Shown one piece after another: positions 1-64,000 of a stretch of DNA of 64,000 nucleotides. The stretch lies in assembly GCA_023150555.1 (NCBI GenBank), contig JAKLKQ010000021.1, positions 37,573 to 101,572 of the forward strand, given 5' to 3'. This stretch comes from Planctomycetota bacterium. GTDB lineage: Bacteria; Planctomycetota; SZUA-567; H5-PLA8. Positions within the stretch are counted from its first letter, which is position 1. Each line of letters starts with the position of its first letter. The position numbers and the translations under genes are program-made. A model generated the notes under the pieces. The model was not told where the DNA came from. It saw nothing but the letters and a program-made list of their open reading frames with translations, and ran no database searches.

Positions 1-779
1 CTGGCCGCGTTGCCGTACATGCCGTAGTGGTTGCCGCCCGTTTCCAGGGGCTTCTCGGGCGCGTACTTCTTCTGCGGCTCCCAGGCGTTCTTGCCCGAGT
101 TCCCCGAGTAGTTGTTGCCGCAGGTGAGGAAGGTCTGCTGCAGGAAGGTCGGCTTCACCGGCAGCGTCTTGCCGTCCTGCGGGTACGTCTGCAGGTGCAG
201 GCCCTTGACCTCGCCGATCTTATCCCCCGGAAACGGGTAGACCGTGCGCACGTACTCGCCCTCGTGGCTGTACAGTTCCACGAAGTCCAGGCCGTTGCCG
301 CCGTCGTAGACGTACACGCCGTCGGGCGTCGCCTGCAGGATGCAGGCCTCGCGCCCCTGCCGCCGCTTGGGTTCGTTGAAGAGGTCCTTCTCGAACCTGG
401 GATCCAATCCCAGGGAGACGCGCACCGTCAACGAGTCCTTGTCGTCGATATACTTGCCCTGGTCGTCCTTGCCGTCCCAGACCAGCGTCTGCTCCAGGCT
501 GCCGGCCTTCAGCGGCGGGGGGGCGTTCTCGCCCAGCACTCCGCTGGCCAGGTGGCGCACGATCTGGCCGTCAGGCGTCTCGATGGCCACCGTCACGTCG
601 CAGGCGTCCTTCGAGGTGAAGGTGATCTCGACGCGGTCGCCCTTGCGTGTGACGCTGGGCTTGACGGCGAATTCGAAGACCTCCTTGCGCTTGACCTTCC
701 ACTCCGGCAGCGTCTCCTCCGCGGTCACGCCGGCGGCCAGCACAAGGACGAGCATCGAAAACAGACACGGCTTGGTCAT
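1..779 (-). CDS. Secreted FlgD-Ig/NHL-type protein, 3' end beyond window
   Basis: Partial gene running off the left edge; it is not in the ORF track but is open from ATG 779 to base 1. It starts with a signal peptide (MTKPCLFSMLVLVLAAGVTA). A stretch closely matching the N-terminus of its upstream neighbour (1065-4031) follows: CDVTVAIET, IVRHLASGVLGENAP, WDGKDDQG. That pattern, including the VWDGKDD.G turn, is typical of a FlgD-like Ig fold. A beta-propeller-like part begins near PDGVYVYDGGNGLDF. The protein is probably exported, and its substrate or partner is unknown. The two genes lie in tandem, 285 bp apart, and look like a duplication. A third copy is at 38549-41239. The start is supported by GGGAGA upstream of the ATG. 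Family assignment is good; function is not assigned. Confidence 0.8.
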   Translation of the reverse strand, partial: MTKPCLFSMLVLVLAAGVTAEETLPEWKVKRKEVFEFAVKPSVTRKGDRVEITFTSKDACDVTVAIETPDGQIVRHLASGVLGENAPPPLKAGSLEQTLVWDGKDDQGKYIDDKDSLTVRVSLGLDPRFEKDLFNEPKRRQGREACILQATPDGVYVYDGGNGLDFVELYSHEGEYVRTVYPFPGDKIGEVKGLHLQTYPQDGKTLPVKPTFLQQTFLTCGNNYSGNSGKNAWEPQKKYAPEKPLETGGNHYGMYGNAA

Positions 780-843
780 CGTGGTCTCCCGGTAGGACGG
801 TCGGGCCGTCGAGGTCGAAGCGCGGCGCCGCGAACGCCCCGTC

Positions 844-849
844 ATTATA
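844..849 (-). promoter_or_regulatory. Possible -10 box (TATAAT) for the partial NHL gene
   Basis: A perfect TATAAT on the minus strand about 65 bases before the start codon at 779, inside an otherwise GC-rich spacer. No convincing -35 hexamer lies 16-18 bases upstream, so this is only a candidate sigma-70 promoter. Confidence 0.35.
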
Positions 850-1064
850 GGGCATCGGTTCCGAATCGCGATGCGGAGGCGCGCCACGTCGGTCCTGCAT
901 ACACCTCGGGCCCGCCGATAGTGGATAAAAGGTACGCTCCGGGGCCGGATTTTCCGCCGCCCGGCGCACGCACCGAACTCCGCATCCATAAGCCGCGTAA
1001 GGGGTTAACCAGTATCCGCTGATATTAGTATCTGAACTTATGCGCGGCCCCGGCGCGCCGGAGT

Positions 1065-4031
1065 CTACTCGCCGGCCTTGTCGGGAACCTTGGCCAGCGG
1101 CGTGCGCGCCTCGGCGTGGTAGCCCAGCTTGACGCCCGCGATGCGCTGGTTGCCCGCATCGGCGATGAACAGGCGCTTGTCCGTAATCGTCGCCACGTAG
1201 GGCGCGAAGACGATGCCGACCTCGTCGCCGCCCAGCGGTACGCGGCTGTCCGGTCCCGCGCTGTCCACGTTGCCGTAGCGTCCCACACGCAGGATCAGAT
1301 TGCCGTTGGTGTCGAGGACCGCGACTTGGCAGCGGTCCAGTTCCGGCGCGAATGAGCGCCCGAAGTAGTCGAGGTAGAAGCGCGAGTTGTAGCACGCGCA
1401 GCCGCCGCCGGCATACGTCGCGTTCTTTCCGCAGAAACCCACGCCGCCGTACTTCCAGTCGGCGCCGTCGACCCAGAACGGCGTCCCGCCCTTGATCGCG
1501 GTGGGCGGTTCCTTGGGGCCCATGCCCTCGGTGATGGGAATGGGCACGATCGGCGAGCGGCTCGTCGTGACGATGCGCCCCCGCCCCACCGGGAACTTCA
1601 TCACCGTGCCGGTCATCTCGTTGTTGTAGCGCTTCCCATCCAGCACCCGCGTGGGCGAGGCCATCACGTAGACGGCGTCGTCCTTGTCCACGCCCAGGCC
1701 GTAGATGTCCGGCAGCCCGCCGACGGCGTCGCTGCGCACGGGATGGCCATGGCGGTCGAAGATGTGGACCTCGCCGAAGTACATCCGTCCGGGGTAGAAC
1801 TTCGGGCTGTAGACGCGCCCCTTCACCACGCGCGAACTCTCTTTGACCACCGAGCCGCTCCAGTTGGTGCCCGTCTCGACCATCTTCTCGTCGGTGCGGA
1901 AGGCCACCGGCGCAGGGGTGTCGCCCTTCGTGACGTAGCAGCTGATGCCCAGATGGTCCTTCACGCTCACGGTCATGCCGCCCAGATGCCAGCCCGTTCC
2001 GCAGTAGACGGGCAGGGCCGAGATCAGGTCCGTGGTGCGGCGGCGCTGGCTGTCGTCGCAGCTGACCTTATCGGCCTCCTCGCCGTAATCCCAGGGGACC
2101 TCGCGGAAGTTCGCCGGATCGTAGCGCGCGACCCAGATGCGTTCGCGCAGGTAGAAGTGGCCGTCGGGCCCGACGGCCATGTCCTCGGCGTCGAAGGGCA
2201 GTTGCAGCACGCGGTTCTTGGCCGTGGCGGGGTCGATCTCGACGACCTCGCGAAAGCACTTCTCGCGCGCGGCGGTGTGCTGCTCGGCGAGGTACAGCTT
2301 GTTGTTCTTGTGGTCGGCGTAGAGGCGCTGGCGCCAGTAGGCCGGCAGCGCGAGCTTGCCCTGGCGCTCGTGGACCTCGGGGCCGAAGTCGCGCACCAGT
2401 TCCAATTTGCCGCCGCGTTCCTCGTAGATGCGCACGAAGTTCCACGGGTAGGTCTCGCTGTACGCAGCATTCTGGCAGATCCACACGCGCGGTTTCTCGG
2501 ACCAGCTGTCCAACGCGACGGCGTACTCCAGCCCGCCCCAGCGGTTGTTCCACTTGTACGTCGGATGGTAGACCCGCGCGTCGATGCGCTTGTGGTCGGG
2601 CAGCAGCGGCAGCGCGCACTCGGCGAGTTTCTTCGGGTCGTCGAACGGCCCGAACTTCGTCATCTTGGGCTGGATGTCGAAGTCCTTCTTCTTGGCCGCC
2701 TGCCCCAGCGTGGTGTCGCTCTGGATCGTCCACGTGAATGCGTAGATCTCGCCCGACCTGCGGTGGATCGCCACCTTCGCGGGCTTGTCCACGCGGATCG
2801 ATTTCAGCAGCTTGCCGTCGGGCGCGAAGACCTGGATGCGGTCGTTCATGAAGTCGCTGACGTACACGCGGCCCTGCGCGTCGCAGTCGACGCTGGTGGG
2901 GTCGGTGAAGTGTTTGTCGTCGCTGCCGCTGTCGCCCTGCTTCATGCTCCCGGCGAACGGCTGCGGCGGGGCATCTTTCTCGTACTCGAGTTTCACGACG
3001 CCGTGCAGGCTGTCCTTGAACGCGAAGTCGCCGCCTTGGTCCCAGTAGTCCCGGTACAGGTAGCCCGTCGCGTACAGCGTCTTGCCGTCGGGCGAGAAGG
3101 CCAGGCTGACCGGGCTGCACGGATCGGTGCTGACCTTGCGGTTGCCACCGTTGCCGATCTGCGCCGGAAACGTCAATGAGGGTCCGCTCAGGGGCAGGCC
3201 GCCGCTGCTGCCGTCGGTCGCCAAACGGTTGAGCGTCCGGAAGCCCAGCGCGATGCGCGATCCCTGCACCGCGATCGCCAGCGCGCCGGCGCCGCACATC
3301 GACTGCTCGCGGTTCTCCTTCTCCGCCGTCGAGCCGCTCGTCAGGAGCGTCCCCTGGCAGAAGCCGATCTTGCGCGGCAGTGTCTGGCCGTCCTGCGGGA
3401 AGGTGTGCGTGTTCACGCCGATCACGTTGTCGACCTTGTCCGCGGGAAACGGGTAGACCGTGCGCAGGTAATTGCCATCGCGGTCGAAGAGGCGCAACTG
3501 ATCGACGGCACGGCCTTCGAAGACGTACATCCCGTCCGGTCCCGCGTACATGCGCGGCACCGGCAGGTTCACGAACGGCGTGCCGCCCAGCCACGAACCC
3601 ATCCGCCGCATCGGCTCCCACCACAGGTTGCGATCGAACTGCGGCTTCAGCCCCAGCGAGACCCGCACCGTGTGAGCGTCCTTGTCGTCGATGTAGAAGC
3701 CCAGGTCGTCCTTGCCGTCCCAGACGATCGTCTGCGCCTTGCTGTCCTTCTGGAACGGCGCCGGCGCGTTATGGCCCAGCACGCCGCTGGCCAGGTGCCG
3801 GATGATCTTCCCGTCCGCGGTCTCGATGGCCACCGTCACGTCGCAGTAGCCCTTCGATTCGAATCTGATCTCGACCCGGTCCCCGTCCCGCCGGATCGAC
3901 GGCGCCTGCTCGAACGCGAAGACCTCCTCGCGCTTGACCTTGAACTCGTCGGCGTCCGACGCGCTCGCACCGCGCGAAAAGAAGCACGCCGCGAAGGCCA
4001 GCAACGCCGCCGGGAAGATTCGCTTGTTCAT
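1065..4031 (-). CDS. Large secreted FlgD-Ig plus NHL/beta-propeller protein
   Basis: 988 aa. A signal peptide ending near ASA (residue ~24) is followed by a FlgD-like Ig segment (about residues 38-125: CDVTVAIETADGKIIRH, WDGKDDLGFYIDDKD). A long beta-propeller region follows, with NHL-like repeats such as GRVYVSDFMNDRIQVF and, near the C-terminus, LFIADAGNQRIAG. No catalytic motif or membrane anchor was seen, so it is probably a periplasmic or surface binding protein. It is preceded by an AGAGG ribosome site. The same architecture occurs downstream (1-779) and at 38549-41239, so this is a local paralogue family. The large ORFs on the opposite strand are composition shadows. Exact function is unknown. 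Confidence 0.85.
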   Translation of the reverse strand: MNKRIFPAALLAFAACFFSRGASASDADEFKVKREEVFAFEQAPSIRRDGDRVEIRFESKGYCDVTVAIETADGKIIRHLASGVLGHNAPAPFQKDSKAQTIVWDGKDDLGFYIDDKDAHTVRVSLGLKPQFDRNLWWEPMRRMGSWLGGTPFVNLPVPRMYAGPDGMYVFEGRAVDQLRLFDRDGNYLRTVYPFPADKVDNVIGVNTHTFPQDGQTLPRKIGFCQGTLLTSGSTAEKENREQSMCGAGALAIAVQGSRIALGFRTLNRLATDGSSGGLPLSGPSLTFPAQIGNGGNRKVSTDPCSPVSLAFSPDGKTLYATGYLYRDYWDQGGDFAFKDSLHGVVKLEYEKDAPPQPFAGSMKQGDSGSDDKHFTDPTSVDCDAQGRVYVSDFMNDRIQVFAPDGKLLKSIRVDKPAKVAIHRRSGEIYAFTWTIQSDTTLGQAAKKKDFDIQPKMTKFGPFDDPKKLAECALPLLPDHKRIDARVYHPTYKWNNRWGGLEYAVALDSWSEKPRVWICQNAAYSETYPWNFVRIYEERGGKLELVRDFGPEVHERQGKLALPAYWRQRLYADHKNNKLYLAEQHTAAREKCFREVVEIDPATAKNRVLQLPFDAEDMAVGPDGHFYLRERIWVARYDPANFREVPWDYGEEADKVSCDDSQRRRTTDLISALPVYCGTGWHLGGMTVSVKDHLGISCYVTKGDTPAPVAFRTDEKMVETGTNWSGSVVKESSRVVKGRVYSPKFYPGRMYFGEVHIFDRHGHPVRSDAVGGLPDIYGLGVDKDDAVYVMASPTRVLDGKRYNNEMTGTVMKFPVGRGRIVTTSRSPIVPIPITEGMGPKEPPTAIKGGTPFWVDGADWKYGGVGFCGKNATYAGGGCACYNSRFYLDYFGRSFAPELDRCQVAVLDTNGNLILRVGRYGNVDSAGPDSRVPLGGDEVGIVFAPYVATITDKRLFIADAGNQRIAGVKLGYHAEARTPLAKVPDKAGE

Positions 4032-4225
4032 GAGACGGACCTCTGCTGTGCAGGAACGCCGGTGGCCCTGCGGGTTAAAGAAGGCCTATTCTGACATACG
4101 CCGGAGGACCGCGATATTTGAAAGAATGCAACCGCCTTTGAAAGCGCAAGTTAGCGCATCTATTCGTTCACAAACGGGCCAAGGTCTGGCGTGTTTTAAA
4201 CTAACCTGAACGACTCCAGGATATC

Positions 4226-4254
4226 TCGACTTTCCCAACCGCCGGGCTTAGAAT
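4226..4254 (+). promoter_or_regulatory. Candidate sigma-70 promoter for the NtrC-type regulator
   Basis: TCGACT (4226-4231), a 17-base spacer and TAGAAT (4249-4254), 30 bases before the ATG at 4285. Four of six -35 bases and five of six -10 bases match consensus. A GGAGG lies between promoter and start. Confidence 0.4.
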
Positions 4255-4284
4255 TGCACGCGCTTCAGGAGGCGCTTCTGCACC

Positions 4285-5874
4285 ATGGACGGCTCACTCT
4301 CTTCCCCCTCCGCACTCCCCGGCGCCGACACGGCCGACGCGGGCGACGACCGTGCCGGGAGCAACGGCGCGCCCAGCCTGCTGATCGTCGAGGACGACGC
4401 GGCCATGCGCCGCATGTGCTGCGAACTCTTTCAGCGCCGCGGCTGCCGCACCGAAGACGCCGACTCCGTCGCCGGGGCGCTCGCGCGCGTCAAGAACGGC
4501 GTGGGAGGCAAGGCCCCGCCCATCGACATGGTGCTCACCGACGTGCGTCTGGGCCGCGACGCCAGCGGCATCGACCTCCTGCGCGACATCAAGGCCCTCG
4601 ATCCCGGCCTGCCCGTCCTGCTGATGACCGGCTACGCGACCGTGCAGGACGCCGTCGAGGCCATGAAGATCGGCGCCGCCGACTACGTCACCAAGCCCTT
4701 CGAACGCGCCGAACTGATCGCCAAGGTCGAACAGCATCTCGCGCTGAACGCCACGCGCCGCGCCCACCGCGCGCCGTCGCTGGGCGCCGGCCCCAACGCC
4801 TGGCTGCCGGGCCTGATCGGGCGCAGCGAAGCGATGCGCATCCTCTGCGAACGCCTCGCCGCCGCCGGCCAATCCAGCGCGACGGTGCTGATCACCGGCG
4901 AAAGCGGCACGGGCAAGGAACTGGCCGCGCGCGCGATCCACGAACACTCCCCGCGCAGCGGCAGGCCCTTCGTACCCGTCAACTGCGCCGCCCTGCCGGA
5001 GCACCTCATCGAGTCCGAACTCTTCGGCCACGTCGCCGGCAGCTTCACCGGCGCGGCCAAGGAAAACCCGGGGCTCTTCCGCGCCGCCGACGGCGGCACG
5101 ATCTTCCTCGACGAAACCGTCGACATGCCCAAGGACACGCAGGCCAAGCTCCTGCGCGTGCTGCAGGACCGCCGCATCCGCCCGGTGGGCTCGACCAGCG
5201 AGTTCCCCGTCAACGTGCGCGTCATCGCCGCGACCAACCGCGACGTCGAAGCCGCGCGCGCCGCCGGCGAACTGCGCGACGACCTCTACTACCGCCTCTC
5301 CGTCGTGCGCATCCACCTGCCGCCGATGCGCGAACGGCTCGAGGATCTACTGCCGCTGATCGACCACTTCCTCGCCAAGCACGCCAAGCGCCACGGCCGC
5401 CGCCTGCGCGGCATCGCGCCCGAAGCGCTTGCGCGGCTGAGTTCCTACCCGTGGCCGGGCAACGTGCGCGAGTTGGAATCGGTCATCGAGAGCGTCTACG
5501 CGCTGGGCCGAGGCGAGACCCTTCGCCTGGAAGACCTGCCCGAGTGGCTCGAACGCAACCCGCCCGGCGCCGCCAACGGCAACGGACACGCCGCACGCGC
5601 CGCTCACCCTGCCGCTTCCGCGCCGGCGCACGCGCCCTTGCCCGGCAGCGTCGGGGCCGCCGGGGCTGCCTCGGCCGTCCCGCCCATGCCGCCGGCGCCG
5701 CCGCCGCTGAGCCTCAGCGACATGGAGAAGGACGCGCTGATCCGCGCGCTGGCCGTCGCGCAGGGCAACAAATCCAAGGCCGCGCAGCTATTGGGCGTCT
5801 CGCGCAAGCGCCTGTACCGCATGCTCCACGACTATGGCCTGGCCGAAGACGCCGGCCCCGCCGGCGACGCGTAA
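4285..5874 (+). CDS. Sigma-54-dependent response regulator (NtrC family)
   Basis: 529 aa with three modules. The receiver (~31-148) has LIVEDD, phosphoacceptor Asp86 in LTDVRLG, TGYAT and the conserved Lys in TKPF. The AAA+ sigma-54 activator domain (~172-395) has Walker A GESGTGKE near 205 and the sigma-54 contact loop at 252-257. An Ala/Pro-rich linker precedes a Fis-type HTH at the C-terminus (NKSKAAQLLGVSRKRLYRML). It would activate sigma-54 promoters by ATP hydrolysis after phosphorylation. Two oddities: the contact loop reads GSFTGA instead of GAFTGA, and the Walker B region is FLDETVDM where FLDEIGD is usual. No histidine kinase is adjacent, so the partner is elsewhere. Family is certain; target genes are unknown. 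Confidence 0.95.
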   Translation: MDGSLSSPSALPGADTADAGDDRAGSNGAPSLLIVEDDAAMRRMCCELFQRRGCRTEDADSVAGALARVKNGVGGKAPPIDMVLTDVRLGRDASGIDLLRDIKALDPGLPVLLMTGYATVQDAVEAMKIGAADYVTKPFERAELIAKVEQHLALNATRRAHRAPSLGAGPNAWLPGLIGRSEAMRILCERLAAAGQSSATVLITGESGTGKELAARAIHEHSPRSGRPFVPVNCAALPEHLIESELFGHVAGSFTGAAKENPGLFRAADGGTIFLDETVDMPKDTQAKLLRVLQDRRIRPVGSTSEFPVNVRVIAATNRDVEAARAAGELRDDLYYRLSVVRIHLPPMRERLEDLLPLIDHFLAKHAKRHGRRLRGIAPEALARLSSYPWPGNVRELESVIESVYALGRGETLRLEDLPEWLERNPPGAANGNGHAARAAHPAASAPAHAPLPGSVGAAGAASAVPPMPPAPPPLSLSDMEKDALIRALAVAQGNKSKAAQLLGVSRKRLYRMLHDYGLAEDAGPAGDA

Positions 5875-5898
5875 GCGCCCCGCCCCACAAACAACTTC

Positions 5899-6025
5899 AC
5901 CACAGAGACACAGAGGACACTGAGGCACGCAGAGAAAAGCTTTCTTTGGTTGAGCCGGACCCTGGCGTCCGGCTCCCGGTCCCCGCAAACTCTTTTCTTT
6001 GGCTGGCCCACCCCGGCAGGGGTGG
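5899..6025. repeat. Degenerate ACAGAG-type short repeat and hairpin in the gap
   Basis: The 272-base gap after the regulator holds a degenerate tract of CACAGAG/CACTGAG words (5899-5938) and a GC hairpin CCACCCC-GGCA-GGGGTGG (6008-6025) without a T-run. No gene was seen. Related ACAGAG tracts occur near 11786, 58480 and 62250. Confidence 0.5.
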
Positions 6026-6146
6026 CTGGCCCATAGGCCGCTGCGAGGCCCGCTCCCTACGCAATGCGTGAGCAACAAGCCGAAAGCGTCACCTCTTGCC
6101 CTGCCGGACAATTGGGTTAGACCAAAACCATTGTGGAGGTCGAACT

Positions 6147-6809
6147 GTGCGCGCATACACGCCGATTCTCGCCGCGCTCATCCTCTTGACGTTGGCACCT
6201 GCCTGCGCTCCAAAATGCAATGCGCAGGAAGAGCAGGCCAAACCGAACAGAGAAAACTCGGAGGCCAATTTCGAACAAGGCGTGTTGATCGCGGCCGGCT
6301 CCCAGGTTGCCTTCACGCTTGCGCGGGATATCGACTGCAGCATCAACCATACGGATGATCTCGGCTTCATGCCTTCCGTGGTCGCTTCCGCGGGCGCGGC
6401 CATGATCGTAGCCGCGATGTACTGGGAGCCCAAGACGGATGCCGGCCAGGTGGCGAGAGCAGTCATCTTCGCCTATGGCGGAAGCTTTATTCTTGCGGGT
6501 GCCCTCATCCATTCGGCCGCGAACGCGACCGGACACGACCCTGCGCTGGAAGACTTGGAGCGCGAAGGCAGCCTCGGTTTGGCGTTGATCGCCTGCCTGG
6601 CCTCGCTTGCGCTGGACACGTACCTGTACGCGACGGGCTTTGACCGGCCGCCGTTTATCACGACCGCGTTCACGCTGTTCGGGAGTAGCCTGATCGTCCT
6701 GCCCAATTTGCTGCCGGGTACGGGTCCCAAGCTCCGTGCACTGCGCAGATCGTTTGAAACGGTTGGATTGATTTTCTACGCGACCGCATTCATGAGTCTG
6801 ACAGGCTGA
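6147..6809 (+). CDS. Unknown exported/membrane protein
   Basis: The ORF track begins at 6096, but a GTG at 6147 has GGAGGT six bases upstream and starts a signal sequence directly (VRAYTPILAALILLTLAPAC), so I use 6147 (220 aa). The mature part holds about four to five hydrophobic segments (for example VVASAGAAMIVAAMYW, VIFAYGGSFILAGALI, FITTAFTLFGSSLIVL). It is probably an inner-membrane protein, or a lipoprotein with membrane helices. Base composition looks less GC-rich than the neighbours. I do not recognise a family. Confidence 0.65.
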   Translation: MRAYTPILAALILLTLAPACAPKCNAQEEQAKPNRENSEANFEQGVLIAAGSQVAFTLARDIDCSINHTDDLGFMPSVVASAGAAMIVAAMYWEPKTDAGQVARAVIFAYGGSFILAGALIHSAANATGHDPALEDLEREGSLGLALIACLASLALDTYLYATGFDRPPFITTAFTLFGSSLIVLPNLLPGTGPKLRALRRSFETVGLIFYATAFMSLTG

Positions 6810-6980
6810 GTGACGGGCTGGCGTTTCTTTGCACAGAGCAGGGTCCGCCACCGCACCACCAAATCCTCAGAAATCCCCGAAAGACCCTTCCGCCAACCGG
6901 CAAGATACCGGCCGGACCGTGAGGACCCCGGCGGCGCAGCGCGCCCGCCGCCGGACGCCTCCTAAAATCAGAGGTTGCTC

Positions 6981-7268
6981 ATGACGCGCGATCCCCAGGT
7001 CTCGCCACCCACGCCGATTGCTTCGCCCACTCCGACGCCCCGCCGCCGCCCGCGCCTGCACGGCGTCACCGTAGCCGTGGTGCTCGCCGGTGCACTCACG
7101 ACAACCTGGTTCGCCACGCGACCGCATCCGCCGGCGCTCGGCAAGAGCGGCACCGTCTTCATGGCCTTCGAACCCGTTCGGCGTCTGCTTATCGCTTCCC
7201 TGGGCGTCGCAGCGACGTTCGCCGCTGCGACCGCGATGGAGTGCTTCGCGCGGCGGATGGACGCCTGA
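6981..7268 (+). CDS. Small two-helix membrane protein, unknown
   Basis: 95 aa from ATG 6981, with GAGG six bases upstream (the track's 6975 is an in-frame TTG). A Pro/Arg-rich N-terminus (PTPIASPTPTPRRRPR) is followed by two hydrophobic segments, VTVAVVLAGALTTTWFA and LLIASLGVAATFAAATA. It lies just upstream of another membrane protein in the same orientation and may be co-transcribed with it. No family recognised. A small, poorly conserved ORF in GC-rich DNA could be spurious, but the ribosome site and helices support it. Confidence 0.5.
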   Translation: MTRDPQVSPPTPIASPTPTPRRRPRLHGVTVAVVLAGALTTTWFATRPHPPALGKSGTVFMAFEPVRRLLIASLGVAATFAAATAMECFARRMDA

Positions 7269-7324
7269 GCGAACGCGCACCCGCTACTCACGAGGAGAAC
7301 TTGCTCGATGCGCGGGAAGCCGCT

Positions 7325-8155
7325 ATGAGGCATCCGATGCATGCCGCACCCGAAACCGCTCCGACGCCCTCCGCGCCCGCCGACGCCGCGCTCTGGAAGC
7401 AGATCGCGCTGGCGCTGCGCGACGCGGTGCTGGCCGTCGTCCTCAAGACGCTCGCGTGGGGCGCGTGCGGCGCCGCGGCCGGCGTGGCCGTCTTCGGCGC
7501 GCTGTACTTCATCACGCCCGAATACCTCGCCTTCGCCACCGAACCGCTGGGTGAGTTCTCCGGGCCCGGCTTCGCGTTGCTGGCGCTGCTGTACGCGGCG
7601 GCCGGCGCGCTGGTCTTCGGCTACGCGGGGCTGGCACGCGGGATCGCGCGGGCGCTCTTCAAGCACGGCCTGGACGACGGTGCGCGCGTGGCCGCGCTGG
7701 CCGAAGCGATGCTCGACCACGCCGCCGCCCTGCTGAAGCTCGCGCCCGACGCCGAAGCGCTGCGCAACGTCCCGCTGGACCGCATCGAGGCCGTGCTGAA
7801 GGAAGCCGCTCAGGCGATGCTGGGCGAACGCCCCGGCGCGACTGGCGCCGGCGCGCTGCTGCGCCGCTTCCTGCGCCGCACGCACCGCTCGGTGATCGCG
7901 CGCATCGAGTCCGTCACGCTGGCCGAAGCCCGCGCGCAGCGCGACGAAAGCGGCGGCGGCGGCGTGGACATGGCCAAACTCCGCGGCGTGGCCGCGCGGC
8001 GCGCTTCGGAAGCCGTGCGCGCGGCGCTGGAGCGCGCGCTGGCCTTCAAGACCGCGCTCGCAGCCGGGCTCTTCGTGCTGGCAGCGGGGCTGCTGCCGCT
8101 GGCGTTCCACGCGGCCGGCGGCGCGATCGCCTTCCTGCTGGGCCTGGTGCTCTAA
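7325..8155 (+). CDS. Unknown membrane protein with three hydrophobic segments
   Basis: 276 aa from ATG 7325 (GGAAG five bases upstream). The track start at 7241 overlaps the previous gene, and an in-frame TTG at 7301 behind GAGGAG is an alternative. Hydrophobic segments are LAWGACGAAAGVAVFGALYF, FALLALLYAAAGALVFGYAGLA and the extreme C-terminus. The middle ~120 residues are a soluble, Ala/Arg/Glu-rich helical stretch, probably cytoplasmic. Last of three consecutive plus-strand membrane-protein genes. No family or motif recognised. Confidence 0.65.
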   Translation: MRHPMHAAPETAPTPSAPADAALWKQIALALRDAVLAVVLKTLAWGACGAAAGVAVFGALYFITPEYLAFATEPLGEFSGPGFALLALLYAAAGALVFGYAGLARGIARALFKHGLDDGARVAALAEAMLDHAAALLKLAPDAEALRNVPLDRIEAVLKEAAQAMLGERPGATGAGALLRRFLRRTHRSVIARIESVTLAEARAQRDESGGGGVDMAKLRGVAARRASEAVRAALERALAFKTALAAGLFVLAAGLLPLAFHAAGGAIAFLLGLVL

Positions 8156-8201
8156 AACGAATTCCACACCCCTAAACCGCTGCCGTTCTTGTAAGTTCTT
8201 G

Positions 8202-8265
8202 ATTGCACCAAGTAGGTGCAGCCCGACGTGCATACCTAACGGATATTTAACCTACTTCGTGCAAT
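8202..8265. repeat. Inverted repeat able to form a long stem-loop
   Basis: The gene-free stretch 8156-8500 (345 bases, AT-rich for this window) contains ATTGCACCAAGTAGGT (8202-8217), repeated inverted with one mismatch as ACCTACTTCGTGCAAT (8250-8265). A further GCACCTAC at 8285-8292 could pair with GTAGGTGC (8212-8219) instead. The overlapping word GTGCAATGTAACACCC (8259-8274) recurs inverted, 15 of 16, at 28351-28366. Possibly a structured RNA, a regulator site or a decayed repeat. Confidence 0.6.
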
Positions 8266-8325
8266 GTAACACCCTGCACCTCGGGCACCTACATCATATC
8301 AACTACTTATGGCGTTTATCGCAAG

Positions 8326-8345
8326 AATGTTCGTCGACGAACATT
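8326..8345. promoter_or_regulatory. 20-bp perfect palindrome upstream of ECF sigma gene
   Basis: AATGTTCGTCGACGAACATT is a perfect 20-base palindrome 156 bases before the sigma-factor start. Such symmetry suits a dimeric DNA-binding protein. Whether it is an operator is inference. Confidence 0.5.
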
Positions 8346-8500
8346 TTCGCATAATTGCGATTTCGCGAGGCCGGTGTGCACTACACTTACATGGATGGAG
8401 AGCCGCGCGATATTTTTTAACCACGCGGGTTGTGAGACGCCGCCGATTGCCTTTGTAAGCCACGGATGGGAAGCGGTACCCTAATGATCGGGGATCGGCC

Positions 8501-10099
8501 ATGGCGGGACGAGCGATGGCGAAGGCGCCTGAGACCACCGGGAACCGAAGCGCCGCGCCTGCGCCCGCCGCCGGCGATGCCGTTAGCGATCTCGCCGACG
8601 ACAACCTTCTGCAGCGCATCGCCGCGCGCGACCGCGAAGCCTTTCAGGAACTCTACCGCCGCCACGAGTCCGCCGCCTACGCGCTGGCCTGGCACATCGC
8701 CCGCCGCCGCGAACTCGCCGCCGAGGCCGTGCAGGAGGCCCTGCTGCGTGTGTGGACCTCCGCCGCGCAGTACGAGGCCGGCAACGCGCGGGCCTGGGTG
8801 CTGCGCATCGTCGCGCGCGAGGCCATCCGCTGCTGCCGCCAGCGCCACCGCCGCCGCAGGGAACTCGAGTCCGAGGACGGCGTCCCCGGCGAAACCGCCG
8901 ATGCGCCGGCCACGAGTCCCGGCGAGCACGCGGAGCGCCACGAGTTGCTCGGCGCGCTGCGCGAGCACCTGGGCCTGCTGACGCCCGTGCACCGCCAGGT
9001 CCTGGCGCTCTATTATGGCGGCGGACTGTCGCAGCGCGAGATCGCCGAGGCGCTCGAGACGACCCAGCAGACCGTCAGCAACAAGCTCGAGGACGCGATT
9101 CAACGGCTGCGCAAGGGTCTGGCCGAAGCCGGCGTCGCGGCGGCGCTGCCGCTGCTGGAGGGCGGCGGCTTGGGCGAAGCCCTGCACGGCGGCGTGGCGG
9201 CGCCGCCCGAACTGGGCGCGTCGGTGCAGGCGCAGCTTGGTAGCGCCACCGCGGCCAGCGCCCGCGCGGCGGCAGTGAAATCGGGCCTCGCGTGGCTGTG
9301 GTGGCTCGGCACACTCCTGCTCGGCGGCGGCGCGACCGTCTGGCTCCTGAGCCCAGCCGAGCCGGCGCCGGCGGCCGCGGAAACGGCCAAGACGCAAAGC
9401 GTATCGCCACCCGAGGCGCCGGCGAAGGTCGAGCCCGCAGCGAACGAGTTCCCGGCGCCGCCGGTCCTTTGGAATTTCACCAAGAAGCCTGCGGGGCCGG
9501 AGTTCCGCGTCTTCTCCGGGCGCTGGTTCTGGGCGCACGACGAGTTCGTCAACACGAACGTGATGGCCTCGCCGATGGCGCCCGGCCTGATGGGCGTGCT
9601 GCTGCCGGTGAAGCTTCCGCACAAGCCCTTCCGCGTGCGACTGCGCCACACCGCGATGCTGACGGGCCAGGCCACCAACGGCGTCCGCTGGACCGACGCC
9701 GGCGGCATGATTCCCTACGTGAAGTACCACTTCAAGAATAACCTCAGCGCGCCGATCGACGAATTCATGTACCACGACTACTACTTTTTCGACCGCTACT
9801 TCATCCACGCGCGTGACGATATCTTCTACCGCGTGGGCGTATACGAGAAGCCGTACCCCGCCGAATCGCTCGCGTTCGTCGCCGGCAACATGGTCGTCGC
9901 AAGCATCGAGGTCCGCGAGATTCCCGTGACGGACTGGCCCGCGAACGTGCGCAAGATCGCGGAGGACCCCATGGCATTCGTAAAGACGGTGGAATGCGAA
10001 ATCGGCGAGGTGAACCGCTACCACATCATGCAGCCCTTCTACGCGCCGGAAACGAAACTCGAGACGATCAAGCGAAGCGACGCGCCGGCGAAGCCCTGA
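8501..10099 (+). CDS. ECF sigma factor fused to membrane-anchored sensor-like domain
   Basis: 532 aa. The N-terminus is an ECF sigma-70 factor: region 2 (~33-110, with FQELYRRHESAAYALAW and EAVQEALLRVW) and region 4 HTH (~150-205, LSQREIAEALETTQQTVSNKL). An Ala-rich linker leads to one transmembrane segment (LAWLWWLGTLLLGGGATVWLL). Beyond it is a Pro/Ala/Glu linker and a ~200-residue extracytoplasmic domain starting VLWNFTKKPAGPEF and rich in aromatic residues, possibly a lectin-like sandwich. The natural reading is a one-piece signalling protein whose outer domain controls a tethered sigma factor, replacing a separate anti-sigma factor. The gene at 36441-38030 has the same plan. Upstream DNA has a long inverted repeat and a perfect palindrome. 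The ligand is unknown. Confidence 0.85.
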   Translation: MAGRAMAKAPETTGNRSAAPAPAAGDAVSDLADDNLLQRIAARDREAFQELYRRHESAAYALAWHIARRRELAAEAVQEALLRVWTSAAQYEAGNARAWVLRIVAREAIRCCRQRHRRRRELESEDGVPGETADAPATSPGEHAERHELLGALREHLGLLTPVHRQVLALYYGGGLSQREIAEALETTQQTVSNKLEDAIQRLRKGLAEAGVAAALPLLEGGGLGEALHGGVAAPPELGASVQAQLGSATAASARAAAVKSGLAWLWWLGTLLLGGGATVWLLSPAEPAPAAAETAKTQSVSPPEAPAKVEPAANEFPAPPVLWNFTKKPAGPEFRVFSGRWFWAHDEFVNTNVMASPMAPGLMGVLLPVKLPHKPFRVRLRHTAMLTGQATNGVRWTDAGGMIPYVKYHFKNNLSAPIDEFMYHDYYFFDRYFIHARDDIFYRVGVYEKPYPAESLAFVAGNMVVASIEVREIPVTDWPANVRKIAEDPMAFVKTVECEIGEVNRYHIMQPFYAPETKLETIKRSDAPAKP

Positions 10100-10106
10100 G
10101 CGCGCG

Positions 10107-11135
10107 TCAACCGATCCGCTTCAATTCCTTCAGCGTCTTCGGCCAGGCCAAGTCCGCGTAAAAGCGGTGGCCTTCGGGGCCCACGACCAGGTGGCAGCGG
10201 TCGGCCGCGCCGGCGGCCCTATAGATGCGCTTCAGCTTCGCGAACGCGCGCTTCACCGCGGCGATGGGGAAGATGGAATCGGCTTGGCCCGCAACGATCG
10301 TCACCGGGCGCGGCGCGAAGAGTCCCATCACATCGTACATCTCGCCGTGGTTCAGGATCCCGGGGATGTAGTTGTCGGCGCAGTGGTAGATCGAACCGAT
10401 CGAGTCGGCGAAAGTGCAAAAGTAGCACGACGGCATCGCGATGCGTACGCGCGGCAGCAGCGCGGCGGCAAAGACGCTGATCGTGCCGCCGCCGCTGTTC
10501 CCCATCACGCCGATGGTCTTCATCTTCACGTCGCGGCGCGTTTCGAGGTAATCGATGCCGCGGTCCACGTCCCACACGCGCTCGCCCAGCAGCGTGCGCC
10601 CGACCAGCAGCGCCTGCATCGTCGCGTCGTGGCATCCGTGGCTGGCAACCTGCTTCTGAACCTTCTCCTTGCGCTCGCCGAACGACCGCTGCTCGATGCA
10701 CAGCGCCGCCACGCCGCGGCGCAGGCAGCCGAGGCCGAAGTCACGGTCGCCGGCAACTTCAATCGTCTTGGACTCGTCGTCGAGCGCCACGGCGATCGAG
10801 TTGTGCATGCCGGTGCTGTGCCCTTGCAGGCAGATCATCCAATCGTAGGGCGGCTTCGCGTTCTTCGGCACGCAGACGTACGCCGGCACGTCGGCATGCG
10901 CTTCGGCGGTAAAGACGATCTTCTCGATGCGCCCCAGCGGATGCTCGCGCGACCACAGCGTCCGCACGCGCAGCGGACAGCGCTTCGCGGGCATCGCGCC
11001 CACGAGCTCGACGAGTTTCTTTCGCAGCTTGCGCTGCCATTGGCCCACGTCACCTCCTTTATAGGAGAGCGCCGGCTTCGTAGCGCGCATCGCGGCGCGG
11101 TGCACGAGGCTGGGCGAGTAGTTCAACGCGGGCAT
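10107..11135 (-). CDS. Acetyl-xylan-esterase-like alpha/beta hydrolase
   Basis: 342 aa from ATG 11135. The track's start at 11264 would overlap the divergent lipoprotein gene, while this ATG has AAAGGAG upstream. The fold is an alpha/beta hydrolase of the acetyl xylan esterase/dienelactone-hydrolase group: nucleophile elbow GNSGGG, acid AGQADSIFP and His in GPEGHRFYADLAW. It has no signal peptide, so it is probably cytoplasmic. It could deacetylate sugars or cleave small esters; the substrate cannot be read. It is convergent with the ECF gene (7 bases apart) and divergent from 11254. The 707-aa protein at 44480 is a distant relative. Confidence 0.8.
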   Translation of the reverse strand: MPALNYSPSLVHRAAMRATKPALSYKGGDVGQWQRKLRKKLVELVGAMPAKRCPLRVRTLWSREHPLGRIEKIVFTAEAHADVPAYVCVPKNAKPPYDWMICLQGHSTGMHNSIAVALDDESKTIEVAGDRDFGLGCLRRGVAALCIEQRSFGERKEKVQKQVASHGCHDATMQALLVGRTLLGERVWDVDRGIDYLETRRDVKMKTIGVMGNSGGGTISVFAAALLPRVRIAMPSCYFCTFADSIGSIYHCADNYIPGILNHGEMYDVMGLFAPRPVTIVAGQADSIFPIAAVKRAFAKLKRIYRAAGAADRCHLVVGPEGHRFYADLAWPKTLKELKRIG

Positions 11136-11253
11136 GAGGAGCGCTCCTTTTTCCGCTGCGGCGCTGGGTGTACGGGGCTTGTGCAATCCGGTATACCGGG
11201 CGCGCTTCGATTGGCCAGTCAACGCCGCAGCACGGGCATAGGCCGGAGGTCTT

Positions 11254-11778
11254 ATGTTCTTCAAACCTTACCGCGCGCCGCAGATCGCCGCCGCGCTGGC
11301 GTTGGTGCTGTTCGCCGCCGGCTGCGAACAGGCGGAGAAGACCGCCGCGAAACCCGAACCGGCATCTGTCGAAGCCAAGGAAGGCAAGCAGGAGAGCCCC
11401 GCGGCGTCTTCGGCGCCGTCGATCCACCACATCCTGCTCGAAGTCGCGGACCTGGACCGCAGCATTGTCTTCTACCGCGACCGGATGGGACTCAAGGTGA
11501 AGAGCCAGTCCGCCGAGTTCGCGACGCTGGAGTCGGCGAACGTCGGCGTGTACCTGTGGTCGAAGCGCTGGGACTGGGAGAAGCCGAGGCAGGAAGGCGA
11601 ACGCAACGGCCTGGGCATGTACCCGCACTTCGCCGTCGACGACGTCGGCGCGTGGACCAGGCGCCTGAAGGACGCGGGCGTCACGATCGTGCAGGAACCG
11701 CGGGAGTACAAGACCTTCAGCGAGGCCTTTATCGCCGACCCCGACGGCTACACCTGGGCCCTGATCAAGAGCAAGTAA
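11254..11778 (+). CDS. Lipoprotein with VOC (glyoxalase-like) domain
   Basis: 174 aa. A lipoprotein signal (LFAAGC lipobox, Cys ~24) and a Glu/Lys/Ala linker precede a single vicinal-oxygen-chelate module (~residues 55-172): IHHILLEVADLDRSIVFYRD at the start, and DPDGYTWALI with the usual metal-ligand region at the end. VOC proteins isomerise, cleave or bind small metabolites using a metal. A lipid-anchored, exported version is uncommon. The next gene, a transporter, begins 33 bases downstream and may share its transcript. Substrate unknown. Confidence 0.8.
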   Translation: MFFKPYRAPQIAAALALVLFAAGCEQAEKTAAKPEPASVEAKEGKQESPAASSAPSIHHILLEVADLDRSIVFYRDRMGLKVKSQSAEFATLESANVGVYLWSKRWDWEKPRQEGERNGLGMYPHFAVDDVGAWTRRLKDAGVTIVQEPREYKTFSEAFIADPDGYTWALIKSK

Positions 11779-11811
11779 CGCAAAGCGTAATGACACAGAG
11801 GACGCGGAACG

Positions 11812-13257
11812 ATGCTGCAGCCGCTCGAAGACTTCAAGCCCGCCGACCTGCCCGAGCGCACGCACGGCTTCTGGAAGATGGCCGGGCCCGGCGCAATCCT
11901 GGTGGGGCTGTCGATCGGCGCGGGGGAGATCATCATCTGGCCGCGCATCGTCGCCCAGCACGGCGGGACGATGATCTGGGCCGCGGTCGTCGGCGTCTTC
12001 CTGCAATTGTGGATCAACCTCGAGGTCGGACGCTGGACGATCGCGACGGGCGAGACGGTCTACACCGGCTATTCGCGCGTCTGGCGCGGCTTCGCATTCG
12101 CCTTCATCCTGCTCACGATTCTCGGCTGGCTGGCGCCGGGCTGGGCGATGGCCAGCGGCTTCGCGCTGCGCAGCCTGCTGAGCGAAGTCGTGCCCGGCGC
12201 GCAGGAGACCTTCGCCGGCGGCATCTTCGCCAGCGCGACGTTCTGGACGGGCGTCACCTTCGCAGGCGTCGCCGCGTTCCTCTTCGGGCCCAAGGTCGCC
12301 TACCAGGGCGTAGAAAAGACCATCGAGGTCCTTGTTTTGATCATCACCGTGGGCCTGATCGCGGTGGCCATCAAGGTCGGCAACGCCAAGACTTGGGAGC
12401 AGATGGGCGAAGGCCTGGCGAACGTGGCGACGTTCAAGATCTCCGAAGGCATGGACCGCAAGGCGTTCTTCATCGCGCTGGTCTTCGCGGGCGCGGGCGG
12501 CACGGCGAACCTGTTCTACACGTTTTACCTGCGCGACAAGAAGATCGGCATGGGCGAACGCGTACCCGAGATCCTCAATCCACTGCGCGGCCGGCAGGAG
12601 GCGATCCCCGCGACGGGCTTCAAGTACGAGGACAACGAGGCGAACGCCTCGCGCTTCCGCGCGTGGTGGCGCTACGTCAAGCAGGACCAGGCGCTCTTCT
12701 TCTTCGGCCTGAACACGTTGACGATCCTGCTCTTCATCTTCGGCGCGCTGGCGGTGCTCTACCCGGGCCGCAACGTCCCCGCGGAAGGCACGCTGATCCG
12801 CGACCAGGCGGAGATCCTGGGCGGGATCTGGGGCAATACGGGCCGCGTGCTCTTTCTGCTCATCGGCATGGCGACGCTGTACAGCACGCAGCTTGCGCTG
12901 GTCGACGGGGTGGCGCGTTCGCTGAGCGACATCGTCTACACGAACTTCACGTTCGCGCGAAAGCGCGCGTTGGGCTGGTGGTACATGGTCATCGCCGGAA
13001 GCTGGATGGCCGTGGGCACGGTGCTGGTGGCGGTGCTGGAACACCTGGGAAAAGGCGGGAACCTGGGCGTGCTCTTCTGCGCCGCGTACATGGGCGGCTT
13101 CGCGATGGCGCTGTACGTGCCGCTGACGCTGTACATGAACCTGAGGTACCTGCCCAAGAGCGCGCGGCCCGGCCCGTTCAACATCGGCATGATGGTGCTG
13201 GCGACGCTGGTCTACGGCGGCTTCGCGGTCTCCTGCATCGTATGGGAATTGCAGTAA
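11812..13257 (+). CDS. Nramp-family-related transporter lacking canonical metal motifs
   Basis: 481 aa, about 11 hydrophobic helices. N-terminal WKMAGPGAILVGLSIGAGEIIIWP matches the first helix of the Nramp/APC fold, and the sixth-helix region is LVFAGAGGTANLFYTFYLRDK. In classical Nramp metal importers these helices carry DPGN and MPH; here SIGAGE and GAGGT stand in their place. It is therefore an Nramp homologue, but probably not a standard Mn/Fe transporter. The GAGE-type version is one I associate with Planctomycetes and other environmental bacteria. A hydrophilic loop (~residues 245-290) separates two halves. It lies 33 bases after the VOC lipoprotein. Confidence 0.75.
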   Translation: MLQPLEDFKPADLPERTHGFWKMAGPGAILVGLSIGAGEIIIWPRIVAQHGGTMIWAAVVGVFLQLWINLEVGRWTIATGETVYTGYSRVWRGFAFAFILLTILGWLAPGWAMASGFALRSLLSEVVPGAQETFAGGIFASATFWTGVTFAGVAAFLFGPKVAYQGVEKTIEVLVLIITVGLIAVAIKVGNAKTWEQMGEGLANVATFKISEGMDRKAFFIALVFAGAGGTANLFYTFYLRDKKIGMGERVPEILNPLRGRQEAIPATGFKYEDNEANASRFRAWWRYVKQDQALFFFGLNTLTILLFIFGALAVLYPGRNVPAEGTLIRDQAEILGGIWGNTGRVLFLLIGMATLYSTQLALVDGVARSLSDIVYTNFTFARKRALGWWYMVIAGSWMAVGTVLVAVLEHLGKGGNLGVLFCAAYMGGFAMALYVPLTLYMNLRYLPKSARPGPFNIGMMVLATLVYGGFAVSCIVWELQ

Positions 13258-13337
13258 CGCCGCCGAAAGAGATTTCTCCCCTTTCGTAATCCCAGGCACG
13301 GCGCCGCGCCGGCCTTTCCGCCACGGAGGATTATTGC

Positions 13338-14045
13338 ATGCGTCGCGCGTTCAGGTGGATCTGGAAGCGGGGCCTCCTGGCCAACTTCCTGGCCGGGTTG
13401 TTCGTCCTGCTTCCGGTGATGATCACCGTCGGGATCCTGGCCTGGGCCGGCGAGAAGACGAAGTGGCTGCTGGGGCGCGAGAGCGCCGTCGGGAAGTTCC
13501 TCCAAGACGTCTTCGGGCACATCGTGGACAGCGACACGCTGGCGCTGGCCATCGGCTACGCCGCGATCCTGGCCGCGATCTGGATGATCGGCGTGCTCTT
13601 CAAGTCCCTGGCCAAGCAGGGCTTGGACGACGCCTTTCACGGCCTCGTCGGGCGCATCCCCATCGTAAGCACGATCTACAAACCCATCGCGCAGGTCGTG
13701 AATCTGCTCAAAGGGGACGGCAGCAAGGACCTGTCCGGCCTGCCGGTCGTCTTCTGTTCCTTCGGCGGCGCACCGCAAGCCGGATTGGCGCCGGGCATCC
13801 AGTTCCTCGGGCTGCTCGCATCGCCCGAGACCTACCAACTCGAAGGCGCGGCCTGCCAACTGGTGTACGTGCCCACCGCACCGGTGCCGATGTCCGGCGG
13901 GCTGCTCTTCGTGCCGAAGGAGCGCATCCGGTTCGTGCCCGAGATGAGCGTCGACGACCTGATGAAGGTGTACCTCTCGCTGGGCGTGCTGACCCCGCAG
14001 GTCATGGCCGCGCGGTTCAAGGTGCCGGCGGAGGGGAAGGGTTAG
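13338..14045 (+). CDS. DUF502-family membrane protein
   Basis: 235 aa. Two N-terminal transmembrane segments (LLANFLAGLFVLLPVMITVGIL and LALAIGYAAILAAIWMIGVLF) precede a soluble domain. The family hallmarks are IPIVSTIYKPIAQVV, FCSFGGAPQAGL and the late YVPTAPVPMSGGLLFVP, which I recognise from DUF502 proteins (COG2928). The molecular role of the family is unestablished. GGAGG lies upstream of the ATG. Neighbours give no functional clue. Confidence 0.85.
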   Translation: MRRAFRWIWKRGLLANFLAGLFVLLPVMITVGILAWAGEKTKWLLGRESAVGKFLQDVFGHIVDSDTLALAIGYAAILAAIWMIGVLFKSLAKQGLDDAFHGLVGRIPIVSTIYKPIAQVVNLLKGDGSKDLSGLPVVFCSFGGAPQAGLAPGIQFLGLLASPETYQLEGAACQLVYVPTAPVPMSGGLLFVPKERIRFVPEMSVDDLMKVYLSLGVLTPQVMAARFKVPAEGKG

Positions 14046-14137
14046 GAATGGGCTAGTCAAACGCATCCTCTTTCCCGTGTCCTTTCTGCGCCTGGGCGGT
14101 TGATCTCTTTAGGGACCGCCGCACCGGAGGCGCCGCC

Positions 14138-14737
14138 ATGCCGCGCACGAATGCCTTTCAAATGAATAAGGAGAAACTCGTCTTCGCGCTGGCCCTTTGC
14201 GGACTGCTCGGATGCGTGGCGTACACCATCTATTCGCTGCCGCCCGAACTGGCGCCCGGCGCGCCGCTGACGCGCACTGCCGAGCTTCCGGAACTGAACC
14301 TGCGCCCGTTGTCGTCCACGGAACTCCGTTTCAACGACGACCGCGCCTCGCCGTTCATGATTCCGGGCACGGGACCCGAGCCCATCGATGTCAGGCAGGA
14401 TAAGATTGTATCCCCACCCGCCGGCATCCCCGCGCCGCCGTCCCAGGACCGCCTCAAGAAGCCGGAACCCCGGTCCGAACTGGCCGCCGCCGGGCCGCCG
14501 GTCTCGCTGCGTTTCGTGGGCGTGGTCAAGGCCGCCGGGCAGCGCCGGGCCCTGTTTCAAAGAGAAGGCGACCGCCGCGCCCTGGTTCTCGCCCCCGACC
14601 AGACCCTGCCGGGCCGGGATCTGCGCGTTCTGGCCATCGGAGCGCAGTCCATCCAGGTCGGCGGCGTAGGGTGTCCGAGCATGGAACTCCAGGCCGGCGA
14701 GACCCTTACGGTATCGTCGCAAGTCCAAGCCCAGTAA
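14138..14737 (+). CDS. Membrane-anchored protein with GspC/PilP-like domain
   Basis: 199 aa. A short cytoplasmic start and one transmembrane helix (LVFALALCGLLGCVAYTIYSL) precede a disordered Pro/Ala-rich linker. A small beta domain follows at ~120-190: VSLRFVGVVKAAGQRRALFQ, LPGRDLRVLAIGAQSIQVGG. The order (helix, linker, HR-like beta domain) resembles GspC of type II secretion or PilP of type IV pili, which link inner-membrane platform and secretin. No other secretion or pilus gene is in the window, so the match is structural inference. The downstream large secreted protein may be co-expressed. Confidence 0.5.
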   Translation: MPRTNAFQMNKEKLVFALALCGLLGCVAYTIYSLPPELAPGAPLTRTAELPELNLRPLSSTELRFNDDRASPFMIPGTGPEPIDVRQDKIVSPPAGIPAPPSQDRLKKPEPRSELAAAGPPVSLRFVGVVKAAGQRRALFQREGDRRALVLAPDQTLPGRDLRVLAIGAQSIQVGGVGCPSMELQAGETLTVSSQVQAQ

Positions 14738-14764
14738 ACCCTTGTAAATTCCCAGGGTTTTCAT
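14736..14764 (+). terminator. Weak terminator-like hairpin at gene end
   Basis: AAACCCT and AGGGTTT (14736-14742, 14754-14760) form a 7-bp stem followed by one more T. The hairpin overlaps the TAA stop of the preceding gene. Weak. Confidence 0.3.
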
Positions 14765-14780
14765 ATCATGTTCGGTTTGG

Positions 14781-14802
14781 GCCTCGTCTAAGGAGACGAG
14801 GC
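14781..14802. other. Perfect 9-bp hairpin in leader of 14855 gene
   Basis: GCCTCGTCT-AAGG-AGACGAGGC is a perfect 9-bp stem with a 4-base loop, with no T-run after it. It sits 53 bases before the ATG at 14855, so it could be a leader structure or a poor terminator. Confidence 0.5.
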
Positions 14803-14854
14803 GGTGCCTCCTAATTGCTTGTGAATTGGGGACCTCGGCGCAAGCCGCGCGACT

Positions 14855-17800
14855 ATGGCACGACGCGTAACTTCCCGCAGGCCGGTCCCGGCCGCCTCCC
14901 TTTTGACGGTCGTAGTGGCGTTTTGCCTGGCGGCGGGTTTCCCCACCCTTTCTGCCCAGGAGACCGGGCCGGAAGTGCCCAAGCCCGTCCCCGATCCGAG
15001 TCTCGAAGCCGACGAGGTGGATGCGCCGCCCCTGCCGAGCTTCGAGTTCGACCTGGCCGAGACCTATCGCCGCACTGGCGCGGCACAGGATGCCGGCGCG
15101 CGCGGTGCCTTCGACGCCTTCGTGCCGACACGCATTCCCGAGACCATCCGGCCCGGCACCAAGGAGTACCGCCTGCCGCCGCCGGCCTTCGCCAACGGCG
15201 ACGCGCTGCAGCCCGACGAGCCCCTGCCCGCCATCTTCGTGAAGAAACCGCCGCCGCCGGAAGTGCTCTTCCCGCGCCCGCGTCCGGAGAGCTACCTCCC
15301 GCCGAGCGACACGGAACGCAACGCCGCGCTGGCCAAGGCCGAAAAGAACGGGAAGCGCGGAAAAAACGAGAAGCGCGGTAAGCGCGAGAAGACCCCCGAG
15401 CTGCCTGCGCCGCCGCCCGCACCGCCCGTCGAAGCACCAGAAACGGCCGAGGCCACCGAGACCACGGATCACGAAGCCGCCCGCGAGACGCGCACCGCCG
15501 CCGCCGGCACACCCACGCCGGTGGGCACGGAATCGGCGCCGCTGGAAGCCCTGCCCGCGCCGGTTGCTCCACCGGTGCCGCCCGCGGCACCTTCGGCCCC
15601 CGTCGCTCCCGCCGCGCCCACGGCGCCTGCCGCGCCAGCGAACACGATTGATGCGCCGGCTGCCGGCTCGCCGCGCGACGCTCGGTACATGGCGGCTTAC
15701 CGGCTCTCGGAGGCGACACGCACGAATGAGGCGGTGGCGCCTGAAAGTGCCGCGCCCCCCGCCACCGCCGAAGGCGCCACGCCCGAACCGGCGCCCCGCA
15801 CACCGGCCGCGGCCCTGGTCGACCTGGGCGAGCAGGACTACTGGACTGCCGGCGGTCAGAAGCCCGCCCCGGCCGCCGAAGGCAAACCCCAACCGCGCCC
15901 CGCCGACCCCGAGTTCCCGCGGCAATTTCCGGACGACGGAGCGACGGTGCAGCCGGCCCGCGCCGAGCGGCAGCTCTTCCGCGAAGTCACGCCGCGCGCG
16001 GGCGACCCGGAACTGCTGCGGCGCTGGCCGCGCACCGACAACCTCGAGACGGACGCCGGCACCCGCGCGCCAACGATGGAGCGCAGGAACGGCGACGACG
16101 CCCTGCTGGCCTTCGCGCCCGGCGCCGCTCCGCGCTTCCGCATGGGCGAAGGCCTCGACGATCCGGGCCACGAGCTCTCCGCGCCGCTGGTGCTTCCGTT
16201 GCCGGAGATCCCGGCGCTGGACACGCCCGGCGGGGACACTCCGGGCGAGGCTACCTCGAAGGGCGATCCCGCCGCGCGCCTGACCGTCCTGCAGAAACTC
16301 GCCGAGTTGACCGCGGCCGGCAAGAAAGATCCGGAGGAGAAGGACGGGAAGGACAAGAAAGGCGACCAGGCCCAGCGCGATCCCGAGAAGCTGGTCGCCG
16401 AGCACCTCCGCGAAGTCGAGGAAAAGAACAAGCTCCTGAAGGAACTCAATGCCGCCGGCGAGACGACGGCCGAAGCGCCGGATGGCGCGGGCGAAAGCGC
16501 CGCGAAGAATTCCGATGGCGGCCGCAACGCACGCGCGATGCACCTGCTGCAGGTCCTCAGCGGGGACCGCCCCACCGGCCTGCTGCGCGGACACATCGTC
16601 GACGCGCGGAGCAGGCAGCCGCTCCCAGCGCGAGTGCGCGTGGTCGACGAGACCGACTGCGCGGTCTCCGCGCAGGTGGTGGACCAGGGCTTCTGGTGCG
16701 ACGGGGCCTTTGCCGTGAAGGCGCTGGAAGGCATGGTCAACGTGGAAGTCAGCGCGGGGCGTTTCCGCTCGGCCTTCCGCAAGGCCTACCGCGTCGAGGG
16801 CAACAAGGCCACGGACGTGGTGATCGAGCTGGCGCTGCCGGAGCCGTTCGACTTCGCGCGCCGCGGCTGGTGCCTGGCCGACCTGGACCTGGCGCTGCTG
16901 GCGCCGGAAGGTGCGCGCACGGTCTGGAGCGGCGAGGCGCCGCTGCCGGCAGACGCGGCGCTGGTGGCGCGCGCGGAAGGCGTCGCCGTGCTGGGCCTGA
17001 ACGTGGCCTCGACGGTCCCCGACAAACCCGGCGAGAAACTCGAACCCGGCGCCGAAGCCGCCCTGCGCGAGGCGATCGAGAACTCCGCGGCGCCCGGGCA
17101 ACTGGTGCTGGCGACCTTCGGCGGGCCGGAGCATCCTTTCTGCGGAAGCGCCCTGGGCCTGGGCATGACATCCTGGCAGGATCTGCCCCGCAAACTCAAC
17201 GATCCCCACCAGCCGCTGCGCGACTGGTTCGGCGAACTGCGCCAGCACGGCGGCCTGGCGCTGTACACGGAGCTGTCCGGCCGGCGCACGGTGGACCCGC
17301 GCGAGGCCATCATTCCGGTGCTCCCGCGGCTGGTCGAGGACGGCTTCTACGCGAAGGATGACGCTCACGCACGGCTGTACGCGCCCACCGAGTTGCTCTT
17401 CGATACCATCGCGGGCGCCAGCTACGAGGGCCTGGTCTACGACGGCTCGGAGATCGCCGAGGCGATCTGGTTCAACCTGCTCAACCAGGGCTACGCCGTG
17501 CCGGCCGTCGGCGCCGGCGGCGGGACGCTGGAACAGGGACGCGTGCCATTCGGGCAGACGCTGCTGGCCATCGACGGAACGCCGACGCGCGAGAACGTGC
17601 TCGACGCGATCCGCCGCGGGCGCTGCTCGATCACCTTCGGCCCGGCGGTCTTCGCGAAGATCTTCGAACGCGACCGCGGCCCCGGCGACCGCCTGCCCGC
17701 CGACGGGCGCAAGCTGAGCCTGCAGATCCAGGCCTACGCCTCGATGACGCCCGGCGCGCGGCTGGAGCGCATTGAGGTCATCCGCAACGGCGCCGTCGTC

Positions 17801-18355
17801 TACACCGACCGCCCGGCCGAGGGCATGACACAGCTGCACGACTTCCGCTACCCCGTCGCCGAGACCCACGACGCGTGGTACATCGTGCGGATCACGGAGA
17901 GCATCGGGCCGAGCGAGACCGACCGCTCCCAGCGCATCGCGCTGACCAACCCCATCTATTTCGACGCGCCCGGCCGCGTGGGCCCCCGCCCCGCCCAGAC
18001 GCGCATGCGCGGCACGCTGCGCCGCCCCGGCGGCACGCCCATGGCCGGCACCGTGACCGTCCTGGAACCCGGCAAGCCCAAACGCGAGGTGGTCATCGGC
18101 GCCAACGGCCGCTACGAGGTCACTTACGCCTCGGCCGGTATCCTGATCTTCGCAGCGAAGGGCTACGAACCGGCCATGCGCAAGATCTTCGACCACCCGC
18201 GCGTCCAACGTGCCCTGGGCGAACTGCACACCGAGCGCGAGGCGAGCCTGAAGGAACACTTCGCCAAGCCGACGATCTTCGGGTCCTGGCGCCTGCTGCT
18301 GGCCGAACTCGAGGCCGACGTCGAACTGCGCCCAGCACGGCCCGCTCAGCCTTGA
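14855..18355 (+). CDS. Large secreted CehA/McbA-like protein, probably a pseudoenzyme
   Basis: 1166 aa. A signal sequence (~residues 10-34, ending near LSA) and about 500 residues of Pro/Ala/Glu/Lys-rich low-complexity sequence come first. A carboxypeptidase-regulatory-like Ig domain follows (GLLRGHIVDARSRQPLPARVRV). The C-terminal third has the layout of CehA/McbA metallohydrolases (PHP-like): IAEAIWFNLLNQGYAVPAVG, a VLDAIRRGRCSITFGPAVF step, and LERIEVIRNGAVVYTDRP, then a small final Ig-like domain. The metal site appears lost: where relatives have ADLHxH, this has ADLDLA, and the usual TD after the LN.GY step is AGGGT. I infer a non-catalytic envelope protein. The 1441-aa opposite-strand ORF is a shadow. 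Confidence 0.7.
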   Translation: MARRVTSRRPVPAASLLTVVVAFCLAAGFPTLSAQETGPEVPKPVPDPSLEADEVDAPPLPSFEFDLAETYRRTGAAQDAGARGAFDAFVPTRIPETIRPGTKEYRLPPPAFANGDALQPDEPLPAIFVKKPPPPEVLFPRPRPESYLPPSDTERNAALAKAEKNGKRGKNEKRGKREKTPELPAPPPAPPVEAPETAEATETTDHEAARETRTAAAGTPTPVGTESAPLEALPAPVAPPVPPAAPSAPVAPAAPTAPAAPANTIDAPAAGSPRDARYMAAYRLSEATRTNEAVAPESAAPPATAEGATPEPAPRTPAAALVDLGEQDYWTAGGQKPAPAAEGKPQPRPADPEFPRQFPDDGATVQPARAERQLFREVTPRAGDPELLRRWPRTDNLETDAGTRAPTMERRNGDDALLAFAPGAAPRFRMGEGLDDPGHELSAPLVLPLPEIPALDTPGGDTPGEATSKGDPAARLTVLQKLAELTAAGKKDPEEKDGKDKKGDQAQRDPEKLVAEHLREVEEKNKLLKELNAAGETTAEAPDGAGESAAKNSDGGRNARAMHLLQVLSGDRPTGLLRGHIVDARSRQPLPARVRVVDETDCAVSAQVVDQGFWCDGAFAVKALEGMVNVEVSAGRFRSAFRKAYRVEGNKATDVVIELALPEPFDFARRGWCLADLDLALLAPEGARTVWSGEAPLPADAALVARAEGVAVLGLNVASTVPDKPGEKLEPGAEAALREAIENSAAPGQLVLATFGGPEHPFCGSALGLGMTSWQDLPRKLNDPHQPLRDWFGELRQHGGLALYTELSGRRTVDPREAIIPVLPRLVEDGFYAKDDAHARLYAPTELLFDTIAGASYEGLVYDGSEIAEAIWFNLLNQGYAVPAVGAGGGTLEQGRVPFGQTLLAIDGTPTRENVLDAIRRGRCSITFGPAVFAKIFERDRGPGDRLPADGRKLSLQIQAYASMTPGARLERIEVIRNGAVVYTDRPAEGMTQLHDFRYPVAETHDAWYIVRITESIGPSETDRSQRIALTNPIYFDAPGRVGPRPAQTRMRGTLRRPGGTPMAGTVTVLEPGKPKREVVIGANGRYEVTYASAGILIFAAKGYEPAMRKIFDHPRVQRALGELHTEREASLKEHFAKPTIFGSWRLLLAELEADVELRPARPAQP

Positions 18356-18571
18356 CGCAACCCATCTCTCAAATACGTGCACTGGTGAGCCAACGCAACG
18401 TGCGTAATCTCGTTAACCTATGGGCCACAAAAGCTTTTGGAAAGATTGAGGTGAACCGCCGCCACGCGACGATCACCAATGTACGAGGGGTTTCATGAGC
18501 GGGACGGGCGGGGCGCCCAATCCTGTGTAACTCATTAATTTACAAAGAGTTATACATTGGATGTTGCATCC

Positions 18572-18600
18572 TTGACAGGGAGTCGCGCCTCGGCGAGAAT
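18572..18600 (+). promoter_or_regulatory. Candidate sigma-70 promoter of the 18715 gene
   Basis: Consensus -35 TTGACA (18572-18577), a 17-base spacer and GAGAAT (18595-18600, four of six). It lies in the 359-base gene-free stretch 18356-18714, which holds nothing else I can name, and predicts a leader of roughly 105-110 bases. Confidence 0.5.
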
Positions 18601-18714
18601 CCTGAACCTGTTACCCGGTAAGTTTTAAGGACATAAACCGGTTGCCGAGAGGTCCGGTGTGGGGATAGGTTAAGGGTAGTTCCGGGGGCACATTGAGCAG
18701 GAGGAGCGCCGTAG

Positions 18715-21192
18715 ATGAGTAAGTCTACGATCCGGAGCATTTGTACACCACTGGCGATGGGCCTGTTGTTGGCCGCAATCGGGTTCAGTTTCTCGATGGC
18801 GACCACGCCTTCGGGCGCCGGTGCCCGGCTGGTGCCGGCCTGCACCGTGCCACCGCCAGATTTCGTTACGGGCCACGAGTCCAGCACCTCGGCAACCTGT
18901 TTCGACTTGGGCACGGTGGTAGTGAACCGCGAATTCACGCGTATCATCAACGTCCGGGACGGCACTCCGCCTTTCACCTTTTCGATCCTTACCGGCACGG
19001 TCCCGCGCCCGCAGAACAGCGTGCTCACACTGTCCAGTGCCGGCCAGTCGTCGATTCTCCTGACCGGCACCTTCCGAGGCCGCAGCCCCGACGACGGCGC
19101 TTGCCTGCCGCACGAAGGTGGACCCAATGTTCCTCCTGCCGCTCCGGACGACTACCACGTCTTTGAGCTGGAAGTCGAAGAGACCCTCAGCGGCACCATA
19201 GATACGCAGTTTTTCTGCATTCGCCTTGAGGAGATCACCGACGTCAACACGGAGATCGGGAATACCTCGGGCGACGAGTTCATCATCGAGGACCTGACCA
19301 ACGTCGCGCCCGTGATCGATCCCCTCGGCTTCGGCAGCCCGGTTCCCCCAGCTCCATTTCTGGGCACCAGCGACGGAGTCAGCTTCAATGACCTGCCCAA
19401 TGCCCTGCAACGCCAACCCTACAATTATCAGCTCCACATCAACGGCGGATTCCGCACGGGCGGCGACCTCATCACCCCGCTGGACTATACGCCCTCCGAC
19501 GACCTGACCCTTTTCAACCACGCCGGCGCCATCGCTCCCGACACCACCAGCGTCTTTTCAGGCCTGTCCGACGGGACGTACACCTTCGAGGTCGCCGACG
19601 TGGACTCCGACGGCGTGTTCGATCTGCTCGTCAGTTCGGACGTCGATCCTGGCCTGACGGGCTCCACGACCCAGACCTTCAACGACGTCATGGGTGCCGG
19701 CGGTGTCGTCCCCGGAGGCGCTGTGCTGTGCATCGGATCGCTGGGTGTACGCATGAACACCGCGGCGCCGCCAATTCCCGGGGGTACCGATCCGGTCGAT
19801 ACGGTCAAGATCGGCGACGTCTGGGTCATGGATGTCACGGCCTTCGAGCCCCCGGACATCATCTTCAGCCTGCACCCGGACAGCACGGACATGCCGCCCG
19901 GCCTGAGCCTCAGCGAGGACGGCCTGGTCTCGGGCACGCCTGACATCGCCGGCGACTACACGTTCATAGTAATCGCACAACAGGTCGAACGCACCGACGA
20001 CCCGGACACGGGCGAAGAGATCATCACCGTGCTCAAAGAGGCCGTAAGGCAGATCTTCCTGCGCGTCGATCCAGGCCCCATCAACAGCCAGTTCGTGCTG
20101 ACCAAAGGCCAGGTGACCTTCGACTTCGGCCATGCCGACAGCGACACCATGCGCTTGAACCTCCTTCTGGCGAAGGACCTGCTCAGGGACTTCTCCCAGT
20201 TGGAAGGCGCCACCTTCGACCTCGAGATCGGCGCGAACAACGATCGCATAGTCCTGTCCTCGTTGCTCACGGAAGGCCCGCTCACCTTTGGCCCGCAGGG
20301 CAGCATCGACTACCCGCCCCAACTGGCTATCGGCGACGAGCCGGGCAAGTACGCCAGCGATCCGAACATCCTGGTCAAGCCGTTGAACCCGAACCTGGGC
20401 GGCTTGAACCTGTTCATCTCCAACATCAGCCTCAAGAAGGCGATGGATGCGGCCAGCCTGGGGGCCTCGGGCATCATGGTCGTGCCGATCTCCATCGTCA
20501 TCACCGGCATCCAGACCGATTCGGGCCCACTCGACCTGCGGCTCGACGAGCTGGTTTCCTTTGCCTTCAAGAAGAGGAGCCTGGGCGCCTCGTCGACCAT
20601 GCCCAAGGGGTTCGCGGGTGCCACGGCCGGCGTCGGCCAGTTCATCATCGCGCCCGCCAACGGCTCGATCATCTTCGACCCCACCACCGGCAGCGACACC
20701 CTGAGCATGACCCTCAAGGGCTTCCTGCGTGACAACGTGCCCATTGCACCCCTGCTAACGCCTGGAAATCCGGTTCCGACCACGCTTGCTGACACGCGAA
20801 TGGACGTCCTGCTCGGCCTGCAGTGCGGCATGAGCACCCTCATGGAAGGCGGCGGCGTGGCGCCGTTCACCACCATCAAGAACACCACCAGCGCGAACGG
20901 ATTGGGCGGCAAGCTGATCATCACGTGCACCGATCCGGACGTTCCCGTGGCGCTCTTCGCCCTCAACAAGGCCACCGGTGCGTTCGTCATGAAGCTGCGA
21001 AGCCCGGCCACCAATGCCGGCCTGATCGCCGGCCTGGTCCCGCCGGACTCCCTGGTCCTGGACGTGGACGATCCGTTCGTCTTGACGGTGCGCATCCGGC
21101 TGTACCAAGAGTCCGACAACACCAACGTCGTGATCGACGCGACTTATTCGCTGGTGCTCTTCCGCAAGGGCAGGAAGCTGAACCTGAAGTAG
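18715..21192 (+). CDS. Secreted Ig-like (putative-Ig) surface protein
   Basis: 825 aa behind a strong AGGAGGAG ribosome site. A signal peptide (~1-30: PLAMGLLLAAIGFSFSMA) is followed by a beta-rich, Asp/Thr/Ser-rich protein with few charged clusters. A He_PIG-type putative-Ig repeat is visible (LPPG-like DMPPGLSLSEDGLVSGTPDIAGDYTF, shortened here). Acidic DVDSDGVFDLLV resembles a calcium-binding thrombospondin-type loop. No sorting signal or membrane anchor was found at the C-terminus. Probably a cell-surface or secreted structural/adhesive protein. It has its own promoter-like site upstream and a strong terminator downstream, so it is likely monocistronic. Confidence 0.75.
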   Translation: MSKSTIRSICTPLAMGLLLAAIGFSFSMATTPSGAGARLVPACTVPPPDFVTGHESSTSATCFDLGTVVVNREFTRIINVRDGTPPFTFSILTGTVPRPQNSVLTLSSAGQSSILLTGTFRGRSPDDGACLPHEGGPNVPPAAPDDYHVFELEVEETLSGTIDTQFFCIRLEEITDVNTEIGNTSGDEFIIEDLTNVAPVIDPLGFGSPVPPAPFLGTSDGVSFNDLPNALQRQPYNYQLHINGGFRTGGDLITPLDYTPSDDLTLFNHAGAIAPDTTSVFSGLSDGTYTFEVADVDSDGVFDLLVSSDVDPGLTGSTTQTFNDVMGAGGVVPGGAVLCIGSLGVRMNTAAPPIPGGTDPVDTVKIGDVWVMDVTAFEPPDIIFSLHPDSTDMPPGLSLSEDGLVSGTPDIAGDYTFIVIAQQVERTDDPDTGEEIITVLKEAVRQIFLRVDPGPINSQFVLTKGQVTFDFGHADSDTMRLNLLLAKDLLRDFSQLEGATFDLEIGANNDRIVLSSLLTEGPLTFGPQGSIDYPPQLAIGDEPGKYASDPNILVKPLNPNLGGLNLFISNISLKKAMDAASLGASGIMVVPISIVITGIQTDSGPLDLRLDELVSFAFKKRSLGASSTMPKGFAGATAGVGQFIIAPANGSIIFDPTTGSDTLSMTLKGFLRDNVPIAPLLTPGNPVPTTLADTRMDVLLGLQCGMSTLMEGGGVAPFTTIKNTTSANGLGGKLIITCTDPDVPVALFALNKATGAFVMKLRSPATNAGLIAGLVPPDSLVLDVDDPFVLTVRIRLYQESDNTNVVIDATYSLVLFRKGRKLNLK

Positions 21193-21212
21193 GCGCAGCG
21201 AGAGCCGAACGC

Positions 21213-21250
21213 AAAACGCCCGCGGGAGACCCCCGCGGGCGTTTTTCTTT
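21213..21250. terminator. Strong bidirectional intrinsic terminator
   Basis: A 14-bp perfect stem (AAAACGCCCGCGGG / CCCGCGGGCGTTTT) with a 5-base loop and flanking A and T runs. It lies between the convergent 18715-21192 and 21273-21581 genes and can stop transcription from both sides. Confidence 0.95.
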
Positions 21251-21272
21251 GTGCGCTTCGATTGCGGGAGCC

Positions 21273-21581
21273 TCAGAACGCTTCGAGATGCTCCACAACC
21301 GATATGAGCAGTTTGCCGTCGCCGATCCGGCCGGTCCGAGCGCCATCCAGGATCGCGCGCTCGACGCCGGCAAACGCGCCGTCCTCGCAGTAGACCTCCA
21401 GGCAGGCCTTGGGCAGGAACGTCATCTCATACTCCTGGCCGCGGTACATCTCCAGGTGGCCCTTCTGCCGCCCGTACCCGCGCACCTCGGAGACCAGGAT
21501 CTCCAGCACGCCTTCCTGGGGCAGCCGGTCGAGCACGTCTTCCAGCTTGAAGGGCTTCACGATGGCTGTGATCTTCTTCAT
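21273..21581 (-). CDS. glnB: PII nitrogen-regulatory protein (GlnB/GlnK type), short C-terminus
   Basis: 102 aa. Clear PII: MKKITAIVKPFKLEDV at the start, T-loop EVRGYGRQKGHLEMYRG, uridylylation-site tyrosine exactly at residue 51, Lys58 in FLPK, and the B-loop/C-region ARTGRIGDGKLL. PII trimers sense 2-oxoglutarate and ATP/ADP and bind targets such as N-acetylglutamate kinase and AmtB. Usual length is ~112 aa; this one ends at VEHLEAF, without the familiar RIRTGE tail whose Arg contacts nucleotide. It lies 68 bases downstream of argC in the same direction, a sensible place for a regulator of arginine synthesis. No amtB or glnA is nearby. It could equally be called glnK. Confidence 0.9.
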   Translation of the reverse strand: MKKITAIVKPFKLEDVLDRLPQEGVLEILVSEVRGYGRQKGHLEMYRGQEYEMTFLPKACLEVYCEDGAFAGVERAILDGARTGRIGDGKLLISVVEHLEAF

Positions 21582-21649
21582 GCGCTAAGCGTCCGGGGAC
21601 CGGCGCTACAGCCGCCAATCCGCAATCCCACCTCCGCGATCCGCACTCG

Positions 21650-22696
21650 TTACAGGCTGCGGCCCTTCAGGCCCAGGGTCTCGGCGAACCCGCACATCAG
21701 GTTGAGGTTCTGCAGGGCCTGGCCCGCGGCGCCCTTGACCAGGTTGTCCAGCGCGGAAGCCACGACCACCTGCCCGCTGCGCTCGACCACCTGCACCGCC
21801 ACGTCGCAGTAGTTGCTGCGCGCGACGTTGCTGATCGCCACGGCGTCGACCTTGTCGAGCACCCTCACGAAGGGCGCGCGTTCGGCCGTGTAATACGCGC
21901 GGAACGCCTCCTGCGCCTTCTCGGTCGTCAGCCCAGCCTTGGGGCGCGCGAAAGCCGTGGTCAGGATCCCGCGGTCCAGCGGCGCCAGGTGCGGGACGAA
22001 GGTCACCTTCGGCGCGCGCCCACAGGCCAGCGCCAGGCCCATCTCGATCTCGGGCGTGTGCTTGTGGTTGCCCACGCCGTACGCGCGCAGGTTCTCGTCG
22101 ATGTCCACGAACAGGTTCGGGTTCTTGGGGAGGTACTGCCGCCCGGCCCCACTGAGCCCCGAATAGCTGTCGACCACCAGCCCGGCGTCCTCGACCAGGC
22201 CTTCGGCCAACAGCGGCGCGAGCGCCAGCACGGCGGACGTGACGTAGCAGCCCGGGTTGCCGACCAACTGGGCCCTGCGCACGGCCTCCTTGTTCAGCTC
22301 CGGCAGGCCCCAGACGGTCTTCTCAAGCAGCTCCTTGCAGCCGTGAAGTTCCTTGTACCAGGCCTCGTAGACGGCCGGGTCCTTGAAGCGGAACTCGCCG
22401 CCGATGTCGATGACCTTGGCGCCGCCGGCCAGCAGCCCCGGCACCCACTGGAAGGTCTCGGCGCCCTTCTTGGCGCAGAAGACCACGTCGCTGGCCTTGG
22501 CGACCTCGGCGGGCGTAGCGGAGACGGTGGACAGGTCGCACTCGCCGCGCAGGCTCGGCAGCAGTTCGCCGATGGGCTTGCCGGCGGCGTGCTCGCTGAC
22601 CAGCAGCGCGATCTTGCACTCGGGGTGTCCCAGCAGCACGCGCAGCAGGCACTCGCCCACCAATCCCGTGGCGCCGACGATGGAGACGCGAATCAT
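21650..22696 (-). CDS. argC: N-acetyl-gamma-glutamyl-phosphate reductase
   Basis: 348 aa, normal length. Third step of arginine biosynthesis: NADPH-dependent reduction of N-acetyl-glutamyl phosphate to the semialdehyde. It has the NADP fold GATGLVGECLLRVL, catalytic Cys in GNPGCYVT, GLSGAGR and catalytic His in VPHLAPLDRGIL. Ribosome site AGGAG lies before the ATG. The next gene in the same direction is PII. PII in cyanobacteria and plants controls the preceding enzyme (NAG kinase), so the pair makes regulatory sense. No other arg gene is in the window. Confidence 0.95.
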   Translation of the reverse strand: MIRVSIVGATGLVGECLLRVLLGHPECKIALLVSEHAAGKPIGELLPSLRGECDLSTVSATPAEVAKASDVVFCAKKGAETFQWVPGLLAGGAKVIDIGGEFRFKDPAVYEAWYKELHGCKELLEKTVWGLPELNKEAVRRAQLVGNPGCYVTSAVLALAPLLAEGLVEDAGLVVDSYSGLSGAGRQYLPKNPNLFVDIDENLRAYGVGNHKHTPEIEMGLALACGRAPKVTFVPHLAPLDRGILTTAFARPKAGLTTEKAQEAFRAYYTAERAPFVRVLDKVDAVAISNVARSNYCDVAVQVVERSGQVVVASALDNLVKGAAGQALQNLNLMCGFAETLGLKGRSL

Positions 22697-22831
22697 TGAT
22701 CAACTCCTGGTTCTTCCAGGCCCGTCCGACAGAGCAACACGTTACGAAAGCGGCGCGCGGCGCGCAAGCAATACGGCAGGGCATTGGGCATAGGGTCTGT
22801 AGAAGGAACGCTGTACGGCTGAAGGCTGCTT

Positions 22832-23218
22832 TTACACCCCGCCCAGCGAGCCGGTGGACCTGAGTTCGGTTGCGTCGGAATCCCAATCCACGCGCGGGGC
22901 GTCGCCCCATAGGGCCTCGAGGTTGTAATAGTCGCGCAGGGTCGGCGAGAAGACGTGGACGACGACGTCGCCGTAGTCGAGCAGCATCCATTGGCTGGCG
23001 GCGTCGCCTTCCTGGCCGAGCTTCTTCAGGCCGCGCTGCTTGAGCTCCTTGTCGATCTCGCCCACGATGGCGCGGGCCTGGAGCTTGGACAGGGCGGTGG
23101 CAATGACGAAGAAGTCGGCCACGTCCGACTCGCCGCGCAGGTCGTAGATGACGATGTCCTCGCCTTTCTTGTCCTCGGCGACGGACGCCGCGAAGCGGGC
23201 CAGTTCGATACCGTTCAT
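22832..23218 (-). CDS. rsfS: Ribosomal silencing factor RsfS
   Basis: 128 aa. The family signature is complete: KKGEDIVIYDLRGESDVADFFVIATA, QARAIVGEIDKELKQ, and the late WMLLDYGDVVVHVFSPTLRDYYNLEALW. RsfS binds ribosomal protein L14 and blocks subunit joining when nutrients are short. The last ~20 residues (after GDAPRVDW) are a short non-conserved tail. It starts 6 bases after the end of the pyrophosphatase gene, so the two are probably translated from one message, though the pairing has no obvious functional logic. Confidence 0.95.
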   Translation of the reverse strand: MNGIELARFAASVAEDKKGEDIVIYDLRGESDVADFFVIATALSKLQARAIVGEIDKELKQRGLKKLGQEGDAASQWMLLDYGDVVVHVFSPTLRDYYNLEALWGDAPRVDWDSDATELRSTGSLGGV

Positions 23219-23224
23219 CGCGGG

Positions 23225-25861
23225 TTACCCGATGTTCAAGGAGTAGGCCACGATCAGGCCGGCGAAGACGACGCTGACCATCGTCATCAATTTGATGAGG
23301 ATGTTCAGGCTGGGACCGGCGGTGTCCTTGAAGGGGTCGCCGACGGTGTCGCCGATCACGGTCGCGCCGTGAATGGGGTTCTTGGCCTTGCTGCGGTTTT
23401 CGGCGGAGACCACCTGGCCGTCGGGCGTGACGTACTCACCCTTCTCATTCTTCAGGTACTTGCCGCCGTAGTTGCCGCGTTCGATATGCTTCTTGGCATT
23501 GTCCCAGGCGCCGCCCGAGTTGTTCAGCATGACCGCCAGCACAAAGCCGCAGGTCAGGCCGCCGGCGAGCAGCCCCATGACGCCGTTTACTCCCATCACC
23601 ATGCCGACGACGACCGGAACGATGATCGCCAGCAGCGACGGCAAGATCATCTCGCGCTGGGCGCCGGCCGTGGAAATGGCCACGCAGCGCGCGTAGTCGG
23701 GCTTGTCGGTTCCGGCCATGATGCCCGGCTTCTCCTTGAACTGCCGCCGGACCTCCTCGACCATTTTGCCCGCCGCGCGGCCGACCGCCTTCATCGCCAT
23801 CGCGCAGAAGACGTAGGCCATCATGCCGCCCAGGAACAGCCCGCAGATCACCATTGGGTTCATCAGGGTGATGTCGAAGGCCTTGGCGAAGTCCGCAATC
23901 TTGGCGTCGGCGGTGCCCATCAAATGGACCTTGCCGGCGGTCAAATCCGCCGCATGGTCCGCCTGGAACTTATCCACCGCCGCCTTTATCGGCCCGCTAA
24001 TTCGATCCGCAGCGCCTTCGTAGAAATACCAGGTCGTGTTCTTAATGTTGTAAATCAAGGATGGCTGCTGGTTGGCGAGCTTCCCAAGCCAGAGCCGAAT
24101 CTCCTCGATGTATGCGGCTAACAACGCCATGGCGGTCAGCGCGGCCGAACCGATGGCGAAGCCTTTGCCCGTCGCGGCCGTGGTGTTGCCCAGGCTGTCC
24201 AACGCGTCGGTGCGCTCGCGCACTTCCGGCCCCAGGTGGCTCATCTCGGCGTTGCCGCCGGCGTTGTCGGCGATGGGGCCGTAGGCGTCGGTAGCCAGGG
24301 TAATGCCCAGCGTAGCCAGCATGCCCACTGCGGCGAAGGAGACGCCGTACAAGCCCTTGGCCATGGCATCTACACTGCCGTCGAAGCCTCCCGAGAAGCC
24401 GTACGCCAACAGGATGCCGACCACGATCGTGACGACCGGAATGCCGGTCGAATACATGCCCGTGCCGATGCCGTCGATGATCGTCGTCGCCGGACCCATC
24501 TGCGCCTGGTAGGCGATGCCCTTGGTGGGCGCGTACTCGTCAGAGGTGTAGTACTCCGTCGCCTGGCCGATGATGACGCCTGCCAGCAGGCCCACCACCA
24601 CCGCGCCCGCGACGCCCATGGGAATCAGGCCTAGGGCCGCGATGCCGAAGGTGGCGGCCAGAATCAAAATCGAACTCAGCAGCGTGCCGCGCAGCAGCGC
24701 CGTCAGCAGGTTGCGCTGCGTGGCGCCTTCTTTGGTCCGCACCGCGAAGATGCCAATGATCGAGAGCAGGTTGCCGATGCCGGCAATGATCAACGGCGCG
24801 ATAACCGCAGCCAAGCCGAAGGTCGTGCTCGTCCCGGCCTTGATCGGGACGTCCATGATGGCCGCGCCCAGGGCCGCCGTGGCCAGGATCGAGCCGCAAT
24901 AGGACTCGTACAGGTCCGCGCCCATGCCCGCGACGTCGCCGACGTTGTCGCCCACGTTGTCGGCGATGGTGGCGGGGTTGCGGGGGTCGTCTTCGGGGAT
25001 GCCGGCCTCGACCTTACCGACCAGGTCGGCTCCCACGTCCGCCGCCTTGGTGTAGATGCCGCCGCCCACGCGCGCGAACAGCGCCTGCGTGCTGGCGCCC
25101 ATCCCGAAGGTGATCATCGTGGTGGTGATCTCGATCATCTTCGCGTGGACGAAGGTATGGTCCTTCAGCCAGACCGGATCCCACGCGGCGCCGGTGGCCG
25201 CAAGACCCGCCTTCTGGGCCAATCCGAGGCTCAGGCCCCAGACGTTGTTGTCGTACACGTAGTTGAGCGCCAAGTACCAGGCCACGATGTCCAGCAGCCC
25301 GAAACCGACGACCACCAGGCCCATCACCGCGCCGCTGCGGAAGGCCACCTGCAGGCCCTGGTTCAGGCTCTTGGTCGCGCCCTGCGCCGTGCGCGACGAT
25401 GCATTCGTCGCCGTGCGCATGCCCAGGAAACCGCACAAGCCGCTGAAGAAGCCGCCGGTCAGGAAGGCCACCGGCACGAAGGGATTCTGAATCCCCATAA
25501 AGGCCAACACTGCGAAGATGACGACCAGAACCACGAACACCAGGCCGACGACGCGGTACTGGCGGTAGAGATACGCGTAAGCGCCTTCACGCACCGCCTG
25601 GGCGATCTCCTTCATCTTGTCGTTGCCTTCGTCGGCAGCCATGAGCTTCTTGTAGAAGACCATCGCGAAGAAGAGCGCCGAGACGGCGCCGATCGGCGCG
25701 AGCCAGAAGAGCGCCTGCGCCAGGTTGGCGGCTGACGAGCCGACTGCCTCCGCGTCGGCGGGCGGCGGCCCTTCAGCGGCTTGGAGCGCCGTGTGCACCC
25801 ACACGGCCGCGACCGCAAACAATGCGAAAAGCCCCCATACGCGCCAGCTGCGACCTTGCAT
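23225..25861 (-). CDS. hppA: Membrane-bound ion-pumping pyrophosphatase
   Basis: 878 aa, about 16 helices. It hydrolyses pyrophosphate and pumps H+ or Na+ across the membrane. Catalytic loops are intact: [21 protein letters not shown] and [20 protein letters not shown], with a second acidic motif [18 protein letters not shown] and a third near the C-terminus ([22 protein letters not shown]). The ion-dependence site reads [18 protein letters not shown]. Alanine there, instead of lysine, marks the K+-dependent subclass; whether it pumps Na+ or H+ I cannot decide. The N-terminus has a signal-like helix and an extra loop. GGAGGGG precedes the ATG. Confidence 0.97.
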
Positions 25862-26121
25862 CGGTATTACCCCTCCAAATCCTTGGATCCCTTAATGTTA
25901 GAAGACCCCTGCAAAAGCCCGCTGAGTGCCAAATGCCTCTCGAATGCCCATGTGCAACCGACAGAAAGGAACCGTATACCCGGGGGTCGGTTTTTCAGCA
26001 ACCCGCTTCCAGGACCCTTTTTTAGGGCCCCTCCCTCGTTCGGTTGTGTGGGATGCAAAGGCTGGGTATGCCGGCACGTCCCGGGGCCCGATGGAGTCCC
26101 TGCCCCGCTACGCCCTCAGAG

Positions 26122-26319
26122 TCATCGCTTGGGGCTCCGCCCCGTCTTCTCCCTGGTCTTCTCGGCCTGCCGCTGCTTGCGGCGCTTGCGCTCGCTGGGC
26201 TTCTCGAAGTACGAGATCTTCTTCATGTCCTTCGTCAGGCCCTCTTTCTCGCACTGCTTCTTGAAGCGGCGCAAGGTCTTATCCAGGGGCTCTCCGGAAC
26301 GGGCTTCAACACGAATCAT
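26122..26319 (-). CDS. rpsU: Small-subunit ribosomal protein S21
   Basis: 65 aa, very basic. Family pattern is clear: IRVEARSGEPLDKTLRRFKKQCEKEGLTKDMKKISYFEKPSERKRR, shortened to essentials as EPLDKTLRRFKKQCEKEG and YEKPSxxRxR-like YFEKPSERKRR. S21 sits on the 30S platform near the anti-Shine-Dalgarno. GAGGAG lies about 12 bases before the ATG. The gene is divergent from fumC (264 bases) and followed, after 260 bases containing a weak G/C hairpin at 26012-26030, by the pyrophosphatase gene. Confidence 0.95.
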   Translation of the reverse strand: MIRVEARSGEPLDKTLRRFKKQCEKEGLTKDMKKISYFEKPSERKRRKQRQAEKTREKTGRSPKR

Positions 26320-26583
26320 GCGGCTGCCGTGCTCCTCTCTGCCAAAAACGTGCTACGCGGCGCTGCGTGGTGGGCGCCGGCACGCCGCCGGAGCTCCCTT
26401 GCCCCGCCCCAACCGGGCGGGCCGCACTGCGCCAGATAAACCGGTAAGGTTACGCGGGCGACCGGAAGGAATCAAGTCCAGCCTGGATGCCTCGAAAGCC
26501 CGGCCCGGCATGGATTTGACGCCCGCCAAGAGCGGTCCATACTCGCATACAGCACCCTCTCACCTTCCATAAGGAGCCCCCGC

Positions 26584-28083
26584 ATGAGCGCCAAAGCCGC
26601 CGTCCGCATCGAACGCGACACCATGGGCGAAGTCGAAGTCCCCGCCGAGGCCCTCTGGGGAGCCCAGACCCAGCGCAGCCTGGGCAACTTCAAGGTCAGC
26701 GTCGAGAAGATGCCCCGCGAGGTCGTCCACGCCCTGATCCTCTGCAAGAAGGCCGCGGCCCTGGTGAACAAGGACCTCAAGACCCTCGACGCCAAGCTCG
26801 CCGACGCCATCGTGGCCGCCGCAGACGAGGTCCTGGGCGGGCAGCACGCCGACGCCTTCCCGCTCGTGGTCTGGCAGACCGGCAGCGGCACGCAATCTAA
26901 CATGAATGCCAACGAGGTCTTAGCGAATCGCGCCAGCGAGATCCTCGGCGGGCCGCGCGGCGAAGAACGGCTCGTGCACCCCAACGACCACGTCAACAAG
27001 GGCCAGTCGTCGAACGACATCTTCCCCACGGCGATGCACGTCGCCGCGGTTTGCGGCATCCGCGAGACGCTCATTCCCAAGGTCGCCGCGCTGCGCGACG
27101 AATTGAAGAAGAAGTCCGCCGCGTTCATGGGCATCGTCAAGATCGGGCGCACGCATCTCCAGGATGCCACGCCACTTACGCTGGGCCAGGAGTTCAGCGG
27201 CTACGTCGCGATGCTGGACCACGGCCTCGCGCACCTGGAAGCCGCGCTGCCGCACCTGCAGGAACTCGCCCTCGGCGGCACGGCCGTCGGCACGGGGCTG
27301 AACGCGCATCCCGAGTACGCCGTGCGCGTGGCGAAGAAGATCGCCGAACTGACCGGCCACCCGTTCGTGACCGCGCCCAACAAGTTCGAAGCGCTGGCCG
27401 CGAAGGACGCCTTCGTGCACGGCCACGGCGCCATAAAGACGCTCGCCGCCTCGCTTAACAAGATCGCCAACGACATCCGCTGGCTCGCCAGTGGCCCGCG
27501 CTGCGGCATCGGCGAGATCAACATTCCCGAGAACGAACCCGGCAGCAGCATCATGCCCGGCAAGGTCAACCCCACGCAGTGCGAGATGATGACGATGGCC
27601 TGCGCGCAGGTCTTCGGCAACGACGTGGCGATCAACATCGGCGGCGCGTCGGGCAACTTCGAACTCAACGTCTTCAAGCCGCTCATCATCCATAACTTCA
27701 TGCACAGCGTCAGGTTACTGGGCGATGGGTCAGAGTCCCTGCGGACCAACTGCGTCGAAGGCATCGAGCCCAACAGGGAGCGCATCGACCACAACCTGCG
27801 CAACAGCCTGATGCTGGTGACGGCGCTGAACCCGCACATCGGCTACGACAACGCGGCCAAGATCGCCAAGCACGCCCACAAAAAAGGGCAGACGCTGAAG
27901 GAGGCCGCCGTCGACCTCAAGCTGTTGACGGCGAAGGACTTCGACGAATGGGTGATCCCCGAAAAGATGGTCGGCGACATCGGCAAGGCCGCGTCCAAGA
28001 AGATCCCCGCGGCCGCGCCCGCCGCAGCCAAGACGCTCGCCACGCGCGCAGGAAAAGCGCAGAAGGTCGCGCGCAAAAAGTAG
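26584..28083 (+). CDS. fumC: Class II fumarate hydratase with basic C-terminal extension
   Basis: 499 aa; interconverts fumarate and malate in the TCA cycle as a cytosolic tetramer. Motifs: [46 protein letters not shown] and the superfamily signature [11 protein letters not shown]. The usual length is ~460-470. About 30 extra residues at the end (after MVGDIGKA) are Lys/Ala-rich: [19 protein letters not shown]. This resembles a histone-H1-like tail and is not part of the known fold. Ribosome site AAGGAG lies before ATG. No other TCA gene is adjacent. Confidence 0.95.
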
Positions 28084-28118
28084 CGCCCCCGCAAGCTCAA
28101 CCGCACACCGGGCACTCA

Positions 28119-28390
28119 CGAGATTTCGCGACTGACGAAAAATGTCGGTCGCGAGATTTCGCGAGTTGCTCGCGAAATTTCGCGAATCACCACGTGCTGC
28201 GCGACGTGCTGGAGTGCACATGGCGATTTGTATCGATCTATCCTCGATTTCAACATGGTGCATCGGCGCGCGTGCCACGAAATCATTGGACTTACGACGA
28301 TTTTGCGCGACGTGCTGCACCGAGGTGCAAATAGGGTTTACGTGAACGAAGGGTGTTACGTTGCACATCGTGGATGTGTTACGTTGCTCG
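28119..28390. repeat. Cluster of degenerate repeats and TTTCGCGA hairpins
   Basis: The 1009-base stretch 28084-29092 has no gene. Just after fumC, GAGATTTCGCGA occurs twice, and ATTTCGCGAG-TTG-CTCGCGAAAT (28156-28178) is a perfect 10-bp hairpin. The word GCGCGACGTGCTG occurs near 28200 and 28305, and GTGTTACGTTGC twice (28353-28364, 28376-28387). The first of these lies in a 16-mer that matches, inverted, 15 of 16 bases at 8259-8274. Unit spacing is irregular, so this is not a CRISPR array. Confidence 0.6.
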
Positions 28391-28438
28391 TTGTGCTGCG
28401 CAAAGTGCATTATACGCAAAGCGTAATAGCAGGGCTCA

Positions 28439-28581
28439 GGCTTCAGGAATCGGGATTCAGGAATGGAGCGCCTCCGGCGCACTTTCCTGGACCGGCACGC
28501 CTGCGCCCGATCAACCCCAAGAAGGGTAGCGAAGCCACGCCGCCCCTGCCGCCTGAATCCTGCTTCCTGATCCCTGACTAG
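28439..28581. repeat. Short-period CAGGAATC-type degenerate repeats
   Basis: GGCTTCAGGAATCGGGATTCAGGAATGG (from ~28439) is mirrored by CCTGAATCCTGCTTCCTGATCCCTGACT (to 28581). These are decayed ~8-10-base units with no coding sense. Confidence 0.45.
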
Positions 28582-28728
28582 ATTAGGATACGCCAGCGAA
28601 GTGCGGGGTGCATACGAACGAATGGCCCGGACGTCACCACGTCCGGGTCGAGGCGATGAAATCGTCACGACAAGATTCATCCGGGAGACGTTCAAGCTTG
28701 CGGGACGCCGCCGCACAGCCGGCCACCC

Positions 28729-28794
28729 TTCGGCGCAAAGCGCCGAACGCGTCCGCCACCGCCCCGCCGCTCCGCCCCCTTATATAAGGAGGCG
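28729..28794. repeat. Two-hairpin element, copy 1
   Basis: Hairpin 1 is TTCGGCGC-AAA-GCGCCGAA (28729-28747). Hairpin 2 is CGCCCCCT-TATATA-AGGAGGCG (28773-28794). The same two hairpins, flanked by the same AGCCGGCC word, recur at 33824-33873 with a changed first loop and a shorter spacer. The element lies in otherwise gene-free DNA. The rest of 28795-29092 shows nothing recognisable apart from the leader of the methylase gene. Confidence 0.6.
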
Positions 28795-29092
28795 CAAGGC
28801 CCGCCGAAAGAATCGCTCACTCGCGGCGCCGAAGTGCGCTACAATCCCGGCATGACCCGCAAGCACCTCACCGCCGCCCGCATAACAATGCGTCCAAACT
28901 TTCGGGTTGCATGTAAATCGCCGCTGGATACCTTATGCAACAGAGAATTGGGAGCGCCGCCTTCGTAACTTTTATATGTTTTTTCATGCAGAACAAACAC
29001 TTGCCTGCGCTATGATTCACAAGGGATGATTGGAGTTGCAGCACTTTTTGGCGAGCCGGCTCACTTGCAACGACGTCCGGGGAGCTTGACCC

Positions 29093-30574
29093 ATGTTGTC
29101 CGAAGTCGAACAGGTTCGCTTAAGGATATCCAGAGCCACCGACGCGAAAAAGAAATCGCAGTACGGCCAGTTCTTCACCTCCGAACGCACGGCCGCTTTT
29201 ATGGCCGGACTGTTCCCGCGAAGCAAGGGGACCTGCCACTTGCTGGATGCAGGCGCAGGGATCGGTTCGCTTTCCGCCGCGTTTCTAGAGCGCTGGCGCA
29301 GCGGGGAACTGAAATTTGACCATGTCGAATTGGAAGCCTTCGAAATCGACGAGACCCTTCATGAGCCTCTGAACGAAACGCTCAGACGGTTCGACCGTAA
29401 GTCCTTTACCAAACGCGTTCGGGGCGACGATTTTGTCCTTACGGCCTCCGATTGGCTCTCGGGTACGCTCTTCATGTCGCCGCCACAATTTACCCACGCA
29501 ATCCTAAACCCACCGTACAAGAAGATTGGTAGTTCCTCCGCCCATAGAATCGCCTTGCGCCGAGTCGGAATTGAGACGGTAAATCTTTATTCGGCGTTCG
29601 TTGCGCTGGCCGTTTCTCTCTTAGCTCCTGGCGGCCAAATTGTTGCGATTGTACCCAGGAGTTTCTGCAACGGCCCCTATTACCGCCCCTTCCGGGAATT
29701 CGTCCTCAATCGGTGTGTCATTCGTCATCTCCATTTGTTCGACTCACGCGATAAGGCGTTCAAGGACGACGACGTGCTCCAAGAGAACGTAATCGTCCGG
29801 TTGGAGCGCGGCGGGCGCCAACAAGAGGTGACCGTTTCAACCTCCGGAGACGACACGTTCAGCGACATATCGACGCGCAAACATTCCTTCGATGCCATTG
29901 TTGAGCCGAACGATTCCGAACGCTTCATTCACATCCCAACTTGCGCTCCAGGAACTTCCGAAACAACAGGCTCCCCCGCGTTTCATCATTCCTTGGGCGA
30001 TATTGGGCTCAGCGTATCGACGGGGCCGGTGGTCGATTTCCGGCTTCGGGATCATTTGGTGCGGATGCCGGAAAAGGGATGCGTCCCCCTGCTATACGCG
30101 TGCCACCTCACACCCACAGGCACGGTCTGGCCTTTGCAGGACTCGAAGAAACCCAATGCCATCCTGCGAAACGACGAGACCGAAAAGTGGCTCTACCCCA
30201 ATGGGTTTTACTGTGTGGTCAGGCGATTCTCGTCGAAGGAAGAAAAGCGGCGAATCGTCGCAAGGGTTGTCGATCCTCGCTCGTTCAAGAAGACTCCCGC
30301 ACTTGGGTTCGAGAATCACCTCAATGTCTTTCACGAGAACAGGAATGGCGTTCCGGAGGCGCTGGCCCACGGACTCGCGGCCTACTTGAATTCAACCATG
30401 GTCGATGAAAGCTTCCGGCGGTTTAATGGACACACCCAAGTCAATGCAACCGACCTAAGGCAAATGAAGTACCTGAGCCGGCAGGACCTTATCGGTCTTG
30501 GAAAGTGGGCGATGAAACAAGGAATTCCTTCGCAGAGCGCGATCGATAAAAAGCTCGGAACATTGCCTGCATGA
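29093..30574 (+). CDS. Type II N6-adenine DNA methyltransferase (PstI/BsuBI-type system)
   Basis: 493 aa. Motif X/N-terminal GQFFT, SAM-binding motif I DAGAGIGSLSAAF and catalytic NPPY (ILNPPYKKIG) mark a gamma-type N6-adenine methylase. The C-terminal ~250 residues form the target-recognition part. Its 3' end overlaps the endonuclease gene by four bases (ATGA), so the two are translationally coupled. It should methylate the same site the partner cuts; systems of this family recognise CTGCAG, but specificity here is untested. Base composition is less GC-rich than the core genes, suggesting transfer. Start chosen at ATG 29093, with GGGGAG nine bases upstream. Confidence 0.9.
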   Translation: MLSEVEQVRLRISRATDAKKKSQYGQFFTSERTAAFMAGLFPRSKGTCHLLDAGAGIGSLSAAFLERWRSGELKFDHVELEAFEIDETLHEPLNETLRRFDRKSFTKRVRGDDFVLTASDWLSGTLFMSPPQFTHAILNPPYKKIGSSSAHRIALRRVGIETVNLYSAFVALAVSLLAPGGQIVAIVPRSFCNGPYYRPFREFVLNRCVIRHLHLFDSRDKAFKDDDVLQENVIVRLERGGRQQEVTVSTSGDDTFSDISTRKHSFDAIVEPNDSERFIHIPTCAPGTSETTGSPAFHHSLGDIGLSVSTGPVVDFRLRDHLVRMPEKGCVPLLYACHLTPTGTVWPLQDSKKPNAILRNDETEKWLYPNGFYCVVRRFSSKEEKRRIVARVVDPRSFKKTPALGFENHLNVFHENRNGVPEALAHGLAAYLNSTMVDESFRRFNGHTQVNATDLRQMKYLSRQDLIGLGKWAMKQGIPSQSAIDKKLGTLPA

Positions 30575-31530
30575 GCACGTCCAAAAGAAGTCGCCAAATA
30601 AGGGCCGCGCTCAAAATTCTGACGGCACTCGGATTACCGCGCGCACAACAGAACGAACGCTCGGCGCTTTGCCTGTTAGCCTTGTCGAGCATTACGCCAG
30701 AAAGGTCGTGGGCCGAGGCGGAGGCTCCGCTGATTGGCATCACGCCGATCATGGATTGGGCGCGGGACCACTACAGAAAGCGGTATGCTCCAAATACGCG
30801 AGAAACAATTCGCCGCCAAACCATGCACCAATTCTGCGATGCGGGCATAGCCCTTTACAATCCCGACAAACCGGATCGAGCGGTCAACAGCCCACATGCG
30901 GTCTACCAGATCGAGCCTGCCGCCCTGGAATTGGTTCGCCTTTGGGGGACTTCGAATTGGAACAAGGCACTTAAGACTTACCTTGTCGAAAGGGAAACCC
31001 TGGTCGCCAAATACAAGAAGGCGCGTGTTCAACGGCAAATCCCCGTCGAGATTTCGCCAGGGAAGAAAATTTCGCTCAGTCCGGGCGAACACAGCGAACT
31101 CATTCGCGCAATCATTGAGGACTTCGCGCCTCGCTTTGCCCCAGGAAGCACTCTCGTCTATGTCGGAGACACCGGCAAGAAATGGGGATACTTTGATGCC
31201 CCCTTGTTGTCGAAACTGGGCATAACGGTTGATTCGCATGGGAAGATGCCGGATGTTGCTCTTTACTATTCAACAAAGAACTGGCTGCTGCTTGCGGAGG
31301 CCGTGACGAGCCACGGTCCTGTAGACGGCAAACGCCATCAAGAGCTCGCTAAACTATTCGCCGGATCGACGGCAGGTTTGGTTTTTGTAACCGCCTTTCC
31401 CAATCGCACGGTAATGAGCAGATATCTTGGCGATATCGCATGGGAAACCGAAGTATGGGTGGCCGACGCGCCGTCACATCTCATTCACTTTAACGGAGTC
31501 CGGTTTTTGGGCCCATACGATCCATCTTAG
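30571..31530 (+). CDS. BsuBI/PstI-family restriction endonuclease
   Basis: 319 aa. The N-terminal ~170 residues are a helical part; the C-terminal catalytic domain carries the family's strongest blocks: YVGDTGKKWGYFD, HGKMPDVALYY, NWLLLAEAVTSHGPVD and WVADAPSHLIHFNGVRFLGPY. The PD...E pattern fits a PD-(D/E)xK nuclease core. It cuts unmethylated DNA at the site protected by the upstream methylase. The ATG overlaps the methylase TGA. The gene appears full length and intact. CTGCAG is not avoided in this window (for example 138, 189, 333), as expected for a protected host or a recent arrival. Confidence 0.93.
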   Translation: MSTSKRSRQIRAALKILTALGLPRAQQNERSALCLLALSSITPERSWAEAEAPLIGITPIMDWARDHYRKRYAPNTRETIRRQTMHQFCDAGIALYNPDKPDRAVNSPHAVYQIEPAALELVRLWGTSNWNKALKTYLVERETLVAKYKKARVQRQIPVEISPGKKISLSPGEHSELIRAIIEDFAPRFAPGSTLVYVGDTGKKWGYFDAPLLSKLGITVDSHGKMPDVALYYSTKNWLLLAEAVTSHGPVDGKRHQELAKLFAGSTAGLVFVTAFPNRTVMSRYLGDIAWETEVWVADAPSHLIHFNGVRFLGPYDPS

Positions 31531-31602
31531 AAAATCGCGCGCCCTCCTGCTGCGCCCCGGTCTCGCAGGTGAAGTCGCCGAAGGCCGGCAGCACCGCGCC
31601 GG

Positions 31603-32412
31603 TTACGGGGGCAACGGCAGGCGGCCCATGCGCACCTCGATGGGCGTCCTGCCAAAGTGGCGCTTGAAGGCGCGAGAGAAATAGAACGGGCTGCCAAAAC
31701 GGAGTTTCTCGGCCACCTCCTTCACCGCGACACCGCCCTGAGCCAACGCGCTCCAGGCATAGTTCATGCGCCTGGCCACCAGATAGTTGTGCGGCGTCAC
31801 GCTGAACGTGCGCTTGAAGCAGCGGTGGAAATACACGGGGCAAAGGTGCACGCTTTCGGCGACGTCTTCCAGCGACGGATTCTCGAGGAAATGCCCGTCC
31901 ATGAAGGCCAGCGCGGGCTTGAGCGCCGCGAAGGCCTGCGGCGCCCCGGCGCCGCGCGGCGGGTCTGCCGGAGCCGGCAGCGCCATCCATTCCGCACAGG
32001 CCCACGCCAGCATGGCCTGCGTCCGGAAGACGTCGCGTGGAGATCGCGCGTCGAAGAGTTCCTGCATGCGCCGGTACACCGGCTTCCAGAAAGACCACTT
32101 CGCAGCCGGCCAGCGCAGGCCGCCGGCGAACCGCGCGACGACGAAGTTCATCTCCATCGAGTCGGGGCGGAAGTGCAACCAGTCGAGCGTCATGCGGCGC
32201 GCGCAGCGGTAGCGGATCCAGCGGTAGCCGGGCAGCAGGTAGATGTAACCGGCCCGCAGTTCCACGGTGCGGCCCCGATAGAGGAACTCCGCGCGGCCCC
32301 TGCGCGGGAAATACAGGCGGTGGTAGTCCGCGTACTGCCAGTCCGTGGCGCGCCACTTCGGCGTGCAGGTGAAGGCGCCGCCGCCCAGCAGGGCGCTCGA
32401 ATAGCTGTCCAT
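31603..32412 (-). CDS. AraC-family transcriptional regulator
   Basis: 269 aa. The N-terminal half is a cupin-like AraC effector domain (YHRLYFPRRGRAEFLYRG, ELRAGYIYLLPGY). The C-terminal two-HTH DNA-binding domain runs ~170-265: NPSLEDVAESVHLCPVYFHRCFKRTFSVTP, then VKEVAEKLRFGSPFYFSRAFKRHFGRTP. It is divergent from the PhyH-type dioxygenase (32830), with a MITE-like element filling the gap, so it may regulate that gene and itself. In related lineages such regulators respond to sugars. Ligand unknown. It is convergent with the restriction gene (72 bases). Confidence 0.9.
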   Translation of the reverse strand: MDSYSSALLGGGAFTCTPKWRATDWQYADYHRLYFPRRGRAEFLYRGRTVELRAGYIYLLPGYRWIRYRCARRMTLDWLHFRPDSMEMNFVVARFAGGLRWPAAKWSFWKPVYRRMQELFDARSPRDVFRTQAMLAWACAEWMALPAPADPPRGAGAPQAFAALKPALAFMDGHFLENPSLEDVAESVHLCPVYFHRCFKRTFSVTPHNYLVARRMNYAWSALAQGGVAVKEVAEKLRFGSPFYFSRAFKRHFGRTPIEVRMGRLPLPP

Positions 32413-32530
32413 GCCCTCACTCTACCCCGCCCGTCCCGGACCGGAAGTCAAGAAAAGACATGTTTCTGTCAGCTTAGTCCATTTAGAACCTGCCCCCGTT
32501 GCGTTAGGTTCATCCATGTCGCTTCCCCAA

Positions 32531-32804
32531 GCAGTCCGTTGAAAAAGGGGCCAGGCCGCGTTGCGAGTAATTTTCGCACTGAACGAGGCGCGCGAAGCGG
32601 AGCCGTAGCTGGAGGCTACGGCGAGCGTAGCGGAACGAAGTTCAGGACGAAAAGGCCCGCAACCCTTTGGGCAGCCTTGTCTTGCGATCCGGACCTGCGT
32701 TGCGCTTCGCTGCGGCGTATCTTCTCGATACGCCTCGACTATGCGCGCCTTGGTCCAAATCACAATCCAAGGCTGCGCGGCCTGGCCCTTTTTCAACGGG
32801 CTGC
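32531..32804. mobile_element. MITE-like non-autonomous element, 274 bp
   Basis: The ends are terminal inverted repeats of 29-30 bases: left GCAGTCCGTTGAAAAAGGGG.., right the complement of GCAGCCCGTTGAAAAAGGGC.., differing by one substitution and one indel. Inside are two hairpins (GCCGTAGC-TGGAG-GCTACGGC at 32602-32622 and GGCGTATC-TTCT-CGATACGCC near 32714-32733) and no ORF of note. No clear target duplication is seen. A single degenerate end of the same element lies at 33689-33716, so the PhyH gene is bracketed by related ends. Confidence 0.75.
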
Positions 32805-32829
32805 TAGGCCCCGAGAGGAGTCCGATGCC

Positions 32830-33687
32830 ATGTCCCCTGACGCCGACGATCCGATGAGCCGCCGCGACCTCGCCTTCAAGCCCGTTTCAAATCCCGCGCC
32901 CAGGGTGCTGACGGCCGAACAGATCGAGCGCTACAACCGCGACGGGTACCTCACGCCATTCCCCATCTACAACGCGGCCGGCGCGGCGCGCAACCGCGCG
33001 TACTTCGACCGGCTCCTGGCGATGCTCAAGGCCTTCAAGGACGGGCGCGACACTTACGCGATCAACGGATACCACACGCACTGCCGGGGCATTTGGGACA
33101 TGGTCATGAATCCCGCGATCCTGGATATCGTGGAAGACTTGGTCGGCCCGGACATCGTCTGCTGGGGCACGCACTTCTTCTGCAAGCTGCCGCACGACCC
33201 CAAGTCGGTGCCGTGGCACCAGGACGCGTCGTACTGGCCGTTCACGCCCGCGCGCACCGTTACGGTTTGGCTGGCCATCGACGACACGGATACGGAGAAC
33301 GCCTGCATGTCCTTTCTTCCGGGCACCCACCGCCTGGGGCACCTGGCCTGGAAGCGCTCCGACAAGCCTGCGGTGCTGAATCAGGAGATCGAGGAGATCG
33401 GGCAGTACGGGCGCCCGGTGCCCGTGGAGTTGAAGGCCGGCGAGATCGAGCTGCACGCGGACATGCTTGCGCACGGTTCGCCGCCGAACACGTCCTCGCG
33501 CCGGCGCTGTGGGCTGACGATGCGCTATTGCCCGACGAGCGTGCGGTCCGTCAATGGCGGCTGGCGCAGCCAGGCCATCCTGTGCCGCGGCAGGGATCCC
33601 GACGCCTACTGGACGCCCGCGCCGCGGCCCGATGGCGAGGACTTGGCGATTCCAGCTAAGCGCAAGGAACTGATTGGCGCGAATTAG
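32830..33687 (+). CDS. PhyH-family Fe(II)/2-oxoglutarate dioxygenase
   Basis: 285 aa from ATG 32830 (GAGAGGAG upstream); the longer track ORF runs back through the MITE and the antisense AraC gene and is wrong. Phytanoyl-CoA dioxygenase fold: iron ligands His130 and Asp132 in WHQDASYW, distal His215 in AHGSPPNTSSRRR, and FLPGTHRLGH in between. It hydroxylates a small organic molecule using O2 and 2-oxoglutarate. The family is broad, so the substrate is not known. Its divergent neighbour is an AraC regulator, a pairing that suggests inducible small-molecule catabolism. Downstream DNA is a patchwork of repeat fragments. Confidence 0.85.
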   Translation: MSPDADDPMSRRDLAFKPVSNPAPRVLTAEQIERYNRDGYLTPFPIYNAAGAARNRAYFDRLLAMLKAFKDGRDTYAINGYHTHCRGIWDMVMNPAILDIVEDLVGPDIVCWGTHFFCKLPHDPKSVPWHQDASYWPFTPARTVTVWLAIDDTDTENACMSFLPGTHRLGHLAWKRSDKPAVLNQEIEEIGQYGRPVPVELKAGEIELHADMLAHGSPPNTSSRRRCGLTMRYCPTSVRSVNGGWRSQAILCRGRDPDAYWTPAPRPDGEDLAIPAKRKELIGAN

Positions 33688-33688
33688 G

Positions 33689-33716
33689 CCCATTGAAAAA
33701 GGGGCGCGGCCGCGTT
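33689..33716 (+). repeat. Solitary degenerate MITE end
   Basis: CCCATTGAAAAAGGGGCGCGGCCGCGTT matches the left terminal repeat of the 32531-32804 element in about 25 of 28 bases and in the same orientation. The rest of the element is absent. Confidence 0.6.
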
Positions 33717-33718
33717 CT

Positions 33719-33798
33719 GCGGCTGTTGAACATCTTCTGGAAGTCCCAGTGGTCGTAGAACTCCGTGCCGTAGCGCCGGTCGCTGGGACGGAGGTAGC
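33719..33798 (-). pseudogene. Orphan copy of the RPSDRRYG C-terminal tag
   Basis: Minus-strand translation gives LRPSDRRYGTEFYDHWDFQK and MFNSR, nearly identical to the C-terminus of the 42387-43583 protein, but without a matching gene body or stop. Read as a relic of a tagged gene, or as a moved fragment. It abuts the MITE end and the two-hairpin element. Confidence 0.6.
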
Positions 33799-33823
33799 CG
33801 CCCGCGGACGCAGCCGGCCTCCA

Positions 33824-33873
33824 TTCGGCGCGCAGCGCCGAACGCGTCAACCGCCTCCTGATATAAGGAGGCG
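33824..33873. repeat. Two-hairpin element, copy 2
   Basis: TTCGGCGC-GCA-GCGCCGAA (33824-33842) and CGCCTCCT-GATATA-AGGAGGCG (33852-33873). Same order, stems and flanks as 28729-28794. One stem base differs between copies (T here, C there), leaving the stem perfect only in this copy. Confidence 0.6.
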
Positions 33874-33981
33874 CGGGAGTTCATCCGCGCCAACCGCCAT
33901 GTCCTTGAACCGCGGCGTCGCCGATTGCCTGGCGGGGCCGGAGAACCGAAATCGTGCGCTCAGCCGGTACAACACAAGAAG

Positions 33982-34314
33982 TCAATGCGGAACAGAACTC
34001 GAGAATACGTTGAGGACAACCACGCCGGCTACGATCAAGGAAAGTCCGATAAGGGCCGGCGTATCCAGCGCCTGTCCCAGGAAGATCCATGCGACCAGGG
34101 CAATCAGGGCGACGCCTACACCGGACCAGATTGCATAAACCACCCCCACCGGGATGGTTTCGAGCGTGAGCGACAGAAAGTAGAACGCGGACAGGTAGCC
34201 GACGGCAACGATAATCGACGGCCAAAAGCGCGTAAAGCCTTCGGAAGACTTCAGCGCCGAAGTGGCGATCACTTCGCTGCATATAGCCACGGCAAGTATC
34301 AGCCACTTCTGCAT
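33982..34314 (-). CDS. emrE: EmrE-like small multidrug resistance (SMR) exporter
   Basis: 110 aa from ATG 34314, behind GGAGG; the track's extra 11 residues are not needed, and this start gives EmrE's exact length. Four helices. The essential proton/substrate carboxylate Glu14 and Trp63 (YAIWSGVG) fall at the same positions as in EmrE. The SSEGFTRFWPS and GVVVLNVFSSSVPH blocks are also typical. Works as an antiparallel dimer exchanging protons for cationic, often quaternary-ammonium, compounds. Last gene of a three-gene minus-strand cluster (hydrolase, Rieske oxygenase, SMR; gaps 17 and 45 bases), so it may export the pathway's substrate or product. Confidence 0.92.
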   Translation of the reverse strand: MQKWLILAVAICSEVIATSALKSSEGFTRFWPSIIVAVGYLSAFYFLSLTLETIPVGVVYAIWSGVGVALIALVAWIFLGQALDTPALIGLSLIVAGVVVLNVFSSSVPH

Positions 34315-34359
34315 TCGCCTGATCCTCCGCCACCGAACGCCAACCATCTATTGGTCCGC

Positions 34360-35478
34360 CTATGCGCCCCCGGCGGACGCAAGACCCGCCGAAGCAACCG
34401 CTTCCATGGCCCGGTTGTAGAATTGGTGGAACATCGCCATGCCATCCTCGTACGGCCTTTGATACGGGCCCTCGGCTTCACGGCGCTGCTGGTACAGAAG
34501 CCTGCGGCCCGTCGCAATGCGGCTGCACAGGTCCGAATCCTCAAGCATGGTCTCTTCGCACGCCGCTTCCGCGGCGGCCACCAGGTCGGGCCGTGCCTCG
34601 GCGATGTCCCGGTGATGAAAGTAGTCGGAATACAACACCGAAGATTCCGGACCGGTTGGATGAATGGTCGTGATCAGCATGTACAGCGGATAACACTCGA
34701 TCATGAGATTGGGGTAATACATAAGGAGAATGCCCGCGTATTCGGGAATATCCCCTTTGAAGAACTCAAGCAAACCATCGATCCATTTCCTGTAAACGGG
34801 CGTGGCGTTATTCGAGCGCAAGTGGCGCGGCGAACGCGGCCTGATGAGTTGCGCATGATACTCCCCATGCTCGACCCATTGCATGCTGGGCATATCCAGG
34901 AAGGCGCAGAATCCCGGATGGATAAAAGGAATGTGGTAGTTTTCGCCGAAAACGTCGATGTAATGCTTCCAGTTATAGCCGACATCCTCGCGGACGGTCC
35001 GCCGATAGACCATCTTGTCGATCTGCATGGCTTCCAACAGGTGAAAATCCTCAAAGACCGGGCCGGGCTGCGACGGCCCCTCGAACAGCAGGCCCTTCCA
35101 TTGCAGCAACTCGCCCTTGCCGAGCCGAACCGTGGCTTTCTCATCCCGATAAAGAGGAGAGTGCACGCACCGGCCGTCGTGTTCATAGCTCCAGCGGTGC
35201 ATCGGACAGGTCAAGAACCGGCTGTTTCCGCAACCCGAAAGCATCTGCGCCTGGCGATGGGCGCAGATATTGTCGATCAGTTGCAGTTGGCCTCCTTTCT
35301 TGGTGAGAATCTTCGAATCCTGCAGCCGCTCAACGACATAGTAGTCGCAATCGTTCTTTACCTTTCCGGCCGCGGTCAGGTAGCTGACTCGGTTCCGAAA
35401 AAGCAGGTCCAACTCCATTTGGTATACTTCCGCATCGAAATAGCTTCGGACAGGTATACCGGCTGCCTTCTTCACCAT
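34360..35478 (-). CDS. Rieske non-heme iron oxygenase, alpha subunit
   Basis: 372 aa from ATG 35478, with GGGGAGG nine bases upstream (the track start is a GTG lying on that site). Rieske [2Fe-2S] ligands are Cys72-His74 (ICAHR) and Cys91-His94 (CPMHRW). The catalytic domain has iron ligands His182 and His187 in GENYHIPFIHPG. The residue bridging the two centres is Glu179, where classical ring-hydroxylating enzymes have Asp; Glu here is known from quaternary-amine enzymes such as carnitine monooxygenase CntA and GbcA-like proteins. No reductase or beta subunit is adjacent. An SMR exporter follows and a hydrolase precedes. Substrate is inference only. Confidence 0.88.
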   Translation of the reverse strand: MVKKAAGIPVRSYFDAEVYQMELDLLFRNRVSYLTAAGKVKNDCDYYVVERLQDSKILTKKGGQLQLIDNICAHRQAQMLSGCGNSRFLTCPMHRWSYEHDGRCVHSPLYRDEKATVRLGKGELLQWKGLLFEGPSQPGPVFEDFHLLEAMQIDKMVYRRTVREDVGYNWKHYIDVFGENYHIPFIHPGFCAFLDMPSMQWVEHGEYHAQLIRPRSPRHLRSNNATPVYRKWIDGLLEFFKGDIPEYAGILLMYYPNLMIECYPLYMLITTIHPTGPESSVLYSDYFHHRDIAEARPDLVAAAEAACEETMLEDSDLCSRIATGRRLLYQQRREAEGPYQRPYEDGMAMFHQFYNRAMEAVASAGLASAGGA

Positions 35479-35495
35479 GGACGGCACCCTCCCCT

Positions 35496-36386
35496 CTACT
35501 GGATGCGCTCTAGGAAATCGGCAATGGTGCCGGCCACCAGGGCCTTTTCGCGGTCGACGGTCGCAAGGTGATACGAGTCCTCGAGGATCAGCGACTCAAA
35601 CACCCTGCTGCTTGCTCCGGCCTGGATATCCTTGAGGCTTCGAAGGCTGGACACTTCATCATCCAGCGGATGGATGGCGCATATTGGAGCGGTAATCTTG
35701 TCCAGATGCTTTCGAACGTAATGGTTCATCTGCCGCATCTCGCAAATGCTTCGAAATGGGATTTTCGAGTAATGTGTTTTTGAAGAAGCGCACATTTTAG
35801 ACTTGATCCACCGGCGGATATTTTCGTCTTTCACTCCGTATGGATGGCTCTCCTTGACGTTGTACAGAAAATAGAGCGGCGTGTAGACCGCATAGGGGAT
35901 CAAACACGTCGTCCATGGCAGCCCCCATCCATCGAAATGGAGGGTAGTTGAAATCGGGCAGATACTCTTTATGCGGCAGCCGTTGCGAATGCCGAGGTAC
36001 AGCGCCAGCACCGCGCCCATGCACAGACCGGACACCGAAACCGTCGAATACCGTGCAGAGACCTTCTCGAATTCCGCCTGGGCGGCCGAAGCAAAATCCT
36101 GCCATTTCAATTTCCTGAGCTGGCTGTAGTGCGCGCAATGGCCCGGCAGCACCGGAAGTTCGACGTGAAATCCCTTCCGCTGCAAGGTACGGCGAAGGTA
36201 CAGCATCTCCGCCGGGCTGCCGCCCAGGCCGTGGAAGAGCAGCACGGCATGCTCGGAAGTCTTTCGAATTCGCACGCCGCTCAGCCCATCGCCGCGTGGG
36301 GAGGCGGGCCATCGAGTCCCGGCTTCGAGGTTTCCCGTGGGCGCATGTTGCGTTGGCGCGTCTGGCTGGCCAGATGGCTCCATCAT
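35496..36386 (-). CDS. Alpha/beta hydrolase with cysteine at the nucleophile elbow
   Basis: 296 aa. Oxyanion-loop motif HGLGGSP, nucleophile elbow SGLCMGA (Cys122 where Ser is usual), acid in HPLDDEVS (Asp242/243) and His273 in EDSYHLAT. The lid region (~150-230) is aromatic-rich. A Cys in G-x-C-x-G occurs in dienelactone hydrolases and PHA synthases; overall, spacing and length are closer to carboxylesterase/monoacylglycerol-lipase types. It has no signal peptide and an unconserved ~35-residue N-terminus. First gene of the hydrolase-Rieske-SMR set, 17 bases before the oxygenase; strong AGGAGGAGG ribosome site. Confidence 0.8.
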   Translation of the reverse strand: MMEPSGQPDAPTQHAPTGNLEAGTRWPASPRGDGLSGVRIRKTSEHAVLLFHGLGGSPAEMLYLRRTLQRKGFHVELPVLPGHCAHYSQLRKLKWQDFASAAQAEFEKVSARYSTVSVSGLCMGAVLALYLGIRNGCRIKSICPISTTLHFDGWGLPWTTCLIPYAVYTPLYFLYNVKESHPYGVKDENIRRWIKSKMCASSKTHYSKIPFRSICEMRQMNHYVRKHLDKITAPICAIHPLDDEVSSLRSLKDIQAGASSRVFESLILEDSYHLATVDREKALVAGTIADFLERIQ

Positions 36387-36440
36387 GCGACACCTCCTCC
36401 TTAAGAGCCAAGAATTGGTGCATTCGGCAACGGAACCGGG

Positions 36441-38030
36441 TTACTGGCCGTCTTGGAACTCGAACTTGATTCTCTCTTGCGTCAGCATTTTTGTTTGGCT
36501 GAGAGGAACCAGCTTCGCCGGGTCGCGAATCGCTTCGGGAACCTCGGCGTCCTCCAGTTCGCGCACTTCCAATTTCTGCAAAACCAGATTCTTGAAGGCA
36601 AAGCAGATCCGGTCCGCAGGACGCGCGGATTCAAATTCCTGGAAAAAGATCGGGCCGGTGCTTGAATTGAAACAGGTGACCAGATAGCGGCCCAGCACAT
36701 ACGTGTGCAGGTTAAGCTCATCCTGGGAAGCCGGCGAACTCAACTTCCAGCATGTGAATCGAATGGATTCCTGACTATTGCACCAGGCAAATAGCATGAA
36801 GCCTCTGTTGGGCTCATGCCCATCGACCCGGCCACCCTCCTGGGGAAGTTCAGACACCTTTGCCGTCAGACGCACAGGACCGGAAGGAATCCGGCAAGGA
36901 ATTTCTACTACGGCAAACCTCTGGCTCGCGTCGGCCGCGTCCCGTGGCGCTTCCGCGAACTGCTGGGGCACATGATACATTCCCGCACCGGTTGAGGCCC
37001 TACCGGCCTTCCATTTCCATTCGCCTAGACGCAGCCGCATTTCCTTATGCGGGCCACGCTCGAAGTCCCAACTTGCATGCAGCTTTTCTTTTCCGGCGGA
37101 AAGCGTCTCGCCCTGCATGCCCGGCGGCGTTGCCTTTGATTCAGCCTGGCCGGATTCGGCAGGCGCGGCTGCAGGAGGAGAAGTTTCTGGAATGGAGCGG
37201 ATGAAGACTCCGCACACCACGGCCAGGAGTGCCACTGCGCCAACCCACACCCCTTTCCAAGCAGAAAGGGGCGCTGCCGCTTTGCCGCTTGAACGAGCGG
37301 CCGATCGAGTGGAAATCCTTTTCAGCACCCGTGCCTGGATTCCGTGGGGAACCTCGCCCACGGACCCGATCGCTTCAGCGAACAACTCGGAACTCAGCGC
37401 GGGCACGGCCGAGGCGAGGCCCGCCGACTTCAGGTTCAGCCGCAGGCGTTCCAGGGCGTCCTGGATGCGCACCGAGACCGTACTCTGGGGGAGCTTCATC
37501 AGATTGGAGATCTCGGCCTGCGTCATTTCTCCCACATAGTAGAGCACGAGCATCTGCCGCAGTTCTAGCGGCAGCTTCGCCAGCATCTCCCAAAGCGTGC
37601 GGTGGAGTTCCAGCCGGTTCGCGGCCTCCGCCGGATTGGGGCTTTCGGTTGCCTTGGGCTCGTTCATTCTGGCCTTCAACCTTTTCTTCTCGTTCTGTTC
37701 CCGCCGGACGACGCGCAGTCCCCTGTTCGCGACAACGCGCATAAGCCACGCCTCGGCCCGGGCATGCGTTGGTTGGTATTTTTCCGCCTGCATCCACACG
37801 GCAAACATGGCCTCTTGCACGATCTCCTCGGCAAGGGCTGCGTTCGCTACCAGGTAATAGGCAATCTTGTAGGCGCGCGCGTGGTGGCGGTTAAAGAGTT
37901 CGGTAAAGGCCGCCTTGTTGCGCCGGCCGGCTATGGTCGTCAGCAGGTCTTCGTCCGAACGTGAAGCCCAGTCCTCTACCTCGTCCTCGGCGCGGGCCTT
38001 CGGTTTGAGGGGTTGAATGCCCATATTCAT
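36441..38030 (-). CDS. Second ECF sigma factor fused to membrane-anchored sensor-like domain
   Basis: 529 aa, same plan as 8501-10099. Sigma region 2 (~30-105: FTELFNRHHARAYKIAYYLV, EEIVQEAMFAVW) and region 4 HTH (~150-205: MTQAEISNLMKLPQSTVSVRI) precede one transmembrane segment (GVWVGAVALLAVVCGVFI). An outer domain of ~230 residues opens with HASWDFERGP and GEWKWKAG, echoing the VLWNF...GRWFW start of the other copy. Otherwise the outer domains have diverged, so they probably sense different signals. Position upstream in orientation of the hydrolase-Rieske-SMR cluster (54 bases) raises the possibility of co-transcription or control. Less GC-rich than core genes. Confidence 0.83.
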   Translation of the reverse strand: MNMGIQPLKPKARAEDEVEDWASRSDEDLLTTIAGRRNKAAFTELFNRHHARAYKIAYYLVANAALAEEIVQEAMFAVWMQAEKYQPTHARAEAWLMRVVANRGLRVVRREQNEKKRLKARMNEPKATESPNPAEAANRLELHRTLWEMLAKLPLELRQMLVLYYVGEMTQAEISNLMKLPQSTVSVRIQDALERLRLNLKSAGLASAVPALSSELFAEAIGSVGEVPHGIQARVLKRISTRSAARSSGKAAAPLSAWKGVWVGAVALLAVVCGVFIRSIPETSPPAAAPAESGQAESKATPPGMQGETLSAGKEKLHASWDFERGPHKEMRLRLGEWKWKAGRASTGAGMYHVPQQFAEAPRDAADASQRFAVVEIPCRIPSGPVRLTAKVSELPQEGGRVDGHEPNRGFMLFAWCNSQESIRFTCWKLSSPASQDELNLHTYVLGRYLVTCFNSSTGPIFFQEFESARPADRICFAFKNLVLQKLEVRELEDAEVPEAIRDPAKLVPLSQTKMLTQERIKFEFQDGQ

Positions 38031-38298
38031 GCCCTTGGCGCCCTACCTTTCTGAAGGTAATGCGCACCATGAGAAGATTTCATCAAGAAATTCAGGAATC
38101 TTATGGTCTGCGCGCTCAGCGGGGAGGGCTTGTCTCTCAACTACCTTAAGCATAAAGACTTAACCGATACCAGCGGGCGCGTTGCGACTCGCGCGGCGGA
38201 GCGGCTGGCGGGCCAATGGCTATTCCAGGAAGAGGTGCAGCCTTGGCGAACGTGTCCCCTGTCAGGCCCCGCCGATGGAAAATTGATCTAGCGCCCGC

Positions 38299-38372
38299 TC
38301 AGCGGTTGCCGAACATCTTGCGGAAGGCCCAGTGGTCGTAGAAGCCCAGCCGTACTGCCGGTCGCTGGGGCG
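38299..38372 (-). pseudogene. Frameshifted relic of the RPSDRRYG tag
   Basis: In the 518-base gene-free stretch 38031-38548, minus-strand frames give FFRPSDRQYG and, after a frameshift, GFYDHWAFRKMFGNR followed by TGA. The DNA matches the 3' end of 42387-43583, including a few bases past the stop (CCGCTCAGCGG). No gene body remains upstream. The rest of the stretch shows nothing recognisable. Confidence 0.65.
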
Positions 38373-38548
38373 GAAGAAGCCGACCCGCCGGCGGGGCGGC
38401 CCCGTTACATTTAACCCCGCATAATACCGCAGAGGTCCGGGTTTCGGCGGGCCCGCGCGGTCCGCGGTGTACAAATCTTCAGAGCGCGGCGGGGGCATGT
38501 CTTGGTTTACCCGCCCCGCCGGACTATCCTGGCACAAGGAGTGCTCCC

Positions 38549-41239
38549 ATGACCCCCGCCTACCCTGCGGCCCAACGCATGACCCGCCTGCACCTTTTCC
38601 GGATCGCATGCCTCCTTCTATTGTTTGGCTCCGGCGCCGCGCAGCATGCCGCGGACGCCGCGCCTGCTGCCCCCGCCTTCGCGCAGGAACCTTCGGTGCG
38701 GCGGGACGGTTCGGGCTGGCGCATCGACTTCGCCGTTGCCGCGCCGACGGACGTGACGATCTACATCCAGGACGCCGAAGGCAGAATCGTGCGCCACCTC
38801 GTCTCGGGCGTGCTGGGCGAGAACCCGCCCGCGCCGCTGGTGCCGGGGCTGAAGCAGTCGGTGCCCTGGGACGGCAAGGCCGACCTGGACCGCGACGCGG
38901 GCGCGGGGCCGTTTACCGCACGCGTCTGCCTGGGCATGAAGGTGGACTACGACGGCGAGGTGCTCTCGGACCGCCTCTCGCTGACGCGCTTGCGGGCGCT
39001 GGCCGCGGGGCCCGACGGGACGCTGTACATCGTCACGCGCATCGGGACCTCGGGGCCCAACTGGAAGGGCCACCGTCTGATCGCGCTCAACCGCGACGGC
39101 ACCTACCAGCGCACGGTCCTGCCGCCGCCGGCGGGGCTTGGAAGGGAGCAGTGGAAGAACCTGGGCGCGCGCACGATCACGCTGGACGGGCGCGAGGCGC
39201 CGGTCTTTCTCGAACTTCAGACGAGGCAGCTGACAGGCCTGGACTTCGCGGGCGGCTACTACAACGGGACGGACGCCGGCCCCGGCATCGCCCTGACGCC
39301 CGGCGGCTACGCGCTGACGCTGCAGAACGACGGCTCGATGGCGATGGTCGCGCTGGACCCGCACAAGCAGGACCTGCCCCTGAACGCGCCCAAGCTGCTC
39401 CCGGACCTGAAGCTCTCGAGCTTCCTGACCAACGAGCGCAGTTTCGTGGCGGTGTCGGGTGACGGAGTGTACGCCTATTTCACGGGCATCGCGCCGAGCC
39501 GGCTCTATTCGAGCAAGCCGGCCCAGAAGATTCCTGCCGTCTACCGCGTAAAGCTGCCGGAGCGTTCGCCGGCCGAGGTCTTCTACGGGAACCCCGCGAA
39601 GGCCGGCGACGACGACGGCGAGGTCTCCGCCGACGTCGGCAGCCTGGCCGCCGACGGCCGCGGGACGCTGTTCGTCACCGACCCAGCCCACGACCGCATC
39701 CTGGCGCTGGACGAGGCCTCCCGGAAATGCCTGGGCCGGCTGAAGGTCGAGAAGCCGCAGAAGATCGCCGTGGACCGGACCTCGGGCGCGCTCTACGTGC
39801 TCGGGAATCCCGGCCACCGCAACCACAAGGTCGAGCTGCTCAAGTTCAACTCGTGGAAGGACCCCAAGCCGGCGGCGAAGATCGAACTGAACGGCCTGGT
39901 GCGGACCAGCGCCGCGCACTGGGACCTGGCGGTGGACGGCTCGGCGCAGCCCCCGGTGCTGTGGGCGACCGACAACTACCTACTGCTGCGGATCGAGGAC
40001 CAGGGCGCAGCTTTCTCGAAACCCGCGCGCATCGGCAACTCGTCGATGGGCGACGCCTCCTTCGTAGACGTCAGCGTGGACCGCTTCCGCGAGCCCAACG
40101 AGGTCTACATCCGCAGCCGCTTCTACGCGTGGACGCGCATCAACGAGGCCACCGGTGCGCAGGAGACCGTCTCGCTGGCGATTCCCAGCAACGGGGGTTC
40201 GTGCCTGCAGGCGGGGCCGGACGGCCACCTGTACACGCCCGCGTGGCCCTGCTACCTGCTGAAGTGGGATCGCAACGGCAAGCGCGTGCCCTGGGGGCAG
40301 CCGTTCGAGAAGCCGCCGGGCAGCGAGAAGCACCACGTCCTGGCGCGCAAGGACCCGATCTCCAACGCCATCTTCGCGCGCGTGGCGATGATCTATATGA
40401 CCCACACGCACGGCATCCGCTACGACGGGCAGCATTTTATCTTCGAGGGCCAGGGGCGCGTGGCGAAGGCGCTGAACGAGATCGACCCCGGCGGCAAGCG
40501 CGTAGGACAGCCGGTGATCTGGAACGCCACGGACAACGCGATCGGCCCGCGCTTCGACCCGCAGGGAAACATCTACGTCGCCGACGTCGTGCGGCCGCTC
40601 GACCGCATGGTCCCGCCGGAACTGGCGGAACTGGCCGGCGAACTGAAGCCCGGCGGGCGGATCTCGGGCCCCGCGTCCGAGGCGATCCGTTCGTACGGCA
40701 GCATCCTGAAGTTCTCGCCCAAGGGCGGCGCGATCGAGTTCCCCGGCGTCGCCGGCGTGGCCAAGAGCATGATGGAGCCCAAGCCCTACGAGGGCGAGAT
40801 GAAACTCGATCCTTCGCTGAAGGCCGTGGAGATGGCGGCCAGCACCCGCGACCTGGCGATCGTCTCCGCGAAGGTCACCGGCGCGCAGTGGGCGCACTTC
40901 GGGATCAGCCACGTGGAACTGACGCAATGCAATTGCGAGAACACGCGCTTCGACGTGGACTGGTTCGGGCGCGTCTGGTATCCGGACCTGGCCTGCTACC
41001 GCGTGGGGGTGCTCGACACCAACGGCAACCCCATCGCGCGCTTCGGCGGCTACGGCAACGCCGACTCCATGGGACCCGAGAGCAAGGACGAACGCCTGGC
41101 CGAGCCCGGCCTGGCCTTTACCTGGCTGATCGGCGTCGCCGCTTCGGACCGCCACGTCTACATGGGCGACAGCATGAACCAGCGCCTGCTGCGCGGGCGC
41201 ATCGCCTACGCGAAGGAAGCCGCCTGCGCGGTCAAGTAG
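38549..41239 (+). CDS. Secreted FlgD-Ig/NHL-type protein (third paralogue)
   Basis: 896 aa with AAGGAG seven bases before the ATG. Signal peptide ~11-40, then the FlgD-like Ig segment shared with 1-779 and 1065-4031 (RIVRHLVSGVLGENPPAP, WDGKADLD). A long propeller follows with turns such as GRGTLFVTDPAHDRILALD, GPRFDPQGNIYVADVV and, near the end, HVYMGDSMNQRLLRGRI. No catalytic motif. Its 3' end overlaps the convergent GntR/LacI-type regulator by 8 bases. Probably extracytoplasmic recognition or scaffold; function unassigned. Confidence 0.85.
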   Translation: MTPAYPAAQRMTRLHLFRIACLLLLFGSGAAQHAADAAPAAPAFAQEPSVRRDGSGWRIDFAVAAPTDVTIYIQDAEGRIVRHLVSGVLGENPPAPLVPGLKQSVPWDGKADLDRDAGAGPFTARVCLGMKVDYDGEVLSDRLSLTRLRALAAGPDGTLYIVTRIGTSGPNWKGHRLIALNRDGTYQRTVLPPPAGLGREQWKNLGARTITLDGREAPVFLELQTRQLTGLDFAGGYYNGTDAGPGIALTPGGYALTLQNDGSMAMVALDPHKQDLPLNAPKLLPDLKLSSFLTNERSFVAVSGDGVYAYFTGIAPSRLYSSKPAQKIPAVYRVKLPERSPAEVFYGNPAKAGDDDGEVSADVGSLAADGRGTLFVTDPAHDRILALDEASRKCLGRLKVEKPQKIAVDRTSGALYVLGNPGHRNHKVELLKFNSWKDPKPAAKIELNGLVRTSAAHWDLAVDGSAQPPVLWATDNYLLLRIEDQGAAFSKPARIGNSSMGDASFVDVSVDRFREPNEVYIRSRFYAWTRINEATGAQETVSLAIPSNGGSCLQAGPDGHLYTPAWPCYLLKWDRNGKRVPWGQPFEKPPGSEKHHVLARKDPISNAIFARVAMIYMTHTHGIRYDGQHFIFEGQGRVAKALNEIDPGGKRVGQPVIWNATDNAIGPRFDPQGNIYVADVVRPLDRMVPPELAELAGELKPGGRISGPASEAIRSYGSILKFSPKGGAIEFPGVAGVAKSMMEPKPYEGEMKLDPSLKAVEMAASTRDLAIVSAKVTGAQWAHFGISHVELTQCNCENTRFDVDWFGRVWYPDLACYRVGVLDTNGNPIARFGGYGNADSMGPESKDERLAEPGLAFTWLIGVAASDRHVYMGDSMNQRLLRGRIAYAKEAACAVK

Positions 41240-42338
41240 GCGCCGGGCCCGCCGTGCCAGCGTCGACCCACGCGGCGGGAACGCGCACCGGCGGCGCGCC
41301 CGCCGGCTCGAAGACCGCGCGCAGCGCCCGTTCGCCCACGATCCGAAAATCGAACGCCATGCCGCTGATCCCGGGCTTCGCGGACAAGCCCTGGAAGCAC
41401 GCCACGCTGAACGCGCCCGGCACGCGCCGGCCCGCCTTGCGCGCGGCGCGAATCACCAGCTCCGCGGTTCGCGCGTCCGAGACCAGCGCCGCCGTGTAGC
41501 CCGCGCGCGGCCCGGCCACCGAGCGGATGTTCGGGCTGTCGGGCGTCTCGGTGTGGAAGGCCGTGTGGAGGTCCTTCTTGCGGGCGTGCAAACCCGCGGC
41601 CTTCAGCGCGGCCTCGTAGCCGGCCTGGCGTTCGCGGGAATCGGGGTCGATACCCCGCCGGGTAAACGAGATGCGCCGCAGGAAGGCGATGCGGCGGTGG
41701 CCCATGCCGATCAGGCGCTCGGTGCAGGCGCGCGCGGCTTCGAAGTTGTCCACGCCAACGCAGCGCAGGCCCCTGGGCGCAGAGGGATAATCGGCGAGCA
41801 CCACCGGCACCGCCAGCTTCTGACATTCGCGCAGCACGCCGTCGGAAACCAGGCCGGTGACCAGGATGCCCGACTGCGGCATGTCCATCCAGCCGGACGG
41901 GAGCTTGGTACGCAACGCGTACGAACTGACGACGATCAGCGCGCACTCCATCCGCCCCGCCCCGTCCTCTATGCCGCGCTGCAACTCCGCGGCGTCGGAG
42001 CCCTTCAGCTTCAGGTGCAGGGGCATGGGGACGAGCTGCAGGACCGCGCGCCGGGGATCGAGGGGCTCCTGGTTGCCGCCGGGGCGGGCCACCGCCAGGC
42101 GGCGCTTGGGCGAGCGGGCAATCCAGCCTTCCTGGTGCAGCAGCCGCGTCGCCGCGCGCACGGTATCGACGGTGGTCTGGAGGTCCCGCGCAAGCGTCCG
42201 CTGCGAAGGCAGGATTTCCCCTGGCTTCCAGACGCCCTTGACGATGCGCTGCCGCAACGCATCGGCGATGCGCCGGAACGCCGTGCCGGCCTGAACGGGA
42301 CGCCCGCGTTTTCGGCCGCCGGAACCTGAAGATGCCAT
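41232..42338 (-). CDS. GntR-type HTH fused to LacI-like ligand-binding domain
   Basis: 368 aa. N-terminal winged HTH of GntR type (~20-85: FRRIADALRQRIVKGVWKPGEILPS, then TVDTVRAATRLLHQEGWI). The rest is a periplasmic-binding-protein fold as in LacI/GalR (SGILVTGLVSDGVLRE, VPVVLADYPS, CVGVDNFEAARACTERLIGMGHRRIAFL). This AraR-like arrangement generally represses sugar-use genes until a sugar binds. The late region (ACFQGLSAKPGISGM) is shorter than usual. Lies 48 bases downstream of the HEAT-like gene in the same direction. Target not evident. Confidence 0.88.
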   Translation of the reverse strand: MASSGSGGRKRGRPVQAGTAFRRIADALRQRIVKGVWKPGEILPSQRTLARDLQTTVDTVRAATRLLHQEGWIARSPKRRLAVARPGGNQEPLDPRRAVLQLVPMPLHLKLKGSDAAELQRGIEDGAGRMECALIVVSSYALRTKLPSGWMDMPQSGILVTGLVSDGVLRECQKLAVPVVLADYPSAPRGLRCVGVDNFEAARACTERLIGMGHRRIAFLRRISFTRRGIDPDSRERQAGYEAALKAAGLHARKKDLHTAFHTETPDSPNIRSVAGPRAGYTAALVSDARTAELVIRAARKAGRRVPGAFSVACFQGLSAKPGISGMAFDFRIVGERALRAVFEPAGAPPVRVPAAWVDAGTAGPAPT

Positions 42339-42386
42339 GGGTGACCCGTAAAGCTCCGGCGCCGCCGTACCAGGAGCGCAGCCCGC

Positions 42387-43583
42387 TCAGCGGTTGCCGA
42401 ACATCTTCTGGAAGTCCCAGTGGTCGTAGAACTCCTTGCCGTAGCGCCGGTCGCTGGGGCGGAAGAAGCCGCTCGCCGTCTCGCGGTCGACCGTCCGGAA
42501 TTCTTCGCGTCGCCAGACCTTGTCCGCCGGGCGCGCGGCCTCCTTTGGGTACGCCTCCTTGGGGTACGCCTCCGCCGGCGTCGTCGCGCTCTCCGCTTCG
42601 GCCAGCGCCGACGGCGTCGGGTAGCTGCGCTTTACCAGCACCAGCGCTCGGAGTTCCTCCAGCTTCGCCATGTAGTCCGGATCCTTCCGGTCGAGTTCGG
42701 GTTCGCCCAGCTGCGGCGGCAGAAGATCGAAGTTCTGGTCGTACCAGCCGATGTACGCACGCAGCGCCTCCTGCACCAGCGGGCTGCGGGGTTCGACGCC
42801 CGGGAACGCCAGGCCCGTTAGCCGCGGCAGCGTCTCGCGCAGCGCGCGGATGTACGGCCGCTGGAACCAGGCGACTTCGCCCTCTTCCGGCATCACCGAA
42901 TAGAAGGACTCGATCAGCGCCTTGCCCGCGTTGCGCGCGCCGAAGTCGCCCAGCAGTTCGGCGCAGATCGCGCGGGCTTCGGCGGTGGATCCGCCCAGCG
43001 CCTTCGCGAGTTCGGGCACGATCACGGGACCGAGCGCGCGCAGGCGTTCCTTCCCGGCGGTGCGCTCGGCGGGATCGTCGCTTTCCGCCAGCACGAAGGC
43101 GGCGTCGAACTTCGTCTGAGTCGCCTCGTCGAGCACCGGCCACAGGGGCGCCTCCGGCGCGGCGGGCGCGGCTTTCGGCGTTTCAGGTGCAGGTGCGGGT
43201 GCAACGGGCTCGACGGGTGCGGGTGCGGGCGGTTCGGTCGTCTCCTGCGAAGGCTTCACTTCCTTCGGAGCTTCAGGCGCAACTGCGGGCGCGGGCATGG
43301 GAGCGTCTTCCTGGAAGCCCGTGGACTTGATCGTAGGCTCGGGCCCCACCTGCATCACCGCGGGCGTGCGCCTGCGCCGCACGAAGGTGACCTTCTCCTT
43401 CTTGAAGGAGCGCAGCCGGCCGCTGTCGTGCTCGCGGACGGTCAGCACGAGCGGCGTCTCCTGCTCGACCAGGCCCAGGATCTCGCGGCCGTCGTCGAGG
43501 AATACCAGATCGAGGCTTCCGCTCTCCTGCGCAAAGCCCGGTGCGCAGCAGACGAAAACGAGAACCGGCAGCCAGCCTTTCAT
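42387..43583 (-). CDS. Secreted HEAT-like protein ending in RPSDRRYG tag
   Basis: 398 aa. A signal peptide (MKGWLPVLVFVCCAPGFA) leads into a small beta domain (LDLVFLDDGREILGLVEQET, like SH3-type pilotin segments), a Pro/Ala/Glu linker (~95-150), and a helical HEAT-like region (~155-330: TAGKERLRALGPVIVPELAKAL). A duplicated EAYPKEAYPKEA follows. The final ~25 residues, FFRPSDRRYGKEFYDHWDFQ then KMFGNR, are highly conserved against two orphan fragments at 33719 and 38299. That tail is the notable part: it recurs independently of the rest. Function unknown; likely periplasmic. Confidence 0.75.
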   Translation of the reverse strand: MKGWLPVLVFVCCAPGFAQESGSLDLVFLDDGREILGLVEQETPLVLTVREHDSGRLRSFKKEKVTFVRRRRTPAVMQVGPEPTIKSTGFQEDAPMPAPAVAPEAPKEVKPSQETTEPPAPAPVEPVAPAPAPETPKAAPAAPEAPLWPVLDEATQTKFDAAFVLAESDDPAERTAGKERLRALGPVIVPELAKALGGSTAEARAICAELLGDFGARNAGKALIESFYSVMPEEGEVAWFQRPYIRALRETLPRLTGLAFPGVEPRSPLVQEALRAYIGWYDQNFDLLPPQLGEPELDRKDPDYMAKLEELRALVLVKRSYPTPSALAEAESATTPAEAYPKEAYPKEAARPADKVWRREEFRTVDRETASGFFRPSDRRYGKEFYDHWDFQKMFGNR

Positions 43584-43848
43584 GCCCAGCGCCTCCTATA
43601 AGTAAGACGCATGAGATCGCGTCTTCCTCAATCTCCGTTTCACCATCGGCGTAACTTCCGCGAGCGGTACAGTCTATACGATCCGCGGAATGTTCACGAG
43701 AGGGAAGAATGCAGGGGCGAGCGGTCAGGGGTGAGCGAAGGTGAGGCTTCGCCGCACCTTTTTGAACCGGCTCATCACTGAAAGATTTGGCTGAAGATTG
43801 CAGCAGGGTGGCGAAGTCACACCTGCGCTGACCCCTCGCCCCAGGCGT

Positions 43849-44292
43849 TTACCCCGCCAGCAGCGCGCGGAATTCGCGAGGCGTGAAGAACGACTGCTGC
43901 TCCTCGTCGAGCACCGTCACGCCGAACTGCTCGAAGAGCTGCACGTACAGGCGGAAAAAGACCTTCTTCGGCGCGATGGTCGCGGCGTTGATGGTGAGGA
44001 TCTCGCCAGGCGCGGGCGGTCCGGCCTCGGCGCGGACCTTCAGGATCACGCCTTCCTCGACCTGCCACTGCAGGCGCATGGTGTCGCTGTGCTCTTCCCA
44101 CGGCGCCTTCGGCATCTCGGCCATGTGCGGGACCTCGAAGAGGCGCTCGGTGACCTCTTCTATTCGGCCCAGCGAATGCAGGTCGATCGGCAGGATCTTA
44201 TCGTTCTTGGGTGGAACGGGATCGGGTTTCCAGAAACTGAAGCGGACGATCTTCGAGTCCGGCGCGGGATTGGGATCGGCAGGATGGCTCAT
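43849..44292 (-). CDS. Hypothetical protein, 147 aa
   Basis: A soluble, slightly acidic protein with no signal peptide or membrane helix. Readable blocks: KIVRFSFWKPDPVPPKNDKI, RIEEVTERLFEVPHMAEMP, and an alternating beta-like C-terminus (KKVFFRLYVQLFEQFGVTVLDEE). I recognise no family. The start is preceded by AGGAGC. The upstream stretch 43584-43848 holds no gene. Codon structure and conserved-looking aromatic residues suggest it is real. Confidence 0.6.
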   Translation of the reverse strand: MSHPADPNPAPDSKIVRFSFWKPDPVPPKNDKILPIDLHSLGRIEEVTERLFEVPHMAEMPKAPWEEHSDTMRLQWQVEEGVILKVRAEAGPPAPGEILTINAATIAPKKVFFRLYVQLFEQFGVTVLDEEQQSFFTPREFRALLAG

Positions 44293-44479
44293 GCGGAATC
44301 GGCTCCTTTTCCTCCCCCTTCGCTCCTTTGCGCTGCGCCCGCCCTACTCCTGTATAGTAAATATATCATTAAAGCTTCACGAAATCGACTTTTGTGAAAC
44401 GCGCTTTGCCTCTTTTCGATCCGTTTTCCTCCTCTACAATGCAGACGTTCCCCGAACGAAAAGCACTCAGGAGATTCTC

Positions 44480-46603
44480 ATGCCCGCCACGAGGAAAAAA
44501 GCGCGCACGCCTGCACCAGTGCAATTCCCACGGCGAGGAACTCCGCCCGACCGCACCGGCTACCCGCACTACGAGGCCATCGGCCAAAGCAACGCGCGCT
44601 GGCGCGCCGAATACCTGCGCGAACTCAAGCGCCGCCGCGCCGAACGCCAGGCGCTGCTCGAGGACCGAGCCGGCGGGCGAAAGGCGCAGAAACAGCGCGC
44701 CGCGCGGCGCTTCGCGCAGGTTCGCAATGCGTTAGCGGAGAACATGGGCCTGAAGATCGCCGCCTCAGCGCCCAAATCCGCCGCCAAGGTGCCGGCCTTC
44801 CGCTTCGCGACCTACGGCGCCGGCGAGACGGGCTTGAAGGGTCCCTTCCGCCACGCCGACGTGCTGACGCTGTGGCTGCGCGTGCCCGGCGCCGCGTGGG
44901 CCGACCCACGCGAAGGCGACGGCGAGTTGGAACTGCTCCTTCTTCTGCCACGCGGACACGCGCCCAAAGGCGGCCGTCCGCTGGTGCTGGCGCTGCCCGA
45001 CTGCGGGCCGTGGCTGACCGGCGGCGAAGACCCCGCCACGACGGCGCGCGGGTTGGGCTACGCGCTGGCGCTGCGCGGGGCCGTGGTGGCCATCCCAAAA
45101 CTGCCGGCGTACGAACGCTTCAGCGTGACGCTTAACAAGCAGCGCATCGCGGAAGGCACCTGCACGCTGGGCGCGCTGCTGTACGAAGCCGCCGGGGCGA
45201 TCTCCGCGCTGCTGGCGCACCAGGCGAACCATGCGCCGCAGGCCGTTCGCGCGTGGGTCGCCGGGCGCGGCCTGGGCGCGACGCTGGCGCTGATGCTGGG
45301 GGCGCTCGACGGGCGCGTCGCGGGGGTGCTGGCCGAAGCGCCCGTGCTGGTCGGTTCGGGCGAAGACCCCGAGGCCCTCTGGGTGCCGCGCTTCAATCGC
45401 ACCACCGACCTTCCGGAACTGGCCGCGTCACTCGCGCCGCGCCCGCTGGCGCTGGTAGCGGGACCCAGGCAGAAGGACGTGCTCGCCGGGCCGCCGTGCG
45501 ACGTCCGCGCCCTCGCCCGCGCTGCGAAGGCCGCCTTCGCCCTGCACGGTGCGCGTACGGAGTTGAAACTTTTCGCCGCGAACAAGCACGGTGCCGCGGC
45601 GGACTGGATCGTCGAACCGAAGCGTTCGCAAGGAGCGAAGGGCCCGCGCGGCGAGCTTGCGCGCGGCGCGAAGCCCCAACGCATCTACGCGATCGAGAAA
45701 ATCAAATCGGCCGCCGCGTGGAAGCGCGCGCGCGGGAAGCTCTCCGCGGCCTACCGCGAAGCCGGCGGCATCCCGGCGCGCAACAAACCGCTGGGCGTGA
45801 AATTGATCGGCGCCGCGAAGCTGCGCGACTGCACGCGCCAGGAATACCACGTCCGCACGGGGCGCTTCACGTACGCGAACGTGACCTTTCTGCGCCCGCT
45901 GGGGCCCGAGAAGCAGCGCACGACGATCCTGTGCCTGCCGGGCTCGGGCAGTGACGTGGCGCGCGTGGAGAGCCAGTACGCGCACGAGGTCGTCGCGAAG
46001 GGTTGGAACGCCGCGATCATCGACGCGCGCGTGGCGCTGTATCCGTTCCACCCGGACATCCCCGAAAGCGGCAACCTGATCAACCAGTCCGTGCACGATT
46101 TGCTCTGCGCGCTGGATTACGTCGCCAAGCGAAACGACGTCGACGCCACGCGCATCGGCGCGATGGGCGTCTCGCAGGGCGGCACGCATTCGTGGATGCT
46201 CGCGATGCTCGACGAACGCGTCGCCGCGGCGGCGCCGGTCTGCGGGATCTGCACCTGGCGAAGCCTGCCCAAGCCGCAATCGCTGGACACCCAGGGCCCG
46301 CCGCTGCGCACGGCGCTGGACAGCCACAGCTTCTACTACTACACGCCCGGCGTGCTGCACTTCGCCGACCAGCAGGACCTGATCGCGATGATCGCGCCGC
46401 GCCCGCTGTGCTTCATCGGAGCGGACAGGGACTACTGCTTCCCACTCGACGGAATGCGCGAATGTGACCGGGACCTGCGGCGGCTCTACCGGATGATGGG
46501 CGCAGGGAAGAATTACGAATACGTCGAATTCGCCGGGCCGCACAGCATGCCGCCGCACACCAGACGCAAGGCGTATGCGTTTTTCAGGAAGGTCTTGCGG
46601 TGA
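44480..46603 (+). CDS. Tandem alpha/beta hydrolase; N-terminal unit likely inactive
   Basis: 707 aa from ATG 44480 (CAGGAG upstream); the 906-aa track ORF extends backwards across the antisense gene and is not supported. There are two alpha/beta-hydrolase-like units. The first (~130-400) has the fold's elements (LVLALPDCGPWLTGGED, AWVAGRGLGATLALMLG) but glycine where the nucleophile should be. The second (~440-707) is complete: GAMGVSQGGTHSW, acid GADRDYCFP, His in FAGPHSMPPHTR. Relatives are acetyl xylan esterases and similar deacetylases. N-terminus is basic and helical, without signal peptide. Possibly an internal duplication. Confidence 0.8.
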   Translation: MPATRKKARTPAPVQFPRRGTPPDRTGYPHYEAIGQSNARWRAEYLRELKRRRAERQALLEDRAGGRKAQKQRAARRFAQVRNALAENMGLKIAASAPKSAAKVPAFRFATYGAGETGLKGPFRHADVLTLWLRVPGAAWADPREGDGELELLLLLPRGHAPKGGRPLVLALPDCGPWLTGGEDPATTARGLGYALALRGAVVAIPKLPAYERFSVTLNKQRIAEGTCTLGALLYEAAGAISALLAHQANHAPQAVRAWVAGRGLGATLALMLGALDGRVAGVLAEAPVLVGSGEDPEALWVPRFNRTTDLPELAASLAPRPLALVAGPRQKDVLAGPPCDVRALARAAKAAFALHGARTELKLFAANKHGAAADWIVEPKRSQGAKGPRGELARGAKPQRIYAIEKIKSAAAWKRARGKLSAAYREAGGIPARNKPLGVKLIGAAKLRDCTRQEYHVRTGRFTYANVTFLRPLGPEKQRTTILCLPGSGSDVARVESQYAHEVVAKGWNAAIIDARVALYPFHPDIPESGNLINQSVHDLLCALDYVAKRNDVDATRIGAMGVSQGGTHSWMLAMLDERVAAAAPVCGICTWRSLPKPQSLDTQGPPLRTALDSHSFYYYTPGVLHFADQQDLIAMIAPRPLCFIGADRDYCFPLDGMRECDRDLRRLYRMMGAGKNYEYVEFAGPHSMPPHTRRKAYAFFRKVLR

Positions 46604-46612
46604 GCACCGGGC

Positions 46613-47698
46613 TTACACAAGTTCCAACGGAAAACTCGTCAGCCGCTCCAGCCCCGCGTCCGTAACGAGGTAGTTCTGCTCGAGGCGGATGCCGGCGTTC
46701 AGTTCCTTCGAGTACAGCCCCGGCTCCATGGTGAAGACGTCGCCAGCCTCGAGCACGCTCTCGAACTCGGGGTTCAGCTGCGGGGCCTCGTGCGGCGCCA
46801 GCCCGATGCCGTGGCCGAGGTGATGCACCAGGCCGCTGTGGCCGGCGTCGGCGAGAAAGGCCTTGGCTTCGTCGTAGAGCGCCTGCCCCGTCACGCCCGG
46901 CTTCGCTTTACGCTCAAGATGCTTAAGGCATTCGATAATCTTCGCGCAGGCGGCATGCTGAACGTCGGTGCCCTTGCGGTCCACGGCGAAGGTGCGGCAG
47001 TTGTCGGCGTGGTAGCCGTGCAGCGACGGGCCCGCGTCGATGACGTACAACTCCCCGGCCTGCATCGGTCGCCTTCGCGGCGATCCCCCGCCCTTGCCGC
47101 TGCAGTAGTCGTTGCCGAAGCGCTCCAGGTCCTCGCCCGCCGCGCGCATCGCCGCCGCGCGGACTTCGACGAAGAAGTCGAACTCGTCCACGCCCGGCTT
47201 GATGTGTTCCTTCACGTACGCGTACATGGCCTCACTGACCGCGATGGCCTTGCGCAGGCAGGCGACCTCGTCGGGATCCTTCTTTTTGCGCAGGCCCAGG
47301 ATCGTCGAAGTCAGGTCGACGGCCATCGGGCCGGCGCGCTGGGTCAAGGCGCCGGCGCCGAGCAGGTCCGTGCCGAGCAGTTTGCCGGGCGGGAGCGCAC
47401 GCGCCAGGGCCATCGCGGCCAGGTGCGGCTGTTCGCTGGGCATCGTGGCGTGCTTGTGCGCGGGGTACTCGAGGATCTCGTCGGCGGCCACCGTCTTTGC
47501 GTCGATCTTCCAGCCCACGAGCGATACTCTGCCCTGCGCGCTCAGGTAGGCGGCGCCCGCGTGGTTCCAGTGGCAGCGGTAGCCGGTGAAGTAGTAGACG
47601 TGCTCGCGGAAGGCCAGCAGCGCGCCGGCCAGGCCCTGCGCATCCAGCGCCGCGAGCAGGCGCTTCTGGCGCGCGCGGCAGCCTTCGACAGTCAGCAT
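46613..47698 (-). CDS. M24-family Xaa-Pro peptidase
   Basis: 361 aa from ATG 47698, behind GGAGGGG; 57 residues of the track ORF are upstream noise overlapping the divergent queG promoter. Creatinase-type N-domain (LLAALDAQGLAGALLAFREHVYYFTGY), then the pita-bread metallopeptidase with two-metal ligands: Asp/Asp in VIDAGPSLHGYHADNCRTF, His in HHLGHGIGLAPHE, Glu in FTMEPGLY and Glu in IRLEQNYLV. Probably removes an N-terminal residue before proline, in the cytoplasm. Convergent with the tandem hydrolase (9 bases). Assignment to aminopeptidase or dipeptidase is not decidable. Confidence 0.9.
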   Translation of the reverse strand: MLTVEGCRARQKRLLAALDAQGLAGALLAFREHVYYFTGYRCHWNHAGAAYLSAQGRVSLVGWKIDAKTVAADEILEYPAHKHATMPSEQPHLAAMALARALPPGKLLGTDLLGAGALTQRAGPMAVDLTSTILGLRKKKDPDEVACLRKAIAVSEAMYAYVKEHIKPGVDEFDFFVEVRAAAMRAAGEDLERFGNDYCSGKGGGSPRRRPMQAGELYVIDAGPSLHGYHADNCRTFAVDRKGTDVQHAACAKIIECLKHLERKAKPGVTGQALYDEAKAFLADAGHSGLVHHLGHGIGLAPHEAPQLNPEFESVLEAGDVFTMEPGLYSKELNAGIRLEQNYLVTDAGLERLTSFPLELV

Positions 47699-47777
47699 GG
47701 CCGACCCCTCCTTGGAATAGTGTTCGAGCAGAGGCATCCTACTGGCGAGGCCTTCGCGATTCGAGCATACTTGCCGC

Positions 47778-48833
47778 ATGCAGAGCACCGACCAGGAACT
47801 AATTCTGGAACTGGCCCGGGCGCACGGCTTCGCGCGCGCCGGCTTGGCGGCCGTTCCGCCCGACGGCAACGCGCCGCGCGCCGCGAGCCTGGAAGCGTGG
47901 CTGGCGCGCGGCCTGCAGGGACCCCTCGATTACCTGCTCCAGAACGCCGCAACGCGCGCGCACCCGCGCGAACGCTTTCCGTGGGCCAGGAGCGTGCTCT
48001 GCCTAGGCGCGCACTACGACGGCGGGGCGAAGGGCGTTGCGGGCCTGGATCTTTCGGCGCACGTGGCGCGCTACGCGCGCGGGCGCGACTACCACGCCGT
48101 CTTCGAGAAGCGCCTGAAAGCTCTGGCGCGCGCGCTGGTCGACGCGGGCCTGGCCGGGCAGGCGCACTGGTACGTCGATACCGGTCCGGTGCTCGAGCGC
48201 GCGTGGGCCGAGGCCGCGGGGCTGGGCTGGATCGGCAAGAACACCTGCCTGATCCATCCGAAGCACGGCAGCTACATGCTGCTTGCGGAACTGCTGCTCG
48301 ACGTGGAGGTCCCCGCCGCCGAAGCGCACGCCGACCACTGCGGCACGTGCACGCGCTGCCTGGACGCATGCCCGACGAACGCCTTCGCGGCGCCGGGCGT
48401 GCTGGACGCCGGCCGCTGCATCGTGACGTGGAACCTGGAGCAGAAGGGCGACGTACCGGAGGCGCGCTGGACCGAGCACCACGGCTGGGCGGCGGGCTGC
48501 GACCTCTGCCAGAGCGTCTGCCCCTACAACGCGCCCGAACGGTTGCCCGCGCCCGACGCTGAACTGGCCGCGCCGCTGCCGTGGGAAGAGTTGACGCTCG
48601 CCGAAGCGATCACGTTGGCGCGCGAGGCCTACGACGAGGCTTTTCGCGGCAGCGCGCTGCGGCGCACGGGCTGGAAGGGCTTAAGGCTGGGCGCGATCAC
48701 GGCGGCGGGCAACGTTCGAGCGGAAGCGACGCGCGCGAGTCTGGAGGCATGCCTGGACGATGCGGACGAAGCGATCCGCGCACGAGCGGCCTGGGCGTTG
48801 AAAGAGATGGAGCGGGCGGCTAGCCGTCCGTAG
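47778..48833 (+). CDS. queG: Epoxyqueuosine reductase
   Basis: 351 aa; last step of queuosine synthesis, reducing epoxyqueuosine in tRNA with cobalamin and two [4Fe-4S] clusters. Motifs: catalytic/cobalamin region YVDTGPVLERAWAEAAGLGWIGKN, cluster motifs CGTCTRCLDACPT and CDLCQSVCPYN, and RCIVTWNLEQKG. The C-terminus ends in a short HEAT-like helix pair (ATRASLEACLDDADEAIRARAAWALKEME). No other queuosine gene is present. The gene's end overlaps the convergent acidic membrane-protein gene by 14 bases. Confidence 0.95.
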   Translation: MQSTDQELILELARAHGFARAGLAAVPPDGNAPRAASLEAWLARGLQGPLDYLLQNAATRAHPRERFPWARSVLCLGAHYDGGAKGVAGLDLSAHVARYARGRDYHAVFEKRLKALARALVDAGLAGQAHWYVDTGPVLERAWAEAAGLGWIGKNTCLIHPKHGSYMLLAELLLDVEVPAAEAHADHCGTCTRCLDACPTNAFAAPGVLDAGRCIVTWNLEQKGDVPEARWTEHHGWAAGCDLCQSVCPYNAPERLPAPDAELAAPLPWEELTLAEAITLAREAYDEAFRGSALRRTGWKGLRLGAITAAGNVRAEATRASLEACLDDADEAIRARAAWALKEMERAASRP

Positions 48834-50028
48834 GACCGCGCTCGGCGTCGGGGCCGAACTCGTCGCCGCTTGGCGTGACGGGCGTCTTGTTCTCGGCGGG
48901 CGCGGGCGTTTCGGTCTTCTCGCCGCCGTCGGGCGCCGGCGTGGGATTGGTGCCATCCTGGGCCTTGCGCTTCTGGGTGGAGATCTGGTTCTCGATCTTG
49001 AAGATCTCGTCGTTGACGAGGTACAAGTCGGAGTTGATGGACTGGCCGATGTTCTCCCATCCGGCGTACTCGTCGCCGGCGAACTTGGGGTCCTCGCGGA
49101 ACATCTCGATCTTGGTGGCGCAGTCGTCGAGCGCCATCTTGGCGTCGCGGTACAGCTGCAGGGCCTCCTCGAGCTTGCCGTCCTTAAACACTTCACTGGC
49201 CTTTTTGGCCAGGAGGCGGGCCTTGCCATGGCTGGCCTTGACATCTTTGCCCGGGTTGCGCTCGATGACCGTCGGCCCCTTCTGCTGATCCTTGGGCAGG
49301 ATCAGGTAGATGCCCAGGCCAATGCAGGCCAGGAGCATCAGCAAGCAGACCAGGATCACGACAAGCTTGAAGTTGTCGCGCTTGGGCGGCCCGCCGCCGC
49401 CGCCGCGTCCGCTGGCCCGCCCGCTGGCTCGGCCGGTGGCCGGCTGGACGCCGCTGGCCTTGGCGGTGCTGCGCTTGCTGCTGGTCCCGGCGGCGGAGGA
49501 GGAACCCGCGACACCCGCTCCGAACCGAGAGCGCTTGGCACCCTTCGCGGGCTCTTCCTTCGCCGCCGAGACGTTGCGATACAAGTTGCTGGTCTTGGCC
49601 CCTGCCGCGGCGACAGGATCGGCCGGTGGCGGCTTGGCCCGGCTGGTAGCACGGGCCGGAGCCGCCTTCTTCGTCTTGCCGCCCTTCTTCAGTTCCTCGT
49701 CTTCGCCTTCTTCGTCTTCGGATTCGTCGTCGTCGAGGTCGTCATCGTCGTCGTCCTCGTCGAGATCCTCATCGTCGAAGTCCTCGTCCTCAAAGTCCTC
49801 GTCCTCGAAGTCCTCGTCCTCGAGGTCCTCGTCTTCTTCCTCGAAGTCTTCGTCTTCTTCTTCCTCGTCGTCTTCCTCTTCCTCGTCGTCTTCCTCTTGC
49901 TCGTCGTCTTCCTCTTCGTCCTCGTCCCACTCCTCGTCCTTCTTCTTCTTGGCGAGGTTCTTGGGCGACGAAGCGTTCCCCTTTGCGGCCGCCTCCTTTT
50001 CGTTCGGCGACCTCCCTGGTGTGGCCAT
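48820..50028 (-). CDS. Membrane protein with ~80-residue Asp/Glu tract
   Basis: 402 aa. A short basic start (KNLAKKKKDEEW) precedes a nearly pure Asp/Glu stretch (~33-110) built partly from repeats of FEDED, then a basic Ala/Ser/Gly-rich linker (RASGRASGRGGGGGPPKR), one transmembrane helix (LVVILVCLLMLLACIGLGIYLIL) and a soluble helical C-terminal domain with a TPR-like pair (ASEVFKDGKLEEALQLYRDAKMAL). With positive residues before the helix, the acidic tract should be cytoplasmic and the TPR-like part outside. No family recognised. GGAGG lies eight bases before ATG, with a promoter candidate at 50105-50134. Confidence 0.75.
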   Translation of the reverse strand: MATPGRSPNEKEAAAKGNASSPKNLAKKKKDEEWDEDEEEDDEQEEDDEEEEDDEEEEDEDFEEEDEDLEDEDFEDEDFEDEDFDDEDLDEDDDDDDLDDDESEDEEGEDEELKKGGKTKKAAPARATSRAKPPPADPVAAAGAKTSNLYRNVSAAKEEPAKGAKRSRFGAGVAGSSSAAGTSSKRSTAKASGVQPATGRASGRASGRGGGGGPPKRDNFKLVVILVCLLMLLACIGLGIYLILPKDQQKGPTVIERNPGKDVKASHGKARLLAKKASEVFKDGKLEEALQLYRDAKMALDDCATKIEMFREDPKFAGDEYAGWENIGQSINSDLYLVNDEIFKIENQISTQKRKAQDGTNPTPAPDGGEKTETPAPAENKTPVTPSGDEFGPDAERGPTDG

Positions 50029-50104
50029 GCTAACAATCCTCCTTGTTCTGCGAACGGGCCCTATCCCGGCTTCGGCTGTGCTGTAGGTTGAGCAAACCAG
50101 GGCT

Positions 50105-50134
50105 ACTGTAAAGTGCTTTTTTCGTTGCCGTCAA
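50105..50134 (-). promoter_or_regulatory. Candidate sigma-70 promoter for the acidic protein gene
   Basis: Minus strand TTGACG (-35, 50134-50129), an 18-base spacer with an A-tract, and TACAGT (-10, 50110-50105); about 75 bases before the start codon. The rest of 50029-50288 is unremarkable. Confidence 0.42.
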
Positions 50135-50288
50135 GAGCAATATAGAGTTGGCACCAATTTCCCGGCATCCCGAGTACGGGGTCCGGCGTCCGCACTTTTC
50201 CCGGTATTACAACTCGATTCGCTCCAAATAGTTACAGAAACAGGAAAAGGCCTGCCCTAATTCCCCTGCTCCAAAGTACGGGATGGCC

Positions 50289-53200
50289 TCAGGGCTCGTG
50301 CGCGACCGGCATCGCGGCTTTCGCACCGTGGCGCTGCAGGCGTTCGGCCAGCGGTTCAAGCAGCCCGCGCACGAAGCCGTGCAGCGCGGCCTCGTCGTGC
50401 TTGGCCTTCAGCGGCAGGCCGAACGAAAGCGTCGTCTCGTCGACGACGCGCACGCCCTTCAGTTCGGGCAGCCCGCGCAGCGCGCGGTCGATGGACTTCA
50501 TGTCCCAGCCGAAGAATTTGAACACCAGGCGGCCTTCCTCGGGCTCGATCCCGATGTACGGCACCGACGCCGCGCTGGCCTCCAGGCGCAGCTTGGCTTC
50601 CTCGAAGAGCCGTCCCGCCGCCTCCGGAAGCGGCCCGAAGCGCTCCTTCACTTCCTCGCGCAGCGCGTCGATCTGCTTCGGCCCGCGGGCGTCGTCGAGG
50701 CGACGGTAGACCTCCAGCACCGCCTTAGGGTCCTCGATGTAAGTCTCGGGCAGGAAGGCCGCCCCGCGCAGCTGCAGGTTCACTTCCAGCGGCTCGGCCT
50801 CCGGCGGCTGCCCGCGCAGCTCCTTCACGGTCGCGTCGAGCAGCCGGCAGTAGAGGTCGTAGCCGACCTCCGCGATCCAGCCCGACTGCTCGCCGCCCAA
50901 CACGTTGCCCGCGCCGCGGATCTCCAGGTCCTTCAGCGCGATCTGGAAGCCCGCGCCAAGGTCGTCGAACTCCTCCAGCGCGCGCAGGCGCCGCAGGCCT
51001 TCGGGCGTTAAGGCGCTCTTCTCCGGCAGCAGCAGGTAGCAGTAGGCCTGGATGTCACTGCGCCCCACGCGCCCGCGCAGCTGGTGCAGTTCGGCGAGGC
51101 CGAAGCGGTCGGCCTCGTGGACGAGCATCGTGTTGGCGGTGGGGATGTCGAGGCCGCTCTCGACGATGGTGGTGCTGACCAGCACGTCGATCTCGCGGCG
51201 CAGGAAGAGGTCCATCACGGCCTCGAGTTCGTCGCCGTCCATCTGGCCGTGGCCGGTCGCGAAGCGCGCCTCGGGAACCAGTTCCGCCAGGCGCGCGCGG
51301 AATTCCTCCAGATCGTGCACGCGCGGATGCACGACGAAGACCTGCCCGCCGCGGCTGATCTCGCGCAGGATCGCGCGGCGCAGCAGGTCGTCGCTGACGC
51401 GCGCGACCTTGGTGTGAATCGAGCGGCGGTTGCGCGGCGGCGTGGCCAGGTTCGAGATGTCGCGCAGGCCCAACAACGCCATGTGCAGCGTTCTGGGAAT
51501 AGGTGTGGCGGTCAGCGTCAGCACGTCGACGCTGTGGCGCAGGTTCTTGAAGAATTCCTTGTGCTCGACGCCGAAGCGCTGCTCCTCGTCGACGATCGCC
51601 AGGCCCAGGTCGTTGAAGTGCACGTCCTTCTGCAGCACCCGGTGCGTGCCGATGATCACGTCCAGGCGCCCGACGGCTAGGCGCTGCAGGATGCCCTTCT
51701 GCTGCTGCCGCGACTTGAAGCGCGACAGCGTCTCGACGCTGACGGGGTAGCCCGCGAAGCGTTCCTTGAACGTGCGCCCGTGCTGCTCGCACAACAGCGT
51801 CGTCGGCACCAGCACGGCGACCTGCTTGCCCGCGCAGACGGCCTTGAACGCCGCGCGCACCGCGACCTCGGTCTTGCCGAAGCCCACGTCGCCGCACAGC
51901 AGGCGGTCCATCGGCCAAGTCGCCTGCATGTCGCGCTTGACCGATGCGATCGCGCTGAGCTGGTCGTCGGTCTCGTCGTAAGGGAACGAGTTCTCGAACG
52001 CGCCCTGCCACTCGGTGTCCGGACCGTACACGATGCCCGGGCGGCTGCGGCGCGCGGCCTGCACCTTCAGCAGGTCCTCGGCCAGGTCGCGGATCGCCGA
52101 CTGCGCGCGCGCCTTCTTCCTCGCCCAGGTCTTGCCGCCGATCTTCGAGAGTTCCAGATTCGCGGAGCTGCCCACGTATCGGCTGACCCAGTGGATGTGC
52201 GCGGCCGGGACGTACAGCTTCACGTCGTCGGCAAACTGCAGCGTGAGGTAGTCCTCCATGCGCCCGCTCTTCTCGAGCCGCGACAATCCCAGGTAGCGCG
52301 CGATGCCGTGCTGCGCGTGCACCACATAATCGCCGAGGTTCAGCTCAAAGAGCCCGGCCAGCGGGCGCGCGTCGGGCGGGATCTTGCGGCGGCGCGCGGA
52401 GGATTCGGCGGCGGCGTGCTTGCGCCGGCCCAGGATCTCGCGGTCGCTGGTGGCGGCCAAGCCCGCTCCGCGCAGGTCGAAGCCCGACGAGATGCGCCCG
52501 ATGCGCAGCTGCACCGCCGGCGCAGGCAGCACCCCCGCGTCGGACAGCAGCGTCTCGAGGCGCTTCAGATCGCCGGGCGTCTCGCAGAAGACGTACAGCG
52601 CCATGCGCGAAGCGGCGAGCTTCTTCCACGCGAGCGCGCGCGGGGAGATCTCGCCCTGCAGGCGCTGCAGCGAGGTGCACGCCACGCGCGGGATTCTTCC
52701 GTCGCCGTCGCCTTCATCGTCTCGAATGGGCTCGTCGTCGAGCGGGTAGTCCTCGACGTCCGCATCGCCGTCGCGCCTGACGCGGTCCTCGCCCGCGGCG
52801 GCGTGCAGGGCCAGCGTATCGAAGCGCGCCTCGGCGCGCGCGCGCAGCTCGTCGAACGGCACGTGCAGGCTGCGCCCGCTGACCAGGCTGGCGGCGTACA
52901 GTTCCGCGCGGCGGGCGAGCGTCTTCGGATCGAGCCACAGCACCGCGGTGCCCGGCGGGAGATGGTCCAGCAGCGTGAAGGGCCCCGGCCCCGCGCCGGG
53001 CGAGAAGAGCTTGCGCAGGCGCTTGGGCGAAGCGTCCAGGATCTCGACGGACTCGACGGGCTCCTCGTTGCGCTGCATCATCGGATCGAAGTGCGCGATC
53101 GATTCGATACGGTCGTCGAAGAACTCGACGCGGCACGGATGCTCGGTGCTGAACGGATAGACATCCAGGATGCCGCCGCGCAGGGAGTACTCGCCGCGGA

Positions 53201-54023
53201 CTTCCACCTGCCCGGTGCGCTCGAAGCCGGCCTCCGCCAGCCGCCGCCCCAGCGCGATGGGGTCCCACGTGCCGCCGGCGCGCAGCACGATGCGTTCGCC
53301 CGGATCGCCCGGCGGTTCGCACGGCTGCATCAGCGACGCCACCGGCGCGACCAGGACCAGCGCCTCGGGCGTGCCCCCCGCGCCGGCAAGGGCCGCGATG
53401 CGGTCGAGCACTCGCCCGCGCCCGGCCAGCGCCGCGCCTTCGGGGCGGTCAGTCTCCGTCGGCAGCACGTCCCACGCCGGAAAGACAAGCGTCTCGAGCG
53501 GCAACCGCGCCTTCAGATCGTCGGGCAGCGTGGCCGTCGCGGGCAGCGTGTGGTCGGCCCAATCTTCCGATTGCGGAGTGCGGGCTTCGGATTGCGGATT
53601 GGGAGACTTGGATTTCTTGCGCTTCGAGGGCGCGTCCGGCTTCGCTTCGCCTCCCTTATCAGTGTCCGCGGGGGCACTGTTGAGCGGCGTGCGGCGCATC
53701 TCGTGCGCGCGAGCGGCCTCGGCGGCGGACTGGAAGGCGCGCAGATCGGCGATGAGGTCGTCGGCCTCGTCGGGACCTTCGACGACGGCCAGCACGACGG
53801 ACGCCGGAGCGCCCTGGGCGTTGCCCGCTCTTCCGCGGGCGGCGGCGCCAACGGCCAGCGACCGCGCCGCGCCCAGCAGGCCGGCGACGGCGTCGTGGCG
53901 GAGTTTCCCCTCGCCGGACGTTCTCCCCTCGGAGGACCCAGCGGCGGTTTGGGCGGCACGGGCACAGAATGCCGCCAGCGCGGGCAGTTTCGCGACGCGC
54001 TCGAACGGCGACGGCAACGTCAT
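50289..54023 (-). CDS. mfd: Transcription-repair coupling factor
   Basis: About 1244 aa from ATG 54023 (the track begins at a TTG 36 bases earlier). Removes stalled RNA polymerase and recruits UvrA. Order: UvrB-like N-terminal region (YSLRGGILDVYPF), polymerase-interacting CarD-like domain (LNLGDYVVHAQHGIARYLG), translocase with Walker A GDVGFGKTE, Walker B VDEEQRFGV, motif III LTATPIPRTLHMAL, and motif VI QLRGRVGRSD, then TRCF C-domain. Odd point: residues ~141-154 read SPNPQSEARTPQSEDW, a translation of the genome's intergenic CGCAATC-type repeat (53561-53603), in frame within an already variable Lys-rich stretch. Confidence 0.97.
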   Translation of the reverse strand: MTLPSPFERVAKLPALAAFCARAAQTAAGSSEGRTSGEGKLRHDAVAGLLGAARSLAVGAAARGRAGNAQGAPASVVLAVVEGPDEADDLIADLRAFQSAAEAARAHEMRRTPLNSAPADTDKGGEAKPDAPSKRKKSKSPNPQSEARTPQSEDWADHTLPATATLPDDLKARLPLETLVFPAWDVLPTETDRPEGAALAGRGRVLDRIAALAGAGGTPEALVLVAPVASLMQPCEPPGDPGERIVLRAGGTWDPIALGRRLAEAGFERTGQVEVRGEYSLRGGILDVYPFSTEHPCRVEFFDDRIESIAHFDPMMQRNEEPVESVEILDASPKRLRKLFSPGAGPGPFTLLDHLPPGTAVLWLDPKTLARRAELYAASLVSGRSLHVPFDELRARAEARFDTLALHAAAGEDRVRRDGDADVEDYPLDDEPIRDDEGDGDGRIPRVACTSLQRLQGEISPRALAWKKLAASRMALYVFCETPGDLKRLETLLSDAGVLPAPAVQLRIGRISSGFDLRGAGLAATSDREILGRRKHAAAESSARRRKIPPDARPLAGLFELNLGDYVVHAQHGIARYLGLSRLEKSGRMEDYLTLQFADDVKLYVPAAHIHWVSRYVGSSANLELSKIGGKTWARKKARAQSAIRDLAEDLLKVQAARRSRPGIVYGPDTEWQGAFENSFPYDETDDQLSAIASVKRDMQATWPMDRLLCGDVGFGKTEVAVRAAFKAVCAGKQVAVLVPTTLLCEQHGRTFKERFAGYPVSVETLSRFKSRQQQKGILQRLAVGRLDVIIGTHRVLQKDVHFNDLGLAIVDEEQRFGVEHKEFFKNLRHSVDVLTLTATPIPRTLHMALLGLRDISNLATPPRNRRSIHTKVARVSDDLLRRAILREISRGGQVFVVHPRVHDLEEFRARLAELVPEARFATGHGQMDGDELEAVMDLFLRREIDVLVSTTIVESGLDIPTANTMLVHEADRFGLAELHQLRGRVGRSDIQAYCYLLLPEKSALTPEGLRRLRALEEFDDLGAGFQIALKDLEIRGAGNVLGGEQSGWIAEVGYDLYCRLLDATVKELRGQPPEAEPLEVNLQLRGAAFLPETYIEDPKAVLEVYRRLDDARGPKQIDALREEVKERFGPLPEAAGRLFEEAKLRLEASAASVPYIGIEPEEGRLVFKFFGWDMKSIDRALRGLPELKGVRVVDETTLSFGLPLKAKHDEAALHGFVRGLLEPLAERLQRHGAKAAMPVAHEP
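53561..53603. repeat. GATTGCGGA-type short repeat inside mfd
   Basis: AATCTTCCGATTGCGGAGTG.. continues with CTTCGGATTGCGGATTGGG. The same decayed ~8-9-base unit appears between genes near 21610-21645, 55559-55592 and 63697-63730. Here it keeps the mfd frame open. Confidence 0.65.
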
Positions 54024-54257
54024 GGAGGAGAGTCTACCTCCCGCAATGGCGAGAAGCAAAGGTGGCGGCAGGGGTCAGGCGTGGAGCGCCTCCGCGCCTG
54101 CTTTGAAACGACATTGGCCGCCAGCTGTTTCAAAATGCCGAGGCGAAGCCGCATCCATTGCTCGCCCCTCAAACCTGCCCTTGCCCCGTCCGCCTTGCGG
54201 CAATCGAAAGCACTGGCTATCCTTCGTGTGCCACAACTCCTATCGAAGGAGCCCGCC

Positions 54258-55535
54258 ATGCTCGATACGAACGTGCTGGACGAACGTCTCACCGCGCTGG
54301 AAGGCGACCTCGTCGAACTCACGCAGGCGCTGGTCCGTATCGACACCGTCAACCCCTACAGCGGCGACCGGAAGGCCCCCGGCGAAAGCAAGGGCCAGAA
54401 ATACATCGAGAAGTACTTCAAGAAGATGGGCGCCACGAAGATCGAGGTCTTCGAGCCGAAGGAAGGCATCTACGATCGCATGGGCGTGCGCGGGCCGAAG
54501 GAACGCCGCTTCGCCGGGCGGCCGAACGTCGTCGCGCGCTTCAAGTTCAAGCGCCCCGGGCCGAAGTTCCTCTTCAACGGCCACATGGACACCGTCGGCG
54601 CCGAAGGCATGACCATCGACCCGTGGTCGGGCGAACTGAAGAACGGGCGCATCTGGGGACGCGGGAGCGCCGACCAGAAGGGCCTGCTGGCCGCGGCCGT
54701 GATCGCGGCCAAGGCGCTGCTGGGCTTCAAGGACGAGTTGTGCGGCGAACTGATTGTCATGAGCGTCGTCGACGAGGAATGCAACGGCGCGGGCGCCGGG
54801 ACGCTGGCCTGCGTCGAACGCGGCATCCGCGCCGACGCGGGACTGCTGACCGACGGCTTCGACTACAAGCTCTGCCGCGAGGCCAACGGGTTGATTACAC
54901 CGGAGGTCTTCGTACAGGGCGAAAGCGGCCACTGCTGCTCGCCGCAGGACGCCGTCAGCGCCATCGACAAGACGATCCTCGTGAAAATGGGCATCGACCG
55001 CTTCATCCGCGCGCGCGCGAAGAAACATCCCACCCTGCCCGTCAACCTGGGCGTGATGCGCAGCGGCGTGCTGCCCGGCACCGTACCCAACGACGGCTAC
55101 CTGGCGCTGAACGTCGAGTACGCGCTCGAGGAAGCCGACGCGGCGAAGCCCAACGGCGAGTCCGTGAAGCAGCAACTGGTCGCTGCGATTCGCGAAGAGA
55201 TCGAGGCTTCAGGCGACGCGTGGCTGAAGGAACACCCGCCGCGCGTCGAGTTGCTCAAGGACTTCCCGCCGTTTTCGGTGCCCGACAAGTCCCGAGTCGT
55301 GCAGGATGCGCTGGCCGCGGCGAAGGAAGTGGTCGGCCCCGAAGTCGGCTTCCAGCGCTTCATCCCCACCTGCGACGGCGGGCACCTGTACCTGCGCGGC
55401 AAGATCCCGATGGTCTTCTTCGGCACCGCCGAACTGGCGCAGTGCCACACGCCGCACGAATCCGTCGCGGTGAACGACCTGATGGCCGCGCTGCGCGTCT
55501 ACGCGCGGGTGGCGGCACGGCAGCTGGCGAGGTAA
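54258..55535 (+). CDS. M20-family metallopeptidase/deacylase (ArgE/DapE type)
   Basis: 425 aa from ATG 54258, seven bases after AAGGAG; the 1251-aa track ORF is an upstream shadow of mfd. Di-zinc ligands in order: His/Asp in NGHMDTVGAEG, Asp in GRGSADQKG, catalytic Glu-Glu in VDEECNGAG, acidic residue in DGFDYK, and His near the end in AQCHTPHESV. The dimerisation-domain motif is GESGHCCSPQDAVSAI. Hydrolyses an N-acyl amino acid or a dipeptide; ArgE, DapE and carboxypeptidase G2 types cannot be separated here. Next gene (pepA) is also a peptidase, 95 bases away. Confidence 0.9.
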   Translation: MLDTNVLDERLTALEGDLVELTQALVRIDTVNPYSGDRKAPGESKGQKYIEKYFKKMGATKIEVFEPKEGIYDRMGVRGPKERRFAGRPNVVARFKFKRPGPKFLFNGHMDTVGAEGMTIDPWSGELKNGRIWGRGSADQKGLLAAAVIAAKALLGFKDELCGELIVMSVVDEECNGAGAGTLACVERGIRADAGLLTDGFDYKLCREANGLITPEVFVQGESGHCCSPQDAVSAIDKTILVKMGIDRFIRARAKKHPTLPVNLGVMRSGVLPGTVPNDGYLALNVEYALEEADAAKPNGESVKQQLVAAIREEIEASGDAWLKEHPPRVELLKDFPPFSVPDKSRVVQDALAAAKEVVGPEVGFQRFIPTCDGGHLYLRGKIPMVFFGTAELAQCHTPHESVAVNDLMAALRVYARVAARQLAR

Positions 55536-55558
55536 CGGGAGACAAGCGCCTCGCATGA

Positions 55559-55592
55559 CAATCCGCATTCCGAAATCCGCAGTCCGCAATCG
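55559..55592. repeat. Short CCGCAATC-type degenerate repeat
   Basis: CAATCCGCATTCCGAAATCC continues GCAGTCCGCAATCG, between the M20 and pepA genes; same family as the mfd insertion. Confidence 0.55.
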
Positions 55593-55630
55593 CTTTGCCG
55601 TCCAACCGCGCTTTTTAAGGAGAGCACCCG

Positions 55631-57181
55631 ATGGCTAAAGTTTCCTGGACCAAGCTCGACTCCAAGCTCCGCGCCGACGTCCTGTTCGTGCCCGTATCCG
55701 TACCGAAGGGCAAGGCCTCCGCCCCGAAAGTCGCCGGCCTGCGCGGCGCCGCCGTGGCCCGGCTGAAGGAACTCGCGAAGAACTACCACGGCCAGAAGCG
55801 CGCCGGCGCCATCGACGCCACCACGCTCCCGCCGGGCGGGAAGATCGCTCGCGTCGCGCTGCTGAGCCTGGGCGAGAAGAAGGCGCCCAGCGCCCAGGAA
55901 CTGCGCCTGGCCGCCGCCGCCGCGGTGAAGTGGTGCGAGGCCAACCGCTGCGGCAGCGCCGCCGTGGCCCTCGACGCGCTGCGCGCCGCCGCCGGCGCGG
56001 AGGCCGCGGGGCCCTTCGCCGAAGGCGCAGGGCTGGCCGGCTACCGCTTCGACACAATGCGCAAGAAGCCCGCCGGGCAGGTGCGGCTCACTTCGCTGCG
56101 GCTGGCCAGCACCAAGGCGGAAAAGGCTGTCGCGGCTGCGCTCAAGCGCGCCGGGGCGCTGGCCGACGCCGCGAACCTGGTGCGACAGTTGGGCCACACG
56201 CCGCCGAACGTGATCAACCCCGTCACGCTGGCCGAGAAGGCGAAGGAACTCGCCAAGGAATTCGGGCTGAAGTACAGCGTGCTCGACGAGAAGCAGATGA
56301 AGAAGATGGGCATGGGCGCGATCCTGGCAGTCGGCGCGGGCTCGGCGACGCCCCCGCGCATCATCGCGCTCGAACACGCCGGCAAGAACCCCAAGGCCGC
56401 GCCGGTGGTGCTGGTCGGCAAGGCGATCACGCTCGACAGCGGCGGCATCTCGATCAAACCCGCCGACAGCATCCCCGACATGAAGTACGACAAGCAGGGC
56501 GGCATGACCGTGATCGGCGCGCTGACGGCCTGCGCGGCGCTGAACGTGGCGCAGCGCGTGGTCGGCGTGATCGGTTCGGCCGAGAACGTCATCGACAGCA
56601 ACGCCTACCGCCCCGGCGACATCCTGACCGCGATGAACGGGAAGACCATCGAAGTCGCCAACACCGACGCCGAAGGGCGCCTGGTCCTGGCCGACGCGCT
56701 GCACTGGGCCGAGAACACCTACAAGCCCGCCGCGATGGTCGACCTGGCGACGCTGACCGGCGCGTGCGTGGTCGCGCTGGGCAAGCACGCCGCGGGGCTG
56801 TTCACGCGCGACGACAAACTCTCCGCGCAGCTTCTGGCCGCCGCGCGGCGCGCGCACGAAGGCCTCTGGCGCATGCCGATGTGGCCGGCCTACCGCAAGC
56901 AGATCGAATCGACGGAGGCCGACATCAAGAACACCGGCGGGCGCGGCGGCGGCAGCATCACCGCGGCGCTGTTCCTTCAGGAGTTCGTCACGACGGCGAC
57001 GCCGTGGGCGCACCTGGACATCGCGGGCGTGGCCAACGACACGTCGGCCTCGCCGCTGTGCCCCGTCGGCGCGACGGGCTGGGGCGTGCGCACGCTGGTG
57101 GACTGGGTCGAGAACCGCGATAAGCCCGATACCGGCACCGACGCCGAAGGCGACGTCGATACGGATGCGAGCCAGGAGTGA
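55631..57181 (+). CDS. pepA: Leucyl aminopeptidase (M17)
   Basis: 516 aa. Cytosolic hexameric di-metal aminopeptidase releasing N-terminal residues. All key residues appear: Lys in VGKAITLDSGG (with its Asp), Asp in MKYDKQGG, and the M17 signature NTDAEGRL with its metal Asp/Glu and Arg. Differences from the usual text: AITLDSGG for GVTFDSGG and YDKQGGMT for YDMGGAA, both leaving ligands in place. An acidic, Asp/Thr-rich C-terminal tail (~20 residues) is extra. Ribosome site AAGGAGAG. Follows an M20 peptidase, so the pair may serve peptide breakdown. Confidence 0.95.
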   Translation: MAKVSWTKLDSKLRADVLFVPVSVPKGKASAPKVAGLRGAAVARLKELAKNYHGQKRAGAIDATTLPPGGKIARVALLSLGEKKAPSAQELRLAAAAAVKWCEANRCGSAAVALDALRAAAGAEAAGPFAEGAGLAGYRFDTMRKKPAGQVRLTSLRLASTKAEKAVAAALKRAGALADAANLVRQLGHTPPNVINPVTLAEKAKELAKEFGLKYSVLDEKQMKKMGMGAILAVGAGSATPPRIIALEHAGKNPKAAPVVLVGKAITLDSGGISIKPADSIPDMKYDKQGGMTVIGALTACAALNVAQRVVGVIGSAENVIDSNAYRPGDILTAMNGKTIEVANTDAEGRLVLADALHWAENTYKPAAMVDLATLTGACVVALGKHAAGLFTRDDKLSAQLLAAARRAHEGLWRMPMWPAYRKQIESTEADIKNTGGRGGGSITAALFLQEFVTTATPWAHLDIAGVANDTSASPLCPVGATGWGVRTLVDWVENRDKPDTGTDAEGDVDTDASQE

Positions 57182-57229
57182 CGGCTTTAATACGGAGGAC
57201 GCCGAGACCACAGCGCTCGGCGTTCTCCG

Positions 57230-57316
57230 ATTTTGGATTTTAGGTTTTGGATTTTGGATTGGCGCGCGACCGCCAACCATTCGTCTCACGTCATTCGTAC
57301 TTCGTCATTCGCCGTT
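57230..57316. repeat. TTTTGGATT and CGTCATT short-period repeats
   Basis: Two different decayed tandem tracts in the 282-base gap after pepA: ATTTTGGATTTTAGGTTTTGG (from ~57230) and CACGTCATTCGTACTTCGTC (to ~57316). The first type recurs at 62280-62306. No gene in the gap. Confidence 0.6.
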
Positions 57317-57463
57317 CCTCACCCCTCTCCCCTCGCCCCTGTCCTTGCCGTCAGGATCGTTTCGTGCTAGTCCCGTGCCCCGCCGCCTAGCCGCATCCGC
57401 GCGCATCGTGCTAGGGTACCCTTGGACGCGCATACCCGCGCCCAGCCGTCCGGAGGGCCCGCC

Positions 57464-58471
57464 ATGTCGATGACCCAGCGCGAACGCTTCCACGCCATCG
57501 CCCGCTTCCAGCCCTTCGACCGCCTGCCGGTGATCGAGTGGGCCACGTGGTGGAACAAGACCATCGAGCGCTGGCGCGGCGAGGGCCTGCCGAGGACGAT
57601 CGATGGCACCGTGCCGATCGCCGAATACTTCGGGCTGGACGTCTACGAGCAGCACTGGTTCCGCATGCGCCGGAACCTCCCGCCGACGCCGCACAAGGAC
57701 GGCGTGCTGGTGAAGAACTCCGACGACTACGAGCGCCTGCGCCCGCACCTGTACCCCTGGCCGCCGTGCGAGCCCGCGAAATTCGAACGCTGGAAGCAGG
57801 AGCGCGAAGCCGGAGCGAAGGTCTTCTGGATCACGCTGGAAGGCTTCTTCTGGTTCCCGCGCACGCTCTTCGGCATCGAGGCGCACCTGACGGCCTTCTA
57901 CGACGAACCCGAACTGATGCACCGCATCAACGCCGACCTGGCGGACTACCATATTCGCATCGTCGAGTGGCTCGGAAAGATCTGCGCGCCGGACTTCATG
58001 ACCTTCGCCGAGGACATGAGCTACAACCACGGCTCGATGATCGCCAAGCCGATGTTCGACGAATTCATGAAGCCGTACTACCAGCGCGTCGTGCCGCGCC
58101 TGAAGGAACACGGCGTCGTGACGCTGGTCGATAGCGACGGCGACATCACCAAGCCCGTCGGCTGGTTCCAGGAGGCGGGCCTGGAAGGCGCGCTGCCGCT
58201 GGAGCGCCAGGCGGGCGTGGACATCGCGAAGCTGCGGGCGCTCTACCCGCGCATGGTCTTCATGGGGCACTACGACAAGATGGCGATGGACAAGGGCGAG
58301 GCCGCGCTGCGCGCCGAGTTCGAACGCCTGCTGCCCACCGCCGCGCACGGCGGCTTCTTCCCCAGCGTCGACCACCAGACCCCGCCGGGCGTCTCGTACG
58401 AGCAGTACCAGTGCTACCTGAGGCTCTTCCGCGAATACGCCCGTAGCGCGGGCACACTTACGCGCGCCTGA
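57464..58471 (+). CDS. Uroporphyrinogen-decarboxylase-superfamily protein
   Basis: 335 aa from ATG 57464 (GGAGGG six bases upstream; the track adds 14 residues). TIM-barrel URO-D fold: typical opening MTQRERFHAIARFQPFDRLPV, then ITLEGFFWFPRTLFG, FAEDMSYNHGSMIAKPMFDEF, and a late HGGFFPSVDHQTPPGVSYEQY. True HemE residues are not all there, and such environmental paralogues are mostly related to corrinoid methyltransferases (MtaA/MtbA type) or of unknown role. No corrinoid protein is adjacent. Catalytic role unassigned. Confidence 0.85.
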   Translation: MSMTQRERFHAIARFQPFDRLPVIEWATWWNKTIERWRGEGLPRTIDGTVPIAEYFGLDVYEQHWFRMRRNLPPTPHKDGVLVKNSDDYERLRPHLYPWPPCEPAKFERWKQEREAGAKVFWITLEGFFWFPRTLFGIEAHLTAFYDEPELMHRINADLADYHIRIVEWLGKICAPDFMTFAEDMSYNHGSMIAKPMFDEFMKPYYQRVVPRLKEHGVVTLVDSDGDITKPVGWFQEAGLEGALPLERQAGVDIAKLRALYPRMVFMGHYDKMAMDKGEAALRAEFERLLPTAAHGGFFPSVDHQTPPGVSYEQYQCYLRLFREYARSAGTLTRA

Positions 58472-58472
58472 C

Positions 58473-58583
58473 ACGTTTAACCACAGAGAGCACAGAGAAC
58501 GGAATTGGGGATTCGAGTCCCTGGTTTCAGGTTTGAAGTTTGAGAATTGTTTGAATCTTGGTTCTATATCTCTAATCTCTTAT
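58473..58583. repeat. ACAGAG and TTTGAATCT-type decayed repeats
   Basis: The gap holds AACCACAGAGAGCACAGAGA followed by a T/A/G-rich tract of TTTCAGGTTTGAAGTTTGAG and TCTAATCTCTTATCT words. Low-complexity, noncoding. Confidence 0.5.
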
Positions 58584-59510
58584 CTATTCCTTCTTATCTG
58601 CCTTCACCAGTTCGAAGCTCTCCAGCGCTTTCTCGATCTCCGGCAGGTGCTCCTTCACGAGCAGATCGTGGAGCATGCTCGTGGCGATGAAGGCCTGGCC
58701 GTCGGCGACGAAGACCCACTGGCGCCAGGTGTGGTCGGCCTGGGCGGTCTTGGTCTGGTAGTAGCGCGTGTCCAGGCGCCCGAGCTTCACCTTCTTCATG
58801 TCGCGCAGTTCGATGCGCCGGTCGAAGTTCTTCGCGATGTTCAGGGCCAGCTGGTCGCGGACCTTCTCGAGGTTCACCGCCGCGTCCTTCTCGAAGCTGT
58901 ACGACCCCATCATGTAGATCTCGAGGTAGACCGGTTCCTGGTCGGGCTTTTCACTCTCGGGACGGTAGTAGACCAGCCGGCCTCTTGGGTTCTCGGTCCA
59001 CCTTACGGGCAGCGCGAGCTTGTACGGCAGGGGCGCGGGGCCGGGCGTGAAGACCCACACGTCCCATTTCTCGTTGTAGCGCCAGGTGCTCTGCGTCTGC
59101 CGCGCCAGCACGTCCAGGCGCTCGCGCCAGGTCGGCTTGTAGTCCTCGGGCGCGACCTCCTCGACCGGCGAGTCCTGCAGGCCCTCGTGCTGGGCGTACA
59201 GCATCACGTGGCGCTGGCGCTGGATCTCGTTGGCGACCTCCGCGAAGGTGCCTTCGAAGCGGAAGGCGGTGCGTTCGTTGAGGAACTGCTCGCGCTGCGC
59301 CGGGCTAAGCGGCCGGCGGTGCTTGAGTTCCTCCTCCGGGTCGAGGATCTCGTGAGCGGCCAGCGCTTCGGGCTCGGCACCGGCTTTGGCTTCGGCGGCG
59401 GGCGCTTCGGACTTGCCTTGGGGCGGCGTGTCCTCGGCGGCGGGCGCGGCGCAAGCCAGTCCAGCCAGAGCCGCGGCGAACCAAATCGGAATTTTTCTCG
59501 CAGAAAGCAT
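58584..59510 (-). CDS. Exported protein of unknown function
   Basis: 308 aa. A signal peptide (~1-25, ending APAA) and an Ala/Glu/Pro linker precede two parts. Residues ~70-150 (FRFEGTFAEVANEIQRQRHVM, YKPTWRERLDVLARQTQSTWRY) look like a secretin/STN-type small alpha-beta domain. Residues ~170-300 are a beta-rich domain with an amphipathic last helix (EHLPEIEKALESFELV). No catalytic residues were picked out. It is divergent from 59648. Real coding is likely given the signal peptide and folded-looking sequence. Confidence 0.65.
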   Translation of the reverse strand: MLSARKIPIWFAAALAGLACAAPAAEDTPPQGKSEAPAAEAKAGAEPEALAAHEILDPEEELKHRRPLSPAQREQFLNERTAFRFEGTFAEVANEIQRQRHVMLYAQHEGLQDSPVEEVAPEDYKPTWRERLDVLARQTQSTWRYNEKWDVWVFTPGPAPLPYKLALPVRWTENPRGRLVYYRPESEKPDQEPVYLEIYMMGSYSFEKDAAVNLEKVRDQLALNIAKNFDRRIELRDMKKVKLGRLDTRYYQTKTAQADHTWRQWVFVADGQAFIATSMLHDLLVKEHLPEIEKALESFELVKADKKE

Positions 59511-59647
59511 TGCTCGTTCGTCCTTGACGCAGGCTTATAGAGTTTACCTGAAACACGCGAATGCGCCCACGCAACATTCGTCTCTTTTCAAGCGCGCCGC
59601 GTTGCGCCAGAATGAAGGCGCCGAAGCGATAAATCGAGGATCCCGCC

Positions 59648-61096
59648 ATGCGACGTCTTGCGTGCCTGTGTTTGCTGGGCGTGTTGGGCTTTCTCACGGT
59701 GCTTCCGCGCGCGGCCCGAAGTGAAGACGCCGCGGATGGCGAAGCCTTCGAAAAGGGCAAGCTCATCGCCGCGGTGAAGACGAAGGACGACCCCAAGCAG
59801 ACCTACGCGCTGTACCTGCCCAAGGCCTACGACCCGGCGAAGAAGTGGCCCATCCTGTACGCCTTCAGCCCCAACGCGCGCGGCACCGATCCCGTGCGGC
59901 TGTTCCAGGAGACGGCCGAACGCTACGGCTGGATCGTCGCCGGCAGCAACAACTCGCAGAACGGCCCGCACGAACCGATCGTCAAGGCCCTGGCCGCGAT
60001 CTGGAAGGACACCCGCGCGCGGCTGTCCATCGACGACAAGCGCCTGTACGCCACCGGCTTCAGCGGCGGCGCGCGCGTGGGCTTCCACCTCGCGCTGGAA
60101 AAGGAAGAGACCGAGAAAATCCCCTTCGCGGGCGTAATCCCCTGCGGCGCGGCCTTCCCCAGTTCGAACCAGCTGCCCAAGAAGGACAGCGCGCTGCTGG
60201 TCTGCGGCGTCGTCGGCGAGACCTGCTTCAACCACGGCGAACTTCTGCGCATGGACCAGACCCTGCGCACGCTGAACGTGCGCCACCGCGTGCTGGTCTT
60301 CAACGGCGGGCACGAATGGCCTCCGGCGGCCTACTGCGCTCTGGCCGCGCGCTACATGCAGCTGCACGCGCTGTGCGCCGCCGCCCGCGCCGCCAAGCCG
60401 TCGCCCGAGGCCGACGCCGAACTCACCGCACTGCTCGCCGAGGAGACCGCCGAGGCCGAAGCGCTGCTGGACAAGCCCGCCACCTTCTTCGACGGCTACC
60501 GCCGCATCAAGGAATGGGCCGCCGCCTGCCAGGGGCTGGCCCAGGGCGAAGCCCTGGCGAAGAAGGCCGCGGAGCTGGAGGCCGGCGAGCAGTACAAGAA
60601 GGACACCGCCGCCTACGCGGCGCTGGACAAACTCCGCGAGGACCTGGGCAAGATCAAGGACGACAACGAACAGTTCAAGGAGACCGTCAACCGGCTGACG
60701 GCCTTCATCACCGAACACCCCGATACGTTCGCCTGCGAGCACGTCAAGGTGCAGCTCAACGAGCTGCCCCGCCGCATGGCCCAGGGCGGCGTGATGCTCT
60801 TGCAGCAGAAGAACTACGAGGCCGCCGTGATGTACCTCAACCGCGCCAAGCTGCTGATGCCCGAGGACCCCAACGTGCCCTTCTACCTGGCCATGGGCCT
60901 GGCGCAGACGCAAAAGCTCGACGAGGCCTGCGCGTCGCTGGCCGAGGCCGTGAAACTCGGGTTCAAGGACCGCAAGCAGATCGAACAGGGCAAGCTCTTC
61001 GATCCGATCAAGGACATGGACGCATTCAAAAAGGTGCTCGCCGAGCTGCAAGGCGGCCCCGCTGAGAAGACCGAGGACACCGCGAAGACCGAATAA
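59648..61096 (+). CDS. Exported esterase-like hydrolase with TPR-type C-terminus
   Basis: 482 aa. Signal peptide ends near ARS (~25). The N-terminal alpha/beta-hydrolase domain (~35-245) is of PHB-depolymerase/feruloyl-esterase type: YALYLPKAYDPAKKWPILYAF, nucleophile elbow ATGFSGGARVGF and likely His in VFNGGHEWPPAAY. The C-terminal ~230 residues are helical with TPR-like repeats (GVMLLQQKNYEAAVMYLNRAKLLMPEDPN, FYLAMGLAQTQKLDEACASLAEAV). Probably periplasmic; substrate unknown. GAGGATC lies upstream of ATG. The transporter gene begins 34 bases downstream and may be co-transcribed. Confidence 0.8.
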   Translation: MRRLACLCLLGVLGFLTVLPRAARSEDAADGEAFEKGKLIAAVKTKDDPKQTYALYLPKAYDPAKKWPILYAFSPNARGTDPVRLFQETAERYGWIVAGSNNSQNGPHEPIVKALAAIWKDTRARLSIDDKRLYATGFSGGARVGFHLALEKEETEKIPFAGVIPCGAAFPSSNQLPKKDSALLVCGVVGETCFNHGELLRMDQTLRTLNVRHRVLVFNGGHEWPPAAYCALAARYMQLHALCAAARAAKPSPEADAELTALLAEETAEAEALLDKPATFFDGYRRIKEWAAACQGLAQGEALAKKAAELEAGEQYKKDTAAYAALDKLREDLGKIKDDNEQFKETVNRLTAFITEHPDTFACEHVKVQLNELPRRMAQGGVMLLQQKNYEAAVMYLNRAKLLMPEDPNVPFYLAMGLAQTQKLDEACASLAEAVKLGFKDRKQIEQGKLFDPIKDMDAFKKVLAELQGGPAEKTEDTAKTE

Positions 61097-61130
61097 CCCG
61101 ATGCCGGCGAAGGAGGTCCGGCCCAACCCC

Positions 61131-62243
61131 ATGAATACGATCTCCCTGCTCTACGTGGCCGGCGGCCTGGCGGTGCTGGTGGCCGGCGCCGAGGTCCTGG
61201 TGCGCGGCGCCTCGCGCTTGGCGCTGGCGTTGGGCATCACGCCGCTGGTCGTGGGCCTGACGGTGGTGGCCTTCGGGACCAGCGCGCCCGAACTGGCCAT
61301 CAGCGTGAAGTCGGTCTGGTCCGGCCAGGCCGACATCGCACTGGGCAACGTGGTCGGCAGCAACATCTTCAACGTGCTCTTCATCCTCGGCGTGGCCGCG
61401 CTGGTCGCGCCGCTGGCCGTCGACCGCCAGCTGATCCGCATCGAGGTGCCGCTAATGATCGGCTGCTCGGTCCTCGCCTACGTGCTCTGCCTGGACCGCT
61501 CGGTGAGCCGCCTCGACGGGGTGCTGCTGGCCGTGGGCATCGTCGCGTACACGGCCTGGGTGGTGCGCGAAAGCCGCAAGAAGACGGCCGCCGCGAAGAA
61601 CGGCGCCGCAACCGCCCCAGAAGCACCGGCCGCCCCGGACGCTGCGGCGGCGGCTCCGAAGCGAAGCCTGCCGTGGCTGGTGGTGCTGATCCTCCTCGGG
61701 CTGGGGATGCTGGTGGCGGGCTCGAACCTCTTTCTGGCCGGGGCCATCGAGATGGCCCAGGCGCTGGGCGTCAGCGAGTTGGTCATCGGGCTGACGCTGG
61801 TCGCGGGCGGGACCTCGCTGCCGGAAGTGGCGACCTCGGTGATGGCGAGCTTCAAGGGCGAACGCGAGATCGCCGTCGGCAACGTGGTCGGCAGCAATAT
61901 CTTTAACATCCTGTGCGTGCTGGGCGTATCGGCAGCCGCGAGTTCCGATGGGATCCCGGTCGCGAAAGGCGCGCTGGACTTCGACCTGCCGGTGATGATC
62001 GCGGTGGCCGTCGCCTGCCTGCCCATTTTCGTCACGGGCGGCACCATCGAACGCTGGGAAGGCGTGGTCTTCTTCGCGTACTACATCGCCTACGTGGCGT
62101 GGCTGGTCCTGCACGCGCAGGAACACCCGCTGCTGGAAGACTTCCGCGTGACGATCCTGGGCTTCGTGGCGCCGCTGACGGCCCTGACGCTGGGCGTGCT
62201 GCTGATCCGCCACCTGCGCCGCCGCCCGGCGGGCGGAGCGTGA
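61131..62243 (+). CDS. CaCA-family Na+/Ca2+ exchanger
   Basis: 370 aa from ATG 61131, which begins right at the first helix as in family members (the track's ATG 61101 adds 10 hydrophilic residues; GGAGG lies before 61131). Two homologous halves of ~5 helices, with alpha-1 GLTVVAFGTSAPELAISV and GNVVGSNIFNVLFILG, and alpha-2 LVAGGTSLPEVATSV and GNVVGSNIFNILCVLG. The Glu/Asn residues coordinating ions are present. A hydrophilic Ala/Lys loop (~155-185) joins the halves. Similar to YrbG. Antiporter of Ca2+ against Na+ or H+, which is not distinguishable here. Confidence 0.93.
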   Translation: MNTISLLYVAGGLAVLVAGAEVLVRGASRLALALGITPLVVGLTVVAFGTSAPELAISVKSVWSGQADIALGNVVGSNIFNVLFILGVAALVAPLAVDRQLIRIEVPLMIGCSVLAYVLCLDRSVSRLDGVLLAVGIVAYTAWVVRESRKKTAAAKNGAATAPEAPAAPDAAAAAPKRSLPWLVVLILLGLGMLVAGSNLFLAGAIEMAQALGVSELVIGLTLVAGGTSLPEVATSVMASFKGEREIAVGNVVGSNIFNILCVLGVSAAASSDGIPVAKGALDFDLPVMIAVAVACLPIFVTGGTIERWEGVVFFAYYIAYVAWLVLHAQEHPLLEDFRVTILGFVAPLTALTLGVLLIRHLRRRPAGGA

Positions 62244-62249
62244 CGACTT

Positions 62250-62306
62250 CAAACCACCAAGGCACAAAGAACGGGGATAGGATTTTGGGTTTTGGTTTTT
62301 GGATTG
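62250..62306. repeat. CAAAGAAC and TTTTGGTTT decayed repeats
   Basis: AAACCACCAAGGCACAAAGA followed by GGATTTTGGGTTTTGGTTTT; same families as 58473 and 57230. Noncoding 3' flank of the exchanger gene. Confidence 0.5.
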
Positions 62307-62352
62307 GCCTGCGGGTGTTCAAATCGCAACTTCGCTCGCCGGGCGCACCCCA

Positions 62353-63222
62353 CTATTTCAGCTCAGGCAATTCACCTTCATATAATAGACGAATCGGATT
62401 GTGCTCATGGTGAAAGACCCATTTTGCTTTTTCCTGGTCAAAGTCCAGCCCAACGCAAATCAACACGGGCTCCAACTCCTTCTCGAATCTCTTTTCGCGA
62501 ATTAGAAGGGCCTTGTATTCTCCGATCATGAACCAGTTCTGCCTCCCTTTAAGTAAAGCTTTAAACAGCGGGAGCGGATTTTGTTTTGGAAAATCGGCAT
62601 AATATTTTCCAATTCCCTCGATCGACTTTCCAATATACAGAGGCGAACTCCCTGGGGTATACTAAATATAATTAGCAGCAATCTCCTTATATTTCTTCTC
62701 GCTGTAAAGTGAGACCACCTTTTCAAGAAACGCCGCAATCTCCTCCTCTTCCTGCTTTGACGGCTTTCGCAATTTCGGCTGGCCCTTCGCAAGCTCGGCG
62801 TCCTTCGGCGCCGCAAGCTCCGTCCAGGTCTTCTCGATCGCAGCCAACTGCCGCAACTCTTCGGTCCGCGTCTTCGGACGAAGCTGCGAATCGCCCCGCA
62901 GGTCGCCCAGCAGTTCCTGGGTCGCGTTCTGGATAAGGGCGATATTCTCGCCATCCCTGTACGCCTTGAGGATCTCGCGCTCGCGGTCGTTCAGCGCTTC
63001 CGCCTTCTTGCTGCTGAGCTTGGTGTACGTCGCGTGGTAGTCGTTTACGATCTTGTACTCTTCGGCGAAGTCGCCGACCGCGGCTTCCAACAGCCCAAGG
63101 TACTCCTTCGGCGGCGTCACGTACTCGTCGTCGCCTTCGGCGCCTTTCTGGTCGGCGCCCTTTTCCGGCGTCTTTTCTTCCGCGCGCACGAACTGCGTCT
63201 TTTGGCGCCACGAAAAAAGCAA
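62353..63222 (-). pseudogene. Gene interrupted by in-frame TAG (unknown family)
   Basis: The track's 186-aa ORF (62662-63222) ends in KKYKEIAANYI then TAG. Exactly in frame beyond it, another 102 codons stay open to a second TAG at 62353: YTPGSSPLYIGKSIEGIGKY, then FKALLKGRQNWFMIGEYKAL and finally LLYEGELPELK. The joined product is about 289 residues: charged helical N-terminal half, alpha/beta C-terminal half. Upstream, a different frame offers ATG 63242 with MNRKFHFCFF, which looks like the beginning of a signal peptide continuing into FVRAEEK; that would need a frameshift. I read this as a decaying gene (or sequencing errors); stop-codon readthrough is possible. YIGKS recalls GIY-YIG nucleases, but the rest does not fit. 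Confidence 0.65.
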
Positions 63223-63255
63223 AAGTGAAATTTTCTATTCATTGTGCCGCATAGG

Positions 63256-64000
63256 ATTACAGGTTTCCCGAACGGATTATTTTTACCCATTGTCGTTCAA
63301 GTACGTGCAGGTTCAGTTGCTGGGCTTGAGGTGTCGGGCTAATGGGAAGGGCGCTCGGGTTTTGCCGTTCCTCGCCCATCGCCTCTCGCCGATGACCCCT
63401 GTGCAGTACGCAGTACCCGCGGCAGGACGTCGTTCGATGGACGAGCGAGGTCATCGCCTTTCCGCGGTTTGCCGGTGCCAAAGAAGTGCGCAGTACCGCC
63501 TGTCCCGGGTTCCTCGCGTCCGGAGCGAGGGGCGCGGCGGGCAACGGCAAGCCGGGGAAAGCGAAGGCCATCCGCACGCGCGTTCATGTCTAGCGATCGA
63601 CCCCGCGTGCGAAGTTTGCGCAAACAGACTTCGCGCACCGTGGTAGGCCGCGCCCCTTTGCATCGGTGTCATGCCGGGGGCCCGGGACAGGCACCGCATT
63701 TCGATTGCGGATTGCGGATTTGGGATTGGAGGGCATGAGAAAGATGAATTGACTGCGAGAAAGCAGGCACAAACAGAAGTCGGCGATGAACCGATTTCAT
63801 AATCTCCCCATTGATGCATTTAGACATTGAGATACCGGACCAATGATTAAATGACTCAATGAACAAATGAATAATTCCTGCGGTGACCGGGACCCGAGAA
63901 CCGGCCTGCCCACCGAAGCCTGGGCGAAGGCCGGGTATCCGGACTTCGGAACGGATAGTTTCGAGTTCAGACTTGGCGGCTGCAAACCGTTAAAGGGAAA
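63256..64000. other. Gene-free right end with repeat fragments
   Basis: No supported gene in the last ~745 bases. Visible are the CGATTGCGGATTGCGGATTT tract (63697-63730) related to the mfd insertion and an A/T-rich decayed tract of AATGANNAAATGA words (63805-63873). The short ORFs listed here lack ribosome sites and look like chance. Confidence 0.5.

Follow-up and report, generated by a model that had tools for sequence, protein, structure and literature searches.

Why should the 3′ end of one gene recur twice, without the gene, on the same stretch of a planctomycete genome? In the 64,000-nucleotide stretch of DNA analyzed here, referred to as the window, the last codons of a 398-aa open reading frame (gene A) are found again in two orphan fragments. 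The initial annotation read these codons as a conserved C-terminal tag under selection, perhaps a sorting or assembly signal. Our analysis points instead to the end of gene A as a probable site of insertion of foreign DNA.

Three direct copies of a gene end

The features concerned are the following (window coordinates).

42387–43583, minus strand: gene A, open reading frame of 398 aa
42372–42478, minus strand: repeat copy A, made up of the gene A 3′ end and ~15 bp of downstream DNA; the functional copy, from which B and C derive
33700–33805, minus strand: repeat copy B, an orphan with 8 unique substitutions and its stop lost
38291–38390, minus strand: repeat copy C, an orphan with 7 unique substitutions, a 1-base deletion (frameshift) and its stop kept

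Both orphans are 89% identical to copy A, B over 93 bp (E 3e-31) and C over 99 bp (E 1e-30). As all copies lie on the minus strand they are direct repeats, about 93–105 bp long, with spacings of 4583 and 4088 bp between successive copies. The recurrence of the gene end as two orphans, as first reported, was thereby confirmed. The next best match to the repeat DNA within the window reaches only E 0.06, so the repeat is not a chance similarity. Genome-wide (6.62 Mb, 183 contigs) A, B, and C are the only copies, apart from a diverged match (75% over 72 bp) at the C-terminus of a paralogue of gene A on contig C156.

Copy B had been described as a full-length tag without a gene body at 33719–33798. 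The gene body is indeed missing, but the stop codon has changed from TGA to AGA and the reading frame continues past it, so that the open reading frame of the tag is incomplete. The description of copy C as a frameshifted tag with its stop (38299–38372) holds: one base is deleted, shifting the frame, and TGA is retained. Identity slightly past the stop had also been noticed, and homology extends ~6 bp (C) to ~15 bp (B) beyond the gene A stop. The 5′ edges of B and C map to 42476 and 42478 on gene A (≤2 bp apart) and the 3′ edges to 42372 and 42381 (≤9 bp apart). The longest block identical across A, B, and C is 16 bp.

Gene A belongs to an unnamed family of HEAT-repeat proteins

The product of gene A has a signal peptide (identified by eye), an N-terminal beta domain (residues 25–69), a linker, HEAT-like helices (residues 151–287) and a tail with the tag. 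Searches of Pfam, NCBIfam and PADLOC with gene A matched no family. In a profile search, residues ~150–221 resembled alphaRep and natural HEAT structures in the PDB (E 4e-19). Beyond what these HEAT-repeat proteins contain, gene A encodes a signal for secretion, a beta domain at the N-terminus and a C-terminal tail, and its family is unnamed in Pfam and NCBIfam. The AlphaFold2 model has a helical core of high confidence and a mean pLDDT of about 41–52 per block from residue 331; the tail carrying the tag is probably a disordered end.

Relatives of gene A are present in 7/7 family genomes, with two copies in some relatives, and the named records of the family are Planctomycetota MAGs. Scanning further genome contigs for the family returned only records of members already found, and the viral contigs searched contained no relative of gene A. 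Most family members end in a motif like RExAGGxxRExDxxxGxDFF, and only gene A extends beyond it, with YDHWDFQKMFGNR. The first half of the repeat encodes this C-terminus conserved across the family, from which it follows that gene A is the source and the orphans are copies. The repeat thus encodes the C-terminal motif of a single uncharacterised HEAT-repeat family of Planctomycetota, followed by an extension specific to gene A. The finding that had been named as refuting a tag, i.e., a sequence restricted to the family of one gene, with extra copies that are partial duplications, is thus what was observed.

One family member from the same genome is of special relevance.

Contig C156 (L087), 9252–10457, minus strand: paralogue of gene A, apparent syntenic orthologue of the relatives' genes

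This paralogue, and not gene A, has three downstream neighbours in common with the relatives' genes, their proteins being about 70–83% identical; the first of these neighbours is 74–81% identical in family members. Gene A is therefore an extra copy in this lineage.

The orphan copies drift and the gene copy does not

Position-wise comparison of the three copies assigned eight polarised substitutions to B, seven to C and none to A, and at one further site each copy has a different base. Under equal rates, the probability that 0 of 15 substitutions fall in A is about 0.002. Ten of the 11 substituted codons in the orphans are protein-changing: 6/7 changed codons in B, the lost stop being one, and 4/4 substituted codons in C, where a fifth codon has lost a base. 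At most one synonymous codon was seen in 24% of the trials in a random-mutation simulation, and unconstrained drift is thus compatible with what the orphans show. No derived change is common to B and C, and neither can thus have been copied from the other after decay. Judged from the sequences, the two were each derived independently from an undecayed A-like sequence and have similar ages.

A selected module, whether a sorting or assembly signal or an RNA or terminator element, copied for its function, would fit the conserved C-terminus of the gene A family. The orphans, however, are frameshifted or have lost their stop, and nearly all of their changes are non-synonymous, with none in the gene copy. 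No unrelated protein of 99 genomes carries the tag above chance; throughout the genome and its relatives it is C-terminal in one family only. Weak tag-like matches in relatives (E 0.04–1) fall outside the gene A family, except those in genomes G001 and G005. The repeat matched no RNA family and folds no more strongly than shuffled sequence. With a motif confined to one family, drifting orphans and a low-confidence, probably disordered tail, we find the selected signal initially proposed highly improbable.

A search for tRNA genes found nothing. The repeat was also considered as a terminator and rejected, as the genes on the two sides of copy C start there and diverge, and its folding is not unusual.

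Copies B and C frame a foreign four-gene operon

Between the two orphans lies a compact operon.

33806–38290: segment B–C, acquired unit of foreign composition, GC 0.585 compared with ~0.67
36441–38030, minus strand: cargo 1, ECF sigma-70 factor with a ~300-aa C-terminal extension, codon z −16
35496–36386, minus strand: cargo 2, alpha/beta hydrolase, codon z −12
34360–35487, minus strand: cargo 3, Rieske ring-hydroxylating oxygenase alpha subunit, codon z −12.5
33982–34347, minus strand: cargo 4, SMR-family efflux transporter, codon z −8

The four genes are closely ordered on one strand. GC3 of the segment is ~0.70, and its surroundings have GC 0.66–0.70 and GC3 of about 0.85–0.92. The cargo has codon z from −8 to −16, compared with values within ~±4 for the other genes of the window, except one at −7 and a restriction-modification pair described below. 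A change-point fit with one low-GC segment placed the edges at 33943 and 38172 (log-likelihood gain 75.7), with 3-unit support ranges of 33633–33993 and 38152–38362, which overlap the repeats B and C, respectively.

Among 294 genomes of the phylum, the cargo 2 hydrolase has a match in just one besides its own, and the cargo 3 Rieske protein has none at E 1e-20 in 40 relatives. Compared with plasmids, the cargo found only distant Rieske proteins, about 29–33% identical among the ten best records. By its composition, the B–C operon is foreign and horizontally acquired.

The ECF sigma factor heads the operon, and its ~300-aa C-terminal region has no match in Pfam.

Segment C–A is native in composition

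The segment between C and A and the far flank of B contain the following.

38391–42371: segment C–A, native composition, GC 0.70, GC3 0.89–0.92
38549–41239, plus strand: NHL-repeat protein
41232–42338, minus strand: GntR/LacI-type regulator
32830–33687, plus strand: PhyH-domain gene, convergent on copy B; the listed open reading frame begins at 31657 and the start is presumed to lie near 32830

The codon usage of the C–A genes is native, and the NHL gene is from a family that matched 16 times in this genome and often in relatives. It is the repeats that suggest C–A to be an insert.

Several other unusual sequences were seen in the window. Just past the PhyH gene, an Eco57I-type methyltransferase and a BsuBI/PstI restriction endonuclease (29093–31530; GC3 0.60–0.65, codon z about −19 to −21) form a second, separate foreign unit. 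A MITE-like element of 282 bp (32527–32808) has ~34-bp terminal inverted repeats (CCTAGCAGCCCGTTGAAAAAGGGCCAGGCCGCG-like), and a third, partial copy of such an end (33688–33716) abuts repeat B. Palindromic REP-like sequences at 28716–28795 and 33811–33880 (TTCGGCGCAAAGCGCCGAA and CTTATATAAG) adjoin both foreign units and have partial copies elsewhere in the genome, some beside low-GC stretches. Short CGCGAGATTTCGCGA-type repeats occur at 28110–28185, a stretch that matches (78%, 166 bp) a part of the contig beyond the window (L090:9241–9406). Finally, an 825-aa gene at 18715–21192 has a mildly unusual codon z of −7.1 among otherwise native neighbours.

Probable tandem insertion at the 3′ end of gene A

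Integrative elements are known to insert at the 3′ ends of protein genes, where one repeat keeps the gene intact, and decayed elements of this type accrete in tandem (PMC5704250). We favour, at somewhat better than even chances, a tandem array, now decayed, that two insertions left at the gene A 3′ end, with the repeats as remnants of attachment sites. An incoming element would have carried the last ~95 bp of gene A as its attachment site and recombined with the same sequence in gene A, which would restore the gene end and leave the displaced end at the far border. A second round would give the order gene A (with copy A), NHL/regulator unit, C, foreign four-gene operon, B, PhyH flank, with the PhyH gene as the original downstream neighbour of gene A. 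No longer selected, the displaced ends B and C would have drifted by ~9% each. We infer the order of the insertion events as well as a site-specific recombinase, probably of the tyrosine type, whose gene would since have been lost or which would have acted in trans.

What is observed, and argues for tandem insertion, are direct repeats with nearly identical edges in both orphans, the direction from gene to orphan and the drift of the orphans (0, 8, and 7 substitutions, none common to B and C), and the foreign composition of B–C, which the orphans frame and whose edges, estimated from composition only, agree with the repeats. The rarity or absence of two operon genes in relatives points the same way. 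As in an island or CIME, direct repeats are found at both ends and one of them contains the end of the intact target gene. Tyrosine recombinases (PF00589) had no match on the 101.6-kb contig and 17 elsewhere in the genome. The locus is therefore not a functional tyrosine-integrase element; a CIME predicts such an absence, which in itself proves nothing. A search for an empty site in family members of other genera found flanks that are not syntenic with those of gene A, and no duplicated gene end was seen at the 3′ ends of homologues at nine related loci.

The length of the repeats, ~95–105 bp, is a point against insertion by a recombinase, as it exceeds the 8–60 bp given for direct repeats of such elements (PMC5704250) and is long for att cores, although whole att sites span 30–200 bp (PMC4057263). 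Together with the missing integrase on the contig, the native composition of C–A and the lineage-typical NHL gene, it would suit a process independent of a recombinase, in which repair or template switching copied the gene A end locally and foreign DNA was captured between the copies, or one in which only B–C moved, with the tag copies as its own ends, and C–A is native. However, two separate accidents would hardly agree within 2 and 9 bp at the two edges, or land on both borders of one foreign segment. We regard these routes as unlikely, yet they are the ones to be taken most seriously beside tandem insertion.

Decay of several full copies of gene A by deletion, leaving the 3′ ends, was one of the two explanations offered at first. 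Gene A is itself an extra paralogue with its syntenic orthologue on another contig, and some relatives have two copies, which favours such a history. Yet no gene-body homology could be found upstream of B or C, both fragments start at the same codon, and the gaps are filled by intact, compact genes, all of which makes decay improbable. The other explanation, that the 3′ module itself was copied, fits the common starting point of B and C in gene A.

An assembly artefact, with a foreign piece misjoined at the repeats, has to be considered for a metagenome-derived genome in 183 contigs whose related records are MAGs, as foreign DNA between repeats is a typical pattern of misassembly. But the copies differ by ~10% and share identical blocks too short to mislead typical assemblers, and a false join at a repeat would produce one hybrid copy and not two diverged ones. 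We judge such an artefact very unlikely. Equally slight is the chance that the 3′ end of gene A is a collecting site, at which small operons are captured again and again by an unrecognised system that has no resident tyrosine integrase and labels each border with ~95 bp copied from the gene end, in a manner reminiscent of the attC sites of integron cassettes.

A gene 3′-end repeat with nearby imperfect copies is also the layout of diversity-generating retroelements, with the gene end as variable repeat and an orphan as template, but the differences are not confined to template adenines (about 4/8 with B as template, 1/8 with C) and the two reverse transcriptase matches of the genome lie on other contigs, which excludes this explanation.

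Implications and comparison with known integrative elements

Read as tandem insertion, an apparent peptide tag becomes a marker of horizontal gene transfer: an uncultured lineage of planctomycetes, in which few integration sites have been described, would have gained a small operon for a sigma factor, a hydrolase, a Rieske oxygenase and an efflux transporter at the 3′ end of a gene. Where similar partial gene copies turn up, one should look for islands beside them before assuming that a tag is under selection. The insertion event at the end of gene A is most likely ordinary in kind.

The closest parallels are CIMEs and tandem accretion (PMC5704250). In these as at the gene A locus, direct repeats hold one end of the target protein gene, the cargo lacks integration genes, and tandem units have common repeats. 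The locus differs in its longer repeats and in units of only ~4 kb, and for the gene A site no functional relative that encodes an integrase is known.

A second parallel is PAISt of Streptomyces turgidiscabies at the 3′ end of bacA (PMC4057263). PAISt itself is far larger, its tyrosine recombinase is demonstrated and its palindromic core measures 8 bp, whereas neither a recombinase nor a core was found at the gene A locus; in relatives of PAISt, the integrase and the sites are eroded (PMC4057263). The arrangement is nevertheless similar: from the 3′ end of a protein-coding gene onwards there are three direct repeats, of which two flank and the third is internal.
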